DNA from: Deltaproteobacteria bacterium
GTDB taxonomy: Bacteria; Myxococcota; Myxococcia; Myxococcales; 40CM-4-68-19
Reading direction: 5' to 3'
Assembly: GCA_025358085.1 (NCBI GenBank)
Contig: JANYKT010000149.1
Span: forward strand, 1-63,325
DNA: 63,325 nucleotides
Part shown: piece after piece, positions 1 to 63,325 of the stretch
Layout of the letters: each line of letters begins with the position of its first letter
Position numbering within the stretch: the stretch's first letter is position 1
Translations under genes and position numbers: made by a program
The notes under the pieces: generated by a model
Database searches by the model: none
Told to the model about the DNA's origin: nothing
The model's input: only the letters and a program-made list of their open reading frames with translations

Positions 1-132
1 CCCATCGCGCCGCCCGTCGCCGCGCCCATCGCGCCGCCCGTCGCCGCGCCCATCGCGCCGCCCGTCGCCGCGCCCATCGCGCCGCCCGTGGCCGCCCCCA
101 TCGCGCCGCCCGTCGCCGCGCCCATCGCGCCG
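1..132 (+). repeat. 24-bp tandem repeat, about 5.5 copies
   Basis: A 24-bp unit beginning CCCATCGCGCCGCCCGTCGC repeats in register at 1, 25, 49, 73 and 97, with a half copy at 121. Copies are nearly identical; the fourth carries GTGGCCGCC in place of GTCGCCGCG. Each unit encodes the octapeptide PIAPPVAA, so the array keeps the reading frame. It starts at or before the window edge, so the full copy number is unknown. Near-identity of the copies suggests recent slippage or unequal exchange. Confidence 0.95.
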
Positions 133-285
133 CCGTCCAGAGCCGCTGGCGCGCCGCGGGATGCGGTCCCGGCAAAGCCCGCCGAACCCAGACCGGCGCC
201 GCCGCCGCCGCAGCGCTATGTCCCCCCGCCTCAGAAGCCGCATGTGTTCGAAAGCGGCAAAGGCAAAGGCAAGAAGCAGCGCTGA
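1..285 (+). CDS. C-terminal end of a Pro/Ala-repeat protein (partial)
   Basis: The reading frame is open from base 1 and stops at 283-285, so the start lies outside the window. The visible 94 residues are a PIAPPVAA repeat followed by a Pro-rich stretch (PRPAPPPPQRYVPPPQKP) and a basic tail GKGKGKKQR. This composition suits an extended linker or a periplasm-spanning arm followed by a short cationic end, as in many myxobacterial envelope or DNA-binding proteins. No catalytic domain is visible and I do not recognise the family. The GTG at 88 is an in-frame Val codon inside the repeat and not a convincing start. Confidence 0.7.
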   Translation, partial: PIAPPVAAPIAPPVAAPIAPPVAAPIAPPVAAPIAPPVAAPIAPPSRAAGAPRDAVPAKPAEPRPAPPPPQRYVPPPQKPHVFESGKGKGKKQR

Positions 286-306
286 GCCAGTTCTCCTCTT
301 TAGAAA

Positions 307-341
307 ATCCTTAAGACCTTGAAGGTCAAGCCTTTAAGGAT
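307..341. terminator. Inverted repeat between convergent genes, possible bidirectional terminator
   Basis: ATCCTTAA at 307-314 is the exact reverse complement of TTAAGGAT at 334-341. Inside it GACCTT (315-320) pairs with AAGGTC (322-327) around one base. The structure lies between the end of the Pro/Ala-repeat gene and the end of the convergent small secreted-protein gene, whose stop codon (334-336) sits in the right arm. It is AT-rich and has no long U tract, so a terminator role is inferred from position. Confidence 0.4.
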
Positions 342-710
342 GCCCTGCGGCCTGCCGCGTCTGGATCGTCACCTCGCGCCAAGCGCTCTCCCGCAAGAGC
401 GGCCGCAGCCCGGACGGCTCTTCGACCACCAGCGAGCGGGCGTCGCTGAAGCGCACGTGCGGCGCGGCGGCCCCCGAGGTCACCCAGACGTCCGACGGCG
501 TCCGCGGATTGCCGACCAGCCACAGCTTCACCCGCGTGGTCCGCTCCTCGCCGCAGCGGCGCTCGTAGACCAGCGCGCCGACGCGGCCGTCGGGACTGCG
601 CGTCTCCTCGAGCGTGCGATCGTCGCAGTCGGAAGGCGCTTCGCGCAGGAAGACGAAGCCCGTCACCGCGGCGATGGCGAGCATCAGCCCGAACAGCCCC
701 GCCACCAGCT

Positions 711-714
<4 letters not shown>
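334..714 (-). CDS. Small secreted or membrane-anchored protein, unknown function
   Basis: 126 residues. The N-terminus ([20 protein letters not shown]) is a signal peptide or anchor. The mature part contains [20 protein letters not shown] followed by a second Cys (YERRCG) and a TTRVKLW strand. This resembles the many small exported proteins with an 'SPDG..A.v...CGatT..V.l' core that have no assigned role. Its ATG overlaps the stop of asnS (ATGA), so the two are translationally coupled. Function is unknown. Confidence 0.7.
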
Positions 715-2012
<1,298 letters not shown>

Positions 2013-2121
2013 GGTGAGCGGCTCCTCGAAAGGCCGGGTATCCTATTGCGGCATTGCTCCTGCGTCGAGTACGACCGTCGCGCTGAAATGAACCGCCCTC
2101 CAGACAGTCATCAGGGGACCC

Positions 2122-4347
2122 ATGCTCATTCTATTGATTGCCGCGGCGCTCGCGTTGCCGGTACCACCGCAGGCCGCCCCCGACAAAGCAGCCGCTGCAC
2201 CCGGAGGCGAGACCGCCGCGCCCGCCGGCAGCTCGGCGCCACCGGGCCCCGGAGCTCGCGTCTCGGTTCCCTCGGGTGACGACGGCATCGAGATCGCCTC
2301 TGCCAACGCCGGCACCGTCCGCACTCCTTCCAGCGACGCAGCCTGGGGCGGCGTCCGTGCCGGCGCCGCCGAGCGCGTGGCCGACTACGAGCTCACCGCC
2401 ACGCTCGACCCGGACCGGCACACCGTCGAGGGCCACGAGCGCCTGACCTGGACCAACCGCAGCGAGCGGCCCATCCACAGCCTCTACTTTCACCTCTATC
2501 TGAACGCGTTCGAGTCGAGCGGCAGCACCTTCTTCACCGAGATGGTCCGCTATGGCTCCTTCCGCAGCGGCGTGAAGACGGAGAAAGGCGAGTACGGCTT
2601 CAGCGAGCTCAAAGCAGTACTGCAGAAAGGCAAGGCGCTGCGCTGGTCATTCGTCCATCCGGATGGCGGGCCCGCGACCGACCACACCGTGGTCCAGGTT
2701 GATCTCGACGAACCGGTCCTGCCGCACGCGACTGCAGTGCTGGAGATCGACTTTCACGATCAGCTCCCGCGGCTGGTGGCGCGCACCGGCTACTTCGAGA
2801 AGTTCCACCTCGTGGCGCAATGGTTTCCCAAGCTGGGCGTGCTCGAGCTGCCCGGCGAGCGCGGCGCCACGACTCCACGCTGGAACTGTCACGAGATGCA
2901 TTTGAATTCCGAGTTCTATGCCGATTTCGGTAATTATAAAGCGCAGATTACTTTACCGAAAACCTATCGATTCGGCTCGGTGGGCGAGGAGACCGCGCCC
3001 CCCCGCGAGACCCCGCAGGGTGTGGTCCACACGGTCGCGCAGGACGACGTGCACGACTTCGCCTTCACCGCCTGGGATCAGTTCGCGCCGCCGCTCGAGG
3101 GCACCGCCCGGAACGGCCGGGTGAAAGTCATCACGCTCTACCCGCCTGAGATGCCCGAGGCCGGCCGCCTCGCGCACCAGAGCACCATCGACGCCATCGA
3201 ATACTTCTCCAGCACGCTCGGCGAATACCCCTACCGCCAGGTGACCTGCGTGGTCCCGCCGCACAACGCCACCGAGGCCGCGGGCATGGAGTACGAGACC
3301 TTTTTCACCAGCCTCGGCGCGCTCGCGCACGAGACGCAGCTTGCGCTGGTGCGGTTCGTCACCGTCCACGAGTTCGGGCACGGCTACTTCATGGGCATGC
3401 TCGCCAGCAACGAGTTCGAGGAGCCCTTCCTCGACGAGGGCCTGAACGAATTCTGGGACTCGCGATTCATGCAGCCCATCACGCTCTCCGCGCCCGTCCT
3501 CGACCGGCTCGGCATCCACACGCCGCCCCTGCGCTGGTTCGATCTGGAGCGTCTGGGCGGCACCGCGCGCTTCCAGGCCGACCCCATCGCCGGCAATTCC
3601 TGGGACCGCTGGTCGTCCGGCAGCTACGGCCTCGTCTACGCGCGCACCGCGCTCGTGTTCCACGATTTGGGCGTTCTCATGGACGGACCTAATGCCGAAA
3701 AGGGCCCCGCGAAGGACGGCACCTTCATCGCGCGCGCCTTCCGCGAGTATTTCCGCCGCTGGCACCACCGGCACCCGTCCACCGCCGATTTCCAGAAGAC
3801 GCTCGAGGACGTCGCCGCGGACCGCGCCCCCATCGTCCACGAATGGTTCGAGAAGCAGGTCTACGATCGCACGCCCATCGACGACCGGATCGAGAAGCTG
3901 GAGAGCACCGAGGTGCTGCCGGACAAGGGAATGGTGGGGCGAACAGAAGTCGGTGAAGAGGCCCGCGACAAGAGCGCCGACGACGCGCGCGCGGCCTTCA
4001 GCAAGGCCCATCCCGACGACAAGGACCACGGCCCATTTCCCTTCCGCACCGTTGTTCAGGTGCGCCGCTACGCCTTCGGAGTGCCGCAAAGGCTGGTGGT
4101 GACCTTCGCCGATGGGACCGTCGAGACCGTTCGCTTTCCGGCCGGGGAGCGGTGGCACCGCTACGTCTTCGACAAGCCGGTCAAGGCGACCTCGGCGCAG
4201 CTCGACCCCGAAGGCCAATGGCTGCTCGACCTGAACAAGCTCGACGATGGCCGCATGCGGGAGCCGGCGAAGCTCGCCGCGCGGCGGTGGACGCTCGAGG
4301 CGAGCGCATGGACACAGCTCGTTCTTTCCTTTCTGGGGGCGCTGTGA
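2122..4347 (+). CDS. Secreted M1-family (gluzincin) metallopeptidase
   Basis: 741 residues with a hydrophobic N-terminus followed by an Ala/Pro-rich low-complexity stretch, so probably exported to the periplasm or beyond. The M1 signature is present: VHEFGHGYFMG (HExxH) and, 18 residues after the second His, the Glu of LDEGLNEFWDSRF. The exopeptidase motif is degenerate (AAGMEYETFF instead of GAMEN). The N-terminal saddle domain starts at VADYELTATLDPDRHTVEGH. It starts at ATG 2122, with a GGGG box 4-8 nt upstream. It is translationally coupled to the next gene through a GTGA overlap. Substrate is unknown; an aminopeptidase of the DUF3458-less type is likely. Confidence 0.92.
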   Translation: MLILLIAAALALPVPPQAAPDKAAAAPGGETAAPAGSSAPPGPGARVSVPSGDDGIEIASANAGTVRTPSSDAAWGGVRAGAAERVADYELTATLDPDRHTVEGHERLTWTNRSERPIHSLYFHLYLNAFESSGSTFFTEMVRYGSFRSGVKTEKGEYGFSELKAVLQKGKALRWSFVHPDGGPATDHTVVQVDLDEPVLPHATAVLEIDFHDQLPRLVARTGYFEKFHLVAQWFPKLGVLELPGERGATTPRWNCHEMHLNSEFYADFGNYKAQITLPKTYRFGSVGEETAPPRETPQGVVHTVAQDDVHDFAFTAWDQFAPPLEGTARNGRVKVITLYPPEMPEAGRLAHQSTIDAIEYFSSTLGEYPYRQVTCVVPPHNATEAAGMEYETFFTSLGALAHETQLALVRFVTVHEFGHGYFMGMLASNEFEEPFLDEGLNEFWDSRFMQPITLSAPVLDRLGIHTPPLRWFDLERLGGTARFQADPIAGNSWDRWSSGSYGLVYARTALVFHDLGVLMDGPNAEKGPAKDGTFIARAFREYFRRWHHRHPSTADFQKTLEDVAADRAPIVHEWFEKQVYDRTPIDDRIEKLESTEVLPDKGMVGRTEVGEEARDKSADDARAAFSKAHPDDKDHGPFPFRTVVQVRRYAFGVPQRLVVTFADGTVETVRFPAGERWHRYVFDKPVKATSAQLDPEGQWLLDLNKLDDGRMREPAKLAARRWTLEASAWTQLVLSFLGAL

Positions 4348-5357
4348 TCACCCCGCGGCTCTTCAGGCGTTCCCTCCTCGCCGGCGCGCAGTGGAGGGTG
4401 CTTCTGCTCTGGTGGGTGTCGCTCTTGCTGCCCACGCTGGTGGCGGGATTGCCGGTGCTTTTCTTCTTCAGCGCCGTGCTGGAGTCGTCGCCTCGCGCCG
4501 CGCAGGTAGTCGCCTGGCTCGACAGCGCGACACTGCTGGAGCTGGCCAAGCAGTTCAGGGAACCGCAAACGGCGGCCTTCTCAGGCTACTTCTCAGCGCT
4601 ATTGTTCACGCTGGTGACGGCGCCCTTTGTCGCCGGAGTCATGGCCGCCGCGGCGCGCTCGGACGAGCCGCTGCGGCTTCGCCAGCTCCTCGCGGCCGCA
4701 GGCGAACTCTTCGGGCGGATGACGCGCCTGATGCTGGTCGGCGCGGTGGCGCTGGGGCTTGCCGGCGCTCTCGCGGCGGGTGCCTTCAAGCTGGCGGAAA
4801 ATGCGGGTGAGAAGACGGTCTTTGCCACGCAGGCGGATCGGCAGTTCGCCGCGGCCATGGCGTTCTCGGCCGTCCTGCTGTGGCTCGTCCACGTCACGGT
4901 CGACGCCGGCCGGGCCGTCCTTTCGGCCGAGCCTGCGCGGCGCTCGGCCTTCCGGGCGTGGTGGTCCGGGGTTCGGCTGCTGGTGCGGCAGCCGGTGCGG
5001 ACGCTGTCGGTCGGCTTGCTCGGGACCTTGGTTGGGCTCGGCGTTGCGGCAGCGGTGATGCTGCTGCGGCTCCGGATCGAGCAGAGCAGCGCGGTTCGCG
5101 TGGGGCTCTCCTGGGTGCTGGTGCAGGCCGCGGTGGTGGCGGTCGGATGGGGCAAGGCGGCGCGCATCGCAGGCCTCGCTGAGCTTGCGCGCGCCGATGC
5201 AGCCGAGCGGCTGCGCCAGCGCGTCTTTCAAATGAGCCCGCCCGCCACCAGCCCTCCGCCGCCCCTTGAGCCGCCCCCGGCCGAGGTGTTCACCGAGGCT
5301 GGGGCCGACAAGCCGCCCGCGCCCGTCTTGTCGCCTCCCGATCGTTCTGATAGCTGA
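4344..5357 (+). CDS. Multi-pass membrane protein of unknown function
   Basis: 337 residues from GTG 4344, which overlaps the peptidase stop (GTGA) and is preceded by GGGGG. An in-frame ATG at 4308 is an alternative that adds 12 residues. About six hydrophobic segments are visible, the first beginning RVLLLWWVSLLLPTLVAGLP. They are followed by a cytoplasmic Pro-rich tail (SPPATSPPPPLEPPPAEVF). There are no transporter signatures. Coupling to the M1 peptidase suggests a common role, such as biogenesis or quality control at the inner membrane, but this is inference. Confidence 0.8.
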   Translation: MITPRLFRRSLLAGAQWRVLLLWWVSLLLPTLVAGLPVLFFFSAVLESSPRAAQVVAWLDSATLLELAKQFREPQTAAFSGYFSALLFTLVTAPFVAGVMAAAARSDEPLRLRQLLAAAGELFGRMTRLMLVGAVALGLAGALAAGAFKLAENAGEKTVFATQADRQFAAAMAFSAVLLWLVHVTVDAGRAVLSAEPARRSAFRAWWSGVRLLVRQPVRTLSVGLLGTLVGLGVAAAVMLLRLRIEQSSAVRVGLSWVLVQAAVVAVGWGKAARIAGLAELARADAAERLRQRVFQMSPPATSPPPPLEPPPAEVFTEAGADKPPAPVLSPPDRSDS

Positions 5358-5392
5358 GGCCGCTTCCCGTCCAGGGAACAAGGGAGACAGCC

Positions 5393-7957
5393 TTGCAGGA
5401 CCGGTACGACCCGAAGTCGATCGAGCCGAGGTACCAGCAGCAGTGGGCCGAGCGCGAATTGTTCCGCGCCGGCACCCGTCAAGGAGCGGCGAAGAAGTTC
5501 ATCCTCGCGATGCTGCCGTACCCGTCGGGCGAGATGCACATGGGCCACGCCCGCGTGTACTGCATCACCGACGTCATCGCGCGCTACTACCGCAAGCGCG
5601 GCTTCGACGTGCTGCACCCGTTCGGCTGGGATTCGTTCGGCCTGCCCGCCGAGAACGCTGCCATCAAGGAAGGCGTGCACCCGGCCATCCGCACGCCGAA
5701 GAACATCGCGTCGTTCAAGCAGGACGTCGTCTCGCTGGGCATCTCGATCGACTGGACTCGCGAGATCTCCACCAGCGATCCGGCTTTCTATCGCTGGAAC
5801 CAGTGGTTCTTTCTCCGCATGCTCGAGCGCGGGCTGGTCTATCGCCGCCGCGCCAAGGTCAACTTCTGCCCCTCGTGCAACACCGTGCTCGCCAACGAGC
5901 AGGTCGAAGACGGCAAGTGCTGGCGCTGCGGCACCACGGTGGAAGAGCGCCAGATCCCGGAGTGGGCGTTTCGCATCACGGCTTATGCCGACCGGCTGCT
6001 CGAGGGCCTGAACGGGCTCGACTGGCCCGAGCGCGTGATCGCGATGCAGCGCAACTGGATCGGCCGCAGCGACGGCCTCGAGATCGACTTTCCGGTGGTG
6101 GGCGCGAAAGGCAAAGCGTTCCGCGTCTTCACCACGCGCGCCGACACCATCTTCGGCGCCACTTACGTCGCGGCGGCGCCGGACCACCCGCTGATCAAGG
6201 AGCTCGCGGTCGAGAAGCGCGAGGAGATTCTGGCCTTCGCCGAGAAGGTGCGGGTGGCCTCGCGCGAGGTCGGCGCGGGCGCCGCAGCGGCGGAGAAGGA
6301 GGGCATCGACACGGGCTTGAAGGTCAAGAACCCTTTCACTGGCAGTGAAATCCCCCTCTGGGTGGCGAACTTTGTCCTCGCCGGCTATGGCACCGGCGCG
6401 GTGATGGCGGTGCCGGCGCACGACCAGCGCGACTTCGAATTCGCCACCAGGTACGATCTGCCGGTCAGCTTTGTGGTGCGCAAGGCGGACGAAGCGGAAG
6501 TCACGCAGGTCGCGGCCCGCCGCATGGTGTCCGAGAAGAAGGCCTTTCTCGAGTACGGGTTCCTCTTTGACTCGGGCGAGTACAGCGGGATGCCGTCGGA
6601 GCAGGCGCGGCTCGCCATTGCGGCCGAGGCGCAGCGCCGCGGCATCGGTACCCCGGCGGTGAACTTCCACCTGCGCGACTGGGGCATTTCGCGGCAGCGC
6701 TATTGGGGCACGCCGATCCCGATCGTGTATTGCGACCGCTGCGATCCCAGCCACCAGGGCATTCCGGTGCCCGACCAGGACCTGCCGGTGTTGCTGCCCG
6801 ACATCGACGTGCGCGAGGTGCTGACCGGGAAAGGTGAGCCGCCGCTCGCCAAGATCGCTTCCTGGGTGAACACGACTTGTCCGAAATGCGGAGGGCCGGC
6901 GCGCCGCGAGGCCGAGACGATGGACACCTTCGTCGACTCGACCTGGTATTGGGCGCGCTATCTGTCGCCGCACGATGAGCATGCGCCGTTCGCGCGCGCC
7001 GACGCCGATCGCTGGATGCCGATGGACGTGTACGTCGGCGGTCCCGAGCACGCGGTCCTGCACCTGCTCTACTTCCGTTTCTGGACCAAGGTGATGAAGG
7101 AGCTGGGCCTCTGCGATGTGGACGAGCCCGCGAAGAGGCTGGTCACGCAGGGAATCGTCAAGGGCCGGGACGGCGAGAAGATGAGCAAGTCGAAGGGGAA
7201 CGTGGTCTCGCCCCGCGACATCATCGCCCGCTTCGGCGCCGACACCGCGCGCCTCTTCATCCTCTTCGCGGGGCCCGCCGAGAAGGACATCGACTGGTCC
7301 GACGAGCAGGTCGAAGGCCAGTACCGCTTCCTCGGGCGCCTCTGGCGGCTGTTCCTCAACGTGCTGCCGAAGACGGCCGGGGGCAGCGAGCTGTTCGCGC
7401 AGGCCCCTGCGACGGGCACCGCGCTGGAGCTGCGCCGGCGCACGCACCGCACCATCGCGCGCGTGACGCAGCAGCTGGAGCGGCTGCAGTTCAACACCGC
7501 CATTTCGTCGCTGATGGAACTCTCCAACGCGGCGCAGGAGCTTGCCGCTTCTGCCGCGGCCGGAAAGCCGGCGGCCGACGCCGCTGCGCACAGCTTCCTC
7601 GAGCCGGGCCAGATAGCGGCCCTGCGCGAGTGCCTGGAGGTGCTGGCCCAGCTGCTTTCTCCATTGGCGCCGCACCTGGCGGAAGAGCTGTGGCGGGAGC
7701 TGGGCAGGAACGAGGAGCTGTCGCTCCTGGCCTGGCCGCAGGCAGACCCGGCGCTGGTGGCCGAGGATTCCTACCAAATCGCCGTGCAGGTCAACGGCAA
7801 GCTGCGCGGCGAGGTGCAAGTGAGCGCGAGCGCAGCAGAGGACGAGATCCGGGAGGCGGCGGCCAGAGACCCGCGCGTGGCGGGCTGGCTTGCTGGCAAG
7901 ATCATCAAAAAGGTGGTGGTGATCCCGAAGCGACTGGTGAACTTCGTTGTCGCTTGA
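5393..7957 (+). CDS. leuS: Leucyl-tRNA synthetase
   Basis: 854 residues, normal for bacterial LeuRS. It is a class I synthetase: the HIGH motif is PYPSGEMHMGHARVY (HMGH at residues 49-52) and KMSKS is GEKMSKSKGNVVSPRDI near residue 598. Between them are the zinc-binding Cys cluster (FCPSCNTVLA...CWRCGTTV) and the CP1 editing domain (FTTRADTIFGATY, GAVMAVPAHDQRDFEF). The start is TTG 5393, with AGGGAGA upstream; no earlier ATG fits the homology (the protein begins YDPKSIEPRYQQQW). It overlaps lptE by 11 nt. Confidence 0.98.
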   Translation: MQDRYDPKSIEPRYQQQWAERELFRAGTRQGAAKKFILAMLPYPSGEMHMGHARVYCITDVIARYYRKRGFDVLHPFGWDSFGLPAENAAIKEGVHPAIRTPKNIASFKQDVVSLGISIDWTREISTSDPAFYRWNQWFFLRMLERGLVYRRRAKVNFCPSCNTVLANEQVEDGKCWRCGTTVEERQIPEWAFRITAYADRLLEGLNGLDWPERVIAMQRNWIGRSDGLEIDFPVVGAKGKAFRVFTTRADTIFGATYVAAAPDHPLIKELAVEKREEILAFAEKVRVASREVGAGAAAAEKEGIDTGLKVKNPFTGSEIPLWVANFVLAGYGTGAVMAVPAHDQRDFEFATRYDLPVSFVVRKADEAEVTQVAARRMVSEKKAFLEYGFLFDSGEYSGMPSEQARLAIAAEAQRRGIGTPAVNFHLRDWGISRQRYWGTPIPIVYCDRCDPSHQGIPVPDQDLPVLLPDIDVREVLTGKGEPPLAKIASWVNTTCPKCGGPARREAETMDTFVDSTWYWARYLSPHDEHAPFARADADRWMPMDVYVGGPEHAVLHLLYFRFWTKVMKELGLCDVDEPAKRLVTQGIVKGRDGEKMSKSKGNVVSPRDIIARFGADTARLFILFAGPAEKDIDWSDEQVEGQYRFLGRLWRLFLNVLPKTAGGSELFAQAPATGTALELRRRTHRTIARVTQQLERLQFNTAISSLMELSNAAQELAASAAAGKPAADAAAHSFLEPGQIAALRECLEVLAQLLSPLAPHLAEELWRELGRNEELSLLAWPQADPALVAEDSYQIAVQVNGKLRGEVQVSASAAEDEIREAAARDPRVAGWLAGKIIKKVVVIPKRLVNFVVA

Positions 7958-8429
7958 GCTGCGGTGGTTCGCGCTCGCTTTGGCTCTCCCGGCCTGTGGC
8001 TACTCCCTCGCACACAAGGGGCAGCAGCCGCTGCGGGTCGCGGCCGTGCGGAACGACACGGCCGAGGCGGAGGCGGGCGGATTTCTTGCGGCGGAGCTGC
8101 GCAGCGAGCTGCACGCGCGCGGGCGGCTGGCGGAGGAGTCGGATCAACCCGCAGCAGCGGCGCCGCCGGTCCTCGAAGGCGAGCTGGTGGCGCTGCGAAG
8201 CTACACCAGCTCGCTGGGTGGCGATGGCGCGCAGGCGTTCCGGTTGGAAGCGCAGGTGAAGGTGCGCACCGCGGGCTACGAGGAAGCCCTGGTTGGGTCC
8301 GAAGACTTCCTCGCGGGCGTTGACGTGCTCGGTACCGAGGCAAATCGACGGGCAGCCCTGCGGCGCGTGTTGAGGCAGGTCGCGCACGATATGGTTGAGC
8401 GATTGGAGATCGCAGGTCGCCTGCGATAG
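7947..8429 (+). CDS. lptE: LptE-like LPS-assembly lipoprotein
   Basis: 160 residues starting at TTG 7947 inside the end of leuS. A short signal ends in a lipobox (LALPACGYSLA), and the mature N-terminus CGYSL is the hallmark of LptE. The rest shows the expected fold: a strand with AVRND, the helix AGGFLAAELRSELHARGR and C-terminal helices (RRAALRRVLRQVAHDMVERL). LptE plugs the LptD barrel and helps place LPS in the outer leaflet. The leuS-lptE order is conserved in proteobacteria, although the usual next gene holA is missing here. It confirms a diderm, LPS-bearing envelope. Confidence 0.88.
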   Translation: MSLELRWFALALALPACGYSLAHKGQQPLRVAAVRNDTAEAEAGGFLAAELRSELHARGRLAEESDQPAAAAPPVLEGELVALRSYTSSLGGDGAQAFRLEAQVKVRTAGYEEALVGSEDFLAGVDVLGTEANRRAALRRVLRQVAHDMVERLEIAGRLR

Positions 8430-8451
8430 CCAGCGGCTGCCGGTTGGAGAA

Positions 8452-8518
8452 CACCATTAGAAAGAAGCAATGGTGCCCCAGCTATACGGGGACACCATGG
8501 CTTCCAAATGGTGTCCCC
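8452..8518. repeat. Two consecutive palindromes with a CACCAT core
   Basis: CACCATT (8452-8458) pairs with AATGGTG (8469-8475) across a 10-nt loop. Then GGGGACACCAT (8488-8498) pairs perfectly with ATGGTGTCCCC (8508-8518) across a 9-nt loop. They lie between the convergent genes lptE and rpsT. The GGGGACACCAT arm recurs in the palindrome at 15,746-15,812, so the two look like members of one REP-like family. They could end transcription from either side or stabilise mRNA 3' ends. Confidence 0.85.
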
Positions 8519-8522
8519 ACCT

Positions 8523-8636
8523 GCTTGTATCGAGCACCGCTTGTATCAAGCACGCTTTGTATCAAGTACGGCTCGTATCAACCACGGCTCGTATCGAGCA
8601 CCGCTTGTATCAAGCACCGCTTGTATCAAGCTAGCC
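8523..8636. repeat. Seven tandem 15-17-nt palindromic repeats
   Basis: Units begin at 8523, 8539, 8554, 8571, 8587, 8603 and 8619. The consensus is GCTTGTATCAAGCACC, in which GCTTG-TAT-CAAGC is itself a hairpin. The unit at 8587 changes both arms together (GCTCG-TAT-CGAGC) and so keeps pairing. The units at 8539, 8603 and 8619 pair perfectly and the one at 8523 pairs with a G-T wobble; those at 8554 and 8571 are degraded. The array sits in the convergent lptE/rpsT gap just after the two larger palindromes. Confidence 0.9.
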
Positions 8637-8679
8637 AGTGCAAAGCCGCGCCCGGTTCAGCCGGTGCAGACAACGCGGC

Positions 8680-8955
8680 CTACGACTTGGGCGCGGCTGC
8701 TGCGTTGGCCGATTTGTTCAGGCGCGAAATGCGGCGCGCGGCCTGGGCCTTGTGAATGACGCCTTTGGAGGCTGCCTTGGCGATGGCCTTCACTGCAGCT
8801 GCGAGTTCTCCCTTGGTCTTCACCGCATCGGTGCCGGCCACGGCCTCGCGGAACTTGCGGACCTGCGTGCGCAGGGCCGAGGTGATGTGCGTGTTGCGGG
8901 CGCGATGCTTCGTCGCCTGGCGGTTCGCTTTTTCGGCAGATTTGGTGTTGGCCAC
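8680..8955 (-). CDS. rpsT: 30S ribosomal protein S20
   Basis: 91 residues. It binds 16S rRNA early in small-subunit assembly. The sequence is a typical S20: ANTKSAEKANRQATKHRARN, followed by long basic helices and KGVIHKAQAARRISRLNKSA. The start is GTG 8955, giving the canonical (M)ANTKSA N-terminus, with GGAG 9-12 nt upstream on the minus strand. The frame is open further upstream to 9000, but those residues are not S20-like. The C-terminal NAAAAPKS tail is slightly longer than in E. coli. Confidence 0.96.
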   Translation of the reverse strand: MANTKSAEKANRQATKHRARNTHITSALRTQVRKFREAVAGTDAVKTKGELAAAVKAIAKAASKGVIHKAQAARRISRLNKSANAAAAPKS

Positions 8956-9288
8956 TGACAGAACTCCAGAAGGGCGTAAGAGGGCGGTGGCTGATAGCAC
9001 CAGAGGCCAGGAGTGTCAACGAGCCGCTGGCCAAGTCAATGTCACAGGTTGTCCACCTCGCGTGAGTCCGAGGGAGTGAGGTGGCGGCTCGTACGTGGCC
9101 AAACGTAGCCGGCGTGTTCGATAAATCTATTAACTAGTTGAAATCAGGTATGTTTTGTGTGTCTCGGGCCGGGTGCCCAGAGCCGAAAACCGCATAGAAG
9201 TAGACAGGTGTAATCTTTTTAGTGGAGCTGAATTCACAGCCTGTCCACAGGTGGGCTCCTGCCTGTGAGCAACGCCCGCTGCGCCGCT
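8956..9288. other. Gene-free leader region between rpsT and mazG
   Basis: This 333-nt gap lies upstream of rpsT and downstream of mazG (both minus strand), so it should hold the rpsT promoter. I see no gene. Features are an AT-rich stretch at about 9118-9160, unusual for this genome. A 14-mer of form CACAG(G/C)(T/C)TGTCCAC occurs twice, at 9043-9056 and 9235-9248. The TGTCCAC core is DnaA-box-like, but only two degenerate copies exist, so no origin is called. Confidence 0.5.
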
Positions 9289-10101
9289 TCAAGCACCCGA
9301 TTTGTCGGCCTCGATTGCTTTCGCCTCATTCCAAAGCCCGTCCATTTCGAGCAGCGTCGACTCGCGCGGCGTGCGGCCTTGCTGCTGCAGCCGGTCCTCG
9401 ATGTGGTGGAACCGCTTCTCGAAGCGGCGCAGCGTGCCGCGCAGCGCCTCCTCGGGATGAACTTTGACGAACCGCCCGAGGTTGGCGAGCGCGAAGAGCA
9501 GGTCGCCCAGCTCGCTCTCAACGCGCTCGCGAGAGCCTCCGCTCGACAGCTCGTGCGAAAGTTCAGCCAGCTCCTCGCGCACTTTGGCCATCACGGCCTC
9601 GGCGTCGGGCCAGTCAAAGCCCACCGCGGATGCCTTCTCCGTCAGCCGCTCGGCTCGCACCAGCGCGGGCAGACCCGGGGGGACGCCGCCGATGGCCGAG
9701 CGCGCTGCCTGTCCTTTCTCCTGGCGCTCCTCCGCCTTGATGCGCTCCCAATTCTTCACCACCTCGCCCGAGCCGCTGACGGTGACATCGGCGAAGACGT
9801 GTGGATGGCGGCGGGTGAGCTTATCCGAGATGGCGTCGCAGACGTCGGCGAAGTCGAACTGTTTCGCCTCGCGGGCGATGCGCGACTGGAAGACGATCTG
9901 GAAGAGCAGGTCGCCCAGCTCCTCGCGATGGTGGACCGCGTCGCCGGACTCGATGGCCTCGATCACCTCGTGCGCTTCTTCAAGGACATAGGGAGTCAAA
10001 CTGCGCAGCGTCTGCTCGCGATCCCAGGGGCAGCCGCCCGGATCGCGCAGCTTGTCCATGATGCCGAGCAGTCGGGAGAGAGCCAGGGATGGGTCGGCCA
10101 T
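9289..10101 (-). CDS. mazG: Nucleoside triphosphate pyrophosphohydrolase MazG
   Basis: 270 residues, the length of two-domain MazG. It hydrolyses (d)NTPs to NMP and pyrophosphate as house-cleaning. The N-terminal signature is GGCPWDREQTLRSLTPYVLE, followed by the metal-binding EExxE...ExxD pattern (LEEAHEVIEAIESGD and REELGDLLFQIVF). A second MazG domain repeats it (REELAELSHELSSG... ESELGDLLFALANLGRFV). It starts at ATG 10101 and is divergent from the TPR/zinc-ribbon membrane gene with a gap of about 75 nt. Confidence 0.95.
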   Translation of the reverse strand: MADPSLALSRLLGIMDKLRDPGGCPWDREQTLRSLTPYVLEEAHEVIEAIESGDAVHHREELGDLLFQIVFQSRIAREAKQFDFADVCDAISDKLTRRHPHVFADVTVSGSGEVVKNWERIKAEERQEKGQAARSAIGGVPPGLPALVRAERLTEKASAVGFDWPDAEAVMAKVREELAELSHELSSGGSRERVESELGDLLFALANLGRFVKVHPEEALRGTLRRFEKRFHHIEDRLQQQGRTPRESTLLEMDGLWNEAKAIEADKSGA

Positions 10102-10176
10102 GGCGCCGCATGTACTCCACCGTGGGGGGAAAATCGAGCGACGTTTCCTTGCTGGTATGAGAGGCGCGAGGCTAGG

Positions 10177-12201
10177 ATGCCGCCCTCACCGGGGAGGCAT
10201 TTTTTGCGGTCCAGCAGTGCGCGATGGTTGCATATCGGCATGGCCGTGGCCGCGCTTTGTGCCTCTCCTCAAGCGTTCGCGCAGCCCGCCGAACCGCCCG
10301 CGCCCGCCGCTGTCCCGGCTGCGCAAACGCCCGTGCTGGCCAGCGCCCCGCTCGCGCAGGGGAACCGCGGCATCCTCCTGCCCCTGGAAAAATCGACCGA
10401 CATCCAGGCCCACTGGAACCAGCGGCGTGACTACCTCCGCGACCGCGACGAGCGCCGCGCCGACGACGAGGAGCAGCATGTCCGCCAGTTGAAGGACGAC
10501 CTTGCGATCGAGAATTTGTTCAGCATCGCCGCTGCGCTGGTGCGCGAGAGCCACGAGGCGCTTGCAGCCGGTGCCCCCGCGCTCGCGCTCAAGCGGTGCC
10601 GTCTCGCCGTCGAACTCGCGGCCGGGCTACCCGAGGCGCACAGCTGCCTGGCGCGGACATTGCTCGCCGACAACCCCTCTGCCCTCAAGCCGGCCCTCCT
10701 CGAAGCCTTTGCCGCCGTGCGCGCCTCGCTCGCTGATCCGCGCACGTCGCGGGCGCTGTTCGTCAATGCAGGCGGGGTGCTCTTCGCAGGCGTGCTGGTA
10801 GCGGGCCTCGCCTTCGTGCTGCTCCTGCTTGCTCGCTACGCCCAGCTCTACGTTCACGACGTTCATCACCTGTTCCCGGCAGGTGCGCGGCGCTGGCAGA
10901 CGAGTCTCCTGGCCGCGGTGCTGGTGCTCCTTCCTCTGCTGCTGCAGGCGGGCTGGGTGCCGCTGCTCTTCACTTCGCTCTTTGCTTGCGCGCTCTACGC
11001 GAGCACGGTCGAAGTGGGCATCTCCTGCGCGCTCCTCATCCTGCTCGCGCTCGTGCCGCTCGCAGCCGAGGGACTGGGAAAAGTGGCGGCGTTCGGCGGT
11101 CCCGCGGTCGACGTCTGGCTCATCGAGCACGGGGAGGGCTCCTCCTCTGAGCTCACGCGGCTGCAGCGCGCAGCGGAAGGCACGCCGCCGCTCGCGGTGC
11201 CCTTTGCGCTGGCCCGCAAGGCCAAGCGTGACGGCGATCTCCCCGCCGCCGAAAAGCTCTACAACCAGGCGCTGCAGACCAGCGGCGCCAGCTCGCTGGG
11301 CCTTGCGGCAACGCACAACAATCTCGGCAACGTCTACCTGCTCGAAGGCGATGCACAGAGGGCGCAGACGCAATACCAGCAGGCGTCGGAGCTGCAGGAA
11401 GGCCTCGCTGCGCCTCATTTCAATTTGAGCCGCGCGCTCGGGCTTGGCGGCGTCGAGACGCTGGAAAAGGTGCAGTCCGAGCAGGCGCGCGCACTCGAGC
11501 TGGATCGCAACGGCATCGATCAGTTCACCGGCAACCAGCTCGCCGCCAACAAGAAGTCGAACAAGTTTGTCATTGATGTGCCGCTCGACGACGTCATGCT
11601 CGATCCGTTGCTCGAGTCCGAGGCGCGCATCGCCGAGCCAGTGGGCGATGAAGCGCGTGCGCAGCTGGCGGAGCCGCTTCCGGCGGAGGCCGCCTCCGCG
11701 CTTCCTCTGGTCGCGGGGGCCGTCGTCATCGGGCTGCATCTCGCCCGTGGCAAGCTGCGCCCGAGCGGCCGCTGCGAGCGTTGCGGCCGCGAGGTCTGCA
11801 AGCGCTGCGATCCCGACGCGCGGCCCAGCGAATCGCTCTGCGCGCAGTGCGTGAACGTCTTCATCCGCCGCACCGGCGTCGACCCGGCCGAGCGCATCCG
11901 CAAGGAGTTCGCGGTGCAGGCCTATCACCGCCGTCGCGCCGCGGTGGTGCGCGCGCTGGGCGTGCTCTCGGGTGCCGGCCATGTGCTGATGGGCTACCCG
12001 GTGCGCGGCATCCTCTTCCTCCTCGCCACCGGCACGCTGGTCGCGAGCCTGTTTCTCTGGCGCGGACTCGTGCACGATCCGGTGGCGGTGCGCGCGAGCG
12101 TGTCCCTCTTCCGGGTCGGCGTCACCGTCGCCTGCTTCGTCGCCGTCTACGCCATCTGCCTGCGTGACCTGGTGAACCAGCAGCGGTCCGAAGGAGCTTG
12201 A
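10177..12201 (+). CDS. TPR and double-CxxC membrane protein
   Basis: About 674 residues from ATG 10177. The frame is open further upstream into the mazG antisense strand, but that part is not protein-like. A signal or anchor (IGMAVAALCASPQAFAQ) is followed by helical TPR-like repeats (SHEALAAGAPALALKRCRLA) and a hydrophobic block of several membrane spans (near 10,780-11,080). A soluble TPR region follows (THNNLGNVYLLEGDAQRAQT), then a zinc-ribbon-like pair of motifs (CERCGREVCKRC and CAQC), and two or three C-terminal TM helices. I do not recognise a named family. It is separated from the DUF4388 gene by 3 nt, so both are probably in one operon. Confidence 0.82.
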   Translation: MPPSPGRHFLRSSSARWLHIGMAVAALCASPQAFAQPAEPPAPAAVPAAQTPVLASAPLAQGNRGILLPLEKSTDIQAHWNQRRDYLRDRDERRADDEEQHVRQLKDDLAIENLFSIAAALVRESHEALAAGAPALALKRCRLAVELAAGLPEAHSCLARTLLADNPSALKPALLEAFAAVRASLADPRTSRALFVNAGGVLFAGVLVAGLAFVLLLLARYAQLYVHDVHHLFPAGARRWQTSLLAAVLVLLPLLLQAGWVPLLFTSLFACALYASTVEVGISCALLILLALVPLAAEGLGKVAAFGGPAVDVWLIEHGEGSSSELTRLQRAAEGTPPLAVPFALARKAKRDGDLPAAEKLYNQALQTSGASSLGLAATHNNLGNVYLLEGDAQRAQTQYQQASELQEGLAAPHFNLSRALGLGGVETLEKVQSEQARALELDRNGIDQFTGNQLAANKKSNKFVIDVPLDDVMLDPLLESEARIAEPVGDEARAQLAEPLPAEAASALPLVAGAVVIGLHLARGKLRPSGRCERCGREVCKRCDPDARPSESLCAQCVNVFIRRTGVDPAERIRKEFAVQAYHRRRAAVVRALGVLSGAGHVLMGYPVRGILFLLATGTLVASLFLWRGLVHDPVAVRASVSLFRVGVTVACFVAVYAICLRDLVNQQRSEGA

Positions 12202-12204
12202 GCA

Positions 12205-13362
12205 ATGGCTCTCTCGGGAACGCTGAAGGACTTCGGCATCGCCGACATCCTCCAGCTCATCGGTCACCAGACCAAGACGGGCCGGCTGGTGCTCAAGACC
12301 GGCAACGACGAGGTCGAGGTCTCCTTCATCGAAGGCAATGTCGTCTTCGCGACCGACAAGGCGCGCAAGCAGGCAAACCTGCTGGGCAGCCTGTTGCTCC
12401 GTGCGGAGATGCTCTCGAACGAACAGCTCGAGGAGGCGCTGGCGATGCAGCAGCGCACGCTCAAGCGGCTGGGCGATCTGCTCATCGAGCTTTCGATCGT
12501 CACCGCGCAGCAGCTCGCCCAGATGATGCGGCTGCAGACCACCGAGACGCTCTACAAGCTTTTCGCCTGGAAGACCGGAACCTACGAGTTCGAGCAGGAA
12601 GACATCGACGCGGCCAAGGGAAGCTTCGAGCCCATTCGTGCCGAGAGCATCTTGCTCGAAGGCTTCCGGCGCATGGACGAGTGGCCGGGGCTGCGCAAGA
12701 AGTTGCCCTGGGTGGACGCGACCTTCGAAAAGCTGAAGGAGCTGGACACCCGCGACCTGCCCTCGATCGACGAGGGAGGGCTGCGGGACGATGCGGCCGA
12801 GGCCGATCGCGACGGCAAACCGAACGAGCGGCACAAGCTCATCTACCGGCTTGCGGTCGGCGGCAAGGACATGTCGCGCGTGGTCGACGCCTCCCGCATC
12901 GGCGAGTTCGAGGCGCTCAAAGTCCTCAACGATCTGATCGAATGGGGCTATCTCAAGGCAGTGCCGCCGCCGCACGGCTCGGCGGCGATCACCAAGTCTC
13001 TCGCCAAGGGCGGGCGCGAGCTGGCGCGCAGCGGGGCCATCGTGCGCATGAGCATTTCGCTGGCCTTCTTCCTGGCGACGCTATTCGTGGTGCGCTGGAT
13101 TGCGCCGGCGCTGGGCTCGGCCCGCAGCGAAAAACCGGCCCGCAAAGGCGCGGTCGCGCGGCTCCTCTCGCACGATCAGCTGGTGCGGCTGGAGAGCGCG
13201 CTGGAGCTTTACCGAACCGAGCACGGGGACTACCCGCCGGCGCTGCGCCATCTGGTCGAGGGCCAGCTGGTCACCGAGCAGGACCTCCGCTATCCGTTCC
13301 GCGAGTCCTATTATTACCGCCGCACGCCTCAAGGATTTGTCTTGCTGCCTCCGCTTGATTAG
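12205..13362 (+). CDS. DUF4388 protein with TM helix and pseudopilin-like tail
   Basis: 385 residues. The N-terminus (MALSGTLKDFGIADILQLIG, then KTGRLVLKTG) is a DUF4388 domain, a module common in myxobacterial regulators and gliding-related proteins. A long central region has helical repeats (LLRAEMLSNEQLEEALAMQQ). A single TM helix follows near residues 275-297 (MSISLAFFLATLFVVRWIA). The last about 65 residues (LVRLESALELYRTEHGDYPP ... RYPFRESYYYRRTPQGF) resemble the C-terminal domain of GspG-type pseudopilins, which is unusual in this context. Function is unknown; a membrane-linked signalling or secretion accessory role is possible. Confidence 0.85.
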   Translation: MALSGTLKDFGIADILQLIGHQTKTGRLVLKTGNDEVEVSFIEGNVVFATDKARKQANLLGSLLLRAEMLSNEQLEEALAMQQRTLKRLGDLLIELSIVTAQQLAQMMRLQTTETLYKLFAWKTGTYEFEQEDIDAAKGSFEPIRAESILLEGFRRMDEWPGLRKKLPWVDATFEKLKELDTRDLPSIDEGGLRDDAAEADRDGKPNERHKLIYRLAVGGKDMSRVVDASRIGEFEALKVLNDLIEWGYLKAVPPPHGSAAITKSLAKGGRELARSGAIVRMSISLAFFLATLFVVRWIAPALGSARSEKPARKGAVARLLSHDQLVRLESALELYRTEHGDYPPALRHLVEGQLVTEQDLRYPFRESYYYRRTPQGFVLLPPLD

Positions 13363-13421
13363 ATCTGGCTCCCAGACTCGACGGCCCCGCTTTGGGTTCG
13401 CTGCGGTCTGCACGAGGCTAG

Positions 13422-14441
13422 ATGGCCGATTCTTCTGCGCGGTTGGAGCTCCCGGACAACGAAGGCGCGCGAGCGCTGGCCGGCGGACGAGGCGAGAACC
13501 TCAAGCTCATCGAGCGTCGGCTCGGCGTGCAGATTGGGCAGCGCGGCAACGTGCTGCTGATCTCGGGAACGGCTGAAAAAGTCGCGCTCGCCGAAAACCT
13601 GCTCGTGCAGTTGCAGGACTTGATTCAGCGCAAGTATCCGCTCGGCCTCGAGGACGTCGAGCAGGCGAGCAAGGTGATGCTCTCGGACCCGCACGCCCAG
13701 CTGCGCGACATCTTTCTCGACACGATCTTTGTCAACAACAGCAACCATCCGGTGACGCCGAAAGGCTTCGCGCAGAAAGCCTATATCGACGCCATCCGCA
13801 AGCACGACATCGTTTTCGGCAGCGGCCCGGCCGGGACCGGCAAGACCTACCTCGCCATGGCCATGGCGGTCGCGGCCCTGGTCGAGCGCAAGGTCAAGCG
13901 CATCGTGCTCTGCCGCCCCGCGGTCGAGGCCGGCGAGAAGCTCGGGTTCCTGCCCGGCGATCTGGCGGAGAAGGTGTCGCCGTACCTGCGGCCGCTCTAC
14001 GACGCGCTCCACGACTTGATGGACCTCGACCGCGCGGGCGATCTCATCGAGCGCGGCACGGTCGAGGTGGCTCCGCTCGCCTTCATGCGCGGCCGCACCT
14101 TGAACGACGCCTTCGTCATCCTCGACGAAGCGCAGAACACCACCAGCGAGCAGATGAAGATGTTCCTCACCCGGCTAGGCTTCGGTTCGAAGGCAGTGAT
14201 CACCGGCGACGCCACCCAGATCGACCTGCCGAGCGGGAAGGTCTCCGGCATGAACGAGGCGCGTCAGATCCTGCACGGTGTCGAGGGCATCCGATTCTGT
14301 GAGTTTACCGACAAGGACGTCGTCCGGCACCCGCTCGTCCAGGAGGTGGTGCGCGCGTATGAGGCCGCGCAGGCGCGCAAGGACGCGGCAGAGGCGGCGC
14401 GCAGGGCCATCCCCCACGGGGAAAGAATGGAGAAGGTCTAG
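13422..14441 (+). CDS. phoH: PhoH-like ATPase (YbeZ type)
   Basis: 339 residues. The N-terminal KH-like domain (ARALAGGRGENLKLIERRLG) is followed by a RecA-like PhoH core with Walker A GPAGTGKTYLAM near residues 133-144, Walker B FVILDEAQN near 233-241, and SKAVITGDATQIDLPSG. PhoH proteins are ribosome- or RNA-associated ATPases that usually sit beside ybeY and, in many lineages, a 7TM-HD protein. Here the thioredoxin gene starts at the base after its stop, and the 7TM-HD gene follows. No ybeY is seen nearby. Confidence 0.95.
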   Translation: MADSSARLELPDNEGARALAGGRGENLKLIERRLGVQIGQRGNVLLISGTAEKVALAENLLVQLQDLIQRKYPLGLEDVEQASKVMLSDPHAQLRDIFLDTIFVNNSNHPVTPKGFAQKAYIDAIRKHDIVFGSGPAGTGKTYLAMAMAVAALVERKVKRIVLCRPAVEAGEKLGFLPGDLAEKVSPYLRPLYDALHDLMDLDRAGDLIERGTVEVAPLAFMRGRTLNDAFVILDEAQNTTSEQMKMFLTRLGFGSKAVITGDATQIDLPSGKVSGMNEARQILHGVEGIRFCEFTDKDVVRHPLVQEVVRAYEAAQARKDAAEAARRAIPHGERMEKV

Positions 14442-15743
14442 GTGCTGCTCGCGCTCGGCATTGCAGTCCTGAACGCGACCGCCACCGCGGGTTCGCTCCA
14501 CATCATCGAGGACGACTACCCGGCGGCGCTGGCCCAGGCGAAACAGCAGCACAAACCGCTCTTCATCGACTTCGGCGCCAGCTGGTGCCACACCTGTTTG
14601 TCGATGCAGCGCACGGTGATGCGCGACCCGGGCTTGCGGCCGGTGGCGAGCAAAGTGGTGTGGCTCGGCATCGACACCGAGGCCGAGCGAAACAAGGCGC
14701 TCATCGACAAGTTCCCGCTCGACGTCTGGCCGACGTTCCTGATCCTCAACCCGGCCGACGAGACCGTGATCGCTCGCTGGCTGGGCGCGGCGAGCGTGAG
14801 CGATTTCCGCGACTTCGTGAGGCACGGCGCCGAGGCATATGAGGCCCGGCGCAAGCCACCGAGTCCGGCCGCCGCGGCGCAGCGTCTGGGCGACGAGGCG
14901 CGGCTGCGGGGCGATCTGCCCGCGTCCGCCGCGGCCTACGCGCGAGCTCTCGAACTGTCGAAGCCCGGCGACGGGCAGCGGCCGCCCCGGCTCGCGCTTT
15001 ATGCCAATGCGCTTCGCAAGCTGCACACGCCCGAGTCAGCGCGGACCTGCGTCAAGCTCGCGCTCGACGAAATTGACCAGACCGGCGACAGCGCCATCGT
15101 CACTGACTTCATCAGCTTCGCAAGCAGTTGCGCGGCCGGGCTGCCGAAGAGCGATCCGGAGGTGGTGCGGCTGCGGGTCAACTCCATCCAGCGGCTCTCC
15201 GTGCTGCTCGCGCGTTCGGACGCGCCGCTGTCAGCCGACGATCGCAGCGACGGCTACGCCACCATGATCGAACTGCTCGATGAGACCGGGCGGCACGGCG
15301 ACGCGCTCACCTTCGCGCGCAAGCGCATCGCGGTGCTCGAGGAGGCGGCGGCGAAGGCGTCCGACCCGACCCAGGCCTCCACCTACGACCCGCACCGGAC
15401 CGAGACCTATCTCTATCTGCAGGAGCCGGAAAAGGCCGAGAAGCTGCTCGCCACGCGGGAGAAAGAAATGCCTGCCGACTACAACCCGCCGGCGCGGCTG
15501 GCGCGCGTTCTGCTCGAAGAGCACCGGCTGCCGGAAGCTGAAGCGGCCGTCGACCGCGCGCTCTCGAAGATGACCCGCGGCAAGCGGCGCGTCGGCATTC
15601 TCGACTTGAAGGCGCGCATCCTCGCGGCAGCAGACAAACCCACGCAGTCGGTCGTGCGCGAGGAACTCGAGGTCATCCGCTCCCTGCCGAACTTCCAGCG
15701 CGACCCGGAGACCGAAGCAAAGCTTCAAGCCCAACCCAAATGA
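14442..15743 (+). CDS. Exported thioredoxin-fold protein with C-terminal TPR-like region
   Basis: 433 residues from GTG 14442, directly after the phoH stop. A short signal (LLALGIAVLNATATAGS) is followed by a thioredoxin domain with KPLFIDFGASWCHTCLSMQR, so the active site is CHTC, and the cis-Pro region VWPTFLIL. This is the DsbD-gamma / thioredoxin_7 type expected in the periplasm. The remaining two thirds is helical with TPR-like repeats (LARVLLEEHRLPEAEAAVDR). It probably acts as a thiol-disulfide reductase or chaperone. Its link to PhoH is positional only. Confidence 0.88.
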   Translation: MLLALGIAVLNATATAGSLHIIEDDYPAALAQAKQQHKPLFIDFGASWCHTCLSMQRTVMRDPGLRPVASKVVWLGIDTEAERNKALIDKFPLDVWPTFLILNPADETVIARWLGAASVSDFRDFVRHGAEAYEARRKPPSPAAAAQRLGDEARLRGDLPASAAAYARALELSKPGDGQRPPRLALYANALRKLHTPESARTCVKLALDEIDQTGDSAIVTDFISFASSCAAGLPKSDPEVVRLRVNSIQRLSVLLARSDAPLSADDRSDGYATMIELLDETGRHGDALTFARKRIAVLEEAAAKASDPTQASTYDPHRTETYLYLQEPEKAEKLLATREKEMPADYNPPARLARVLLEEHRLPEAEAAVDRALSKMTRGKRRVGILDLKARILAAADKPTQSVVREELEVIRSLPNFQRDPETEAKLQAQPK

Positions 15744-15745
15744 AA

Positions 15746-15812
15746 ATGGGGACAGCATACGCAACTCGTGCCAACCTCCGGCTTGGCATGGAGTTGCGTA
15801 TGGTGTCCCCAT
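15746..15812. repeat. Near-perfect 67-nt palindrome (REP-like)
   Basis: The arms are 15746-15766 (ATGGGGACAGCATACGCAAC and one more base) and 15792-15812. They are reverse complements over 21 nt with one mismatch. An inner hairpin TGCCAA (15769-15774) / TTGGCA (15783-15788) continues the fold. The element fills almost the whole gap between the thioredoxin stop (15741-15743) and the annotated 7TM-HD start (15811). It shares GGGGACACCAT with the palindrome at 8488. No REP-associated transposase gene lies in the window. Confidence 0.93.
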
Positions 15813-18282
15813 GAGTGCCCCCGTTTCGCAGCCTGCGCAGGCTGGGCTAGGACGCTTCCTCGAACAGCGCCCGGTGCGCCGGGTGTTGGGCGTCTTGCTG
15901 CTCGCAGCGGTCGCAGTGAGCGCTGCGTTCCTGCTCACTCCTTCGCGCTTCACGCCATCCATTCCCGGCGACGAGGCGCTCGGCACCATCTTCGCAGGTA
16001 CGCTCAAGGCGAACCGCAACTACGACATTCTCGACCCCGAGACCACCGCAGCCAAGCGCGACGAGGCGGCGCGCTCGGGGTGGCCGGTCTACGACTTCGA
16101 CAGCAGCGCGGTGGGAGTGCTGCAGCACCGCATTGCGCAGGCCTTTGCGGAAGGGCGCGCGGCCGTCGAAGAGTGGAAGCGCGACAATCCCGGCAAGGCC
16201 GCGCGAGTGGCTGGGGCCGAGCTGGATCGCATCCGCCAGGGTACGGTGCACAAGCGTTCTCCGGCCGAGGAGGGTGAGCTGCTCAAGTTCCTGCTCGACC
16301 GCCGCGACGAGTTCTGGAAGACCCTGCAAGCCGTCGTGGACGACGACGACTACCTGGAGCTGGCGCGCACGGGCTTCGACCCGGCGGTGGAGCGCGCGGC
16401 GGTGCGGCTCGCCGGGCTCTCCTCGGCTGGATTCACCGTGGCCGAGCGCGAGCTGCTGGCGGTCGATCGCGAGCGCGGAATCGTGGTTCGTACGCTTCCT
16501 GCGCGGCAGACCGGGGAGGGAGCCTGGATCGCCTCGCCGCCCGAAAAACCCGTGCGGGACATCGACCGGATCCGCGACCTGGCACAAGCGCGGGGCGAGG
16601 TCGAGCGCATCGCCGCCGAGCAGCTGGGCGATCTGGCTGCGCCCACCCGTCACGCGACAGCCCAGGTGGTGCGTCGCGCCCTGCAGCCGAACCTCTCCTA
16701 CGATGACGGCGAGACGCGGCGGCGCGAGGAGCAGAACCGCGCGCAGGTGAAGGACGTGATCCTCCAGATCAAGCGCGGCGAGAAGATCATCGGCGACGGC
16801 GAGCAGGTCACCAAGGCTCACCTGCTCATCTTCGGCGCGCTGCGGGCCGCGGGCCGCGTCGACAACGCCGAGCAGGTGCGCTGGGGCGGCGGGCTCTTCG
16901 CGGCGCTGGTCTGCGCGGCACTATTCTTTTTCGGCCGGCGCAACGTGCGCAAATTCCGGCTGCGCGGGCGCGATGCGGTGCTGCTCGCAACGCTGCTCAT
17001 CGGCCAGCTCCTGCTGGTGCGCGGGTCGCTGTGGGGCGCCGAGGCGCTGCACGACCTCCTCCGCGAACACCTGCCGGGTCGGACGGCGGCGCTGCTGGCC
17101 GAGGCGCTGCCGGCCGCGGTGCCTTTCGCGCTCGGCTCGCTCCTGGTCCGCTTCCTCCTCTACAGCGAGGCGGCGCTGCTCTGGACAGCCGCGTTCGCGC
17201 CGCTCTGCGGACTCCTCGCTGGCGGCGCGCTGCAGCCCGCGGTAATGGCGCTCGTCGGCGGTGTGGTCGCAGCCGACCGCATCGGCCACGCCGGCAGCCG
17301 CTCCGCCGTATTTCGCGCCGGCCTCTGGACCGGCGCCGCCAATGCCATCGTGCTGGGCGCGTGGGCGCTCTTCCAGGGCCGCTTTTTTTCACTCGACGCG
17401 CTCTTCACCGTGGGCTCCGGCTTGCTGGGCGGCGCTCTCATCGTTCCGGTGCTCGCCTTCGCGCTGGCGCCGCTGCTGGAACTCTGTTTCGGCTACGTCA
17501 CCGACATCCGGCTGCTCCAGCTCGCGAGCTTCAACCACCCGGTCCTGAAAGACCTCATCGTCCAGGCGCCCGGGACCTACCACCACAGCATCGTCATCGG
17601 CCGGCTGGTCGAGGCCGCGGCGCGCGAGATCGGCGCAAACCCGCTACTGTCGCGGGTCGGCGCCTACTATCACGACATCGGCAAGGGCAAGAATCCGCTC
17701 TACTTCGGCGAGAACCAGAGAGGGCAGAATCGCCACGACGCGCTGACGCCATTGATGAGCGCGCTCTTGATCAAGCGCCACGTCAGCGAAGGCATGGAGC
17801 TGGCCGCGCAGGCGAAGCTCCCGCGGCAGGTGATCGACTTCATCCCCCAGCACCACGGCACCCGCGTGATCGGCTACTTCCACCACCGCGCGCGCGAGGA
17901 CGCCGAGCGCGCGGGCCAGCCACCTCCAGCCGAGGCGGAGTTCCACTACCCGGGCCCGAAGCCGCAGACTCGCGAAGCGGCGCTGGTGATGATCGCCGAT
18001 ATGGTAGTCGCGACCTCGCGCAACCTCGCCACGGTCACGCCCGGGAGCCTGCGCGCGCTGATCGATGGCGCCATCCAGGCGGTGGTCGCCGAGGGCCAGC
18101 TTGATGAGTGCGAAATCACCCTGCGCGATCTGGAGCGCACCGCCCGCAGCTTCGTTGCCTCGCTGGAAGCGCTCTACGCGCGCGCCGACCAGCCACCGGG
18201 GCCGTCCGGGCCTGTCGCCGCCGCGCGGCCCGCGGTGCTGCGGGTGATCGACGCGGCCGAACTCAAGCGGGCGTCGGAGTAG
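15811..18282 (+). CDS. 7TM receptor with HD hydrolase domain (PgpH/YqfF-like c-di-AMP phosphodiesterase family)
   Basis: 823 residues. A TM helix near residues 28-45 leads into a large extracytoplasmic 7TMR-HDED-type domain, then about seven TM helices (residues about 350-560), then a cytoplasmic HD domain. HD motifs are visible: TYHHSIVIGRLVEAAAREIG, AYYHDIGKGKNP (His621-Asp622), DFIPQHHGT and EAALVMIADMVV. Characterised relatives degrade cyclic di-AMP. The position after phoH is typical. The ATG 15811 lies in the right arm of a palindrome and has no Shine-Dalgarno sequence, so initiation is uncertain. No diadenylate cyclase is in the window. Confidence 0.92.
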   Translation: MSAPVSQPAQAGLGRFLEQRPVRRVLGVLLLAAVAVSAAFLLTPSRFTPSIPGDEALGTIFAGTLKANRNYDILDPETTAAKRDEAARSGWPVYDFDSSAVGVLQHRIAQAFAEGRAAVEEWKRDNPGKAARVAGAELDRIRQGTVHKRSPAEEGELLKFLLDRRDEFWKTLQAVVDDDDYLELARTGFDPAVERAAVRLAGLSSAGFTVAERELLAVDRERGIVVRTLPARQTGEGAWIASPPEKPVRDIDRIRDLAQARGEVERIAAEQLGDLAAPTRHATAQVVRRALQPNLSYDDGETRRREEQNRAQVKDVILQIKRGEKIIGDGEQVTKAHLLIFGALRAAGRVDNAEQVRWGGGLFAALVCAALFFFGRRNVRKFRLRGRDAVLLATLLIGQLLLVRGSLWGAEALHDLLREHLPGRTAALLAEALPAAVPFALGSLLVRFLLYSEAALLWTAAFAPLCGLLAGGALQPAVMALVGGVVAADRIGHAGSRSAVFRAGLWTGAANAIVLGAWALFQGRFFSLDALFTVGSGLLGGALIVPVLAFALAPLLELCFGYVTDIRLLQLASFNHPVLKDLIVQAPGTYHHSIVIGRLVEAAAREIGANPLLSRVGAYYHDIGKGKNPLYFGENQRGQNRHDALTPLMSALLIKRHVSEGMELAAQAKLPRQVIDFIPQHHGTRVIGYFHHRAREDAERAGQPPPAEAEFHYPGPKPQTREAALVMIADMVVATSRNLATVTPGSLRALIDGAIQAVVAEGQLDECEITLRDLERTARSFVASLEALYARADQPPGPSGPVAAARPAVLRVIDAAELKRASE

Positions 18283-18290
18283 GGTGCCGT

Positions 18291-19478
18291 TTGCCGCACC
18301 GCCGCCCCTCAAGCGCCGTCACCCGCAATGTCTTCGTCCTGGGCGCGGTCTCCTTTTGCGCCGACGTCGCGAGCGACATGGTGGTGCCGCTGTTGCCGGC
18401 CTTCCTGCTCTCGCTGGGCGCTGGCGCATCTTTCCTCGGGCTGGTCGAGGGCTTGGCCGAGGCAACCGCGGCGCTTTTCAAGTGGCTCTCGGGCCGCCTG
18501 GCCGACCGGGTCCGTCGCCTGTTGCCCATCACCGCGGCGGGGTATGCCCTCGCCGCCGTGGTCCGGCCGCTGCTCGCGATTTCGCTCGCGCCCTGGCACG
18601 TGCTCGCTGTCCGCTGCCTCGACCGCGTCGGGAAGGGCGTGCGCACTTCGCCCCGGGACAAGCTGCTTGCCGGAAGCACGCCGGAGGGAAAGCTCGCCGA
18701 AGCGTTCTCCTTCCACCGCGCCATGGATCACGCGGGAGCCGCGCTGGGCCCGCTCGCCGCCAGCGCGCTGCTGGTGGTCTGGCCAGGCCAGCTGCGCCGC
18801 GTCTTCCTGGTGGCCGCGGTGCCGGGCGCGCTGGCAGTCTTCCTGCTCGCGCTGGTGCGGGAGAAGCCTGCCGGGGCCCGGGCCGCCGCGCCGATTTCAT
18901 TGTCGAAAGCGATCGATTCGACAAGTCCGCGCCGCGTTCCTGCGCGCCTGCTTGCGGCCATCGGAATCTTCGCGTTGGGCAATTCGACCGACGCGCTCTT
19001 GCTCCTGCGCGCGCAATCTCTGGGCGTTCCCACCGCGCAGCTTCCACTGCTGTGGATGCTGCTGCATGCGGTGCGATCGCTCTGCTCCTGGCCGCTCGGC
19101 CGTGTCGCCGATCGATTGGGCCGCCAGGGAGCGCTTGCGGCCGGCTGGGTCTGGTACGCGGTCTGTTATGCAGGCTTCGCGTTGGCTCACTCTCCGCAGC
19201 AAGTCGTCTTGGTCTTCGGTCTTTATGGACTGGTCGCCGGGCTGACGGAAGGGAGCGAGAGAGCGCTCGTCGCCGGAGCAGTGCGGCCGCAAGATCGAGG
19301 CCGGGCACTCGGGATTTACAATCTCTCGTCCGGCGCAGGACTTCTCCTTGCGTCGGTTCTCGCGGGGCTGCTCTGGGAGCGGGTTTCGCCTGCCGCGGGC
19401 TTGAGTCTGGGAGCGATCATGGCAACCCTTGCAGCCGGCCTGCTGGCGACCCCTCTGCCGGCAGGCCCCGCTCAGTAA
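18291..19478 (+). CDS. Major facilitator superfamily transporter
   Basis: About 395 residues with 12 hydrophobic segments. The MFS loop 2-3 signature is visible as GRLADRVRRLLPITAAGY, with a related repeat in the second half (LGRVADRLGRQGALAAGW). The start is probably TTG 18291, with GGAG about 12 nt upstream; the first in-frame ATG (near 18,379) would lose the first TM helix. The frame is also open upstream through the end of the HD gene, but that sequence is not membrane-like. RCLDRVGKGVRTSPRDKLLA resembles MFS proteins often annotated as efflux pumps. Substrate is unknown. Confidence 0.88.
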   Translation: MPHRRPSSAVTRNVFVLGAVSFCADVASDMVVPLLPAFLLSLGAGASFLGLVEGLAEATAALFKWLSGRLADRVRRLLPITAAGYALAAVVRPLLAISLAPWHVLAVRCLDRVGKGVRTSPRDKLLAGSTPEGKLAEAFSFHRAMDHAGAALGPLAASALLVVWPGQLRRVFLVAAVPGALAVFLLALVREKPAGARAAAPISLSKAIDSTSPRRVPARLLAAIGIFALGNSTDALLLLRAQSLGVPTAQLPLLWMLLHAVRSLCSWPLGRVADRLGRQGALAAGWVWYAVCYAGFALAHSPQQVVLVFGLYGLVAGLTEGSERALVAGAVRPQDRGRALGIYNLSSGAGLLLASVLAGLLWERVSPAAGLSLGAIMATLAAGLLATPLPAGPAQ

Positions 19479-19530
19479 GAGGGTTTCGCCCAGCTTCCAA
19501 CATGCCCACCTTCTTTGAAGGAGGTAGTGC

Positions 19531-20010
19531 ATGAAGGTGAGGGACGGGAGCGTCATCCTGCTCGACTATCTGGTCCGGCTCAGGACGGGCAAGGTCGTGG
19601 AGACCAGCAAGGGGAAGGGTCCCATCGAGTACCTCCACGGGACCGGGCAGATCCTGCCGGCGCTGGAGCGCGCTCTCGAAGGGCTGCGCGAGGGTGAGCA
19701 GGCTTCCTTCAGCATTCCTCCCGAGGGCGCGTATGGCGCCCGCAACGAGGAGAACCTGGTCCCGCTGCCCGCGACGCTTTTTCCGTCTGACGTGGAGCTG
19801 ACGCCGGGCTTGGCGCTGTTCGCGCGGGCGTCGGGTGGTCAGAGCTATCCCATCACCGTGCGCGAGGTGCAGGGCGAGTTCGTACTGGTGGACTTGAACC
19901 ACCCGCTCGCCGGAGAGCGGCTCTACTTCGAGGTCAATGTCCGCGGCGTGCGGCCTGCCGGAAATTCCGAAGTCTTCGCGGGAAGGGCGACTCCCGCCGA
20001 AGTGGTGTGA
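19531..20010 (+). CDS. SlyD-type FKBP peptidyl-prolyl cis-trans isomerase
   Basis: 159 residues. FKBP and insert-in-flap domains in SlyD order: GPIEYLHGTGQILPALERAL, EGAYGARNEENLVPLPATLF and DLNHPLAGERLYFEVNVRGV. SlyD proteins catalyse prolyl isomerisation and act as chaperones through the flap domain. The His/Cys-rich metal-binding tail of E. coli SlyD is absent, so nickel delivery is unlikely. ATG 19531 has a perfect AAGGAGG (19518-19524) at good spacing. It is cytosolic (no signal peptide). Confidence 0.94.
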   Translation: MKVRDGSVILLDYLVRLRTGKVVETSKGKGPIEYLHGTGQILPALERALEGLREGEQASFSIPPEGAYGARNEENLVPLPATLFPSDVELTPGLALFARASGGQSYPITVREVQGEFVLVDLNHPLAGERLYFEVNVRGVRPAGNSEVFAGRATPAEVV

Positions 20011-20069
20011 AGTGATGCGAGCGCGTAACGAGCGCTGGGCGGTCCCCGGAGCAAAAGCTGGCTCTGTGT

Positions 20070-22301
20070 TCAATGCGCGAGAAGGTGAAGCCAGCGAGAA
20101 GCTTCAAGCGCGCGGCCCGGAGGAGCGTCAACGCCCAGCGCGGTGAAGGCGGCGCGCGCTAAGGGTTCGTCGCCGAGGTGCCAGGCCGCGATTCCCTGCA
20201 TCCGCAGCGCTTCTTGTTTGAAGAGCGGTCCGGGCAGCGAGCGCGAGAGCGCGGCGCGGACAAAGGTCGCGCACTCAGCCCAGTCGGCGTGATTTTGCAG
20301 CTGCTTCGCGAGCAGATAGGCGAAGACGCCGTCGGCCGGGCGCAAAAGGTCGAGGTCGCGGAGGGCGAGCCAGACAGCGGGGCCAGAGTCGTTGCCTGCG
20401 AGAAGGCGTCGCAGCGCGGAAGCGCTTTGCGGATCGGTCAGCGCGCGTTGGCGCAAGAGCAGCGCGCGCTCGAGCGCTTCGGACTGGGGCAGCTCCGTTG
20501 CCTGATCAAAGAGTGTCCGAGCGGCAGCGAGATCAGAAGACTTCCAGGCCGCGTCGCCCGCCTCGGTGAGAAGCTGCGCGCGCAGCGGGCGTGAAAGCTT
20601 CGGATGCAAGAGCGCTCGCTCCTGCGTGGCGCGCGCCGCGGCAAGATCTCCCGCCGCGACCTGCGCCCGGCCAAGCTGCAGGAGCAGCGCGGGATCGTCC
20701 GGCTCGAGCGCGGCGCAGCGCGCCCACAGCAGCGCCGCCTGCGCGGGATCGCCGCGCTGGATCGCAGCCCCGGCGTCGCCCTCGAGCCCCGCGACCTCGT
20801 GCGCGCACGGCTTGCGCGCGATGGCCGGAGCGAAGAAGCGCTGCGACGCAAGCGCGGTGGCGCGCGGCGAGGGGGGCAGCGCGTCGAGGAATCGCCCGTA
20901 CTCGCCAGCGAGCGCGCGCAGGTCTCCGAGCGTGGCGCGGCCGGAGTACGCCTCGCGCAGGAATCCGGCCCCGCGCGTCTCCCAGAGAAAGCGCACAAAG
21001 GAGCCCGCGGTCGTGTACGCGCGCGGACCGGACTCTGCATAGAAGAGGCCCGGCGCGAACAGGCGTGCGACGTCGGGCAGGAGCTTCAGCTCACGGAGCG
21101 CCCGCGCCTCTTCGTGCACGGTGAACTCGCCCGGAGGCCAGTCCGCGGCGACCGCGATGCCCTCGATGAAAGCCATCTGCGGCACGAGGCCTGGCACGCC
21201 CCACGGCCCACGCGCGACTTCCGCGAGCACGACATGCGCGAGCTCATGGCGCAGGATCGGGTGCGGCGCCGGGGCGTCATTGGTGTGGACCTGCCGCAGC
21301 CAGGGCTTGGTGAAGCTTACCTCGGCGGCGCCAATGAGGCGGCGCTTCTCGGCCGGCGATCGATAGAGATAGACGTCGATCTTCGGAGCAGAGGCAGCCC
21401 GGCTCGAGGCTTTTGTCGGGGAGGGCGGCGATAGCTCCAGACCAGCAAAGGCGCGGATTGCGCGATAGGACGCCTCGGCGTCGCGGGCCAGGAGCTCTCG
21501 CTCCGGCTCCTTCTTCTCGCGCGGGAAGTGGAGGACGAGGTGCTCGGTCTCGAGGAGGCCGCCCAGCTCGCGGTCGATCTGCGGAAGGCTCGCCTTCCAA
21601 TGAAAACGCTCGGCTTGCAGGGAAAGCAGGACGGCCGCTCCGCCCGCGATGAGCGTGAGCAGCAGGCCTGCCGTCCGAGGGTCGCCGGCGAACCGCGCGC
21701 GGGAACCTCTGTCCGCTCGAAGCAAGAGTCCGTGGTCGCCGCCCGCGAACTGCGCGATCCCGCACGTCGTCAGCGCGTAGAGCATCGTCGCGGCTCGAAA
21801 GATCCAGAGCGTGGGCGTCGCCGCGATCGCCTCGTCGTAGAGGGGCCCCGGTAACATTCCGCCCAGGTGGTGAAAAGCGAAGATCTGCGGCCCGCGCCAG
21901 AGCGGCCAGAGCGCGACGGCGAGCGAGGCCAGGAAGATCAGCGCGACCAGCCAGGGCGCTCGCCGGGGCGCGACTGTTCCGCAGGCCACGCCCAGCGCGG
22001 CCGCGAGCAGCGCCGACGGGATCGCGAGCAGGGCGTAGAGCAGCAAGCCACCGAGCGGATCGCAGACCGGGCGGCGCAGGCCATTGAGGAGCAGCACGGC
22101 GACCGGCACCAGCAGGGCGAACAGCGCGAAGGGCAGGGCCCGGCGGAGTGCGTTTGCAGGAGAAACGCGTGCGGCGGCGACTCCTGGAACGGCGCCGAGG
22201 AGCCCCGCATAGAGCGCCACCAGCTCGGCTGATTCGTAGCCCAAATGATCGGCCAGCGGGAGAAAGGCGGCCGCGATCGAGAGCAGCAGGAGCCCGGCCA
22301 C
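20070..22301 (-). CDS. Membrane protein with gluzincin protease motif and TPRs
   Basis: 743 residues from GTG 22301. About six or seven TM helices fill the first 240 residues. An extracytoplasmic domain then carries HELAHVVLAEVA near residue 350 (HExxH) and, 24 residues later, MAFIEGIAVAADWP, a plausible third zinc ligand Glu. This matches the peptidase MA-like class. The C-terminal third is helical repeats (LLLQLGRAQVAAGDLAAARA). The open frame continues upstream to about 22,395 with membrane-like residues but no ATG, GTG or TTG, so the true start could be a rare codon. Substrate is unknown. Confidence 0.85.
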   Translation of the reverse strand: MAGLLLLSIAAAFLPLADHLGYESAELVALYAGLLGAVPGVAAARVSPANALRRALPFALFALLVPVAVLLLNGLRRPVCDPLGGLLLYALLAIPSALLAAALGVACGTVAPRRAPWLVALIFLASLAVALWPLWRGPQIFAFHHLGGMLPGPLYDEAIAATPTLWIFRAATMLYALTTCGIAQFAGGDHGLLLRADRGSRARFAGDPRTAGLLLTLIAGGAAVLLSLQAERFHWKASLPQIDRELGGLLETEHLVLHFPREKKEPERELLARDAEASYRAIRAFAGLELSPPSPTKASSRAASAPKIDVYLYRSPAEKRRLIGAAEVSFTKPWLRQVHTNDAPAPHPILRHELAHVVLAEVARGPWGVPGLVPQMAFIEGIAVAADWPPGEFTVHEEARALRELKLLPDVARLFAPGLFYAESGPRAYTTAGSFVRFLWETRGAGFLREAYSGRATLGDLRALAGEYGRFLDALPPSPRATALASQRFFAPAIARKPCAHEVAGLEGDAGAAIQRGDPAQAALLWARCAALEPDDPALLLQLGRAQVAAGDLAAARATQERALLHPKLSRPLRAQLLTEAGDAAWKSSDLAAARTLFDQATELPQSEALERALLLRQRALTDPQSASALRRLLAGNDSGPAVWLALRDLDLLRPADGVFAYLLAKQLQNHADWAECATFVRAALSRSLPGPLFKQEALRMQGIAAWHLGDEPLARAAFTALGVDAPPGRALEASRWLHLLAH

Positions 22302-22407
22302 ATAGACGCGTGGACCGCTTCGCGAGAGCAGCGTAAGCCCCTCGGGCCTCGAGCGCCGCCCGAGCAGCCTTGCTCCCGAGTCCTGCGTCCTGTCATTCTG
22401 TCCGGCG

Positions 22408-22809
22408 ATGGCGCGCTCCGAAGACCCCGAGAACTTGCGTGCGACCGTCCGCGCGCCCGTGCAGCTCCGCGTCGACTACGAGCGGATGAACTTGTTCTTC
22501 TCCGATTACACCAGGAACATCTCCAAGGGCGGGACCTTCATCAAGACCAGCCGGCCGCTCCCTATCGGCACGCGCTTTCTTTTCTCGATGGCGGTCCCGG
22601 CGCTGTCGGAGCCCGTGCAGCTCGACGGCGAGGTCACCTGGATCCTCCCAGCCGAGGCTGCCGTCCCCCGCGGCGAGGACCCAGGCATGGGCATCCGTTT
22701 CCTCTTCCGGGACGCGCAGGCGCGAACCGACTTTGAAGACCTGGTTGCACGCATGATGGAAGAGAGCCTCGGCGTCGAGGTCGCGCAGGAGCTGCTGCAG
22801 CGCCGCTGA
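22408..22809 (+). CDS. PilZ domain protein (myxobacterial TIGR02266 type)
   Basis: 133 residues, a single PilZ domain. Recognisable elements are VRAPVQLRVDYE, TRNISKGGTFIKT, LDGEVTWILPA and DPGMGIRFLF. The NISKGG/GMGI pattern is that of the myxobacterial PilZ paralogue family. PilZ proteins sense cyclic di-GMP through an RxxxR plus D/NxSxxG pair. Here the NxSxxG motif is intact (NISKGG), but the RxxxR arm is weak (RATVRAP), so ligand binding is not assured. It ends back to back with the DUF192 gene (stops at 22807-22809 and 22810-22812). Confidence 0.93.
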   Translation: MARSEDPENLRATVRAPVQLRVDYERMNLFFSDYTRNISKGGTFIKTSRPLPIGTRFLFSMAVPALSEPVQLDGEVTWILPAEAAVPRGEDPGMGIRFLFRDAQARTDFEDLVARMMEESLGVEVAQELLQRR

Positions 22810-23274
22810 TTACTCCGGCACATCGACCAGAACGACGCGCGTGCCAGGTCCGACCCCGTGCGCAGCTGCCTCGCCGCCCGACACCTCGACCACATAACGC
22901 GATGGCTTCCCCACTGTCCGCGAGGTGTCGGTCTGCGGCGGGGCGCGCTCGAAGACGCCGGCCACCGCGCGGTCTTCGCCAATGAAGATCAGGTCCAGGC
23001 TGATGAGGGTGTTGTGCATCCAGAAGGGGTGTTCGCTGGTCTCGTCGAAGATGAAGATCATCCCATGGTCGGCCGGGAGGTCCCGGCGGAACATCAGCCC
23101 GCGGGCGCGATCCTTGTCGGTGTGTGCCACTTCCACGCGCACGATCCAGGGGCCACGCGGTGTCTCGAAACGGACGGCGGCGGGCGGGGCGGTGTTCAAT
23201 TTTGCATCTTTCGCTTCGCCGGCAGCGGTGTGGCAAGAGGTCGCGACCAGAAGAGCCAGGCAAATGCGGCGCAT
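22810..23274 (-). CDS. DUF192 lipoprotein or exported protein
   Basis: 154 residues. The signal peptide MRRICLALLVATSCHTAAGE contains a plausible lipobox (LVATSC). The mature domain is a textbook DUF192: HTDKDRARGLMFRRDLPADH, then GMIFIFDETSEHPFWMHNTL, then SLDLIFIGEDRAV. Members are small periplasmic beta-proteins of unknown biochemical role. The next gene upstream, on the same strand, is the Cys-rich lipoprotein (17-nt gap), suggesting a two-gene operon. Confidence 0.93.
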   Translation of the reverse strand: MRRICLALLVATSCHTAAGEAKDAKLNTAPPAAVRFETPRGPWIVRVEVAHTDKDRARGLMFRRDLPADHGMIFIFDETSEHPFWMHNTLISLDLIFIGEDRAVAGVFERAPPQTDTSRTVGKPSRYVVEVSGGEAAAHGVGPGTRVVLVDVPE

Positions 23275-23291
23275 GGGATCGACTCTCTAGC

Positions 23292-23693
23292 CTACTTTCC
23301 GCTCCGCTCGCAGTAGAAGGAGCTGGTCACCTGCCCGAAAATTGCCTGGTACTGGTCCGGCGGCAGGCGGGCCTTCATGGCGGCCAGGTAGGAATCATTG
23401 AGGCTGATCTGGCCGCAGCGCAGGCCGGACGGGCAGCTCGCGCCTGCGCCGGAGCAGGCCTGGGAGCAATACGCGCCGCCCGAGCCGGGCGTGGCCAGGC
23501 AAGTGAACGACGCGCATTCGCTGGAGCCCAGATAGAGGTACTCGCGGCCCGGCAGCGGCTTCAAATCCGCGCCGTTCGCGTCCTGCAGATGGCAAGGCGA
23601 GCCGAGGTCGGTGCGGGCGCAGGCACCTGCCAGGCTCAACGCCAAGCCGAGTGTCAACGAGAGAACGCTTACTGCTGGAAATCGTCTGTGCAT
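23292..23693 (-). CDS. Cysteine-rich lipoprotein
   Basis: 133 residues. The signal ends in LSLAGACART, a good lipobox; the mature protein has eight further Cys (SPCHLQ, ECASFTCLA, YCSQACSG, SCPSGLRC, FYCERS), suggesting four disulfides. Small Cys-rich lipoproteins are abundant in myxobacteria. It is divergent from the Nfs/Glt-like operon with an 81-nt gap, so its promoter may be shared. It could be a surface partner of that apparatus (compare GltK or CglB-type lipoproteins), but sequence alone does not show this. Confidence 0.75.
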   Translation of the reverse strand: MHRRFPAVSVLSLTLGLALSLAGACARTDLGSPCHLQDANGADLKPLPGREYLYLGSSECASFTCLATPGSGGAYCSQACSGAGASCPSGLRCGQISLNDSYLAAMKARLPPDQYQAIFGQVTSSFYCERSGK

Positions 23694-23751
23694 GGCGCCG
23701 CAAAGTTGGTGCTCCGTCCGACAGATGCAAGGGCTTGCCCGGCCGGCAGTG

Positions 23752-23765
23752 GGAACACATGTTCC
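23752..23765. promoter_or_regulatory. Perfect 14-bp dyad GGAACACATGTTCC (LexA-box-like)
   Basis: GGAACA at 23752-23757 and TGTTCC at 23760-23765 are exact reverse complements around CA. The core reads GAAC-N4-GTTC, the form of the Gram-positive LexA box. It lies 9 nt before the ATG of the first Nfs/Glt-like gene and within the gap shared with the divergent lipoprotein gene. It could be an operator. No Shine-Dalgarno is visible between it and the ATG. Confidence 0.5.
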
Positions 23766-23774
23766 GCTTCGACC

Positions 23775-24434
23775 ATGCGCTCCTTGTCCCTATGCATCAT
23801 CTTTCTCTTCGCCACCGCCGTGCTGGCGGAGGACAAGCCTGCCGACACGGATGAGATCCATGCCGTGCAGCGCCGACCCCTCCGCGAGGCAAAGCGGGTG
23901 GAGCTCTTTTCTTATGGATCGGTCAGCATCGCCGACCCCTATCTCCAGCGCTGGGGCGGCGGCCTGCGCGCCATGTGGCACCTGCGCGAGGGGTTGTCGC
24001 TGGGCCTCGATGGCAACGGCTTCGGCACCTGGCAAACGCAGGAACTGGTGATCGCCAAGCGCGAGCTGCACGCGCGCATCATCGACTCGCGCCAGCGCGC
24101 ATCGGTAGCGGCCGTGGCGGCCATCGCCCCTCTCTATGGAAAAGTAGCGCTGCCGGGCGACGTGCTGGTGCACTTCGAGACCTTCTTTGACGCCGGGCTC
24201 GGCGGCGCACTCACCGAGACCGACGCCGGCCGCGGCGTTCGGCCCATGCTGCTAGCGGGAATCGGGCAGCGCGTTTTCTTAAGCGAAGACTTCGCACTCA
24301 CCGCGCGTGTGGGCGGCGACCTCTATGCGGAGCGGGTGGTGATCGACGGCCAGCAGTCCACCAAGGCGATGGGTTTCTGGACCTTCTCGCTCGGGGTGTC
24401 CGTCTACTTTCCAGGCGGGCGGGGGGACCGATGA
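23775..24434 (+). CDS. Outer-membrane beta-barrel, first gene of Nfs/Glt-like operon (NfsA/GltA position)
   Basis: 219 residues from ATG 23775. A clear signal peptide (MRSLSLCIIFLFATAVLAED) is followed by alternating amphipathic strands (VELFSYGSVSIADPYLQRWG, FALTARVGGDLYAERVV) ending WTFSLGVSVYFPGG, as in the myxobacterial OMP beta-barrel family. In M. xanthus the GltA/B and NfsA/B barrels join a periplasmic and inner-membrane complex used for gliding or spore-coat assembly. It overlaps the second barrel by 4 nt (ATGA). The role is inferred from gene order; barrel sequences alone are not diagnostic. Confidence 0.8.
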   Translation: MRSLSLCIIFLFATAVLAEDKPADTDEIHAVQRRPLREAKRVELFSYGSVSIADPYLQRWGGGLRAMWHLREGLSLGLDGNGFGTWQTQELVIAKRELHARIIDSRQRASVAAVAAIAPLYGKVALPGDVLVHFETFFDAGLGGALTETDAGRGVRPMLLAGIGQRVFLSEDFALTARVGGDLYAERVVIDGQQSTKAMGFWTFSLGVSVYFPGGRGDR

Positions 24435-25249
24435 ACCGCGCCTGCTTGCTTTTCATCAGCGCTGCCTTGGCCGCGCGCGCGGAGGAGGTACCGGCGGCGC
24501 TCGTCCAGCCGGCGGCGCAAATCCAGCCGCTCGCGCAGCCGCAAGCGACGCAGACGCAAGCGACGCAGACGCAAGCCACCAAGGCGGTCGCGGAGCTTCC
24601 ACAGGGCGCGGGCGGCGGCCAACTCGCGCCGATGACTTCCGCGCCCAACGCGCTGCCGCCGGTGGTGGCGCAGCTCTTCCATGTGGGTGGCACGCTCGAG
24701 GTAGAGCCCCTGCTGTCCATCTCGCTCGGTGACCCGTTCTACCGGACCTACGCGCTCGGCCTCCGCGGTGAGCAGCATTTCGGCGAGCGCTGGTCCCTGG
24801 CGGCGCATGTGCTGGTGGGGGCCTCGTCGATCGCCGCGCCCATCGAGCTCTGCGGCGGCGCGCCGTGCTCCTCGCCCGCGCGCGACCAGCTCCGCTCCAC
24901 GCCTGGCCAGCTCCAATTCATGACCGGATTCGAGGTCAGCTACGCGCCCGTCTACGGCAAGCTCTCGCTCATCGGCGAGCGCACCATCCACTTTGATGCT
25001 TACGTCAGCTTGGGGCCGGAGCTGGTAAGTGAGCGCATCGCGCCGGATGCCGTTCTGCCCCTCGCCAGCCGTTGGGAAGCGGGCGGCCGCGCTTCGGTCG
25101 GCGAGCGCATTTTCCTCACCGACCGAATGGTGGTTCGCCTGGGGCTGAGCGAGCTCGTCTACGGCTCGAAGGTCCGCGACCGCACCGAACTCGAGCGCAA
25201 GCTTTCGTTCGAAGGCGGCCTGGCGTGGTTCTTCGGAGCGGGGCGCTGA
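24431..25249 (+). CDS. Outer-membrane beta-barrel, NfsB/GltB position
   Basis: 272 residues. The signal peptide MNRACLLFISAALAARAEE is followed by a low-complexity Q/A/T segment made by a 15-bp tandem repeat (24542-24580; QATQTQATQTQATK). The barrel domain has strands LEVEPLLSISLGDPFYRTYA, FGERWSLAAHVLVGASSI and EGGLAWFFGAGR. Two Cys (ELCGGAPCSS) may form a loop disulfide. It is coupled to the preceding barrel by ATGA. Assigned from position and fold. Confidence 0.8.
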   Translation: MNRACLLFISAALAARAEEVPAALVQPAAQIQPLAQPQATQTQATQTQATKAVAELPQGAGGGQLAPMTSAPNALPPVVAQLFHVGGTLEVEPLLSISLGDPFYRTYALGLRGEQHFGERWSLAAHVLVGASSIAAPIELCGGAPCSSPARDQLRSTPGQLQFMTGFEVSYAPVYGKLSLIGERTIHFDAYVSLGPELVSERIAPDAVLPLASRWEAGGRASVGERIFLTDRMVVRLGLSELVYGSKVRDRTELERKLSFEGGLAWFFGAGR

Positions 25250-25268
25250 CGTGCAGGGGAGACACTCC

Positions 25269-26918
25269 ATGAAGCAGCTCGCAGCGGCTCTGGTCTTAAG
25301 CCTGGCAGCCACTTCGGCTCGCGCGGAAGCGCCCGCGGCCACGGCTTTCCGCAGACTCGATGGCGAAAAGATGGGCGCAGACGAGGCCCGCACCCGCGTG
25401 GCCGCGCTGGTCTCCGCCCTGTCGGAAGCGGGTCTCTCCAACACCGCCGCCGTCGCGCTGTCGGTGCTCGCGGGCGACGAGCACCAGAGCGAAAGCGTCC
25501 GCGCGTCCGCGCGCGAGGAGCTGATTGCGCGGGCCACGCAGGACCAGGGCGTCGCGCAGGCGCTGCTTGCGAGGCAGGACGCGCAGGGACCGAAGTTGCC
25601 GTCCGGACTGGCGCTGCGTTTGGCGCGCGGCCACCTCGAGCGGTCGCTGCAGCTCGCTCCGCTTGCGGAGGGCGTCGCGTTCCAGAGCATCCAGCAGCCG
25701 TCGGTTTCGGCCACGGCGGGCGATGGCCAGATGCCCGCAAAGGTCGCAGCGCCCAGTAGCGCGGATCAGCAGAAGGCGGCAGCGGAGCAGGTCGACCGCG
25801 CGCGCTTTCTCGCCAGCTCCGTCCCCGCTGGCGACCCGCTCGAGGCCGACGCGCACGAGGTGGCGGGGCTGGCGGCGCTCGCGGCCGGCGACAGCGAAGG
25901 CGCGCAGAGAGAATTCGTTGCGATCGCAAGCATTCCGCCGGGCAGCCCTGCCGGGGCCCCCGAGGCGAGGGAGGCTTTGGAGGCCCGGCGCGACCGGGCG
26001 CTCTTGCAACTCGCGCGCATCGCCTACGCAGGAGGGGACGACAAGCGCGCCGACCAGCTCTACGGCCGCGTCTCGCGCGGGGCGCCCGAGTGGCTGGATG
26101 CGCTCTTCGAGGCGAGCTGGGCGCACTTCCGTCGCGGCGAGGACGAGCGCGCGCTGGGCAATCTGCTGACGCTGCACGCGCCGTTCTTCCAGGGGCGCTT
26201 CTTCCCCGAGTCCTTCATCCTCAAGGCGCTCGTGCTCTACGAGAACTGCCGCTACGGCGACGCGCGGACCGCCCTCGCCCAGTTCGAGCAGCGCTACCGC
26301 CCGCTGCACGACGGCCTTGCCGAGGTGCAGTCGCGGCTGCAGACCCCGCAAACCGCCTACGATTTTCTCGCCGGCGGCCCGGTCGAGCTGACCCAGATGG
26401 TTCCGGCCAGCGCCCGCAACGAGGTCGCGCGGCTGACGCACGAGCCCGATCTGCAGAGCTCGGTGGCCGCTGCCGCGCAGCTGGGGCAGGAGGTCGACGC
26501 GCTTGATCGCCCCGGCTTCCAGCTGCTGGCGCTGCGCCTCGGACCTGCGGCGCGGCAGCTTCGCATCGAACTTCTGGAGACCTCCGGCCGCAAGCTCATC
26601 TCGCGGCTGTCGGGCGAGCGCAGCGATCTGCGCGAGCTGCTCGGCCAGTCGCTGCGGCTCTCCTACGAGATCTCCGGCCGCGAGAAAGAATTGGCCGCCT
26701 CGAACGAGCCGGCCGCAATGGCGCCGCCGCGGCGCGAGCGTCCGACCGTCGAGGAGGACGAAGTTCTCTGGCCCTTCGAGGGCGAGTACTGGCGCGACGA
26801 GCTGGGCACCTACCGCTATCACCTCGGCCAGCGCTGCAAGGGCGGCAAGAAGGTCACGCCCGTGCAGACCGCGGCAAAGCCGCCACCCGAGCCAAAAGCA
26901 GCCGCGCAAATTCCGTAA
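25269..26918 (+). CDS. Periplasmic TPR protein, NfsC/GltC position
   Basis: 549 residues from ATG 25269 (signal MKQLAAALVLSLAATSARAE; GGGGAG 8-13 nt upstream); GTG 25251 is a less likely start. The body is helical repeats (EVAGLAALAAGDSEGAQREF, ASWAHFRRGEDERALGNLLT), with a central DUF-like region. The C-terminal motif WPFEGEYWRDELGTYRYHL looks typical of GltC-type proteins. In M. xanthus GltC is periplasmic and links outer-membrane barrels to the inner complex. No transmembrane segment besides the signal. Confidence 0.82.
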   Translation: MKQLAAALVLSLAATSARAEAPAATAFRRLDGEKMGADEARTRVAALVSALSEAGLSNTAAVALSVLAGDEHQSESVRASAREELIARATQDQGVAQALLARQDAQGPKLPSGLALRLARGHLERSLQLAPLAEGVAFQSIQQPSVSATAGDGQMPAKVAAPSSADQQKAAAEQVDRARFLASSVPAGDPLEADAHEVAGLAALAAGDSEGAQREFVAIASIPPGSPAGAPEAREALEARRDRALLQLARIAYAGGDDKRADQLYGRVSRGAPEWLDALFEASWAHFRRGEDERALGNLLTLHAPFFQGRFFPESFILKALVLYENCRYGDARTALAQFEQRYRPLHDGLAEVQSRLQTPQTAYDFLAGGPVELTQMVPASARNEVARLTHEPDLQSSVAAAAQLGQEVDALDRPGFQLLALRLGPAARQLRIELLETSGRKLISRLSGERSDLRELLGQSLRLSYEISGREKELAASNEPAAMAPPRRERPTVEEDEVLWPFEGEYWRDELGTYRYHLGQRCKGGKKVTPVQTAAKPPPEPKAAAQIP

Positions 26919-26941
26919 TTTCTTTCACGAGGGTCTTCAAC

Positions 26942-29900
26942 ATGGTGCTGGTCCTGCTCGCTGCTGCAACCGTTTCGACGATGGCCGCAAAGGCTCCCGG
27001 CCGCGATCCGGCGCTGCTGCACAAGCACGTCGCGGAGGCGGTGGCAGAGAAAGAGCACGAGCAGGAACAGGCGCTGCGGCACCTGCTCAGCCTGGGCGGG
27101 GCCCCCGAGCAGCAGGCGGAAATCACCGCGCGCCTGGCCGCCTCGCTGCGCGCCCGCGGGCTCTTGCTCGGCATCCGCGCGTCTGGAGAAAGCGACACGG
27201 ACAAGGCTGCCGCCGAGAGAGATCAGGCGGCCGCGGGCGAGGCGCGCACCGAGGCGGTCGAGCGTTATCGCGAGCTGCTGAAGAAGTATCCGAACAGCGG
27301 CAAGCAGGACGAAGCGCTCTTCTTCCTCGCCGACACGCTGCAGGACTCGGGCAAGGACGACGAGGCGGTCAAGGCGGCGCGGGAGCTGGTGCGGCGCTTC
27401 CCGAAGTCGCAGTGGGCGGCCGCCTCGCACGTCTTCATCGGCGAACAGCTCTTCGAGGCTGCGAAGCTCTCCGAAGCGCTCGCCCAGTACCAGGCCGCCG
27501 CGGAGGTCACCACCGACGAGGTCTATCCGTATGCGCTCTACAAGATGGCCTGGTGCCGCTTCAACCAGAATGGCTTCCTCGACGCGATGAAGCTCCTGAA
27601 GCAAGTCGTCGAGGTCAGCCAGGCGCAGCCGGTGGTTGGCGCCGCGTCCGGAGGGGGAACCCCCTCGAGAGACAGCAGCAAGCTGCAGCTGGCGCGCGAG
27701 GCGCGGCGCGACTACGTCCTCGTTTATGGCCGCGTGGGAGCGCCCGAGAAGGCGCGCGAGGAGTTCGCGCAGAAGTTCGGCGCCGACGGCAAGAAAATGC
27801 TGGAGATGTACGGCAAGCTTCTCTTCGATGAGGGCCGCGACCCCGAGGCGCAGCTGATCGCGCGGCAGCTGCTCGTCATCCACGGCGACGAGCCATCGGC
27901 GGCATTGGACCAGACGCGGCTGGTCATCATCGCTACGCGCGGCGGCAAGCGGAGGGACCTGCTGGGAGAGGCGCAGGCGCTGGTGGACACCTTCCGGCGG
28001 GTGCAGAAAGACCAGCCTGTCTCGGGCGGGTCGGCCGCGCAGGGCGCGTCGAAAGAGGCTTTCGAAGAGGCGTCGCGGCTCGCAGAAGAGACGCTGCGCA
28101 ACCTCGCGGTGCAGATCCACAACGAGGCAAAAAAGACCGAGCTGACCGAGACCTTCGCGGCGGCCAAGGCGATCTACACCGACTACTTGCTGCTCTTTCC
28201 CCATGCGCCAGAGGCGTACGACTTGCGCTTCTTCGATGGCGAACTGCTCTACGGCCTGGGCGAAAAGCGGGCCGCAGCGGTGCTCTACGAAGAAGTCGTG
28301 CGCGAGGATCTGGCCGCACTGAAGAAGAAAGAGAAGCCGGGCAAGTGGCTGCGGAAGGCGGCTTGGAGCGCGGTGCTTTCGCGGTCCGAGGTGGCGGGCG
28401 ATGTTGACCCGCAGCCGCAACCGCAGAGCAAGGGACGAGCAGCCAAAGCCACGTCGCCGGCGGTCGCGCAGAGGTCGTTGCAGCGGGCGCTGACGCCGCC
28501 GGAAGAGCTGCTCTACAAGTCGTGTCTGCTGTATCTGGAAGCGCTGCCTGACGGCCCGCATGCGGTCGAGGTGGCCTTCAAGGCCGGCCGGCTCGAGTAC
28601 GTGGCGCAGCGGCTCGACGACGCGCAGAAGCACCTCGCCTGGGTCGCGACACAGCACCCCGAACACGAGCTAGCGGAGTACGCGGCGAACCTGGTGCTCG
28701 ACATCGCGAACCTGCGCCACGACTACGCGGGGATGCACGCCTGGGCGCTGAAGTTCCTCGCCGACCCGAAGCTCGCGCGGCACGGGGCGCTCGCGCAGGA
28801 TCTCAAGCGCATCGAGAAGGAGAGCGCGTACGCCATCGCCGACGCGACCACGCCCGACCCCGCGAAGGCCCTGGCGCTGCTCGCGTACGTCGACGCGCAT
28901 CCGCACGGCGACCTGACCGACAAGGCCATCTTCGGCGCCTCGGCGGCACTCTCGCGCGCGGGCCGCATCGACGACGCGCTCGCTGCACGAACCCGGCTGT
29001 GGAAAGAGCAGAGCGGCTCCGCGCTGGTGCCGCGCGCGCTGCTCGCCTCGGCGGCCGACCACGCCGCGCTGGGCGACTTTGGTGACGTCGCGGCGCTGCT
29101 GGAAAAGTACGCCGCGGGCTGGCGGAAGCAGGACGAGCTCAAGAGGTGGCGCCTCAACCACCCGCAGCCACCGCGGCCAGGCTCTGACAAACCCACGCCG
29201 CCGGGGCCGAGCTACGAGGAGGCCAAGGCGCAGAGCGGCCTGCACGACGCCGCCGTTCTGAGAGAGGCGCGAGGCGAGCTGACCCTGGCGCTCGCCGATC
29301 GCACCCTTGCGCTGCAGCTGTGGAAGAAGCCCGAAGGCCGCAACGACGCTCTCTTCGCGCAGGCCATGCTGCGGGCCCGGCTGGGAATGCGCTCGCCGGC
29401 GGCGCGCGATCTGGCGGAGGTCGCGCGGCAGGCGCATGACAAGCCGTCGATGCGGTTGATGGCCTGGCGGGAAGCGGCGCGGCTCTTTGCGCGCATCAAG
29501 GAGACCGACCACGCGCGGTGGGCGTGGACAGAGCTCGAGCGCAGCTTCAAGACGCTGGGACCCAAGGGCCGCGCGGCGCTCTCGGGTGAGGCGACGACGG
29601 CCGCGGCCGAGGCGCACCTGGCGTTGGGAAGCAAGGAGTTCGAGGACTTCAAACAGCAGCAGATCAAGGCGCCCTTGATGGTGACGCTGAACCGCAAGAT
29701 CGCGCTGCTGCAGCGGGTGAAGAAGCGCGCCGAAGAGACCGTCTCCATGCGGCAGGCCGAGCCCGCGGTGTGCGCGCTGGTGGCGCTGGGCGAGGCGCAG
29801 CTGCTTCTCGGGCAGGCGCTCGCCGGAAGCCCGTTCCCGCAAGGGCTGCGCACAGCCGAGCAACGCAAGCTTTATCGGGCTGCCATCAATGAGAAGGCGC

Positions 29901-30130
29901 AGCCCATTTTCGCCGACGCGAAAGAGACGCTTGCGAGCGCGGATTCCCGGGCGCATGAACTTGGCGTAGCGGGGCCGTGCACGGTGAAGATGGCGGCGCT
30001 GCTGGACAAGCTTGGCGGCAAGGCCGCGGCGCGTCCCGAGTTGGAGCTGGGCGCGAAGGAACTCGCGCCGATGCCTGAGTACGTCGACGCCGACGGCGCC
30101 GGGATCGCCCGCGAGGAGGCCACACCATGA
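26942..30130 (+). CDS. Large periplasmic TPR protein, NfsD/GltD (AgmU) position
   Basis: 1062 residues, close to the size of AgmU/GltD. A signal-like N-terminus (VLVLLAAATVSTMAAKAPG) precedes many TPR-like helical pairs. Examples are RYRELLKKYPNSGKQDEALF, FIGEQLFEAAKLSEALAQYQ and HAVEVAFKAGRLEYVAQRLD. A helical C-terminal region lacks obvious repeats. AgmU in M. xanthus decorates the helical gliding track and spans the periplasm. It is coupled to the next gene by ATGA at 30127-30130. Confidence in TPR content is high; orthology rests on size and order. Confidence 0.82.
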   Translation: MVLVLLAAATVSTMAAKAPGRDPALLHKHVAEAVAEKEHEQEQALRHLLSLGGAPEQQAEITARLAASLRARGLLLGIRASGESDTDKAAAERDQAAAGEARTEAVERYRELLKKYPNSGKQDEALFFLADTLQDSGKDDEAVKAARELVRRFPKSQWAAASHVFIGEQLFEAAKLSEALAQYQAAAEVTTDEVYPYALYKMAWCRFNQNGFLDAMKLLKQVVEVSQAQPVVGAASGGGTPSRDSSKLQLAREARRDYVLVYGRVGAPEKAREEFAQKFGADGKKMLEMYGKLLFDEGRDPEAQLIARQLLVIHGDEPSAALDQTRLVIIATRGGKRRDLLGEAQALVDTFRRVQKDQPVSGGSAAQGASKEAFEEASRLAEETLRNLAVQIHNEAKKTELTETFAAAKAIYTDYLLLFPHAPEAYDLRFFDGELLYGLGEKRAAAVLYEEVVREDLAALKKKEKPGKWLRKAAWSAVLSRSEVAGDVDPQPQPQSKGRAAKATSPAVAQRSLQRALTPPEELLYKSCLLYLEALPDGPHAVEVAFKAGRLEYVAQRLDDAQKHLAWVATQHPEHELAEYAANLVLDIANLRHDYAGMHAWALKFLADPKLARHGALAQDLKRIEKESAYAIADATTPDPAKALALLAYVDAHPHGDLTDKAIFGASAALSRAGRIDDALAARTRLWKEQSGSALVPRALLASAADHAALGDFGDVAALLEKYAAGWRKQDELKRWRLNHPQPPRPGSDKPTPPGPSYEEAKAQSGLHDAAVLREARGELTLALADRTLALQLWKKPEGRNDALFAQAMLRARLGMRSPAARDLAEVARQAHDKPSMRLMAWREAARLFARIKETDHARWAWTELERSFKTLGPKGRAALSGEATTAAAEAHLALGSKEFEDFKQQQIKAPLMVTLNRKIALLQRVKKRAEETVSMRQAEPAVCALVALGEAQLLLGQALAGSPFPQGLRTAEQRKLYRAAINEKAQPIFADAKETLASADSRAHELGVAGPCTVKMAALLDKLGGKAAARPELELGAKELAPMPEYVDADGAGIAREEATP

Positions 30131-31377
30131 ATCCGCGAATGCTGCCTGTCGTTCTGGTCGCGGTCGCCTGCGCGCACGCTGCTCCGAAGGCGGTTCTGCA
30201 GCAGCCGGCGAGCCCGGCGAAAACAGACCCCGCGACGAAGGCGATGCCTGCCACCGAGGCCCAGCCAGGCACACCGTCAGCGGCCAGGTTTCAACCGTCA
30301 GCGACCAAGCCGGAACCGTTCATGGCCGGGCCGCAACCGCCAGCAGCGAGCGAGAAGTCGCGCCGCTTGATGGACGACGCGATGCTCGCCCGGAAGAGCG
30401 GCGACAAGGTCACAGCCGATCAGCTGGTGGAGCGCTTCCGTCTCGCCGCCGAGGCCGAGAGCGCGCCCGGCCCAGCGCGCTTCGACTATGCGGTCGCGCT
30501 CGATCGGGCCGGCAAGCTCGCCCTGGCCGAGCAGGCCTACCGCGCGGTCGCCGCCGGCAAACACGCGCTCGCCTTCGCCGCCGCCGCGCGCGCCGCGTCG
30601 ATGGACCTCGATCGCGGGGACAGCCCCGCCGCGCGCTCGGCGCTTTTGCTCGCGGACAAGGCGCTCCCGGGTGACGTGCGGCCGGTGGTGCTGCGCGCGA
30701 AGGTCGAACTCCTGCTCGGCGATCCCGCAGCGGCGCAGGCTGCGGCGCGAGAAGCGCTTGCGCGTGCGCCCTCGGACATCGGCGCCCTCTGTACGCTGGC
30801 CCGCGCCCACCTTCTGCAAGGCTCGCCGGGCACCGCGAAGATCCTCGCTGCTCGCGCTGCGCAAGCCGACCCGCACAACGCCGAGCCACTGCTGGTGCAG
30901 GCCGAGATCGCGCGCGTCCAAGGAAGCCAGGCCGAAGAACTCGCGGCGGCGCGCGCCGCTGTCGCCGCGGACGAGGATTCGCCGGAAGCCGCGCTGGCTC
31001 TGGGGCAGCTGCTGTACGAGCACGGCCTGAACGGCGAGGCGGTCGATGAGCTGACGCGCGCCGCCGAGCTGAACCCCGGCTCGTATGGCGCCCGACTTGC
31101 ACTGGGCACTGCGCTCGCTTCCGCGGGCCAGAACGGTGAGGCCGTCAAGTCGCTGCAGGCGGCGGCGAAGCTCGCCCCCACGGCAGCCGCGCCGCACTTC
31201 GAACTCGCCCGCCTCAGGCTGGACGGCGACGGCGATGCACAAGGCGCTCTCATAGAAGCAAAACTTTTCCTACGTCTGTCCAAGGTGACGCCTCCCGCGA
31301 GCCATCCCATCCATGCGCTGGTGCAGAGGTGCGAGGAAGCACTCAAGCCGCGGGCTCAGGCATCGGTCGTGCATTAA
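30127..31377 (+). CDS. TPR lipoprotein, NfsE/GltE (AglT) position
   Basis: 416 residues. The lipobox VLVAVACAHA gives a lipidated Cys near residue 15. A Pro/Ala/Thr linker follows, then at least six canonical TPRs (FDYAVALDRAGKLALAEQAY, LALGQLLYEHGLNGEAVDEL, ARLALGTALASAGQNGEAVK). AglT/GltE is likewise a TPR lipoprotein encoded between gltD and gltF. It overlaps gltD-like by 4 nt. The next start is 70 nt away, the widest gap up to that point in this operon. Confidence 0.83.
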   Translation: MNPRMLPVVLVAVACAHAAPKAVLQQPASPAKTDPATKAMPATEAQPGTPSAARFQPSATKPEPFMAGPQPPAASEKSRRLMDDAMLARKSGDKVTADQLVERFRLAAEAESAPGPARFDYAVALDRAGKLALAEQAYRAVAAGKHALAFAAAARAASMDLDRGDSPAARSALLLADKALPGDVRPVVLRAKVELLLGDPAAAQAAAREALARAPSDIGALCTLARAHLLQGSPGTAKILAARAAQADPHNAEPLLVQAEIARVQGSQAEELAAARAAVAADEDSPEAALALGQLLYEHGLNGEAVDELTRAAELNPGSYGARLALGTALASAGQNGEAVKSLQAAAKLAPTAAAPHFELARLRLDGDGDAQGALIEAKLFLRLSKVTPPASHPIHALVQRCEEALKPRAQASVVH

Positions 31378-31447
31378 GAAATGGTTCAAAGGCTCGCGGA
31401 GGCGAAGGTGTCTGGCGGGGCAGCTTGGTTGCACGAGGGGGCGGGAT

Positions 31448-31756
31448 ATGGGCGGCGGAAAAAAGTTCTGGTGGGCAATCGGGATGGCTGCGGCGCTCGG
31501 GCTCGGCCCGGGTGACGTGATGGCAAGCTCTCCAGAGGACGCTGCGGCAAACAACACTGCCGTGCAGCGGTCGGTGGGCTCCGCGAAGTCGCCGCGGACC
31601 GTCCTGCATTTCGGAGAGGACGACATTCGGGGCGACATCACCCGGCCGGACGGCGAGCTGGTGCAGGCGCCGCGGCGCGTGAGCGAGGGAAGCCTGCTTC
31701 GCATCCGAAGAAGCTTTGTCGACCGTGCGCTCTCTTCCATTGCTCGTGGCCAGTAA
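31448..31756 (+). CDS. Small exported protein, NfsF/GltF position
   Basis: 102 residues from ATG 31448; the frame is open upstream inside the previous gene, but that part is a shadow. The N-terminus (FWWAIGMAAALGLGPGDVMA) is a signal or anchor. The C-terminal half carries TVLHFGEDDIRGDITRPDGE followed by RVSEGSLLRIRRSFVDRAL. From memory this FxxDxIxGDxxRPDGE...SLxxIRxxF pattern recurs in small proteins next to AgmX-type genes in delta-proteobacteria. It may contact the FHA/AgmX protein encoded next. No enzyme motif. Confidence 0.72.
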   Translation: MGGGKKFWWAIGMAAALGLGPGDVMASSPEDAAANNTAVQRSVGSAKSPRTVLHFGEDDIRGDITRPDGELVQAPRRVSEGSLLRIRRSFVDRALSSIARGQ

Positions 31757-31788
31757 CCAATCTTTTCCAACCCGGGCTCCAAACGACC

Positions 31789-33714
31789 ATGAATCCGATC
31801 ACTCTCAAGGTTTATGACGGCGGAAAGCTCACCACGTCGCGCGTCTTCGAGACGGACAGCATCCGCCTCGGCAGCAGCGCCGCAGACCTGGTCCTCGAGT
31901 CGGCCAACATCGACGCCAGCCACGCCGTCATCGAGACGGGCGCGCACGGCGTCGTGCTGCGGGCGCTCGGTGCCGCGCCGCTGTTCCTCAATGGCCAGCC
32001 GATCATCGCGGCGCCGCTGCGACACGGGGACCTCATCTCTATCGGTGGGCTGCGCATCATGGTGGAGCTCCGACCTCCGCCGCCGCTCGTGGTCGCTCCG
32101 CCGGTGCCGCGCCCCCGGCTGCACCTCATCCAGACCGAGGTGACGAACGAGCAGCCTGGCCCTCCCCAACCCGCCCTGGCGGTGGTCCGGGGGACGCAGA
32201 CCGCCCCCGACCCGCGCAGCTCGCGGGCCGAAGGGGCCCTTGCTCCGGCGCTTCTGGTGCCTGTCACAATGCCGACCTCCGCTGTGAGCGCGCAGCCGGG
32301 CGGGATGGCGGCGAGAGAGGCTGCGCCGGCTGCAAAGCCTGCCGAGCCGACTCGCAAGCACAAGCTGCCGCCGCTTTCGCAAGCCGCGCTGCAGGGCGGC
32401 GATTGCGCCGAAGTCGAGCTTTTCTGGGGCGAAACCCGCATCGGCGTCTGGCAGCTTTCGCCCGGTGAGCAATTCGTCGCCGGCAGCGCGCCCGGATGCA
32501 TGGCGCTCCTGCCCGGAATCGAGCGTGCCCAGATCCTGCGCAGCGACGCGAACGGCTGGACCATCGCCGCGCCGCGCCCGCTGACACTGTCGCTCGAGGA
32601 GAACGGCCGGGTGCAGGCCGGCCCCGAGCTGCTGGTGCGCGGCCGCAGCCAGGCTGACGCGCAGGGCCTGCTGGCGCCGCTCAGTTCACGCTCGGTTGCG
32701 GTGCTTCAGAGCGGCCTGATGTCCCTGCGCGTGCGCCGGGTGCCGACGGCCTTCAAGGCGGGCGTCGAGCCGACCGACTGGAAGGGCATGCTGGTCGCCT
32801 CGGTGGCGGCGGTGCTGATGATGGTGGGCATGAAGGTGTGGAGCAAGAACGCGCCCCCGCCCAAAGTTTCTGGCGAGGCCGAACTGATCGTCTCGCGGCC
32901 CATGGTCGTGCGCAGCGTGGTCAAGCCCGACCCGATCGCGGTCAAGGACAAGTCCGCGCAGCAAAATGAAGGCCGCAAGGACCCGGGTCTGGCGGTCGCG
33001 CGGCACAAGGGCGAAGAGGGCCAGGCCGGCAGGAAGGACGCGCCCCGCCGGGAGGCCCGCGCCGAGCGCAGGTCGGCGGATGACTTGGCGATGGTCGCGA
33101 ACACTGGCCTGCTCAAGGCGCTGGGCGGCGGCAAGGGCGCGAGCAACGTCTTCGGCGTCGCGCTCGACAAAGGCGCGCAGGACGCAATGGGCCACCTCAC
33201 CGGGCCGCGCGTCGGGGACGCCCGTGGCGAGGGCGGCATGGGCCTCAAGTCGCTGGGCGGACGCGGCGGCGGCGGCGATGGCTCGGGCCTGGGGCTCGCG
33301 CGCATCGGCACCAACGGCATCGGCGGCGGTCTCGCCAACTACGGCAACGGCAAGGGCGGACTGCGCGGCAAGGAGAACGGCGAGATCGGCCTCGGGCCCG
33401 GTCAGCCGGAGGTGGTCGGCCACATCGACCCCGAACTCATCCGCAAGGTCGTCCACGACCACCGCGCCCAGATTCGCACTTGCTACGAGACCCAGCTGAG
33501 CACCAGACCGGACCTCGCCGGCAAGCTCGTCAGCGCCTGGACCATCGACCAGAGCGGCACCGTTACCGAGGCGCACACCTCTGAGTCCACGTTGCACGAC
33601 CACACCGTCGAAGGCTGCGTGGCCTCGAAGATCAAGACCTGGCGCTTCCCGATTCCCAAGGGCGGCGGCGAAGTCTTCGTCACCTATCCCTTCATCTTCA
33701 CTCCGGGAGGGTGA
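31789..33714 (+). CDS. FHA - TM - AgmX/PglI protein, NfsG/GltG (PglI) position
   Basis: 641 residues. An N-terminal FHA domain (residues about 1-93: FETDSIRLGSSAADLVLES, ASHAVIETG, GDLISIGGLRI) would read phospho-threonine in the cytoplasm. A second beta-rich domain spans about 205-315, then one TM helix near 333-351 (MLVASVAAVLMMVGMKVW). A charged linker and a Gly-rich stretch (about 480-537) lead into a C-terminal AgmX/PglI domain with ELIRKVVHDHRAQIRTCYET and conserved Cys565 and Cys610. That domain reaches through the periplasm like TonB. This is the most diagnostic gene of the Nfs/Glt set. Confidence 0.9.
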   Translation: MNPITLKVYDGGKLTTSRVFETDSIRLGSSAADLVLESANIDASHAVIETGAHGVVLRALGAAPLFLNGQPIIAAPLRHGDLISIGGLRIMVELRPPPPLVVAPPVPRPRLHLIQTEVTNEQPGPPQPALAVVRGTQTAPDPRSSRAEGALAPALLVPVTMPTSAVSAQPGGMAAREAAPAAKPAEPTRKHKLPPLSQAALQGGDCAEVELFWGETRIGVWQLSPGEQFVAGSAPGCMALLPGIERAQILRSDANGWTIAAPRPLTLSLEENGRVQAGPELLVRGRSQADAQGLLAPLSSRSVAVLQSGLMSLRVRRVPTAFKAGVEPTDWKGMLVASVAAVLMMVGMKVWSKNAPPPKVSGEAELIVSRPMVVRSVVKPDPIAVKDKSAQQNEGRKDPGLAVARHKGEEGQAGRKDAPRREARAERRSADDLAMVANTGLLKALGGGKGASNVFGVALDKGAQDAMGHLTGPRVGDARGEGGMGLKSLGGRGGGGDGSGLGLARIGTNGIGGGLANYGNGKGGLRGKENGEIGLGPGQPEVVGHIDPELIRKVVHDHRAQIRTCYETQLSTRPDLAGKLVSAWTIDQSGTVTEAHTSESTLHDHTVEGCVASKIKTWRFPIPKGGGEVFVTYPFIFTPGG

Positions 33715-33718
33715 GCCG

Positions 33719-34213
33719 ATGCTCCTCGCACTCCTCATCGCCGCGCCCTTCGCTGCCGCGGCCCAGCCGCAGCAACCTTGGCTGGAGACCTCCTTCGGGC
33801 CGATGGTGCTCCACCGCAACGGGGGGCTTGACAGCGGGCCCCTGCTGCGAATGCAGATTGCCTTTCCTCTTGGCGAGCGGCTCGCCGGCGAGCTGTGGGC
33901 CGCGGGTTCGCTGGAGAGCGCGCCGCTCGGCCGGCCGGGAGATCAGGCGCTGATCGGTGGCGGCGTCGCGGCGCGGTTCCTGCTTCATGAGTTCGATGCC
34001 GAGGGGCGCTTCGCACTCTGGGCCCACGGCGGCGCGGGTTATCTGGCGGCGGCGGCGGGGACCGGTCTCTCGGGTCCCGCTGGCTTTGGGGGCGCGGCTT
34101 TCGTCTTCCAGCCGCTCATCCGGCGGTTCGCGGTGGGGCTTGAGGCGGACGCAATCGGGGCCCGCTCGGCCTTCGGATTCGCGCTGCTGCCGACGCTGCG
34201 CTGCGCTCTTTAG
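33719..34213 (+). CDS. Small outer-membrane barrel, NfsH/GltH position
   Basis: 164 residues, 4 nt after the FHA-AgmX gene. The signal MLLALLIAAPFAAAAQ is followed by about eight amphipathic strands (ETSFGPMVLHRNGGL, EGRFALWAHGGAGYLAAAAG, FAVGLEADAIGARSAFGF) ending in a beta strand (LPTLRCAL). It completes the eight-gene NfsA-H/GltA-H order. The family is fast-evolving, so position carries most of the weight. Confidence 0.77.
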   Translation: MLLALLIAAPFAAAAQPQQPWLETSFGPMVLHRNGGLDSGPLLRMQIAFPLGERLAGELWAAGSLESAPLGRPGDQALIGGGVAARFLLHEFDAEGRFALWAHGGAGYLAAAAGTGLSGPAGFGGAAFVFQPLIRRFAVGLEADAIGARSAFGFALLPTLRCAL

Positions 34214-34267
34214 AGTCTACGGCAGAATCTCGCGCGCTTCGGGCTCGTGGCGTATGGTCCGCCTCAA

Positions 34268-35026
34268 GTGCGCTTCGCCTGCCCCGCCTGCCACGCAAGC
34301 TTCCAGACGGCATCCTCCGCGAGAGCGCGGGTGCAAGTTGCCTGCGCCGCGTGTTCTGCGAGCATGCAACCCGAGGCCGAAGTGCTGGATCTGCACCGCC
34401 TCCCGCCCCGGCGCCATGACCTCGGCGATCTGCAAGCGCGTCTCGCGCTGGACCGCGAGGCGACAGGGCCTGACCAGATCTGGTTCGTGGGTGTGGCCGG
34501 TCGCAGGGTCGGGCCGCTGACACTTGCCGGGCTCGATGGGCTCAAGGCGCGCGGTCAGCTGGCCGGAACCAGCATGGTGTGGCGCGATGGCTGGCCGATG
34601 TGGGCCGTCGCCGAAGCGGTTCCCGAGCTGCGGCCGCTCTTCGGTCTCGCGCACGAGCTCGCGGTGCCGCCGCTTCTCTCGCATGAGTCGCTGCCGTTCG
34701 CGGCGCCGGCGGAGGAGACTACCGAACCGGGTAGCGAGCCGGGTGACGAGCCGGGAAACCTCGAGCCCGGGAACCTCGAGCCGGGGAACCTCGAGCGTCC
34801 AGGCGCGATCGATCCCGCGAGTGCCCGAGGCAGGGTCCCGCCGCCGCGCGCCCGGACCCGCCGCGCCGAGGCGGAGTTCAGCGCTTCTTCTCTAGCCGAA
34901 TCGCGCCCGGTCGCGCTGCGCCTCGCCATCGCCATCGCGCTCTTGGCCCTCGCCATGGTCTTTGCCAGCCGCGCTTGCGTGCCAGCGCCCGCGCCCCCAC
35001 CGGTGATGAGCGGAGAGAAGCCATGA
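34268..35026 (+). CDS. Zinc-finger / GYF / TM protein resembling the N-terminal half of AgmX (GltJ)
   Basis: About 252 residues. GTG 34268 is preferred because AgmX-type proteins begin directly with the finger; an in-frame GTG at 34247 adds seven residues. FACPACHASF and VACAACSASM give the two CxxC pairs of an MJ0042-like finger. A GYF_2 domain follows (IWFVGVAGRRVGPLTLAGLD ... MVWRDGWPMWAVAEA). Then come a threefold 15-bp repeat (EPGNLEPGNLEPGNLE, about 34,750-34,796), a basic linker, one TM helix and a short periplasmic end. M. xanthus GltJ has the same front part but continues into an AgmX/PglI domain that is missing here. Confidence 0.82.
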   Translation: MRFACPACHASFQTASSARARVQVACAACSASMQPEAEVLDLHRLPPRRHDLGDLQARLALDREATGPDQIWFVGVAGRRVGPLTLAGLDGLKARGQLAGTSMVWRDGWPMWAVAEAVPELRPLFGLAHELAVPPLLSHESLPFAAPAEETTEPGSEPGDEPGNLEPGNLEPGNLERPGAIDPASARGRVPPPRARTRRAEAEFSASSLAESRPVALRLAIAIALLALAMVFASRACVPAPAPPPVMSGEKP

Positions 35027-36117
35027 AGCGGCCGCCCCTTCCGTTGCCCGATCTCTGGTCGCTCGGCGACCTCGAGCGCATGCGCCTGATCCTGCGCGGC
35101 GGCTCGGTGATCGAGTGGCGCCGGCTGCACTTTCAGACGGTTGCGGAGGTGGACCGCTACCTGCGGCTCTGCCTGTTCGAGCCCGCCGATCCGTTCGACC
35201 GCGCGCGCCTGCAGCGCATCCTCGACGAAGCGGTCGACTATCTGCGCACCACTTTCCGCTACGCGGTGGCCGACCATGTCGCGCACCCCAAGGACATCCA
35301 GACGCTGTTCCTGCTGGCCTCGGGAGTGGGCGAGCCGAAGCTGCGCCGCATCGCCTGCCTGGTGCTCAAGGTGATGCACGTCGTCCACCACGTCGAGGCG
35401 CGCGCGCAGCTGCACCGGGCGCGGCTCGCCGAGGAGGAGATGAACGTGCTGGTCACCGCGCGGGTGGACAACGCCATCGCGGCTCTGCGCGCGGAGGGAA
35501 TGCCCATCGTCTCGGCCTTCGGCAGCGTCAAGACCCGCCACGCGACCATCACCAAGCTGCTGGCCAAGAAGGAGACGCTGGCGGCGCAGGTCTACGATCG
35601 CGTCCGCTACCGCGTGGTCACCGCCGATCGCGCGCACGTCCTGCCGGTGCTGGTGCGGCTCTGCGACCTGCTCATTCCTTTCAACTTCGTGGTGCCCGGG
35701 CAGACGCAGAACACGCTCTTCTCCTTCCGCGAGCTGGTGCGCGGCACCCCGGAGCTCAAGGCGCTGGCGCCCGATCTGCAAGTCGGCCTGCACCTCGAGG
35801 AGCACGACCAGAGCAGCGGCCACCAGAGCGGGCCCGCCAATGAGTTTTCTGGCGACGGCTACCGCGTGCTCAACTTCGTGGTCGACCTGCCGGTGCGGCT
35901 GCCAGAGCGCGCGGTGGATGCGGGTGACGGCCGCATCGCTTTCTGCGTGGTCGAGCTGCAGCTGGTCGATCAGGAGACGAGCGTCGCCAACGAGCGGGGC
36001 GAGAACGCGCACGCGCGCTACAAGAAGCGCCAGCTGCGCAACGTGCTGCGCCGCCTGTCGCGCGGGCTGGTGGTGCCGAAGGGCAGCACCAAAGGCAAGC
36101 CGTTCACGAAGTCCTGA
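35023..36117 (+). CDS. TIGR04552-like protein with a RelA/SpoT-synthetase-like pattern
   Basis: 364 residues, coupled to the GYF gene by ATGA. It looks like a delta-proteobacterial conserved family I recall as TIGR04552 (unverified). The helical N-terminus contains DIQTLFLLASGVGEPKLRRI. The second half follows the order of RelA/SpoT synthetase motifs: SAFGSVKTRHATITKLL (K170, K178), VYDRVRYRVV (D192), GDGYRVLNFVV (Y280), FCVVELQLVD (E311) and ENAHARYKKR. In Rel enzymes the matching Asp binds metal, Tyr stacks GDP and Glu is the base. The inserts between motifs are longer than in Rel. Whether it makes (p)ppGpp is unknown. Confidence 0.75.
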   Translation: MKRPPLPLPDLWSLGDLERMRLILRGGSVIEWRRLHFQTVAEVDRYLRLCLFEPADPFDRARLQRILDEAVDYLRTTFRYAVADHVAHPKDIQTLFLLASGVGEPKLRRIACLVLKVMHVVHHVEARAQLHRARLAEEEMNVLVTARVDNAIAALRAEGMPIVSAFGSVKTRHATITKLLAKKETLAAQVYDRVRYRVVTADRAHVLPVLVRLCDLLIPFNFVVPGQTQNTLFSFRELVRGTPELKALAPDLQVGLHLEEHDQSSGHQSGPANEFSGDGYRVLNFVVDLPVRLPERAVDAGDGRIAFCVVELQLVDQETSVANERGENAHARYKKRQLRNVLRRLSRGLVVPKGSTKGKPFTKS

Positions 36118-36178
36118 ACTCGACGCCGCGCGCACTGCGCTCTTGGAGCGGGCTTGCTTTCTATCGGACAGTTTCGCG

Positions 36179-36559
36179 ATGCAGACCGTGCACCGCGCCT
36201 TCGTCGCCAGCTGGCTCTCACGCCGGGCGCGCGATGCCGACGTGCGCCGGCTGGCCGAGGAAGCTCTTGCAGCCGTCTGGTCGCGCGCGCGACATGGCCT
36301 CGCCGGCCTCTCGCTCCAGGCGCTGAGCCGCGCTGCGCGCGACGCGGCGGCGCACGACTTCCCGCTGCTCTCGGACGTGGTGGTCGGGCCGGCCGGGTTC
36401 TCCTTTCAAGGCGTGGCGCAGGCTCCTGCCGACGAGCTGCGCTCCGCGCTCGGAGGCCTCCTCGTCGAGCTCCTCTCCGTGGTCGAGTTGGTCACGGGCG
36501 ACATCCTCCTGCCCGCGCTGCAGACGGAGCTGCTGCGCGTTGGAAAGTCCGAAGGTTGA
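36179..36559 (+). CDS. Conserved-looking protein of unknown function
   Basis: 126 residues from ATG 36179; the frame is open upstream but overlaps the preceding gene out of frame. It is mainly helical (ASWLSRRARDADVRRLAEEA, LAGLSLQALSRAARDAAAHD) with a short beta segment (SDVVVGPAGFSFQG). A C-terminal helix follows (LLVELLSVVELVTGDIL). No signal peptide or TM. Its stop overlaps the TTG start of the histidine kinase gene, so it may be the kinase's partner or sensor adaptor. I do not recognise the family. Confidence 0.65.
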   Translation: MQTVHRAFVASWLSRRARDADVRRLAEEALAAVWSRARHGLAGLSLQALSRAARDAAAHDFPLLSDVVVGPAGFSFQGVAQAPADELRSALGGLLVELLSVVELVTGDILLPALQTELLRVGKSEG

Positions 36560-37857
36560 CGACGCGCCGGAAGCCGTTTTCCGGAAGCGGAGACCGGCCC
36601 GCTGGCGCAGCGCAGGCTCCGTCCGCCGCACGCGACAAACCCGATCTCGAGCTCGGCTATGCGCGCCTCCAGCGGCTCTACGAACTGAGCAAGTTGCTCA
36701 CCTCTTACGACGGCGCGGGCTCGGTGCCGGAGTTGCTGCAGCGGGTGGCGCGGACGGTGCCGCTGCGCCTCGCGCTGGTGCTGGACGCGAGGTCAAGCCC
36801 GCCACTGCTGGTCGCCGCGCATGCCGCCGCCGTGGACGAGCCGGAGCTCCTGGCCGCTACCGAGCATGCCCGCGCGTGCGTTCGGCGCCTCTCGGGAGCC
36901 GTGGCCGCGCCCGCCCTGCTGACCGTCGATCCGGAGCCGCTGCCGCTTTCGCCGCGCCTTGTGCGCAAGCCGCCCTCGCGCGGGACCTTTGCCGCGTTGC
37001 CTCTGCTGCAGAACCTGCGCACCGTGATGGGCGTCCTCTACGTGCGCGGCGGACAGCCGCTGATCGAGGCCGACCTCGCGTTCTTGAGCGCCGCCGCCGA
37101 CCAGCTCTCTCTCGCCTGCGATCGGCACGCGGCCTGGCAGCGCGAGGTTCGCCTGCGCGAGAGGGCGGAGGCACTGGACCGCGCGCAGAAGGAGCTCATC
37201 GCCGTGGTCTCTCACGACCTGCGCAATCCGCTGGGCGCGGTGCTGCTGGGCATCTCGACGCTGCGCAGGTGGCCACATATGTCGGCTGAAATTCTGCGCG
37301 GACACCTCGACACCATGCACCGCGCCGCCGAGCGCGCGTCCACGCTGGTGCACGACTTACTCGACGTCGCGCGGCTCGACGCTGGCATCATGGCGGTGAC
37401 GCTCTTGCCGCTCGATCTCGCGGGCGCCATCGGCGAGGCCGCCGAGTTGATGACGCCGCTCCTCGAGAGCCGGGGCCTGCGCTGTGAGACGCAGGTCGAG
37501 AAGGAACTCAAGCCGGTGCTCGCCGACCGCGAGCGGATCCTGCAGGTGTTCTCCAACCTGATCGGCAACGCGATGAAATTCAGTCGCCAGGGGACCGCGG
37601 TGTCTCTCCTGGCCTGGCAGGAAGATGGCGAGGCCCGCTGCTGCGTCGCCGACGAGGGCAATGGCATTCCCGCGGCCGACCTCCCGCGCATCTTCGAACG
37701 CTACTTCCAGGGCCCGCATGGCCCCACCGCGCACGGTGCCGGCCTGGGCCTCTCAATCGCCAAAGGAATTGTCGAAGCGCAAGGCGGCCGAATCTGGGTG
37801 GAGAGCCGCGAAGGGGGGGGCAGCCGCTTCTTCTTCACCGTCCCGTTCGCGTCTTGA
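36556..37857 (+). CDS. Cytosolic GAF-domain sensor histidine kinase
   Basis: 433 residues from TTG 36556, overlapping the previous stop (TTGA) with AAGG just before it. There is no TM helix. A helical linker (YARLQRLYELSKLLTSYDG) leads to a GAF domain (about 45-190). HisKA follows with IAVVSHDLRNPLGAVLLGIS (phospho-acceptor His220), then HATPase_c with N box LIGNAMKFSRQGTAV, G1 CVADEGNGIPAADLPRIFER and G2 GAGLGLSIAKGIVEAQGGRI. No response regulator is adjacent. As the last gene of the region 2 run it could tie the envelope machine to signalling. Confidence 0.9.
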   Translation: MTTRRKPFSGSGDRPAGAAQAPSAARDKPDLELGYARLQRLYELSKLLTSYDGAGSVPELLQRVARTVPLRLALVLDARSSPPLLVAAHAAAVDEPELLAATEHARACVRRLSGAVAAPALLTVDPEPLPLSPRLVRKPPSRGTFAALPLLQNLRTVMGVLYVRGGQPLIEADLAFLSAAADQLSLACDRHAAWQREVRLRERAEALDRAQKELIAVVSHDLRNPLGAVLLGISTLRRWPHMSAEILRGHLDTMHRAAERASTLVHDLLDVARLDAGIMAVTLLPLDLAGAIGEAAELMTPLLESRGLRCETQVEKELKPVLADRERILQVFSNLIGNAMKFSRQGTAVSLLAWQEDGEARCCVADEGNGIPAADLPRIFERYFQGPHGPTAHGAGLGLSIAKGIVEAQGGRIWVESREGGGSRFFFTVPFAS

Positions 37858-37901
37858 CCCCGGGCCGCGACCTGAGGTACCTGCACGGTCCTTCATTTTT
37901 G

Positions 37902-37977
37902 GGCACCGTCGCCAAGTTGGTAAGGCAAGGGACTGCAAATCCCTCATACGTCGGTTCGACTCCGACCGGTGCCTCCA
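37902..37977 (+). tRNA. tRNA-Cys (GCA)
   Basis: A full cloverleaf. The acceptor stem GGCACCG (37902-37908) pairs with CGGTGCC (37967-37973), followed by discriminator T and encoded CCA (37975-37977). The anticodon stem AGGGA/TCCCT (37928-37932 / 37940-37944) encloses loop CTGCAAA with anticodon GCA at 37935-37937. The T arm contains GGTTCGACTCC. It is preceded by the kinase gene and followed by minus-strand genes. No second copy of its 3' end was noticed, so an integration site is not indicated. Confidence 0.96.
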
Positions 37978-38019
37978 GTCTTCCTCCATTGGCTTTCAAG
38001 ATCCATACGAGTGGACCGA

Positions 38020-38874
38020 TTAAATCTGTTCTAATGCTTTATCGCGGCGTCGCGCGAGTTGCAGAACGCTGCGGAACTCGCGGTTGAGCTTGCCGCCGAA
38101 GTCGCGCTCGATGAGCTTGCCCAGCTCACTGAAGAGCTCCGCCCGGACGGCTTCGCCTAAAGTGAGATAGTTCGAGTAGGTGCCCAGGAGGCCGAGGAAC
38201 TGCGCGGTCGACAGCGTTCGGGTAAAGCGCATTTCCTGCTGGGTACAGCCGGTAAAGAGAGGCGAGCCGAGCACGACGCCCGGGACTGCGCGCGACATGC
38301 GTGCCGGTGCCGACTCGCGCGCGCGCTCCTCGAGAAGCTCGGGAGCGAGGCGCAGGTAAGTGGGCCGCGCGGCCGCTCCGTAGGGGTCGCGGGTGCCGGA
38401 CGGCGGCGAGGGCTGCGAGGGCGGTGAGGTCCAGAGGAGCGCGAGCAATCCCACGGGACGAAGCGCGGTCGCGATCTTTGGAATCGCTCTTGCGTGATGG
38501 AGCCAATGGAAGGCCGAGGCGCAGACCACCAGGTCCGCACTGTCCGGCAGCACCTGCGCGTCTTCGAATCGTGCCACTTCGATCGTGACCTCTCGATAGG
38601 AAGACAGCTTTTCCTGCGCAATTGCTGCCAGGCGCGCGCCCAATTCGATGCAATGAATCTGATATCCGCGGCGAGCGAGCGGCAGAGTCGCCTGGCCGCT
38701 CCCGCTGGCGATTTCAATCACTCGTGCGGGTGAAGGAATCTGCGCCATCAATGAATCGAAGAGTTCTTCGGGATAGCCCTGCCGATACAGGTCGTACGCC
38801 GCGGCGGCGGAGTCAAAGCTGTGACGCCGCTCCTCCTGCCGCTCCGCGGCTTTTTGCCGGTCTGTGGGATTCAT
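38020..38874 (-). CDS. Class I SAM-dependent methyltransferase
   Basis: 284 residues. The Rossmann-fold methyltransferase motifs are in order: motif I VIEIASGSGQATLPLA, post-I acidic residue YQIHCIELG, motif II VARFEDAQVLPDSADLVVCA and motif III ASAFHWLHHARAIPKIATAL. The FHWLHH motif is that of the ubiE/trans-aconitate-methyltransferase-like (Methyltransf_11/25) group. The N-terminus SFDSAAAAYDLYRQGYP is also typical. Substrate cannot be told. It is cytosolic and transcribed away from the tRNA. Confidence 0.92.
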   Translation of the reverse strand: MNPTDRQKAAERQEERRHSFDSAAAAYDLYRQGYPEELFDSLMAQIPSPARVIEIASGSGQATLPLARRGYQIHCIELGARLAAIAQEKLSSYREVTIEVARFEDAQVLPDSADLVVCASAFHWLHHARAIPKIATALRPVGLLALLWTSPPSQPSPPSGTRDPYGAAARPTYLRLAPELLEERARESAPARMSRAVPGVVLGSPLFTGCTQQEMRFTRTLSTAQFLGLLGTYSNYLTLGEAVRAELFSELGKLIERDFGGKLNREFRSVLQLARRRDKALEQI

Positions 38875-38911
38875 CGATCAAGCATCCTGGTTTCAATGCC
38901 AATCGATAAAC

Positions 38912-39394
38912 TCAAGGCTTGGAGAAGCCTCCGCGGATCCAGGCGTCGGCCACGTCGCGATTGAATTTGTAATCCGCCGCCACTTGATGCTTCGCGACGG
39001 TCTGGCCGGCATCATCGACGGCGGCCAGGAGTGCATAAGGCTCGAACTCGTCGGGCACCTGGGTCAACGTCACGGTGTACCAGCGGCCATCCCAGGCGAG
39101 ATCGAGCCGCTTTTTCAGCGCCTGATCGCGCTGGCGTTCCGAGCGCGCCAATACTTCGGAAGCGGTCTTGACGAAGGTGGTGAAGGCCGGACCGTCGAAC
39201 GGCTTGGGATTCTTCTTGTCCCGGCCCATGACCCACGGGCTGATCAGTGCGGGCTCGGACATGCCTGCCTTCCGGATCTCCACCGCCCAGCCGTCGTCGT
39301 CCTCGTTCTTGATCACCCGGGCGGTCCAGCCGTTCCTCCGCCACAGCGTGGGCTCCATGATGTCGGGCTCGGACGGCATTGTCTCGTCGCTCAT
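38912..39394 (-). CDS. Hypothetical protein
   Basis: 160 residues with no signal, TM helix or catalytic motif that I recognise. Composition is acidic and Trp-rich (MEPTLWRRNGWTARVIKNED, DDGWAVEIRKAG, LDLAWDGRWYTVTLTQVPD). It reads as two small beta-rich units joined by a helical segment (FVKTASEVLARSERQRDQAL). Coding bias is consistent with a real gene. It lies 37 nt upstream of the methyltransferase on the same strand, so they may be cotranscribed. Confidence 0.68.
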   Translation of the reverse strand: MSDETMPSEPDIMEPTLWRRNGWTARVIKNEDDDGWAVEIRKAGMSEPALISPWVMGRDKKNPKPFDGPAFTTFVKTASEVLARSERQRDQALKKRLDLAWDGRWYTVTLTQVPDEFEPYALLAAVDDAGQTVAKHQVAADYKFNRDVADAWIRGGFSKP

Positions 39395-39553
39395 GAACTA
39401 GAAGTCTTACTCCTTCCTGCATCCCGGCGCACCGATCGCCGCGACCTCGCGCGCAACGGCCGGTTGCCCGCTGCCTCGCGCATCTGACAGAGTCCGGGCG
39501 TCCCTATAGAGCAGCACGCCTGAGCAGCCCGGCAGCCAACAAAGCGCTCCGGG

Positions 39554-40330
39554 TCACCAAAGGTTTGTGATGGTGAGGCTTCCATATAAGTCGTGATAGC
39601 CATTCGCGTGATTCACGGCTTCGTATCCCAGGCTGGCACCGATGTCCCATTGCCTGCCCGCGCTCCAAACGAGGCCAAGCTGCGCCGCCCCGCCGGTGTG
39701 GCCTTCGGGCAGCAGCAGAGGCGACTCGAAGGAGAGGTAGCTGCGCGATTGGTAGGCCCCGATCGACAACAGGAGCGCCACTGTGTCGGTCATCTGCAAC
39801 AAAGGCCCTGTCCCCACTCCCACCGACCAGCCCCACGGTCTCGCGTCATTCCGCTTGAAGGCTTCTGCGAAAATGGAGGAGTTCCACGCCCAGCCTCGCG
39901 ACAGCCGGATGCGGTGGTAAAAAGACATGGACGGTTCAAACAGCACTGATAGTGATGGAGGACGGACGAATCCGCCGTTGATTTCAAAATTAGAGCTCAT
40001 CAAGAATGTTGCTCCCAGCAGCTGGTCCTGCTGGTTCACGAATTGATGCGAGACTCCGATCGGCGGCCCGAGGATGAGGCCCCAATCGTCGGAGAGCGAT
40101 ACGTACCAGCGAGGGGTGATGTTTCGGATCTTTGCGGCCGCGGTCCGCACCGCGTCTCGCTGAGCGATGATCGTCGTGGAGACGCTCCAGGCATGAACGC
40201 CTTCCGGCAGGGTGTAGGGGCGTTCGATCTCTGCGCGCGGCAGGGTTTTTAGAGCGACGCCTGCCGTGCAGGAAACGAACCAGCGAAGCGGCACTGCCAT
40301 TGCGGCCGCGGCAGCTTTGCGCATCAGCAT
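39554..40330 (-). CDS. Predicted outer-membrane beta-barrel protein
   Basis: About 258 residues from ATG 40330 (alternative ATG 40324); the frame is open further upstream to 40486, but only this start gives a signal-like N-terminus (MLMRKAAAAAMAVPLRWFVS). The rest consists of alternating strands rich in aromatic residues (ITPRWYVSLSDDWGLILGPP, YHRIRLSRGWAWNSSIFAEA). It ends DLYGSLTITNLW, the terminal aromatic of a barrel beta-signal. A Cys in FVSCTAG might be a lipobox. Function is unknown. Confidence 0.7.
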   Translation of the reverse strand: MLMRKAAAAAMAVPLRWFVSCTAGVALKTLPRAEIERPYTLPEGVHAWSVSTTIIAQRDAVRTAAAKIRNITPRWYVSLSDDWGLILGPPIGVSHQFVNQQDQLLGATFLMSSNFEINGGFVRPPSLSVLFEPSMSFYHRIRLSRGWAWNSSIFAEAFKRNDARPWGWSVGVGTGPLLQMTDTVALLLSIGAYQSRSYLSFESPLLLPEGHTGGAAQLGLVWSAGRQWDIGASLGYEAVNHANGYHDLYGSLTITNLW

Positions 40331-40552
40331 ACAAGTCCGCGGCGGGGCGCAATCTGATGGATCAATGATCAGTTCCCCGTGCCGTTGATTGCGCTGTCGC
40401 CAGAACTGCTGCCAAAGACCAGGCACGTGTTGCGAAAAGAGTGGAACGGCGGGGATACCCCAGGTCCTGATTTGAACGCGAATCAAGCGAGGACCGCCGA
40501 GCCGTCCTGGAGGGACGAGGTCGCCGTTGCCGCCGCCTCGATGCTCGCATTT

Positions 40553-41692
40553 CTAGAAGCGCAGAGTGCGCAGAGCGGTAGCGACCAGCAGCAATGCCAT
40601 CAACGCATAAGGCAAAGCGGCAGCGCGCCGGACGAGCAATACGCGGAGCGAGGGGAATCGGGCGAGCAGTGTCTCCGCGCCGGCAAGCTGAAAGAGGGAA
40701 TAGGCGGGAAAGAGATAGCGCACCGCGCGCCGCGCCATCAGCGAGAGCAGAACCAGCAGTGTGCCACCCGCGCCCAGCGCCACCCGGCGCGCATTCGTCG
40801 CTCGCGGCTGCAGCAGCAAGAGGGCGCCCGGAAAGGCAAACCAGAGCGCGTTGCCAATGTAATAGCCCGGCGTCGCCAGGGCCGACAGCGGGCCTGTCTC
40901 CGCCAGGACCACGCCCCGCCATTGATTGGACAAGTAGTGCGCCAAGAAAGATTCATGAGCGACGCTCTGGAACCAGCGCTCATACGCAAGTGCCAATAAA
41001 GCAGCGAGCCCCGCGGAAGTCGCGAGCGCAGCGAGGTCCCCCCTGCGCCGCCACGGGGTCGCGAGCCAGGCCGCGGTGCAGACCGGAAAGATCGCAAGTC
41101 CAAGTCCGCCTTTGACGGCCAGTGCGAGCAGGGCGAAGAGCAACAGTGAGACAGGTCGCCGCCGCGCGCCCACGATACAGCCCAGGGCGCCGAGATACGC
41201 GACGGTCAGCGCCGGCTCGTGATTGGCGCGCACCAGCGACTGGAGTCCAGCAGGGGACAGTGCATAAAGAAAGACCGCAACCCAGGCCTCCGGTTCGCCG
41301 GTGAGAGAGCGCGCCATCCGGTGCAGCAGGAAAAGCGAAAAGAGCACCCAGAGAAAATTGGCCACCAGCGCGCCGCGCAAGCCCAGGTTGTCCAGCGCGG
41401 CGGCCGGCCAGAAGAAGCATGCAAGATGCTCGACAAAGAGTTTGTCGCTATAGGAGGGTTCCCAGCGCGGCGCGATCCATTCCACCAGGGGCCGGGTCGA
41501 GAGCGCGCGAGCGATCTGCTCATAGTGAATTGAATCGGGGTCTCGCAGCGGATGGTCCTGCACGAGCGCGCTCAGCACCAGGAAGCAGGCTGCCCAGGTA
41601 CCGCAGAGCAAGGGGACTCGCGCTCCTGCGAAGTCGAGGCGGCGAAGTTCGAAAGAGGTGAGAGGGCTTTGCATCCCTGGCGGGCCATGCAT
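40553..41692 (-). CDS. GT39-like polytopic membrane glycosyltransferase
   Basis: About 379 residues from ATG 41692, with GAGGTGG upstream; ATG 41674 is possible, and the long upstream extension of the frame is not protein-like. There are about 9-11 TM helices. After TM1, a periplasmic loop has DHPLRDPDSIHYEQIARAL, the acidic DxDxxxY-type motif placed as in the PMT/ArnT (DUF2723, GT39-like) superfamily that uses polyprenyl-phosphate sugars. It ends LMALLLVATALRTLRF. It may modify envelope glycans or proteins. It is divergent from the Mot/Fli-like operon. Confidence 0.78.
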   Translation of the reverse strand: MHGPPGMQSPLTSFELRRLDFAGARVPLLCGTWAACFLVLSALVQDHPLRDPDSIHYEQIARALSTRPLVEWIAPRWEPSYSDKLFVEHLACFFWPAAALDNLGLRGALVANFLWVLFSLFLLHRMARSLTGEPEAWVAVFLYALSPAGLQSLVRANHEPALTVAYLGALGCIVGARRRPVSLLLFALLALAVKGGLGLAIFPVCTAAWLATPWRRRGDLAALATSAGLAALLALAYERWFQSVAHESFLAHYLSNQWRGVVLAETGPLSALATPGYYIGNALWFAFPGALLLLQPRATNARRVALGAGGTLLVLLSLMARRAVRYLFPAYSLFQLAGAETLLARFPSLRVLLVRRAAALPYALMALLLVATALRTLRF

Positions 41693-41905
41693 TGCGCGCG
41701 CCACCTCAGGCACAGCGTGAGATTGCGCGATGTTTAGGTCGGGGGACGACAGGGCGGCGCGACATCCTTGTCCGGTCCAGCGCAAAAGCCTCAATGGCAG
41801 ACAACGACTTTGCTCCTCCCCCGACCTGTGCAGTAGTGTCCGCCGCTCTCGTGTGATCGCTTCGTGGCCAGGGGGGTCAGGGACGCGTTCTCGCGGGATG
41901 GGCAT

Positions 41906-42865
41906 ATGACTACAAACAAGGCCGCCGCTATCGGAGTCGCGCTCTGCGCGTGCGGAGGCACGCTGTTTGTCGACCCGAACCCGCCCCAGTTGCGGCGCGT
42001 GGTGGCGCAATACAGCACGCATGGCGCAGCCGAGCCGCTCATCTACCTGTCGCTCCTCGATCTCTACGTCGAGGACCCCAACACCTGCGGCTTCGCAAAA
42101 AACTGGTTTTCCGATGTCACGCAAAAGGCCATGCAGGAGACCAGTTCAAATCAGCTCGCGCTTGCAACACAGGATCTGGCCCCGCAGTGCACGCAGCGCG
42201 AAGGCGTGATTCTCGATACCGAGAGCATCCTGCGAGACGTGCAGCTGCTGATGGCCAACAATCCGCTTTCGCACCTCCGACTGGTGATCGTGTATGCCAA
42301 CAATCTCAATCTCTCGTTGCCCCCTGAGCGCAGCGAGAGTCTGAGGACATTGTCCGCGCGTCTCACCGCGCTGCAGGGGTGGCCGCCTCTTCTTTGGCTG
42401 GTGTCGTCCAAGGTCATCGCTAAAGAAGTATTCGCCGATGCCACGTCGGATTGGACCTACGCCGGCGACCCGGCAATGGTGACGGCCTTCCGGGCCTCGT
42501 TGAAGCTGGCACTGCCTCTCCAGAGCGAAGTGGGAACGGTCAGCCAACTGCAGCCGCTACTCAGCAGCTCCGACCTCGGGCGTGCGCAGCAATTCAAGCT
42601 GTGTTCTTCAGACCCGGAGGCAACGCTGCCCGGGGTGCCCGTGCTGGGAATGGCGGCGACACTGAATCGCTCCACGCCGCCGGCCTGGCAAATCACGCTG
42701 CCGCCGCAGATCGCCGTGACCAAGGTGGGCTTTACCCTGCACACGGTGAAAGCGCAGGTGGAACTTTGTGACGGCAACTGCGATCGCTATCTGAAGATCG
42801 ACCCTGACCAGCTGCAGCAGAGCTGGAATGTCTTTAGAGGATGCATGCTGGAAGGAGCGAAGTGA
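41906..42865 (+). CDS. Lipoprotein, first gene of the Mot/Fli-like envelope operon
   Basis: 319 residues from ATG 41906 (an upstream in-frame start at 41864 lacks a signal). The signal ends GVALCACGG, giving two possible lipobox Cys. The mature part is alpha/beta (AAEPLIYLSLLDLYVEDPN, LSHLRLVIVYANNLNLSLPP, GWPPLLWLVSSKVIAKEVF), reminiscent of a von Willebrand A-like fold. Several Cys follow, including VELCDGNCDRYLKID. No MIDAS motif is obvious. It overlaps the next gene (GTGA). It could be an outer-membrane adhesin or lid of the complex; function is not known. Confidence 0.7.
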   Translation: MTTNKAAAIGVALCACGGTLFVDPNPPQLRRVVAQYSTHGAAEPLIYLSLLDLYVEDPNTCGFAKNWFSDVTQKAMQETSSNQLALATQDLAPQCTQREGVILDTESILRDVQLLMANNPLSHLRLVIVYANNLNLSLPPERSESLRTLSARLTALQGWPPLLWLVSSKVIAKEVFADATSDWTYAGDPAMVTAFRASLKLALPLQSEVGTVSQLQPLLSSSDLGRAQQFKLCSSDPEATLPGVPVLGMAATLNRSTPPAWQITLPPQIAVTKVGFTLHTVKAQVELCDGNCDRYLKIDPDQLQQSWNVFRGCMLEGAK

Positions 42866-43440
42866 GGGCGCTCGCGCTGGCGCTGTTCGTCTCCCTTCCG
42901 GCGCTCGCGCAGACGCGAGTCGAACCGCGCCTGCTGATCAAGGAGCACCACTTCTTTGCCAGCGGAGGCCTGACCTGGCTTGCGCGCGGCGATTATTACG
43001 ACAGCCCCGGCTTGATTGCGCAGCTCTCGTATTACCCGATCGAGCAAGGCGGGCTCGATGTGCAGATCGCCGGACTTTTTTCCTTTCTCAGCACCTCCGG
43101 CGAGGAGGTCTTTCGCGTCAGCGGATTGGTCCCCGATGCACATATGCCGCAGGGCCTTTTGCTGGTTGGCTGGAGGCACACGCTGGCCTACGGCAAAGCG
43201 GCCATCGGTTCGCAAATCTTCCATTTTGATCTGCAAGGTGCCGGGCACATAGGCACGCTCATCACCGACCGCGCCTGGACACCCGCGCTGTCGTTGTCCG
43301 GTGGCCTGCTGGTGCGGATGAGCGACCGGTTCTTCGGCCAGCTCGATCTCGGGCTCCTGACCAATTACGAAAACCGGCAGCAATCGTTTCCGGTCAATTT
43401 CGGCTTCCTGCCGCTCTTGTCGATCGGTATCGAGCTGTGA
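42862..43440 (+). CDS. Outer-membrane beta-barrel
   Basis: 192 residues from GTG 42862, with AAGGAG at a good distance; ATG 42841 is an alternative. The signal RALALALFVSLPALAQ is followed by strands similar in style to the barrels of region 2 (HFFASGGLTWLARGDYYDSP, IGTLITDRAWTPALSLSGGL, RFFGQLDLGLLTNYENRQQS) and an ending FGFLPLLSIGIEL. The family looks like the myxobacterial barrels that partner Nfs/Glt proteins. GTGA overlaps join it to both neighbours. Confidence 0.78.
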   Translation: MRALALALFVSLPALAQTRVEPRLLIKEHHFFASGGLTWLARGDYYDSPGLIAQLSYYPIEQGGLDVQIAGLFSFLSTSGEEVFRVSGLVPDAHMPQGLLLVGWRHTLAYGKAAIGSQIFHFDLQGAGHIGTLITDRAWTPALSLSGGLLVRMSDRFFGQLDLGLLTNYENRQQSFPVNFGFLPLLSIGIEL

Positions 43441-45086
43441 TTGCGCTGCTCCTCGCCACCTTCGCGCAGCTTTTCTGGCAGCACGAGCTGGGCCTGCTCC
43501 GGCGCGAAATCCTTGATGACCGCGGCATGGGTGAGGAGCGCATGCTCTTCGACGACCTGCTCGCTCTCGGCACTTGCGCGCCGCTGTCCAGGTTGGCGGA
43601 GCCTTCGCCCATGCGGCAGCTGGTGCGGGTCGAGGCGGCGCGGCGGGTGCGGCTTGGGAAGGCGGCGGGCAGCTCGCGCACGGTCTGGCGTGACCTGCTG
43701 CGGCCGGGGTTTTTCTCGGTTGCCATCTTGAATCCCAAGCCGTCGAAGGCCCTTTACTGGATCGACGAGAAAGAGAAGTGGCCCAACGAAACGCTGCTGG
43801 TGCAGTCGCCCGCATGGCTCTGCGGCAAGCTGCCGGCGTGGTCCGCGGAAGAGCAGATTACCCAGGAACTCATCTCCTCCCAGGAGCCGCGCACGGCGGC
43901 CTTGCTCGCGTACGAGCGGGCCGCGGTGCAATTTCGGGCGGGGAAAGCGCTCGAGCTGCACGGGCTGGAAACAGAGCAGCTGCCCGCGAACCTGCGGCCC
44001 TATGCGCGCTTCCTGCGGCTGGAGGCGGGCGCAGACCCGCGCGAGGGATTCGCCGAACTTGCCGCGGTCCTGCCGGAACCCATCGTGCTCGACCGCGCGG
44101 CGCAGGCGCTCTACGACGCGGGCCGCTTTGCCGAGGTGGTGAAGCTCACCGAAGGGAAGCCGCCGCGCTTCTCCTTATGGATGCGTGCGCTGTCTTTGCT
44201 GAGGCTCGGCCGCGAGGACGAGATGCTTGACGCGCTGGCCCGCGGATTCGCCGCCAGCTCCGCAGGATTCGCCCCCGGAGGACCCGCCTCCGGAGGACCC
44301 GCCTCCGGAGCCGGGGCTTCCGGTGTCTCGGGTTCTGGAGTTGCCAGTTCCGGCGACGCCAGCACCGAGCCGCTGCGCGAACTCGCGATGCAGACGCTCG
44401 CGCGGCGACCGCTCGATGAAAAGAAGCTCGCGTTTTTCGCGGTCAAAGGGGCGGAGGAGGCGACTCTGCTGCAGTTGGGTCAACGCGCGCTGGCGGCCGG
44501 CAATGTCGCTACGGCGCGGGCGGTGGCGCAGGCGCTCGCGGACGAGCCCAAAGCGCGCAACTCGGCGGCAGGGCTGGCACTGCAAGGCGAGTCGGCGTTT
44601 GTCTCGGGCGACGCCGAAGCACTGCGCGACGCGCTGGCGCTGCTCTTCCCTGCCGGCGGCGGCTACGGTCGCGGCGCCTTGGCGGGCCCCAAGGCGCCGC
44701 GGGTTCCCGGGCAGCTGCGCGTCGCCGACCGCGACGAGCGCGACCATGCGGCGGTCGCGCTGGCGCAAGCGCTGGCAGGGCGCGCGCACGATCGGCCGGA
44801 GCTGGCCGCGCTGCTCGAGGAGACGTTCGCGCGCCTGCGCGAGGGCGTGCATATCCGCTACGCGCGCGAGATCGACAGCGTTGCCGAGACCCTGCACTCG
44901 ACGGTGGCGCGCGATCTGCAGCGCGTCGCGGTCGGCGAGATCAAGATCGCAAATCCGCCGCAGCCCCCGCCGCCGCCCAAAGCGGAGCTGGAGCTGCCCG
45001 AGCCTTTTTCCCTGCTGGCCATCCCCGTCGATGACGGGTCGCTGCGCAGCTGGTTTGCAGGACCGGAGGTCGTAGATGCGCATTGA
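43437..45086 (+). CDS. Periplasmic helical-repeat protein
   Basis: 549 residues from GTG 43437. A weak signal (VIALLLATFAQLFW) precedes a mainly helical body that includes TPR/Sel1-like pairs (AALLAYERAAVQFRAGKALE, LDRAAQALYDAGRFAEVVKL). A low-complexity linker from a DNA repeat lies at about 44,265-44,345 (PGGPASGGPASGAGASG), and a long helical part follows. The C-terminus is Pro-rich (NPPQPPPPPKAELELPEPF). Size and place resemble GltC-like periplasmic proteins, but no diagnostic motif is seen. It overlaps the next gene by 11 nt. Confidence 0.75.
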   Translation: MIALLLATFAQLFWQHELGLLRREILDDRGMGEERMLFDDLLALGTCAPLSRLAEPSPMRQLVRVEAARRVRLGKAAGSSRTVWRDLLRPGFFSVAILNPKPSKALYWIDEKEKWPNETLLVQSPAWLCGKLPAWSAEEQITQELISSQEPRTAALLAYERAAVQFRAGKALELHGLETEQLPANLRPYARFLRLEAGADPREGFAELAAVLPEPIVLDRAAQALYDAGRFAEVVKLTEGKPPRFSLWMRALSLLRLGREDEMLDALARGFAASSAGFAPGGPASGGPASGAGASGVSGSGVASSGDASTEPLRELAMQTLARRPLDEKKLAFFAVKGAEEATLLQLGQRALAAGNVATARAVAQALADEPKARNSAAGLALQGESAFVSGDAEALRDALALLFPAGGGYGRGALAGPKAPRVPGQLRVADRDERDHAAVALAQALAGRAHDRPELAALLEETFARLREGVHIRYAREIDSVAETLHSTVARDLQRVAVGEIKIANPPQPPPPPKAELELPEPFSLLAIPVDDGSLRSWFAGPEVVDAH

Positions 45087-46278
45087 AGCCGTGGTGGCAG
45101 CGCTACTTGCAGTGCTGTCGTGCGCGACAGCAGCGCTCGCCCAGGAGAGGGAAAACGGGTACGCCAACGACATCTTCGCCCCGCCCCAGGAGCCGGAGGT
45201 AAAGCCAGAAGTCAAACCAGCGCCCGCGCCGGAAATGCCGCAGGGCGCTGAGCTGCACGCCCGCAAGAAGCCGGTCGAGCACCTCAAGCTCCTTGACGGC
45301 CACCTCATCACCGGCGATGCGGTCTCGGCCGACGACGTGGTGGACGAGATGGTGGACGAGCTCGCCTCCGACCTGGCCAAGCTGGGCGCGGTGCACATCA
45401 GCCCCGTCCTGCTCGACCGCGTGCGCGTCTCAGACAATATGAATCCGCAATATTCACATATCCTCGAAGCGCGGCTCGCGTCGGCCATCTTCCGGGCCGC
45501 GAACGTGGCGCTGGTCCGCTGCGCGGAGTGCTGGACCACGCGCAGCCGCGTCGAGCAGAGTTCGTATGTGATTACCCGCGGCCTCGCCAGCCGTGCCGAT
45601 GTGCAGAAGGTGGCCGCCCATTACGGGGCGCGGACCTATCTCGATGTCTCGCTCACGCTGCACGAAAATCCGAGCTCGCTGGCCATGGACGTGGAGTTGG
45701 TGCGCGCCGAGGACTCGTCGATTGCGTTCGCCGAGTATTACCGGCTCGATCCCGACAAGGCCATCCTCTACCGCGGCGCCGATACCGCACAGCATCGCGA
45801 AGCCCGGCTCCAGGCGCTGCAGGACAAGGTCAACGCGCGGCCCCGCTACGGGGTCACCGTCGATTTCGGCGCCATGTTGCTTCCCTCGGACGCGGGCTCC
45901 CTCTGGGGCGCGCTCGGCCGCTACCAGCTGACCGAAAAGTTCGGCAGCGACGAGCAATATGATGCCGGGCTGTCGCTGGCGGGCTTCTTCAATTCGACGT
46001 CCTTCGCGGGCGGCATCCTCGGCGCGGTCTGGCAGATGCGCCTCACCGAGGGCGGCGTCTGGGCGCCCGAGTGGACAATGGGCTTCAATGGCGGAGCCTT
46101 CATTTCCGGCAACGCCGGCAACTCATTCATCGTCGGTGGCAAAGTGCGTGCGCTGATGGGGGCCCGCATCTCGATGGAAGCCGGACTCAATTACCTCGTT
46201 CCATTCCAGATCAAGGGCAGAGGCACCACCTACGGTGGCGTCGTTCCCGAATTTGCCGTGGGGTTCGTATGGCGCTGA
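45076..46278 (+). CDS. CsgG/FlgO-like domain fused to a C-terminal beta-barrel
   Basis: 400 residues. The signal peptide MRIEAVVAALLAVLSCATAALAQ is followed by a Pro/Lys linker. A domain at about 75-250 reads as CsgG/FlgO/TolB-N type: ILEARLASAIFRAANVALVR, then ITRGLASRADVQKVAAHYGA, then YLDVSLTLHENPSSLAMDVE. The last 130 residues alternate as strands (YGVTVDFGAMLLPSD, FAGGILGAVWQMRL, ISMEAGLNYLVPFQI) and end PEFAVGFVWR with a terminal aromatic. FlgO/FlgT-type proteins support sheathed-flagellum outer rings, so an outer-membrane bushing is an attractive reading, but it is inference. Confidence 0.75.
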   Translation: MRIEAVVAALLAVLSCATAALAQERENGYANDIFAPPQEPEVKPEVKPAPAPEMPQGAELHARKKPVEHLKLLDGHLITGDAVSADDVVDEMVDELASDLAKLGAVHISPVLLDRVRVSDNMNPQYSHILEARLASAIFRAANVALVRCAECWTTRSRVEQSSYVITRGLASRADVQKVAAHYGARTYLDVSLTLHENPSSLAMDVELVRAEDSSIAFAEYYRLDPDKAILYRGADTAQHREARLQALQDKVNARPRYGVTVDFGAMLLPSDAGSLWGALGRYQLTEKFGSDEQYDAGLSLAGFFNSTSFAGGILGAVWQMRLTEGGVWAPEWTMGFNGGAFISGNAGNSFIVGGKVRALMGARISMEAGLNYLVPFQIKGRGTTYGGVVPEFAVGFVWR

Positions 46279-46919
46279 GATCGCTTGTCTGGATTCTGCT
46301 GCTTGCCGGTGGCTGCGCGAGCATGAACAACCATAAGCTGGTGGTGCCGCCCGAGATGCGGCGCCCTCTCTTCACCGGCGCGCCCGCGAAGCCTTTGGTG
46401 ACTCCATCCAGGCCGGGCGCGGCGGTGACTCCAGGCAGGCTGGGCGCGGCGGCGGTGCCGGCAGCGCTGGTGCCGGTGAAGCCGATGCTGCCCTCGGCCG
46501 ATCCGGCGCAGCGCACCGTGCTCCGCCTCGCCGAGAACGGCCGGCTCTGGGAGGTCGAACTGCCCGAGACCACCGGCGCCTATGAGCTGCGCATTCCGCT
46601 CGAGGACACCCGCGGCACGCAGGCCGACGAGAAGCTGCTGGCGGGAGGATCCGCCGACCCGGCGAAGAAGAGCTATCTGGCCGGCCTGGCGCACGTCCGC
46701 GAACTCTATGATACTCGCAAGTACGAACTCGCTTTCATTGATTTGAATGACCTCGAGCAGGGATATCCCAATGACTCGCGGCTGCTGGCAATGAAAGGCA
46801 CTCTCTACCTGAAGCTCGGCAAGACCAGGCTCGCGCGCGAGACCTGGCAGCACGCGGTCCTGCTCGACCCCAACGATACCCAGACCGCCGAAGCGCTGCG
46901 CGGATTGAAGGAGGAGTAA
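46269..46919 (+). CDS. TPR lipoprotein
   Basis: 216 residues from ATG 46269, overlapping the previous gene by 10 nt. The lipobox is unambiguous (WILLLAGGCASMNN). A Pro/Ala/Val linker follows, then a small beta segment (RTVLRLAENGRLWEVELPET), then two or three TPRs (LYDTRKYELAFIDLNDLEQG, LAMKGTLYLKLGKTRLARET). It is similar in architecture to GltE/AglT but half its size. Its stop shares a base with the MotA-like start (TAATG), so the two are tightly coupled. Confidence 0.82.
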   Translation: MALRSLVWILLLAGGCASMNNHKLVVPPEMRRPLFTGAPAKPLVTPSRPGAAVTPGRLGAAAVPAALVPVKPMLPSADPAQRTVLRLAENGRLWEVELPETTGAYELRIPLEDTRGTQADEKLLAGGSADPAKKSYLAGLAHVRELYDTRKYELAFIDLNDLEQGYPNDSRLLAMKGTLYLKLGKTRLARETWQHAVLLDPNDTQTAEALRGLKEE

Positions 46920-47689
46920 TGCACGCCATCTTTGGATTGACCGGTTTTGCCATCGTGCTCGCCATCACCATCGCCCTGGAGCAGGCCAATGCAGCCTTTA
47001 CAGGTTTGTTCTATGGGCCGGCCTGCCTGCTACTGGTGGCCGGTCCCCTCTTCATCTCCCTGGTCTCGCACAAACTCGATGAACTCTCGGGGACGTTGCG
47101 CATGGTGGGCCGGGCCATCCGCTTCGCACCTGCCCGCTCACGCGAGTCTCTTTATGAAGAGCTGACACGCTTCGCCGCCGAGGTCCGTCGCGGCCGCCCC
47201 GCCGAGGCATTGGCCATCGCCGACAGCTCCGACAACGACCTGCTGCGAAAACTCGCGCCGCTGGTGGTGCGTCAATACAAGGCCGATGAGCTCGAGCGCA
47301 GCGCCGCCACCGCCATCGCCGTCGCCGCTTCCTCGATGAAGCGCAGCGAGGACGTGCTGACTTCGCTCGCGCGCGTGGCGCCCGCGGTGGGCCTGGTCGG
47401 GACCACGCTGGGCCTCATTTCGCTGCTCAAAGACCTGCACAACTTCGAGCAGCTCGGACCATCGATGGCGCTGGCCCTGCTGTGCACCATGTATGGCCTG
47501 TTGCTCGCCAATGCCGTCTACCAGCCGCTCGCGCGACTGGTTCATGTGCATTCGAGTGTGCGACTCGAAGAAGCGCGGCTGCTGCTGAGGGCGCTGCTCC
47601 TCCTCACGGAAGGCAAGCCTCTCGCCGATGTGCGCGCGCTCTTCGACCAGCCAGCGGGCGAGCTCCCGCCGCAGCTCGCGGTGGGCTGA
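46919..47689 (+). CDS. MotA/PomA-like stator protein
   Basis: 256 residues with four TM helices (about 1-20, 29-50, 148-170, 181-205) and a cytoplasmic loop between TM2 and TM3. The MotA/TolQ/ExbB core is clear: APAVGLVGTTLGLISLLKDL then LGPSMALALLCTMYGLLLAN. The overall order, with a loop containing YEELTRFAAEVRRGRPAEAL and an ending LLLLTEGKPLADVRALFDQP, fits MotA/PomA better than TolQ. MotA forms the pentamer that rotates around MotB when ions flow. The 3 nt gap to motB-like supports a joint stator unit. Confidence 0.9.
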   Translation: MHAIFGLTGFAIVLAITIALEQANAAFTGLFYGPACLLLVAGPLFISLVSHKLDELSGTLRMVGRAIRFAPARSRESLYEELTRFAAEVRRGRPAEALAIADSSDNDLLRKLAPLVVRQYKADELERSAATAIAVAASSMKRSEDVLTSLARVAPAVGLVGTTLGLISLLKDLHNFEQLGPSMALALLCTMYGLLLANAVYQPLARLVHVHSSVRLEEARLLLRALLLLTEGKPLADVRALFDQPAGELPPQLAVG

Positions 47690-47692
47690 TCG

Positions 47693-48319
47693 ATGGATCC
47701 CTTCCTCATCGAGGAGCCGCCCGAGCCGCAGCAGGATGAACTATGGCTGATCAGCTATGCAGACTTATTGACTCTGCTGGTCGGCTTCTTCGTCCTCATC
47801 ATCGCTTCGATGCCGTTGAAGATGGCGCGCTTCGAGCGCGTCGCGGCGGCCATCTCCGGCTCGAAGGAAGCGCCGCTGCAGGACCTGCGCGAGAAGGTCG
47901 ACTCGCTGGTCGCGCGCTCGCCGGAGCTGCGCGACCGGGTGATTACGCACGATGACGCCGAAGGCCTTGGTATCGAGTTCAAGGACGCCATGCTCTTTGA
48001 TTCCGGCTCGGCCGAAATCAATGGCGGCGGCAAGACGGCGGTGGCGCAGATCGCGAAGCTGCTGCACGACTTGCCCGGCCGGGCCATCACCGTGGAAGGC
48101 CACACCGACGACGTGCCGATCGCCACGCCGCAGTTCCGCAGCAACTGGGAGCTGTCGTCGCAGCGGGCCATCAACGTGCTCTCGGCGCTGGAACAAAGCG
48201 GCGTCCAGCGCGAGCGGATGAGTGCGCGGGCCTATGCGGACACGCGCGCCCAGTCGAAAGAGGGAACAGTCGAAAGTCGCCGCACCGCCAATCGCCGCGT
48301 CGTCATCCGGGTGGAGTAG
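47693..48319 (+). CDS. MotB/PomB-like stator protein with OmpA peptidoglycan-binding domain
   Basis: 208 residues. The single TM helix carries the family's essential acidic residue (ELWLISYADLLTLLVGFFVL, Asp24). A plug/linker region leads to an OmpA_C-like domain with LFDSGSAEINGGGKTAVAQI, ITVEGHTDDVPIATPQFRSN and ELSSQRAINVLSALEQSGV. Asp24 would carry the ion (proton or sodium). TolR/AglS-type proteins lack this OmpA domain, so this is a MotB-class, wall-anchored stator and not an AglRQS motor. Confidence 0.93.
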   Translation: MDPFLIEEPPEPQQDELWLISYADLLTLLVGFFVLIIASMPLKMARFERVAAAISGSKEAPLQDLREKVDSLVARSPELRDRVITHDDAEGLGIEFKDAMLFDSGSAEINGGGKTAVAQIAKLLHDLPGRAITVEGHTDDVPIATPQFRSNWELSSQRAINVLSALEQSGVQRERMSARAYADTRAQSKEGTVESRRTANRRVVIRVE

Positions 48320-48323
48320 CCCA

Positions 48324-49958
48324 ATGCTCGCAATCATCTTCGCCGTCGCCCTCGCAGCGCAGCCATCACTCACAAAAGTCGGCCATGACGCCGAGGAGCG
48401 CGGCCGCGCCGAGGTCGCCGACCTGCTCAAGTCGCTCTGTCCCGAGCAGTGCATCCTGCTCTCGGTGCAGGCGCGCGTGGAGTCGCAAGAGCTCCCCAGC
48501 GACCCCACCCCGGGCTTCGATGCCGCGGCCTCTCCGAGCATTCCCGAGCTCCGGTCCGTCGATGCAAGCGTGCTGGTGGACTCGCGGCTGCCGGCCCCCT
48601 TCCGCGCGCGGGTGAAAGCGCTGGTCGGGCAGCGACTGCTTGCCCTGGGCGTGCCGGTAAAAGTCTCGCTGGAGCAGGTCTCGTTTCCGCAAAAGAACCC
48701 GGCGTATCTCGACCCGCCGCCTCCGCTGAAGCCCCCGGAAGCGAAGGTGCCGGACGTGCCCAAGCCCGAGATCGCGGCGGCCTCGCCCGTGGCAGCCATG
48801 AAGCTGGACGAGCGGCTGCTCGAGCATGCGCCGCTCCTGGCGGTGGTGGCGATGCTGGGGCTGGTGGTGGTGGTGCTGGGCGGGCTGTTCTTCCTCGCGG
48901 CGCGGCCGCGGCCCGAGCCACAGCCAGAGCCGCTTTATGACTTCGCGCCTGAGCCAGAGCCGGCGGCGCCGGCTGAGGGATTTCCGGTAGCGCGGCTGCG
49001 CAAGCTCGAGAAGCAGCTGGTCGATGAACGAGCGCTGCGCAATGCGCTGGTGCGCGAGGCGCTCGGCCGCGGAGAGTACGCGCTGGTCGCGCGCTGGGTG
49101 CGCGAACTGGGTGATTTCCTGCTCGAGGATGTGCGCGGTGACGGTGCGCTCGCGGCGGCGCTTGCGGGAGTCGCGGTCGAAGTGGTCAAGCCCATCGAGG
49201 CCGGGGCACGCACGGCAAGCCTGCAGGAGTTGGAAGGGCGGACCATCGCGGCGCGGCTGTCGCGCGCGGGTGAAGATGACGCCTTTGCCTTCCTCGAGGG
49301 TGTGCAGCCCGACGCGTTCGCGGCGGCGAGCGCGGGGCTCTCGGCGGGCGCGCGGGAGCTGCTCCTGCGCTTTGCTCCCGCGCATCTGCGGAGCGTGGCG
49401 CTGCGCGATCTCGATGCGGCGGCGCGGCAGGAAATTGCGCTCGCCTGGGCGCGGAAGCCGCAGGTCAGCAAGAGCTACGCGCTGGCGGCAGCCGACGAGC
49501 TGCGCGCGCGGCTCTCGCAGCTGAGCGCCGCGCCCCCGGCCGATCGCGCGCTGTCCGATCTGCTCGACACGCTCTCGCGTGCGGAGCAGGACGCGCTGGT
49601 TTCCCGGCTGCAGCGCGAAGCCGGCAGTGGGGGCAGGGCCGCGGGGCTGATCACTGAATCGACACTGTTCAGCGCGCCGGCCGACGCGGTGGCTGCGGCG
49701 GCTCTGCGCATGGCGCCGGAAAAGCTGCTGGCGTGTCTCGCGGGCGTGGACGCGCTGGTGCTCGACGCGGTCCTCTCGGCGCTGCCGCCAAAGCTCGTGG
49801 CCGAATTGAAAGAGGAGCTGTCGTTGGGCTCGCGTGGCGCGGGCGACTTCCACGCGGCGCGGCGCGAGCTGCTGGCCCGGCTGCGCGAAGAGTTGAATAA
49901 GCGTAGTTTCGCTGGGCCGGGACTTCCGGCGCGGCCCCGTCTCGGTATGGTGGAGTAA
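48324..49958 (+). CDS. FliF(C-terminal)-TM-FliG-like fusion (rotor-like protein)
   Basis: 544 residues from ATG 48324. After a short signal, residues about 22-125 resemble the FliF periplasmic ring domain: AEVADLLKSLCPEQCILLSV and SVDASVLVDSRLPAPFRARV, then KALVGQRLLALGVPVKVSLE. A Pro-rich linker and TM helix (about 170-193) follow. Residues about 220-528 read like FliG: AFAFLEGVQPDAFAAASAGL, ALSDLLDTLSRAEQDALVSR, then LLACLAGVDALVLDAVLSAL and PPKLVAELKEELS. FliG torque-helix charges appear conservatively kept (Lys490, Glu497, Glu498). The EHPQ motif is degenerate. Adjacent motA/motB genes support a rotor role. Remote similarity read by eye. Confidence 0.72.
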   Translation: MLAIIFAVALAAQPSLTKVGHDAEERGRAEVADLLKSLCPEQCILLSVQARVESQELPSDPTPGFDAAASPSIPELRSVDASVLVDSRLPAPFRARVKALVGQRLLALGVPVKVSLEQVSFPQKNPAYLDPPPPLKPPEAKVPDVPKPEIAAASPVAAMKLDERLLEHAPLLAVVAMLGLVVVVLGGLFFLAARPRPEPQPEPLYDFAPEPEPAAPAEGFPVARLRKLEKQLVDERALRNALVREALGRGEYALVARWVRELGDFLLEDVRGDGALAAALAGVAVEVVKPIEAGARTASLQELEGRTIAARLSRAGEDDAFAFLEGVQPDAFAAASAGLSAGARELLLRFAPAHLRSVALRDLDAAARQEIALAWARKPQVSKSYALAAADELRARLSQLSAAPPADRALSDLLDTLSRAEQDALVSRLQREAGSGGRAAGLITESTLFSAPADAVAAAALRMAPEKLLACLAGVDALVLDAVLSALPPKLVAELKEELSLGSRGAGDFHAARRELLARLREELNKRSFAGPGLPARPRLGMVE

Positions 49959-49960
49959 CC

Positions 49961-50959
49961 ATGCGCAAAGCGTTGCTGATTGCGATGTTGTTCGCCGTCC
50001 CCGCTTGCGTCATCATCGATGACAGCCTCGACGCCGGAACGCCGCAACCGCCCAACCTGGCCGACGCCAATGTTTGCGCTCCCGGCAGCCTTGATCCCGC
50101 CTGCAACATCGGTGACGGCGGTGGTGGCGGCGGCGGAGGCGGCGGAGGCGGCGGAGGCGGCGGAGGCGGAGGCGGAGGCGGTGGCAGCAGCGACGGCGGC
50201 GTCCCGAAAGTCGGTTTCCCCGGCAGCGGGAAAAATGGCGACTCTGGCACCGGTGTCCTCTGGCTGGTTCGCATCGATCGCGGCTCGGCCAATGTCGCCG
50301 ACGCCGAAGAATTGCTGATCCACCAGACCATCGCCGCGCTCACCTCTGCCGGCCTTGGCGTCACTTCGATGACCGTCATCTCGCTTTATGACGGGCACTC
50401 CATCTGGTCCGCGATCGGCGCGGACGCCGGCAAACAGCCGGGGCTCGCCGATGCGCTTCGACGCGAGGCGCAAAGCGCCTCCACTACACCCCCGCCCGCC
50501 TGCGCCGCGTCTACCCTTGCCAACCTCCCCTGGAACTTCCTTCCGCGGTCGTCTGCGCTGCTGGTCGGCGTCATCGACCACGGCGCGCGGACGCTGGGCC
50601 TGGACGCCTGCGACAGCAGCGCCCTCTCTTCCGACCCGCAGCGGTGGCAGCACTTGAATTCAAGCCTCCCGCTCTCAAGGGTGCAGACGCGCTTTGCCCT
50701 CCTCGCCACTCCGGAGGAAGGCACGGTCGATCAGATGCGGCAGCGTTGCCTCGCCGTAGCCGGCTTTCCCAGCCAGGCTCTCGATGCGCTCCAGCCGTCT
50801 GCGCTGCGCTACTTCGGGCCGCTCGCGGCGACGCTCTCCGCGGCGCAGCCTGGTCTATCCACTCAAGCTGACCTTTGCGATGCCTTCGGAAACGGCTGGC
50901 CGGCCACGGCAAGCTCGATGGCAACCCAATGGGCAGCGGTGCTGGCGCGGCTGCAATGA
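49961..50959 (+). CDS. Lipoprotein with polyglycine tether
   Basis: 332 residues. Lipobox LFAVPACVII, then a short Cys-containing segment, then 23 consecutive Gly (50117-50185), then an alpha/beta domain. That domain begins TGVLWLVRIDRGSANVADAE and includes LTSAGLGVTSMTVISLYDG and SALLVGVIDHGARTLGLDA, so a VWA-like fold is possible, though the MIDAS motif is not canonical. Three or more Cys may pair. The flexible tether would let the domain move away from the membrane. It overlaps the next gene by ATGA. Comparison with CglB-type adhesins is suggestive only. Confidence 0.72.
   Translation: MRKALLIAMLFAVPACVIIDDSLDAGTPQPPNLADANVCAPGSLDPACNIGDGGGGGGGGGGGGGGGGGGGGGGGSSDGGVPKVGFPGSGKNGDSGTGVLWLVRIDRGSANVADAEELLIHQTIAALTSAGLGVTSMTVISLYDGHSIWSAIGADAGKQPGLADALRREAQSASTTPPPACAASTLANLPWNFLPRSSALLVGVIDHGARTLGLDACDSSALSSDPQRWQHLNSSLPLSRVQTRFALLATPEEGTVDQMRQRCLAVAGFPSQALDALQPSALRYFGPLAATLSAAQPGLSTQADLCDAFGNGWPATASSMATQWAAVLARLQ
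50117..50185 (+). repeat. GGC/GGA microsatellite encoding 23 glycines
   Basis: A run of 69 nt made of GGC, GGA and GGT codons, much of it as a GGCGGA 6-mer. It encodes 23 Gly in a row inside the lipoprotein gene. Lengths that are not multiples of three would shift the frame and remove the C-terminal domain, so the tract could vary the protein or switch it off by slippage. Confidence 0.97.
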
Positions 50960-51744
50960 ATCGCGGGAACCCGCGTCTAGCCCGGCAATCCGCGCGGCGC
51001 GCGTCCCGGCCCACCTTGCGGTCCAGCGGTCCGGTGTCGCGGACTAGCGCCGGGGCGCTGCGCTCCTTTGCGACGCTCCCGCCGCGTACCTCGACGCGGC
51101 GGTCCAGCGATTCTTTTAGTCGCAAACCCGCGTCGCGCGCTGCTGCGGGCGCGTCGCTTCGACCGCGGTCTCGTTCACTGGCGGGGCGCGCTGGTGCCAA
51201 GTCTCCCGGGCGCAAGCGCCGGTGGCTCGCGGCCCTGCTGCTGCTCGCGCTCGCGTTCTTCTGGCTGCGGCCCAAAGCGTTTTCTCCGCCGCTGACAGCC
51301 GCAAAGTTGCCGGCCGTCGTCACCAAGCCGCCAGACCACCACGCCACTGCGCCGCCCGTCGAGCACAACCCCGGCACCGCGCCCGGCACGCCCAGCACAA
51401 AGCTGGCATCGCAGAAGAAGCTCGTCGCCCCGCCGCAGAAGAAGGCTATTGTGTCCGTTGCGCGCCCCGACGGGATCTCGCGCGAGCTTCTCCTCGCCGC
51501 GGTGCAGGCTCGTGCGCCCACGCTGCGCGCATGTCCGCTGCCGCCCGGCGCCCCGGCCCGCGTGTCCGCGCGTCTGCGCGTCGCCCACGCGGGTGAACTG
51601 CGCACTGTCCAGTTTATCAATCCCGAACCGCTGCCGCACTCGCTCGCCGAGTGCCTGCGCACCACGCTGCAACACTGGTCATTCAAGGATTTGCCGCTCA
51701 AAAGCGACGTCGAAGTGCTGGTAGATTTTCTGCTCGGCGCTTGA
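50956..51744 (+). CDS. TonB/AgmX-like protein with basic cytoplasmic arm
   Basis: 262 residues from ATG 50956 (ATGA overlap). The first 90 residues are very basic and Ser/Arg-rich (RQSARRASRPTLRSSGP, SRKPASRAAAGASLRPRSRS). One TM helix follows (RWLAALLLLALAFFWL), then a Pro/Lys periplasmic linker. The C-terminal domain has ARAPTLRACPLPPGAPARVS, then ELRTVQFINPEPLPHSLAEC and LRTTLQHWSFKDLP. That pattern of two Cys and a W/F near the end is shared with AgmX/PglI C-terminal domains. It may contact the outer membrane. It closes the operon. Confidence 0.78.
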   Translation: MNRGNPRLARQSARRASRPTLRSSGPVSRTSAGALRSFATLPPRTSTRRSSDSFSRKPASRAAAGASLRPRSRSLAGRAGAKSPGRKRRWLAALLLLALAFFWLRPKAFSPPLTAAKLPAVVTKPPDHHATAPPVEHNPGTAPGTPSTKLASQKKLVAPPQKKAIVSVARPDGISRELLLAAVQARAPTLRACPLPPGAPARVSARLRVAHAGELRTVQFINPEPLPHSLAECLRTTLQHWSFKDLPLKSDVEVLVDFLLGA

Positions 51745-51843
51745 GCAGCGATGAGCGAATTTTTTGCGTCTGCCCGGTGAACGGCGCATGGACCGCTGCA
51801 ATCAGCCGCGCGACCAGGGCTCCGGATTGTTACACTTCATAAA

Positions 51844-52284
51844 ATGAAAAACGCCAACTCGACCTGGGTCGTAGTCGCGGATGCTCGCGCTGCCCGCATC
51901 TTCAGCTTCACTGACAAGAACGGAGAGTGGAAGTTGCACGAGACCGTGCAAGGGGACGGCACCGGGAATCCGCCCAAGACGGCGGGCTCGGTGAGCAAAG
52001 CTTCCGAACACAAGGGGGCTTTACACGCCCATGGCGAAAACGTGCCGAAGGAGACCCAGGAGCGGCGCTTCGCTCATACGCTCTCGCACGTCCTGGAGCG
52101 CGGCCACACTGACAATGCCTTCTCGAAGCTTATGCTGGTGGCCCCGCCCAAGCTCCTGGGAGACCTGCGCGAGAACCTCAGCAAAGGCTTGCTGCCAATC
52201 ACCGTGGCAGAAGTGCACAAGGACTATTCCCACTGCGGCGTGGAAGAGCTGATGCGCCTATTGAGAAGCGAGCTTCCCGCTTAG
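51844..52284 (+). CDS. Host-attachment-family protein (PF10116-like)
   Basis: 146 residues. N-terminus NSTWVVVADARAARIFSFTD is the start of the family named 'protein required for attachment to host cells', an archaeal/bacterial eRF1-like fold. Other family landmarks are ERRFAHTLSHVLERGHTDNA, KLMLVAPPKLLGDLRENLS and VAEVHKDYSHCGVEELMRLL. Despite the name, the biochemical role is unknown. The start ATG 51844 has no clear Shine-Dalgarno. Its 3' end overlaps the convergent hybrid kinase gene by 27 nt. Confidence 0.9.
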   Translation: MKNANSTWVVVADARAARIFSFTDKNGEWKLHETVQGDGTGNPPKTAGSVSKASEHKGALHAHGENVPKETQERRFAHTLSHVLERGHTDNAFSKLMLVAPPKLLGDLRENLSKGLLPITVAEVHKDYSHCGVEELMRLLRSELPA

Positions 52285-55200
52285 CAATTTGAAGACGTGC
52301 TGGACATCGATCGGTTTGACCAGGTGCTCATCGAAGCCGGCCGCTTTCGAGAGCATCCGGTCCTTTGGCTCGCCATACCCGGTAATGGCGATGAGGCGCA
52401 GTTCGGGAATCGATTGCTGGGCACGAAGCTGCCTGGCAAGCTCATAGCCGTCCATGCCGGGCAGCCCGATATCCAGAAGAGCAACGTCCGGAGCGAAAGC
52501 CAACCGGGCCTTGAGCGCGGCCAGGCCGTCATGGGCCACGACGACCACGTGCCCGTCCAGACGCAGCAATTCCGCAAGGAGCGTCGCGGCGTCTTGATTG
52601 TCGTCAACGAGCAGGACCCGCGAGCCTACTGTCTGTACCGGGGGGTTAGCGACTACGAGTTTAAGAGTTGGGCTGTCCGGAATTTCCGGGTCGAGTGACG
52701 CTGCCAGACGAACCACAAACTCGGCCCCCTTCCCAGGACCCTCGCTGCGCGCTTCGACTTCTCCGCCATGCAGGCCGATCAGGCTCTTGACGATGGTGAG
52801 TCCGAGGCCCAGCCCCCCCTGCGCCCGGTCGGAGGCCTGCCCTCCCTGCGCGAATGCATCAAAGATGCGCGGGAGGAGCAATGGGTCGATGCCCATTCCA
52901 GTGTCCGCGACCCGGACTGCGATGGTTTCATCTTTTCTGTTCGCGGAGATGGTGATGGTGCCACCCGGTTCGGTGAACTTGGCGGCATTGGTAAGCAGGT
53001 TCGAAAAGACCTGGGCGAGCCGGAGCGGATCTGCCTGCAGCCGCAACCCGGGAGGGACATCAAGAACAAGCCGGTGGCTGCGTTGCTCCAGAAGGGGATT
53101 GGCGATCTCGATTGCATTCGAGAGGACCACGCCGATTTCCACCGATTGAATCTTGAGCTGCAGCTTGCCGCGGGCGCTCCTCGAAACATCAAGCAAGTCG
53201 TCCACCAGCCCAACCATGTGCTTGGCCTGGCGGGCAATGACGGCGCGTTCGCGAAGAGAGCCCTTTTCGCCGCGCATATCCATGAGCTGGAGCGCCGTAA
53301 GGATTGGTGCCAGCGGATTGCGGAGCTCGTGGCCCAGCACGGCCAGGAACTCGTCCCGTGCCCGCGCGCTGGTCTCGGCAAGCTGGCGGAAGTGCTCGTC
53401 CGCGTGGCGCGCCTTTTCGAGGGCCCGGGCAGCTTCCAGGCCGCGGGAAATCTCGAGCTGTACCCGGACCCGGGCGATCAATTCGCGGGCCGAAAATGGT
53501 TTGACGATGTAATCGTTGGCACCAATCGCGAGTCCTTCCGCCACCGCCTCCTCGCCGGCTCTCGCGGAGAGCAGCAGGATGGGCAGCCCCCGGGTCTCCG
53601 GGGTCGCGCGAAGCTGTCGAGTCAACGCCATTCCGTCCAACTCAGGCATCATTACATCAGCGATCAACAGAGCGGGTGCGTGGCGCCGGACGGCCTCGAG
53701 CGCCTGCTGCCCATTCGCGACCACTTCCACATTCCAATGAATGGAGAGGAGCCGCTTCAGATACTCTCGCATATCCGCGTTGTCGTCGGCCAGCAGCAGG
53801 CGGAAACCGGTAGCCCGTGTCTCGCCCTCGGTCACAGGGACCACAAGTGCATCGCCCGCAGGAGCGTCGGCCGGCAGCCACGAAAGCGCATCGTTGACGT
53901 AAGCGGTGGGCCCGGTCGGAACGGATTCGACCTCCCTGTCGGCCTCGACCCGGTCCGTCGGCAGATGCGCCGAGCCTTTGGGGATAGACACCGTCATGCA
54001 CGTTCCGACCCCCGGCTGGCTCTGCGCCTCGATGCGCCCGCCATGCAGCTGCACCAGATCACGAACTAGCGCCAAGCCGATTCCGGTCCCTTCATGGCTG
54101 CGCGCGCGCGCTTCGCGAACGCGGTGAAAACGCTCGAAGACCCGCGGCAGTTCATTCTCCGGGATACCGACGCCGGTGTCTTGTACGCTCAATTGAATCA
54201 AGTCGCCGGCCATACCAAGGATGACTCGCACCGAGCCTTCAAACGTGTGCTTGAAAGCATTCGAGAGCAGATTAAGCACGATCTTTTCCCACATATCCCG
54301 ATCCACGAAGGCGGGTTCGGGAAGCGGCCTGACGTCGACGATCAGTCGCAAGCCTCCCTTTTCCATGGCCGCGCGAAACTGACTGGCGAGGTCGGTGGTC
54401 AACCGCGCCAGATCGGTCTCGCGGTAGGACGCTTCAACCCGCCCCGCCTCCATGCGCGAAAAGTCGAGCAGCGAATTGACCAGCTTGAGCAGGCGCAGCT
54501 CATTCCGGTGCACCATCTTGAGCGCTTCGCCTTGCAGTGAGCAGCCCGGAGCCGCCAATGCATCCTCGGTCGGTCCAATCATCAGCGCCAGTGGCGTTCG
54601 GAATTCGTGGCTGACATTGGAGAAGAAGGTAGTCTTGGCGCGATCGATCTCCGCCAGCGCGTTGGCGCGCATCTTCGTTTCCTCATAGGCGAGAGCGTTA
54701 CGGATGGCGGTGACGACCTGTGCCGCACTCAGCTCGAAAAAAGTGCGATAGCCATCGTCAAGGTGGCGATGAGGGCTGAGTCCGGCGATCAGCACGCCAT
54801 AAGGACGCGCCTGACCGGGAGCTGCCAGCGGAAGTACGATGGCCGAGCCGGGTGGCACTGCCCATTGTCCGGTAGGCAGCGGACCGTAGCGGGAGTCCAG
54901 GTTGTCGATGATTTCTATATTTTGCTTCTCGAGCGCCTGTGCCAGAGGCCAGATCGGCGCCGGCCCGCCATTCGCCAGTTCAATCAATGTCGGTCGCGCG
55001 ATTGCCGGGTCGTTGCCGAAACCTGAAGACGCTGTCAACGACGCGTGGCAACTATCGTCGAACAGATAGAAGAGCGAGAAGGGCACGTCGGCTGGATTGG
55101 AGTTCAGCGCGGCGGCTGCGTTCTCGCAAGCTTCGTGAATCGATTTGGCCTGCGTCGCGCGCGCTCCCATTTCGCGCAAGGTTCGCAGCTGCCGCTCGGA

Positions 55201-55731
55201 TTGGACCTGTGCGGTGGTTTCCGAAACGGTGGCGAGTACTCCGCCGATACCGGTTCCTGCCACCGTCTCGTCGGGCACGGGACTGTAGGCAACACGAAAA
55301 TGCGTTTCTTCAAAAAAGCCGCTGCGGTGAATCAGCAGCGACAGGTCCTCGGCCCCCGTGGCCGGGCCGCCGGCAAAGGGGCCTTCGATCATCTCACCGA
55401 TGATGTTCCAGATCTCAGCCCAGCATTCCCTGCCGGATTGACCCAGCGCCGCCGGATGCTTGGCGCCGAGAATGGGCACGAATGGATCATTATAGAATTG
55501 AACCAGCCCGGGACCCCACCAAAGGCTGAGCGGGAAACGATTGCGGAGCACCAGGCCCACAGTGCTGCGGAACGATTGCGACCAGCATGAGACCGGACCA
55601 ACAGGGGTCGACGACCAGTCGATCCCCCGGGTCATTTCGCCCATCGCGCCGCCGCCGGCCAGACAATCAAAGCGATTGGCTGACTCCAGGTCTGGCGCCG
55701 GGGCGCGCTGCGCGGCCTCAAATTTTGTCAT
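52258..55731 (-). CDS. Hybrid sensor kinase with two kinase cores and two receivers
   Basis: 1157 residues, no TM helix. Order: PAS-like region (about 35-175), GAF (about 190-350), HisKA with FFSNVSHEFRTPLALMIGP (His375), HATPase (GTGIGLALVRDLVQLHGGRI), receiver with LLIADVMMPELDG (Asp692), a second HisKA with DEFLAVLGHELRNPLAPILT (His801), a second HATPase (GLGLGLTIVKSLIGLHGGEV) and a C-terminal receiver RVLLVDDNQDAAT...LLDIGLPGMDG (Asp1087). All catalytic residues appear intact. ATG 55731 has AGGAG upstream. No output domain is present, so signal must pass to another protein. Confidence 0.95.
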   Translation of the reverse strand: MTKFEAAQRAPAPDLESANRFDCLAGGGAMGEMTRGIDWSSTPVGPVSCWSQSFRSTVGLVLRNRFPLSLWWGPGLVQFYNDPFVPILGAKHPAALGQSGRECWAEIWNIIGEMIEGPFAGGPATGAEDLSLLIHRSGFFEETHFRVAYSPVPDETVAGTGIGGVLATVSETTAQVQSERQLRTLREMGARATQAKSIHEACENAAAALNSNPADVPFSLFYLFDDSCHASLTASSGFGNDPAIARPTLIELANGGPAPIWPLAQALEKQNIEIIDNLDSRYGPLPTGQWAVPPGSAIVLPLAAPGQARPYGVLIAGLSPHRHLDDGYRTFFELSAAQVVTAIRNALAYEETKMRANALAEIDRAKTTFFSNVSHEFRTPLALMIGPTEDALAAPGCSLQGEALKMVHRNELRLLKLVNSLLDFSRMEAGRVEASYRETDLARLTTDLASQFRAAMEKGGLRLIVDVRPLPEPAFVDRDMWEKIVLNLLSNAFKHTFEGSVRVILGMAGDLIQLSVQDTGVGIPENELPRVFERFHRVREARARSHEGTGIGLALVRDLVQLHGGRIEAQSQPGVGTCMTVSIPKGSAHLPTDRVEADREVESVPTGPTAYVNDALSWLPADAPAGDALVVPVTEGETRATGFRLLLADDNADMREYLKRLLSIHWNVEVVANGQQALEAVRRHAPALLIADVMMPELDGMALTRQLRATPETRGLPILLLSARAGEEAVAEGLAIGANDYIVKPFSARELIARVRVQLEISRGLEAARALEKARHADEHFRQLAETSARARDEFLAVLGHELRNPLAPILTALQLMDMRGEKGSLRERAVIARQAKHMVGLVDDLLDVSRSARGKLQLKIQSVEIGVVLSNAIEIANPLLEQRSHRLVLDVPPGLRLQADPLRLAQVFSNLLTNAAKFTEPGGTITISANRKDETIAVRVADTGMGIDPLLLPRIFDAFAQGGQASDRAQGGLGLGLTIVKSLIGLHGGEVEARSEGPGKGAEFVVRLAASLDPEIPDSPTLKLVVANPPVQTVGSRVLLVDDNQDAATLLAELLRLDGHVVVVAHDGLAALKARLAFAPDVALLDIGLPGMDGYELARQLRAQQSIPELRLIAITGYGEPKDRMLSKAAGFDEHLVKPIDVQHVFKLLSGKLASQ

Positions 55732-56014
55732 ACGTCTCCTGGGTGAGGGCGACTTCTGAAGGCCCCTGACTTCGCCAACCGGACGACAGGAGGCAATCGC
55801 GACGGTGCTCTTTTAGTCTTGGGATCGGAGGGACACAAGAAGAGTCCGCTCACCAGTTTACTGTACGGCTAGGCGAGCGCCGGTTGGAGGCGAGTCGCAG
55901 GCGACCGGGGACCGTGAAGCATCTGGACCTCAGCTCGGTGATTCAGGAACTGGATGGGTTTCATGGATAGCTCGCGGCGATTCGACGCGCAGATTGTTGG
56001 CCCAGGCAGAACGC
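55732..56014. other. Gene-free region upstream of the hybrid kinase
   Basis: About 283 nt between the kinase start and the ice-binding protein's terminator. It should contain the kinase promoter on the minus strand. Only short open frames with unlikely composition are present. I see no repeat or clear operator. Confidence 0.45.
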
Positions 56015-56050
56015 AAAAGCCGGAACCGCGATCGACGCGCGGCTCCGGCT
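56015..56050 (-). terminator. Rho-independent terminator of the ice-binding protein gene
   Basis: Read on the minus strand, a 13-bp stem (arms 56050-56038 and 56030-56018; one G-U pair) closes a 7-nt loop. TTTT follows at once (56018-56015, sharing the stem's last base). It lies 18 nt after the stop codon at 56069. Confidence 0.85.
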
Positions 56051-56068
56051 TGTCGGGTCCAGTTCTAT

Positions 56069-58129
56069 TTACGGCGCCGGCTTCGTCAAGGTCACCTGGT
56101 CCAGCGCCACCGCGGTCTGGGCCAGGAGACGGCCATTCATCGAGGCGCCCGTCTCGAGCTTGATCGCGGTCTGCGAAAGGATGATTCCCTCGAAGTGCGC
56201 GGTGGTTCCGATATCGACCGCCCCTGCGACCTGCCAGAAGACATTCCGCGCTTTGACCCCGCCGGTCAGGAAAACATTCTTCGCCGCGCTCATGGTGAGG
56301 TCGCCGGAGATTTGGAAGATGAAGACGTCGGTGGCACTGCCCGTCAGCGTGACGTCGGAGCCGATGGTCACCGTGCTGGTCCACTTATACAGGCCCGGCG
56401 TCAGGGTCTGCCCGCCGATGGCGCCGGTGAGCAGCTCGATGAAATCCGGCGTGGGCCGGCCGGCCGCGTCCGTATAGCCAGTCTGCATATCGCTGACGGC
56501 GGTGGTCAAATTGGACGGCGTGGGCGGCGCCTGGTCAGCCGCGTAGATCTTCCCGGTGACCTGCGGCGAGGTGGCGTAGCCGGTCGCGTCGGTCTGGCTG
56601 AAGCCGGTGATGTAGCTCTCGGCGGCCGGGCTCAGTGCGATGTCCCCGGTGATCGCCGAAGCGGGAACGGTTGAGATGGCCGATTGCGCGAGAATGACGA
56701 AGTTGGCGGACGAGCCGAGCAACACTGGCGAGAGGCTGGCATGCGACCCCGAGGTGAACCCCCAGGTGTAGTCGCTCACCAGCGCATTGCCGGCCAGGTC
56801 GGTGACCCCGCTGTTACCGCCCTTGAGCCGGGCCTGATAGTTGGTATTGGCGGCCAGCGCCGTCGTCCCCTGGAAGTTCGCCACCTTGTTCTGCTGGTCG
56901 AAAAAGACCGTTCCGGCGACGGCGACATTGCCCGGTCCGGACAAGGTGAAAGTCGAATTATTGATACTCTGCGGCGACATTGCCTTGCTGAAGGTTGCTT
57001 GAATGCTGGCCGTGGTGAGCACGCCAGTCGCGGCCGGCAGGGGGCTCGTGGTCGCCACGGTGGGCGGGACGGTGTCGGCGGTGGCGCCGGTGGTGAAGCT
57101 CCAGGTGTGATCGGCGGCCAGGGCGTTACCGGCCAGATCCTTGATTCCTGCGGCGATGGTGGCGGTGAATTGCTTGCTGATGGCAAGCGCGGTCGCCGGT
57201 TGGAAGGTCGCGGTCACCCCCGAATAGGTCACGGTGCCCGGAACCGCGGCGCCGCCGGTCGCTTTCAAAGTGAAGGTGGCATTGGTGATGCTGGCGGACG
57301 CAACGGGCTTGCTGAAGGTCGCGGTAAGAGCGCTGTTCGTCACCACCGAAGTGGCGCCGTCGCCCGGAATCGTGGAATTGACCAGCGGTGCCATCGTGTC
57401 CGAGGTGGCGCCGGTGGTGAAGCTCCAGGAGTAGCTGGCCAGTGCATTGCCGGCCAGATCCTTGGCCGACACGATTGTCGCCGTATAGCTGGAGATGGCG
57501 GTGAGCGCGGCCGTGGGCGTGAAGAGAGCCGTAATGCCTGCATAGGCAACGAGCCCCGGTACCGGGGTGGTGCCGCGCTTCAGCGTAAAGCTCGCCGCGG
57601 TAATGGTCGAGGCATCGAGTGCCTTGCTGAAGGTCACCGCGACGCTGGTTCCGAGCGAGACACCGCTCGCGGAATTCGACGGAGTGGTCGAACTGACGGA
57701 GGGTCTCGTGGTGTCGGCCGCGGTCCCTGTCGTTGCCTGCCACGAGTAGGCGGCGACCATCGCCTTGCCGACTGCGCTCTTGGCGCCGGTGCTGATGTTC
57801 ATCGTGTAAGCGGTATTGCTCGCCAGGATCGCGCCGGGCTTGAAGAGCCCGGTCACTCCTGAATACGAGACGCTGCCGGCCACCGCGGACCCGCCATTTG
57901 CCGACATGGTGAAGGTCGTCGTGTTGATCGTTGCCGGGTCCATGGGTTCGCTGAAGGTAACGGCGAAGCCGGTGTTGGTTGCGACGCCCGTGGCCGCGTT
58001 CGCCGGCGCAGTGGCGCTGACGGTCGGGCCGGCAGCAGGGGTGTTGTTGCCGCCCGAGCAGGCGGAAAGGGTTGCGACGAAGAGCGTCGCCATTCCAATG
58101 CAAACTCCGGAAGCCGATGTACGAGTCAT
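56069..58129 (-). CDS. Ice-binding (DUF3494) lipoprotein with Big_5-type Ig-like repeats
   Basis: 686 residues. The lipobox is LFVATLSACSGG. Four Ig-like domains of about 105 residues follow, each with the Big_5 landmarks (GVATNTGFAVTFSEPMDPAT, GVSLGTSVAVTFSKALDAST, DLAGNALASYSWSFTTG). The C-terminal about 215 residues are a DUF3494 solenoid: ANFVILAQSAISTVPASAIT, then FIELLTGAIGGQTLTPGLYK and FIFQISGDLTMSAAKNVFLT. DUF3494 proteins bind ice or act as adhesins holding cells to ice. ATG 58129 has AAGGAG. The lipid anchor and Ig stalk suggest surface display. Confidence 0.93.
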   Translation of the reverse strand: MTRTSASGVCIGMATLFVATLSACSGGNNTPAAGPTVSATAPANAATGVATNTGFAVTFSEPMDPATINTTTFTMSANGGSAVAGSVSYSGVTGLFKPGAILASNTAYTMNISTGAKSAVGKAMVAAYSWQATTGTAADTTRPSVSSTTPSNSASGVSLGTSVAVTFSKALDASTITAASFTLKRGTTPVPGLVAYAGITALFTPTAALTAISSYTATIVSAKDLAGNALASYSWSFTTGATSDTMAPLVNSTIPGDGATSVVTNSALTATFSKPVASASITNATFTLKATGGAAVPGTVTYSGVTATFQPATALAISKQFTATIAAGIKDLAGNALAADHTWSFTTGATADTVPPTVATTSPLPAATGVLTTASIQATFSKAMSPQSINNSTFTLSGPGNVAVAGTVFFDQQNKVANFQGTTALAANTNYQARLKGGNSGVTDLAGNALVSDYTWGFTSGSHASLSPVLLGSSANFVILAQSAISTVPASAITGDIALSPAAESYITGFSQTDATGYATSPQVTGKIYAADQAPPTPSNLTTAVSDMQTGYTDAAGRPTPDFIELLTGAIGGQTLTPGLYKWTSTVTIGSDVTLTGSATDVFIFQISGDLTMSAAKNVFLTGGVKARNVFWQVAGAVDIGTTAHFEGIILSQTAIKLETGASMNGRLLAQTAVALDQVTLTKPAP

Positions 58130-58174
58130 ATTGAATCTCCTTTGATTGATTCGATGCGAAACAGGTTTTTTTGG

Positions 58175-58708
58175 TTAGAGAAGGACGCGCGCCAGAAGAC
58201 TTGTATCGAAGAGAAAGCCCGCCCGGCCGGGAGCGAAGGCAAGCCCGGGCCCGACCTCGAGACCAATGGTGACAGGGACGCGCTTGAAGACGGCCTCGAG
58301 GCCAATTGGCATGCGGCCGCCAACATAGAGATCCCCGTTGCACTCGCGCCGCCAGCCGCCAAAGCCGTCGCAGGGGCCCTGCAGCGTGCCCACGAAGGGA
58401 CCCGCCCCGAGATAGAAATTGAGGTCGGCCGTCGAGCGATCGCTGAGCAGCTGCGCGAGGCCCCACAGATAGTCAGCGCCGACCCGGAATCCGGGCCCGT
58501 AAACGAAGTCGACGTTCGCATCGAAGGCGTTTCGCCCGCCGAGGTAACGCTTGACGCTGACGCCGGTAGGTTCGCCGATCTTGACACCCAGAGCCCAGCG
58601 AGCGGGCTCGCTGACAGACAGGGTTTCGACGCCGGTCGAATTGGCGTACGCACCGGTTGCGAGGCAAAGGGACGCCGCGGAGATGAACAAAACAATGAGA
58701 CGACGCAT
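58175..58708 (-). CDS. Small exported beta-barrel protein
   Basis: 177 residues. Signal peptide (MRRLIVLFISAASLCLATGA) then amphipathic strands: ALGVKIGEPTGVSVKRYLGG, DANVDFVYGPGFRVGADYLW, FYLGAGPFVGTLQG and TIGLEVGPGLAFAPGRAG. It resembles the DUF3996-like periplasmic/outer-membrane barrels. ATG 58708 has GGAGG upstream. It lies 45 nt upstream of the ice-binding protein on the same strand, so the two are likely one operon and the barrel may support surface display. Confidence 0.78.
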   Translation of the reverse strand: MRRLIVLFISAASLCLATGAYANSTGVETLSVSEPARWALGVKIGEPTGVSVKRYLGGRNAFDANVDFVYGPGFRVGADYLWGLAQLLSDRSTADLNFYLGAGPFVGTLQGPCDGFGGWRRECNGDLYVGGRMPIGLEAVFKRVPVTIGLEVGPGLAFAPGRAGFLFDTSLLARVLL

Positions 58709-59089
58709 TGAGTCCTCCAGATCAGATGACGGGCGTTACAGCAGAAAGGACACCTGGGCCGCCTTCAGTGCCGAGGTGAAGTGTCCCGTGGCTGGGACCT
58801 CAAATTGCTCACAAGGGGAAGTTAGAACTCGGACCTCGATAAGCAAGCGAGTCAGCGGTCGTTCGGTTCTGTTCGCCTGCAACGGCGGTCGCTTGGCGGT
58901 GAAGATTTCTTTTCTCAACGGTTAGATGGCGAAACCCAAGTGTCTTGTGCCGGACAGCGCCGTGCGGCGACTCAAGCCTCGAACGAAGCTCGACGCGCGA
59001 CCATTCCCTCACACCTGCACATCAACGACTTCATCGCTCAATTCGTGGGCTTCATCGACGCGCGCGGCGGCAATGGACTGATCGGCTCG
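58709..59089. other. Gene-free region upstream of the barrel/ice-binding operon
   Basis: 381 nt that should hold the minus-strand promoter of the barrel gene. The stretch 58,900-59,090 has two short plus-strand frames (for example 58,926-59,081) that could be remains of a gene broken by a frameshift, but neither has a ribosome site or a recognisable product. I see no repeat. Confidence 0.4.
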
Positions 59090-59749
59090 CTACAGCAGCG
59101 CGGCCCAACGCGAAAAGACGCCATCGGCGATGGCGCGTAGCCGCGGCAGCTCGCGCGGCGCCGCTGCCAGGATAAAGTCGCCGTCGTCATCGAGCCCGCC
59201 GGTCGACACCATCGAGTGCAGCACGTCGGTGTCGGTCTCGAGGTGGAACATGACTCCCCACGCGCGGGCGCCAAAGCGAAAGGCCTGCAGCGGCGTCATC
59301 GTCGATGAGGCGAGCGGAACCGCACCGGGTGGCAACGTGAAGGCGTCTCCGTGCCAGTGGAAGGCGACGAAATCGCGCGGGGCATTGTGGAAGAGAAGAT
59401 CCTCCTCGTTGAGGATCTGGACTCGATACCAGCCAATCTCCTGGCGTCCGGTAGCTGCGACCGTGCCGCCCAGCGCCGCCGCGAGCAACTGCGCGCCCAG
59501 GCAGATGCCGAGCACCGGCTTCCCCTCGGCCACCGCGCTTTGCAATAAAGCGATCTCGTCGCGCAAATGAGGCAAACGATCCTGCTCATAAACGCCCATT
59601 CCGCCGCCCAGCACCACCAGCCCGCGCGCGTCGCCAAGCGTGCGCGGCACCGGGTCTCCGGCCCAGGTGCGCACCAGCCGCACCTCCCCCAGATGCGCGC
59701 CCAGAATTCCTGCTCCTTCACCCGGCTCGTGCTGCACGACGAGGACCAT
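59090..59749 (-). CDS. Class I glutamine amidotransferase
   Basis: 219 residues. Nucleophile elbow PVLGICLGAQLLAAALGG (Cys in GICLGAQ), then QEIGWYRVQI and FVAFHWHGDAFTLPPGAVPL. His/Glu of the triad are in AWGVMFHLETD. This is the GMP-synthase-like GATase1 group, which acts on small gamma-glutamyl compounds or supplies ammonia. It lacks a synthetase domain. ATG 59749 is 22 nt from the divergent EndoU-like gene, leaving little room for promoters. Confidence 0.92.
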   Translation of the reverse strand: MVLVVQHEPGEGAGILGAHLGEVRLVRTWAGDPVPRTLGDARGLVVLGGGMGVYEQDRLPHLRDEIALLQSAVAEGKPVLGICLGAQLLAAALGGTVAATGRQEIGWYRVQILNEEDLLFHNAPRDFVAFHWHGDAFTLPPGAVPLASSTMTPLQAFRFGARAWGVMFHLETDTDVLHSMVSTGGLDDDGDFILAAAPRELPRLRAIADGVFSRWAALL

Positions 59750-59771
59750 GCAGCCATGCTATCAGCCGCCG

Positions 59772-60548
59772 ATGCTCGCAAGGCTCCTTCTGATCGTCGC
59801 GCTGCTGCCGCTCCCTGCGCTTGCCCGCCACCACGGCCATCGGCAACCCCGGTCGTGCGCTGCTTCGTGTACGGCGAAACCTCTCTACGCCGCACCGAAA
59901 GAGCCGGACGCAATTGATCAGGAAGTGCTGCAGCTCTGCCCGGCCGCGGCCGGCGACCGCGTCGAGCCGGACGTGATCCGCGAGTTTTTCGCCCGGCACC
60001 TCGACGATCAACGCTTGATTCAAGCCGTCTCGAGCGCCGCGCCATTCGCAAAGAGCAAGCCCGACCGCGCCGCCTGGCTCGCCGGCATCTGGAGCGGACC
60101 AGCGCGCCGCAACGCATTCACGCACGTTCTCTGCGGCGACGACCTTGACCGCGAGAAGCTCGGCGGCCTGCACCTGGAGGCCCGCTATGCGCAGCTGGAG
60201 CACGAGGGAAAAATTTGCTACGGAGGTCCGGCGCGCGGCGGCCAACCGTGCAGTGGTGGTCAGTGCCTGATCACCTTCCGCGGCGTCCAGGGCTTCAGCT
60301 GCGCGGTGAAGGACATGGGCGGATTCGCGCAGGGCCTTGATGCGCTCGACCTGCTCATCGAGGGGACGCGCGCCTACCAGGCCTGCTGCATGAACGGGAC
60401 GACGGTGGATGCCGCGGGTCGCTTACGCGATGGTGGCAAGTACGCAGGCACGCGTGGACTCACCTTCCAGATTTGGTGCGGCGAGCGCAACGGGGCGCCC
60501 GGCATAGCGACTTTCTATCCCGTGCCGGGCCCGGCGGACTGCCGTTAA
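59772..60548 (+). CDS. Exported EndoU-like nuclease-family protein
   Basis: 258 residues from ATG 59772. Signal peptide MLARLLLIVALLPLPALA. The mature protein has many Cys. A region RRNAFTHVLCGDDLDREKLG GLHLEARYAQLEHEGKICYG (given in two parts) matches the EndoU pattern HVxxGE...GxH...ExxGxixY, with two candidate catalytic His. A catalytic Lys is not certain (K in KICYGG or later). EndoU enzymes cut RNA; bacterial ones are often secreted toxins, but no immunity gene is evident beside it. Remote match by eye. Confidence 0.62.
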   Translation: MLARLLLIVALLPLPALARHHGHRQPRSCAASCTAKPLYAAPKEPDAIDQEVLQLCPAAAGDRVEPDVIREFFARHLDDQRLIQAVSSAAPFAKSKPDRAAWLAGIWSGPARRNAFTHVLCGDDLDREKLGGLHLEARYAQLEHEGKICYGGPARGGQPCSGGQCLITFRGVQGFSCAVKDMGGFAQGLDALDLLIEGTRAYQACCMNGTTVDAAGRLRDGGKYAGTRGLTFQIWCGERNGAPGIATFYPVPGPADCR

Positions 60549-60664
60549 CGAGGCGACGCTCGTACGCAGACCTGAGGCGCGAGCCGCTTGTGAGCCTGGT
60601 CGGCGAACAACGCGACCACACCAATGAAGTACGGAAGCAAGCCAATCCAAAGAGAGCGTCGCAT
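60545..60664 (-). CDS. Possible 39-residue membrane microprotein
   Basis: ATG 60664 to TAA 60545 encodes a 39-residue protein with one hydrophobic helix (WIGLLPYFIGVVALFADQ) and a basic tail. Purine-rich AGGA lies 3-6 nt before the ATG, and a further GAGG lies about 15 nt upstream. Its stop overlaps the stop of the EndoU-like gene. It could be an inner-membrane microprotein or the immunity partner of the exported nuclease, but such roles are speculative. Confidence 0.4.
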   Translation of the reverse strand: MRRSLWIGLLPYFIGVVALFADQAHKRLAPQVCVRASPR

Positions 60665-60836
60665 GGTCCTCATCACCTCGGCCGCTATAGATGCCCTGAC
60701 AGCTCACCGGATTCACAGCGTCCCGTTTTGGGGTGTCCGGCTTGGTGTATCTGACGAACAGTGCACGAGGTTATTTCAAGACCCGCGCGCCCCCTTCGGA
60801 TATGAGTGCGCCCCCGCTCTTTGAAGGAGGCCGCCC

Positions 60837-63325
60837 GTGGCTCTCGGCAAGAACTTTCGGCTCCCGTTGGACGTCCGTCCGGTTCGTTACCACACGCACC
60901 TGGCGCCCGACCTGAAGGCCGGCACCTTCGACGGCCGCCTCGAACTTGAAGTGCAAATCGATCAGCCGCGCCGGGAGATCTACCTGCACGGCAACGCGCT
61001 GCAGGTGACGCGGGCGCGCGCGCGGGTCGCCGGTAAGACGGTGAAAGCAAAGGCCGTCGCCGACCTCGAGAGCGAGACGGTGACTTTGACCTTCGACGAG
61101 GAGCTGCCCAAAGGGATGGCGGTTCTCGACGTGGCCTGGACGGGCATGTTCAGCCCCGGCCTGCGCGGGCTCTATCGCGCCGGTCCGCTCGCGGTCACGC
61201 AGTTCGAGGCCGCTGACGCGCGCCGCGTCTTTCCCTGCTTCGACGAGCCTGCCTTCAAGGCGGTGTGGCGCGTGAATCTCATCGGTATCCCGAAGGGCGC
61301 GGTGGCGATCGGCAATGGCGCGGTGGTGAAAGATCAGATTGAAGAGAACGGCCTGCGCACCATTCAATTCGCCGATACGCCGAAGCTATCGAGTTATCTG
61401 ATTGCGCTGTGTATCGGCGACCTCGATGCGCACCCCGCGCAGGACGTGCGCGGCTCGGCGGTGCGGACCTGGGCAGTGCCGGAAAAGAAGGCGCTGACGG
61501 CCTTTGGACAAGAGGTCGCGGTAGCGGTGCTGCCGCTGCTCGAGGATTACTTCGCCCAACCCTATGCCTACGGGAAGGTTGACCAGATCGGCGTGCCCGA
61601 TTTCGAGGCCGGCGCGATGGAGAACGCGGGCGCCATCACCTATCGGGAAGTCGCCTTGTTGCTCGACCCGAAGACGGCGCCGCTGAACGTTCAAAAGCGC
61701 GTGGCGGAAGTGATTACCCACGAGCTCTCGCATCAATGGTTTGGGAATCTCGTGACCATGGTGTGGTGGGACGATCTCTGGCTCAATGAAGCATTCGCCA
61801 CCTGGATGGCCTACAAGATCGTTAATCAATGGCGGCCCGGCTGGCGCGTCTGGATGGACTTCGAAGTGGGGAAGGGCGCGGCGTTGCACCTCGACGCATT
61901 GAAGAGCTCCCATCCGATCCGCGCCGAGATCCGCAATGCGGAGGAAGCCGGCGAATCATTCGATGCCATCACCTATGAAAAGGGAGGCGCGATCCTGCGC
62001 ATGATTGAAGGCTACCTTGGCGAGGACGCTTTCCGTGAAGGTATCCGGCTCTATATGCGGACGCACCGCGAAAAGAACGCCACCGCCGATGATTTGTGGG
62101 GCGCGTTGGCCGAGTCGTCCGGCCAGCCGATCCTGGAGTTGGCCAATGGCTGGATCCGCAAGGTCGGCTATCCCCTGGTCAGCGTGGCCGAGCGCGGGGG
62201 AAAAATCGTACTCTCCCAGCGGCGCTTCTTCTCGGACCCGGACGCGCGCGAGGACGGCGAGGGCACTCGCTGGCTGGTGCCGGTGGTGTTGCGCTGGAAG
62301 GATCGCGCGGGCCTGAAGGAAAAGCGCGTGCTGCTGCGCGAGTTTGAAGAGACGCTCGACCTGGGAGAGGTCGAGTGGGTGATGGCCAATGTGGGGGCGC
62401 GCGGATTCTATCGAGTTCATTACGAGCTCGATCTGCTCAAGCGGCTGGATGTTCCGGCGCTTGGGCCCGAAGAGAAGATGTCGCTCGTCAGCGACCAGTG
62501 GGCGCTCGTGCGCGCCGGCGTCGAGAAGGTGGGCGCCTTCCTGCACCTGCTCGCCTCGCTCAATCACGAGCCTGACCATGTCGTTCTCGACGAGGTGATT
62601 GCGCGGCTGTCGTTTCTCGAGCACCGCTGCGTGGCGGACCAGGACCGCTCTCCGTTCCAGGCGTGGGTGCGCGGCCTCTTCGCCGGCTCCGGCGCCGATC
62701 TGGGCTGGGACCCGAGCTCCGGCGAGGACGACGACCGCAAGCTGCAGCGCGCCGCCGTGCTGCGCGCGCTGGCGTTGATTGCGCGGGACCCGGCGATCAT
62801 CGGCGAGGCGCAGGAGCGCTTCCGGCTGCATCTCTCCAAGCATCCGCACCCGGTCGATCCCAACCTGCTCGATATCGTGGTCGCGGCGGCGGCACGCGCG
62901 GCGGACAGCAAACTTTTCGAGCATCTCTTGAGCCATGCGGCGACCGAACTCGACCCGGCCGCGAAGCGCCGCTATCTCCACGCACTCGCCATGGTGGAGC
63001 ACCCCGATTTGACGGCCCGTTCCGTGGAACTTGCGCTCTCGCCGTCAGTGCAGATGCAGGACTTCGCCAGCTATCTGGCCACGCTGCTCGGGAATCGCCA
63101 TACGCGGGAGGCCGCGTGGCAACTCATTGAGTCGCGCTGGGATGAGGTGCGCAAGAAGGGGGACTCTCCGATGATTACGCGCCGCATCGTCGAGTCGCTG
63201 GGGAATCTTCCGGACCGCAAGCACCTGGCGGCAATTGAAGTGTTCCTCGCCGCGCACCCGCTCGAGTCGGCCCGGCAGGCGACCGCGCAGACACTGGAGC
63301 GGCTCCGGATGGACGTGGCGCTGCG
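60837..63325 (+). CDS. M1-family aminopeptidase (PepN/ERAP type), truncated by window end
   Basis: At least 829 residues are visible and the frame is open at the window end. GTG 60837 has GAAGGAGG upstream. No signal peptide, so cytosolic. Exopeptidase motif FEAGAMENAGAITYRE; zinc site VITHELSHQWFGNLVTMVWW then DDLWLNEAFATW (HExxH-18-E). TYEKGGAILRMIEGYLG follows. The C-terminal helical ERAP1-like domain begins about residue 520. It removes N-terminal residues from peptides. Unlike the M1 protein at 2122 it has the full GAMEN motif and no leader. Confidence 0.95.
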   Translation, partial: MALGKNFRLPLDVRPVRYHTHLAPDLKAGTFDGRLELEVQIDQPRREIYLHGNALQVTRARARVAGKTVKAKAVADLESETVTLTFDEELPKGMAVLDVAWTGMFSPGLRGLYRAGPLAVTQFEAADARRVFPCFDEPAFKAVWRVNLIGIPKGAVAIGNGAVVKDQIEENGLRTIQFADTPKLSSYLIALCIGDLDAHPAQDVRGSAVRTWAVPEKKALTAFGQEVAVAVLPLLEDYFAQPYAYGKVDQIGVPDFEAGAMENAGAITYREVALLLDPKTAPLNVQKRVAEVITHELSHQWFGNLVTMVWWDDLWLNEAFATWMAYKIVNQWRPGWRVWMDFEVGKGAALHLDALKSSHPIRAEIRNAEEAGESFDAITYEKGGAILRMIEGYLGEDAFREGIRLYMRTHREKNATADDLWGALAESSGQPILELANGWIRKVGYPLVSVAERGGKIVLSQRRFFSDPDAREDGEGTRWLVPVVLRWKDRAGLKEKRVLLREFEETLDLGEVEWVMANVGARGFYRVHYELDLLKRLDVPALGPEEKMSLVSDQWALVRAGVEKVGAFLHLLASLNHEPDHVVLDEVIARLSFLEHRCVADQDRSPFQAWVRGLFAGSGADLGWDPSSGEDDDRKLQRAAVLRALALIARDPAIIGEAQERFRLHLSKHPHPVDPNLLDIVVAAAARAADSKLFEHLLSHAATELDPAAKRRYLHALAMVEHPDLTARSVELALSPSVQMQDFASYLATLLGNRHTREAAWQLIESRWDEVRKKGDSPMITRRIVESLGNLPDRKHLAAIEVFLAAHPLESARQATAQTLERLRMDVAL

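Follow-up and report, generated by a model that had tools for sequence, protein, structure and literature searches.

Ten open reading frames on the plus strand, at positions 41906-51744 of the 63,325-nucleotide stretch of Myxococcota DNA that was analysed (the window), form one operon (Table 1). All ten were recovered where the initial annotation had placed an envelope operon; the start of H was corrected to about 48324. Successive genes from A to J are spaced by -25, -4, -11, -13, -1, +3, +4, +2 and -4 bases. Consensus matches of the kind listed for the terminator-like hairpin are no more frequent than in shuffled sequences. Conservation of the operon does not extend to the only two flanking genes that were tested (38020 and 51844), and the unit is thus considered to consist of ten genes.

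Table 1. Genes and other features of the operon, with positions in the window.
Feature	Position	Strand	Description
A	41906..42865	+	Cys-rich lipoprotein, lipobox Cys16, no known family
B	42841..43440	+	Outer-membrane beta-barrel, OMP_myx_plus family (TIGR04565)
C	43437..45086	+	Probably secreted, mostly helical; no known family
D	45076..46278	+	Secreted; CxxC-containing N-terminal domain, possible C-terminal beta-barrel (barrel unconfirmed)
E	46266..46919	+	TPR lipoprotein
F	46919..47689	+	MotA/PomA-type stator subunit
G	47693..48319	+	MotB-type subunit with MotB_plug and OmpA-like peptidoglycan-binding domain
H	48324..49958	+	Natural FliF-FliG fusion
I	49961..50959	+	Lipoprotein with poly-Gly tether and von Willebrand A (VWA)-like domain without canonical MIDAS
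CGG-type triplet repeat	50116..50201	+	Codes for the poly-Gly tether of I
J	50956..51744	+	Inner-membrane protein, periplasmic AgmX/TonB-type C-terminal domain
Terminator-like hairpin and T run	51738..51757	+	Overlaps the end of J; consensus match only

Five further complete loci (G001, G002, G004, G005 and G036) and four loci of the Archangium group keep the order and orientation of all ten genes, which brings the complete loci to ten, the window included, so that the gene order is shared by two families; Archangium lansinium MIWBW is among the operon carriers. The gene set was also recovered from three more distant Myxococcota, where the block A-B-C is moved behind J as far as the arrangement is shown: G154 yielded every gene but C and reads D-E-F-G-H-I-J-A-B; G161, spread over two contigs, matches this layout and has C behind B; in G164, likewise split over two contigs, D to J are seen. 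The conservation of the ten genes is far beyond chance. A parting of the barrel and lipoprotein genes from the Mot/Fli genes in other genomes, which would have refuted the initial annotation, was not observed, as they stay together in the ten complete loci and, rearranged, in the three distant genomes. A contig search with the H alignment yielded seven loci, while a single MotA protein as query yielded none, and no plasmid-borne copies of H were found. Furthermore, two sister module types were identified, both of which contain MotA, MotB and an H-like protein: type II modules consist of D-E-MotA-MotB-H with other lipoproteins, and type III modules of FliF-FliG-TPR-MotA-MotB-MotB.

The products of F and G had been described as MotA-like and MotB-like, and both assignments hold. 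F possesses four hydrophobic segments with both channel prolines conserved and matches MotA/PomA structures at E 1e-22, and Arg90 is found in 13 of 13 operon MotAs. In G, which combines the MotB_plug and OmpA domains, the ion-binding residue Asp24 is conserved, and an ion-binding Asp is present in all 14 operon MotB members aligned. In trees of 36 and 33 MotA-family proteins, the flagellar stators form a clade with support values of 100/100 and 99/100, respectively; this clade includes the MotA of the type III module of G163, and the operon MotAs lie outside it. The operon MotAs are also split from the TolQ/ExbB-type proteins at 100/100 in one of these trees. As judged from these phylogenies, they are placed outside the flagellar stators and outside the Tol/Exb/Agl-type proteins. 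Neither F nor G matched the GldLM-type family in a family-model search; the GldLM sequences themselves were not compared.

The third motor component, H, had been proposed to be a FliF-FliG-like fusion, and profile-profile comparisons, Pfam matches and a structure search all support this identity. The protein consists of a signal peptide, a single ring-building domain, a transmembrane segment at residues 171-189 and domains that resemble the middle and C-terminal domains of FliG. The ring-building domain has the alpha-beta-beta-alpha-beta arrangement of the FliF RBM3 domain; a full FliF MS ring (RBM1-3) is not present in H, which contains only one RBM-like domain. In profile-profile comparisons, the C-terminus matches bona fide FliG (prob 93, E 2.9e-7, 233 columns; control against FliF negative), and the N-terminus aligns weakly with the RBM3 region of FliF (P 0.003, prob 10; control against FliG negative). 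Pfam FliG_C was detected in 12 of 16 H homologues, the type III member among them. A Foldseek search with H, whose predicted model is of low confidence (pLDDT 62), returned exclusively FliG at ranks 1-13, with the FliF MS/S-ring following as hits 14 and 19. The related type III fusions are homologous to H (E 5.7e-11) and match both FliF RBM3 (prob 90, E 1.5e-6) and FliG (E 6.6e-22). Of 12 H proteins, 10 have EE in place of the D288/D289 pair of FliG, which is E498-E499 in the window's H when numbered from 48321. MotA E98 and FliG K264 are not conserved in the operon MotA and H proteins, and G164 and two members of the Archangium group carry Ser in place of FliG R281; thus, the torque contact is only partly flagellar-like. 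Based on sequence and structure comparison, the identity of F, G and H as motor parts is well supported.

The remaining genes encode predicted outer-membrane, periplasmic and surface-type proteins and one inner-membrane protein, J. A, correctly annotated as a lipoprotein, shares 28-33% identity with its counterparts in other loci, and Cys61, 95, 233, 288, 292 and 313 are invariant in its homologues; a profile comparison with I gave no indication that A is a second VWA protein. The match of B to the OMP_myx_plus model (E 2.4e-5) is below the curated cut-off, and six of six B homologues match this model (best E 2.8e-12), as do two barrels of a Glt cluster in the same window. By virtue of these matches, B, already recognized as an outer-membrane barrel, is assigned to the GltA/GltB barrel family. 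C ends in a conserved PEPxSLLAIP...WF motif. The CxxC-containing N-terminal domain of D is conserved, and homologs of D also precede E-MotA-MotB-H in the type II modules. The earlier view of D as a CsgG/FlgO-like barrel had to be abandoned, since none of 13 homologues matched the CsgG/FlgO Pfam families and no match to E. coli CsgG was obtained; no comparison was made with a FlgO sequence. E is a TPR lipoprotein, as anticipated. I is indeed a lipoprotein with a Gly tether, whose length varies among homologues; the initial annotation had missed that its fold is VWA-like. A canonical MIDAS can be ruled out for this domain, which lacks the DxSxS metal site. J has a hydrophobic segment at residues 91-109 and two invariant Cys residues in its C-terminal domain; its description as TonB/AgmX-like is in line with the matches of 6 of 10 homologues to NF033768 (AgmX-type tail; best E 7.2e-6).

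By genome search, FlhA and FliM/N are absent from 8 of 8 operon carriers of the window's family, and a separate FliF is absent from 6 of 6 carriers tested in this family; FliM/N is present in two FlhA-bearing relatives. The lack of other flagellar genes had been noted for the operon, and these absences extend the observation to its relatives and speak against homologous loci normally lying inside flagellar clusters. Within the family, eight genomes contain the operon without FlhA, two contain FlhA without the operon and two contain neither; no statistical link between the operon and the loss of FlhA is claimed, since the genomes are too few and confounded by genus. The motor parts share several features with the flagellar motor core, namely the four transmembrane segments and Arg90 of MotA, the ion-binding Asp and OmpA-type anchor of MotB, the RBM3-like domain of FliF, and the middle and C-terminal domains of FliG, the torque helix of which mostly carries an acidic pair across members. 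In contrast to the flagellar motor core, FliF is fused to FliG and cut to one ring domain, an outer-membrane barrel and lipoproteins are encoded in the same operon, the stators fall outside the flagellar clade, and the carriers searched in the family lack FliM/N, FlhA and a separate FliF. A FliF-FliG fusion with a reduced periplasmic part is known from Chlamydia, a non-flagellated bacterium in which it is reported alongside FlhA, an injectisome and only few flagellar genes (PMC4768692). The operon resembles this case in the natural fusion, the reduced periplasmic part and the non-flagellated host; however, its fusion adjoins a complete MotAB stator and outer-membrane genes.

Because the operon is conserved, occurs in genomes without a flagellum or without the flagellar ring protein and combines motor parts with gliding-type parts, its product is probably a rotary machine, so far undescribed, that acts on the cell surface, with rotation and purpose being inferred. 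The initial annotation knew of no machine of this composition, and none was found in the open literature searched (preprints and subscription journals were outside the scope). Sequence and structure comparison supports F and G as a peptidoglycan-anchored stator of the MotAB type, and H as a ring-type protein of the inner membrane whose periplasmic domain resembles FliF RBM3 and whose cytoplasmic rotor domain resembles FliG. Rotation of the stator is inferred to drive the H ring via contact between MotA Arg90 and the FliG acidic pair; as the operon lacks a FliM/N switch, the direction of rotation is probably fixed or otherwise set. Along with the TonB/AgmX-type transducer J, E and C, the periplasmic collar of H may pass force to D and B as it turns, and these outer-membrane parts could then move or expose the surface-type lipoproteins I and A. 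Such a machine would operate as Agl-Glt, the gliding machine of Myxococcus xanthus (AglRQS, GltA-K, CglB), does, with a flagellar-type torque generator replacing AglRQS. Both have an OMP_myx_plus barrel, an AgmX-type tail (a weak resemblance), and a TPR lipoprotein and a VWA-like lipoprotein in an ion-driven envelope machine. Unlike the Agl-Glt machine, the operon has a MotAB-like rather than an AglRQS/TolQR-like stator and a FliF-FliG rotor. CglB is a VWA surface adhesin; I has a VWA-like fold but no canonical MIDAS, and orthology of the two is not shown. The GldLM motor of type IX secretion and gliding in Bacteroidota is likewise an ion-driven motor of the inner membrane that is linked to components in the outer membrane and at the surface (PMC13104615). 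Of the previously suggested envelope-spanning machine, possibly for surface movement, the conserved envelope set with stator and rotor-like fusion has been confirmed, and the function is still inferred. In the absence of functional data, we consider it an evenly balanced question whether this is a non-flagellar, ion-driven, envelope-spanning rotary machine with adhesion-coupled surface movement as its most likely purpose.

The window contains a separate Glt cluster at 23286-36117, which matches the GltG, GltC and GltE NCBIfam models; none of these models matched an operon protein. Glt genes and AglRQS-like genes are also present in carriers, which would make a second gliding motor redundant in part. 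In G002, an AglR-type gene with two ExbD-type genes behind it is found away from the operon. The operon itself contains no AglR with two ExbD/TolR-type proteins, F being PomA-like and G a single MotB with an OmpA domain. Physical linkage of the operon and the Glt cluster is seen in this window but was rejected, as the closest GltG is located on another contig in family relatives where it could be placed and megabases from the operon in Archangium; the adjacency is therefore probably incidental. In A. lansinium, the distance between the operon and a GltG paralogue is about 20 kb.

The presence of Glt genes in the same genomes also favours a different purpose, in which the machine formed by stator and rotor would carry a surface polymer or coat material around the cell instead of moving the cell. 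Agl-Nfs, which acts in M. xanthus sporulation, is known as an Agl-powered machine rotating surface carbohydrate (PMC3858216), and this precedent and the lack of a canonical MIDAS in I would fit. However, the operon has no genes for polysaccharide synthesis or export, and the two tested flanking genes are not conserved; we regard this purpose as unlikely, yet as the strongest competitor. Somewhat less plausible still is a Ton/Tol-like machine that energises outer-membrane transport or remodelling, as the TonB/AgmX-type periplasmic tail of J, the barrel B, the possible barrel D and the TPR lipoprotein E might suggest. Against this, the stator of the operon is MotA/PomA-like with a peptidoglycan anchor rather than TolQR/ExbBD-like, G having an OmpA domain instead of being ExbD/TolR-like and the operon MotA being apart from the TolQ/ExbB type; moreover, such a machine would not need a FliG-like rotor, and no receptor or substrate genes were seen. 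It was also considered that H does not turn as a ring and instead serves as a fixed scaffold or sensor pushed by the stators, as part of a mechanosensor or defence-type system comparable to Zorya (ZorAB), another MotA/MotB-like ion-driven unit outside flagella. In PADLOC, G matches ZorB models (E 1.3e-22), and conservation of the FliG torque contact is only partial. The similarity to ZorB is generic and is expected, because a transmembrane helix and an OmpA domain are common to MotB and ZorB, and the defence match was discarded; F matches no ZorA model, the other nine operon proteins match no PADLOC model, no Zorya effectors are encoded, and ten conserved envelope genes are ill-suited to a defence system, which makes a fixed H improbable. 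Finally, a decayed flagellum or injectisome, which would fit F, G and H being homologous to flagellar proteins, can hardly be upheld, being already contradicted by conservation and tree position: the ten genes are intact and ordered across genera and families, the operon MotAs lie outside the flagellar stators, and no flagellar counterpart was identified for 7 of the 10 genes.

Beyond this operon, a surface-acting rotary machine may have wider implications. A survey of stators distinguished a flagellar clade with torque-interface features from a non-flagellar clade without them (PMC12505986). The operon stators, which occur in genomes without flagella, have flagellar-type features, adjoin a FliG-like rotor and are combined with gliding-type outer-membrane parts. 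Tentatively, and with more doubt than confidence, a Myxococcota superfamily of non-flagellar rotary machines is proposed, which would be built from a FliF-FliG fusion rotor and MotAB stators, comprise at least three module types, at least one of which would move surface adhesins, and have stators that are sister to the flagellar stators rather than derived within them. If the operon does encode a surface-acting rotary machine, the flagellar torque generator has been used, or was even used first, outside the flagellum. Whether Agl motors rotate at all has been reported as unclear (PMC13104615); with a rotor protein encoded beside the stator, the operon would provide a natural comparison for these motors.

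The ten-gene operon combines a MotA-type protein (F), a MotB-type protein (G) and a protein resembling a fusion of FliF and FliG (H) with a Cys-rich lipoprotein (A), an outer-membrane barrel (B), a mostly helical protein (C), a secreted protein (D), a TPR lipoprotein (E), a lipoprotein with a poly-Gly tether (I) and an AgmX/TonB-type protein (J). Comparison supports the conclusion that it encodes a peptidoglycan-anchored MotAB stator and an inner-membrane FliF-FliG fusion, and that these are encoded and kept together with surface-type lipoproteins, a protein from a myxobacterial family of outer-membrane barrels and one with an AgmX-type tail. All ten reading frames proposed in the initial annotation were confirmed at their positions, and neighbouring genes either overlap or lie no more than 4 bases apart. 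The start of H is at about 48324. The 3' end of J is overlapped by a terminator-like hairpin with a T run, identified by consensus match only.

H was present in 9 of the 60 genomes of a first search, the window's own genome counted, and its profile matched 14/145 genomes of the order and 18/195 of the phylum. Of the order-level carriers, eight belong to the window's family, its own genome counted, and the others to a second family: G036 and five large genomes, one of the latter being Archangium lansinium. The remaining named carriers are soil MAGs. The four additional phylum-level matches are more distant (G154, G161, G164 and G163), and G163 carries a different module type, not the ten-gene operon. 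Order and strand of all ten genes are the same in five other complete loci and in four loci of the Archangium group. In more distant genomes, the set is arranged as D-E-F-G-H-I-J followed by A-B, plus C in G161; it lies on one contig in G154, where C was not found, and is divided between two contigs in G161, while D to J were seen on two contigs in G164. None of the flanking genes tested is conserved alongside the operon. Median identity to the window is 69% for MotB, 62% for MotA, 41% for I and 32% for both A and C, a drop from motor to outer parts as expected if the latter face a changing environment. In G001, I and J were read as a single open frame; this reflects a fusion or else a frameshift in the assembly.

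F gives a match to MotA_ExbB (E 6e-18), and its matches in solved structures are to MotA/PomA (E 1e-22). G contains MotB_plug and OmpA domains, and all 14 operon MotBs in an alignment with the E. coli protein have the ion-binding Asp. Two trees of MotA-family proteins (36 and 33 sequences), both limited by long branches, exclude the operon MotAs from the flagellar clade with support of 100/100 and 99/100, respectively; the second also separates them from TolQ/ExbB/Agl-type proteins (100/100). A single clade of operon MotAs was not rejected (AU p 0.387), nor was it shown. The MotA of G163, which belongs to a sister module designated type III, falls inside the flagellar clade in both trees. In a survey of stators, flagellar-type stators formed a single flagellar clade (PMC12505986).

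H possesses a signal peptide and one transmembrane segment (171-189). FliG chains top the list of solved structures for its C-terminal half (E 8e-4), FliG_C of Pfam is matched by 12 of 16 H homologues, most strongly by the type III member L047, and hhalign aligned this half with real myxococcal FliG over 233 columns (prob 93, E 2.9e-7; control negative). A Foldseek search with the H model, whose overall confidence is low (pLDDT 62), returned only FliG at ranks 1-13 and FliF MS/S-ring structures at ranks 14 and 19. In the N-terminal domain, the elements follow the alpha-beta-beta-alpha-beta order of ring-building domains, and its best FliF alignment is at RBM3 (P 0.003; control against FliG negative). 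The FliF-FliG case is firmer because the type III fusions, which are homologous to H (E 5.7e-11), combine in one chain a match to FliF RBM3 (E 1.5e-6) with one to FliG (E 6.6e-22). At the torque contact, 13/13 operon MotAs keep Arg90, and 10 of 12 H proteins have EE at the FliG acid pair D288/D289; MotA E98 and FliG K264 are not kept in the operon MotA and H proteins.

Of the outer parts, B belongs to OMP_myx_plus in all six homologues, a family also matched by barrels of the window's Glt cluster. J has a hydrophobic segment, and its periplasmic tail is of AgmX type (6/10 homologues match, best 7.2e-6). The tether of I differs widely in length among homologues, so the underlying repeat may be length-variable. 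I also carries a domain whose model, confident in the core, gives matches to von Willebrand A and integrin I domains; it has no DxSxS metal motif. A von Willebrand domain is known from the Agl-Glt surface protein CglB (PMC13104615). A is rich in Cys. No known family was identified for C and D, and the CsgG label initially given to D found no support.

Two further module types were met while tracing H. Type II encodes a lipoprotein, a D homologue, a TPR lipoprotein, MotA, MotB, an H-like protein and a large lipoprotein, and A. lansinium carries it in addition to the ten-gene operon. L119 and L120, which were partly read, look like more examples of type III; in G031, about 100 kb separates a type III module from a regular flagellar cluster.

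Coordinates of the operon features, sister modules and neighbouring genes
Feature	Location	Strand	Remarks
Glt gliding cluster	window 23286-36117	operon's strand	separate from ten-gene operon
Poly-Gly tether of I	window 50116-50201		coded by CGG-type triplet repeat
Ala/Thr-rich protein	window 56069-58129	minus	686 codons, lipobox-like start
Single I-J frame, G001	L018 8889-10220	minus	444 codons
Type II module	L114 4441-16647		A. lansinium (about 10.2 Mb); non-flagellar
Type II module	L115 5495-15336		non-flagellar
Type III module	L047, L116, L117, L118, L121		FliF-FliG fusion, TPR, MotA, MotB, MotB

The Glt cluster encodes, in order, two OMP_myx_plus barrels, GltC, a large TPR protein, GltE, GltG, a CglE-like protein, a GltJ-like protein and a TIGR04552 gene; in other operon carriers, GltG of this cluster is unlinked to the ten-gene operon. 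In one carrier (G002, locus L102), two ExbD-type genes follow one of AglR type, an AglRQS-like arrangement, and a close relative of this AglR-type gene exists in the window's own genome (L003). In the gene for the Ala/Thr-rich protein, GC is lower at codon position 1 than at position 2, and its neighbours differ in this respect.

Among known systems, the flagellum is not matched, as its defining FliM/N, FlhA and full FliF are missing from the operon machine. Within the limits of assembly completeness, searches of all eight carriers in the window's family found neither FlhA nor FliM/N, and a search for FliF in six carriers from two families found none; the two relatives in the window's family that have FlhA and FliM/N both lack the operon. 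FlhA-type and FliM/N-type matches exist in the Archangium group and are probably known myxobacterial type III secretion genes, an inference; no FliF was found in G036 and G067, the two members of this group that were tested for it. The Agl-Glt system, for which rotation of the motors is unknown (PMC13104615), differs in that its AglRQS and GltG/C/E are missing from the ten genes. Defining features of Tol/Ton and of Zorya are likewise missing from the machine. No description of the operon was found in the open literature searched, with preprints and subscription journals outside its scope. Single parts are already known, such as the FliF-FliG fusion of Chlamydia (PMC4768692); relative to the literature searchable, the composition of the machine is new.

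The proposed machine resembles a flagellar stator-rotor coupled to a Glt-like envelope path. A role in surface movement, for which the Glt-like parts and the von Willebrand A-like domain are the grounds, is less certain than the motor itself. It is inferred that ion flow would turn MotA, which would turn a ring of H; the periplasmic part of this ring, together with J, E and C, would transmit the motion to the outer membrane, where D, B, I and A would receive it and an adhesin may be moved or exposed.

Follow-up and report, generated by a model that had tools for sequence, protein, structure and literature searches.

Among the described systems closest to the locus analyzed here are two motors. 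One is the AglRQS motor with its Glt or Nfs partners (Myxococcus gliding, spore coat), in which an ion-driven stator acts on trans-envelope proteins; the Agl motor is of the TolQR class and has neither an OmpA domain nor a FliF/FliG rotor. The other is the flagellar core of MotAB or PomAB stators with FliF and FliG, in which the rotor-stator contacts pair R90 with D288-D289 and E98 with R281 (PMC12505986). Mutant or engineered FliF-FliG fusions have been described in Salmonella and Vibrio, and a Salmonella fusion mutant is motile (PMC6079021), which indicates that a fused rotor can turn. Apart from Anaeromyxobacter, the myxobacteria with genomes available in 2008 had no genes for flagella (PMC2330069). 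Word searches of open PMC papers, preprints excluded, found no earlier description of a non-flagellar machine made of MotAB and FliF/FliG.

The window, a stretch of 63,325 nucleotides from a myxococcal bacterium (GenBank JANYKT010000149.1), carries a ten-gene operon at 41.9 to 51.7 kb in the order ORF321-ompB-p549-p400-TPR lipoprotein-motA-motB-rotor-p332-p289 (Table 1). We consider it probable, at roughly three chances in four, that this operon encodes a self-contained, flagellum-free, ion-driven rotary motor that passes torque to outer-membrane parts. Sequence comparison establishes the class of the stator, the domain make-up of the rotor, the conserved contact residues, the conservation of the operon, and the absence of flagellar genes. 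Like the flagellar core, the operon has an A subunit with transmembrane (TM) prolines and Arg90, a B subunit with the Asp, plug, and OmpA domain, and FliF-RBM3-like and FliG middle and C-terminal domains with an acidic pair on the torque helix. Unlike that core, it joins the FliF and FliG portions in a single polypeptide, with no RBM1/RBM2 and no first FliF TM helix; it contains envelope-protein genes and has no FliM/N, export gate, or filament genes. The known mutant and engineered fusions are full-length and sit inside a complete flagellum, whereas the fusion found here is natural, short, and flagellum-free.

Table 1. Features of the ten-gene operon, with the FliF-FliG fusions of the type 2 loci (positions are those of the window, except where a locus number is given)
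Feature	Position	Strand	Basis
ORF321, secreted lipoprotein, lipobox-like LCACGG, first operon gene	41906..42865	+	ORF; homologues in relatives' operon
ompB, predicted outer-membrane beta-barrel, weakly OMP_myx_plus-like	42841..43440	+	NCBIfam TIGR04565; syntenic
p549, 549-aa protein	43437..45086	+	Syntenic in close relatives
p400, LpoB/CsgG-like periplasmic domain (low confidence) and 8-stranded outer-membrane barrel	45076..46278	+	AlphaFold
TPR lipoprotein, lipobox LLAGGC, one-base overlap with motA start	46269..46919	+	Weak TPR matches
motA, MotA-like stator subunit, flagellar (FIT) class, 256 aa	46919..47689	+	Pfam MotA_ExbB 6e-18; Arg90 codon 47186-47188
motB, MotB-like stator subunit, 208 aa	47693..48319	+	Pfam MotB_plug 5e-10, OmpA 6.5e-18
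Rotor, FliF-FliG fusion, 544 aa, with signal peptide, RBM3-like domain, single TM and FliG M+C	48324..49958	+	Sequence profiles, Pfam, AlphaFold model, comparison with PDB
RBM3-like (FliF S-ring) periplasmic domain, residues 14-122	48363..48689	+	AlphaFold alpha-beta-beta-alpha-beta; PDB comparison
Rotor single TM helix, residues 169-192	48828..48899	+	AlphaFold helix H169-192, hydrophobic sequence
FliG middle and C-terminal domains, residues 317-528	49272..49907	+	T. maritima FliG_C match; acidic pair E497-E498 at 49812-49817
p332, secreted lipoprotein, Gly-rich stretch	49961..50959	+	Synteny in close relatives and in two distant ones
p289, laid out like TonB, with a TM, a Pro-rich stretch, and a C-terminal domain weakly of AgmX/PglI type	50953..51744	+	Start codon uncertain; syntenic
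Type 2 fusion	L147:7918-9468
Type 2 fusion	L148:9116-10609
Type 2 fusion	L149:9676-11364
Type 2 fusion	L150:9460-11343
Type 2 fusion	L151:6861-8462
Type 2 fusion	L101:6583-8208

A stator of the flagellar class

Judged by its sequence, the stator is of the MotAB/PomAB class and clearly unlike the motors of the TolQR/ExbBD type. The nearest NCBIfam model for MotA is PomA (2e-27), which scored 96 bits versus 29 for TolQ, and comparison with PDB gave flagellar MotA/PomA at 1e-22 and ExbB at 2e-5. At the position of PomA R88 (E. coli R90), each of the 11 close relatives has Arg, and Arg or Lys is present in 15 of 15 aligned proteins, which also keep P173 and P222; the latter proline is missing in seven of seven ExbB/TolQ-type proteins. 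Glu98 in the E. coli numbering is replaced by Leu in 11 of 11 close members. PomA T158 and T186 are kept and T185 is Cys, positions from which the ion type is ambiguous. MotB consists of an N-terminal TM helix with Asp24 (codon 47762-47764), invariant in eight aligned relatives, a short plug/linker, and an OmpA peptidoglycan-binding domain. Both genes are found in synteny across genera at 56 to 71% identity, too strong a pattern to be due to chance. The initial annotation had described a wall-anchored MotAB-class stator, distinct from motors of the TolQR type, with an ion-carrying Asp24 and a complete OmpA domain in MotB and a PomA-like loop in MotA, and the comparisons above bear it out. The one-base overlap that it noted is likewise present: in TAATG at 46917-46921 the stop of the lipoprotein gene and the ATG of motA share one A.

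In the MotA tree, the 11 close members group together in a single clade (97/97). These and four distant members lie on the flagellar side, separated from ExbB/TolQ by a 100/100 branch, and the five other MotA/ExbB proteins of the window's genome fall in the ExbB/TolQ clade. One long-branched row (L089, genome G098) also joins the group to which the operon's MotA belongs, hereafter type 1. Because the genome has no flagellar locus and the proteins form a clade of their own, they do not appear to be ordinary flagellar stators taken from a nearby flagellar locus, the origin that the initial annotation had named as telling against its reading.

The same annotation had put the stator in the midst of Nfs/Glt-like genes. 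There is indeed a Glt/Nfs-like cluster at 24431-34213 (24.4 to 34.2 kb), with a barrel gene, GltC-, GltE-, and GltG-like genes, and a weak CglE-like gene, all except the barrel below the curated (equivalog) cut-offs, but it is separate, lying about 7.7 kb upstream of the operon, and no Glt/Nfs genes were found near the operon in any relative examined. This cluster, together with the distant resemblance of ompB to Glt-type barrels (OMP_myx_plus) and of p289 to AgmX/PglI tails, might point to an ordinary AglRQS/Glt gliding motor or a paralogue of one. Such a motor would not have a flagellar-class stator whose B subunit carries an OmpA domain and whose A subunit falls outside the ExbB/TolQ clade, nor a FliG-type rotor, and the operon's proximity to Glt/Nfs genes is conserved in no relative examined; of the explanations considered, we give this one the least credence.

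A predicted FliF-FliG fusion directly after motB

The most important part of the operon is the gene directly after motB, overlooked by the initial annotation, which encodes a predicted FliF-FliG fusion. A profile of nine rotor members, searched against every PDB sequence, had FliG as its five highest-ranking matches (best E value, 0.0014). Pfam FliG_C matched nine of nine members at an E value of <0.1, the best being 1.4e-10. The rotor of Archangium lansinium is above the curated FliG_C cut-off, which was passed in seven of the eight genomes searched, the single FliG_C gene in each being the rotor itself. The window's own rotor falls under that cut-off (14.4 versus 23.3 bits), and its predicted homology rests on relatives, profiles, and the AlphaFold model. 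In profile-profile comparisons the rotor matched flagellar FliG at 5.6e-6 over 265 columns and the type 2 fusions described below at 7.7e-10. In the tree of C-terminal domains, the type 1 proteins form one clade (100/99) on a long stem.

The AlphaFold models were built from 8 and 6 sequences, and that of the rotor has a mean pLDDT of 71.8 and a pTM of 0.34. It matches FliG M+C in PDB, its C domain resembling T. maritima FliG_C with a Z score of 12.0 (rmsd 2.0 over 87 residues). The RBM3-like domain resembles FliF RBM3 with a Z score of 11.0 (rmsd 3.2 over 97-100 residues), and MamB/MamM domains nearly as well (Z 10.6), as this is a common small fold. Profile comparison with E. coli FliF gave no match, and Pfam YscJ_FliF_C was found in type 2 fusions only. 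About 150 residues lie between the signal peptide and the single TM helix, in place of RBM1/RBM2 and the two-TM layout of FliF. The motif CPEQC, at 48438-48452 in the periplasmic domain, occurs in all eight full-length aligned members and perhaps forms a disulfide.

Aligned with FliG of E. coli MG1655, the rotor has E497/E498 at the positions of D288/D289, and this pair is invariant in 11 members; the position of R281 is Arg or Lys in 8 of 11, and K264 and R297 are not kept. Two of five torque charges of FliG are thus lost, as is MotA E98, and the operon contains a TonB-like protein and outer-membrane barrels. These features would fit a Tol/Ton/Agl-like force transducer, with MotAB acting directly on envelope proteins and the FliG-like protein serving as a scaffold that holds the stators, with no rotating ring. 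We regard this as unlikely, for MotB has the wall-binding OmpA domain and plug of flagellar stators, Arg90 of MotA is retained together with its acidic partner, the rotor combines an S-ring-like domain with FliG M+C, and the rotor-stator pairing is repeated at the type 2 loci.

Other genes of the operon

The annotated coupling of the stator to envelope lipoproteins is reflected in the conserved operon, which encodes such lipoproteins along with beta-barrels. The ompB product matched NCBIfam TIGR04565 at 2.4e-5 in the window and 1.4e-7 in A. lansinium, both below the cut-off, and p289 matched NF033768 at 0.0067, again below the cut-off, in the window and in A. lansinium. The predicted p400 barrel resembles NspA (Z 17.8, rmsd 2.5) and its other domain LpoB (Z 9.3, rmsd 3.2); p400 is syntenic in distant members as well. 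Pfam TPR matches of the lipoprotein preceding motA are weak in the window and clear in A. lansinium, and in type 1 loci and most type 2 loci the gene before motA encodes a TPR protein. ORF321 had no Pfam match, and p549 matched no family in Pfam or NCBIfam.

The resemblance of the LpoB/CsgG-like domain to lipoproteins of wall synthesis and curli export, and the appearance of p332 and ORF321 as secreted lipoproteins, suggest a variant in which the same rotary motor serves polymer or protein secretion or envelope maintenance. However, Pfam and NCBIfam searches of the operon recognized no gene for a transporter, a synthase, a glycosyltransferase, or a substrate. This output, which is compatible with the motor part of our main reading, is a possibility that we hold only tentatively.

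Three further genes lie past the operon: a Host_attach/baeRF family 12 gene just past it (51844-52284), a gene for a 1,157-aa hybrid histidine-kinase-like protein directly past it on the opposite strand (52258-55731), and a gene for a protein with an ice-binding-like domain (PF11999, 2.9e-72) and Ig-like repeats (56069-58129).

Conservation of the operon and absence of a flagellum

Relatives' loci were found by rotor alignment; single-sequence MotA patterns gave no match in a contig scan. The ten-gene order is the same in relatives of other genera, in A. lansinium, and in the relatives of the latter (G090 and G091). The core of p400-TPR-motA-motB-rotor is syntenic in four distant Myxococcota (G155, G158, G162, and G165), in two of which it lies on a short contig. 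After the core, G155 and G158 have p332, p289, ORF321, and ompB in a changed order.

No FHIPEP (FlhA/SctV), FliM/N, or flagellin gene was found in the window's genome or in the five relatives searched; some of these genomes are drafts, and each absence holds for the assembly searched. The FHIPEP genes of A. lansinium and G036 score best as SctV and not as FlhA, with the G036 gene and one of the two in A. lansinium just below the SctV cut-off. The hat-like structure of PMC9380563, considered as a candidate, was set aside, as that source links it to the export gate of the flagellum, a component missing here.

In two distant genomes, G158 and G162, a flagellar-type FliG is encoded apart from the operon; the two can therefore occur together as distinct entities. 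Their co-occurrence, and the homology to flagellar parts, could also be taken to mean that the operon holds spare stator and rotor parts for a flagellum, or flagellar relics. Against this stand the retention at phylum depth of the whole operon with its non-flagellar envelope genes, the 56 to 71% stator identity among close members, the invariant EE pair, and the absence of flagellar genes both from the window's genome and from five relatives, and we judge spare parts or relics very improbable.

A second type of locus

Fusions of FliF and FliG also occur at loci that we call type 2. Their order is FliF-FliG fusion-TPR-MotA-MotB-MotB' in five genomes (G031, G045, G063, G099, and G193) and fusion-MotA-MotB-MotB', with no TPR gene, in G164. 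A profile of the type 2 fusions finds FliG in PDB at 4e-36; Pfam FliG_C was detected in all six and YscJ_FliF_C in four of the six. G031 has a type 2 fusion and an ordinary FliG in one genome. Type 2 loci are the clearest evidence for natural FliF-FliG fusions with putative stators of their own in Myxococcota. They are like the operon in having adjacent genes for a FliF-FliG fusion, a TPR protein, MotA, and MotB, but differ in their canonical FliG_C, two MotB genes, and other neighbors; no p400, p332, ORF321, or ompB was found at them. The MotA tree allows more than one order of type 1, type 2, and flagellar stators: a single clade of type 1 with type 2 was not rejected (p-AU, 0.44).

Two other loci (L155:6621-9940 and L156:5626-8948) have MotA-MotB followed by a helical protein with a signal peptide and a TM helix, with p400-like genes upstream, and may represent a third type. 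The helical protein did not match a small FliG_C profile, which is too weak a test, as it also missed the window's rotor. Many weak FliG_C matches, to proteins of 450 to 690 aa, were seen in other Myxococcaceae-like genomes. One of them, L152:3604-5076, has no obvious TM helix, and its genome encodes a flagellar FliG as well; the idea that such matches are MgtE transporters was not borne out by this one, the single example inspected, which looks like a soluble FliG-like protein.

Proposed motor and its significance

In the rotary motor that we favor, MotA5MotB2 stators would be held to the peptidoglycan by the OmpA domain of MotB and driven by ion flow past Asp24. They would turn a ring of the FliF(RBM3)-TM-FliG(M+C) fusion, with MotA Arg90 engaging E497/E498 on the torque helix of the rotor as R90 does with D288/D289 in flagella. 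Lacking an export gate, FliM/N, a rod, and a filament, the motor would send the torque of the ring across the envelope via p289, the TPR lipoprotein, p400, and ompB to the outer-membrane or surface lipoproteins ORF321 and p332. Ring assembly, rotation, the torque path, and the output are all what we infer for these proteins. Most likely, though this is a guess, the output is that components of the cell surface are moved, in the service of surface motility or adhesion.

A broader proposal, which we consider conceivable though doubtful, is that the type 1 and type 2 FliF-FliG/MotAB sets constitute one ancient, stand-alone class of Myxococcota motor that is independent of any export apparatus. 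Such motors might derive from a flagellum that was reduced long ago, or might have branched off alongside the flagellar motor before the latter joined type III secretion. If the main reading is true, these loci make it testable whether the flagellar motor can exist apart from type III secretion, an old point in the debate on flagellar origins. The torque core of the flagellum would then be used alone to drive another envelope machine, and a minimal rotor-stator pair, with a one-chain rotor and no FliM/N, would be available for torque studies. Soil myxobacteria, some of them culturable, would then possess a previously unrecognized motor.
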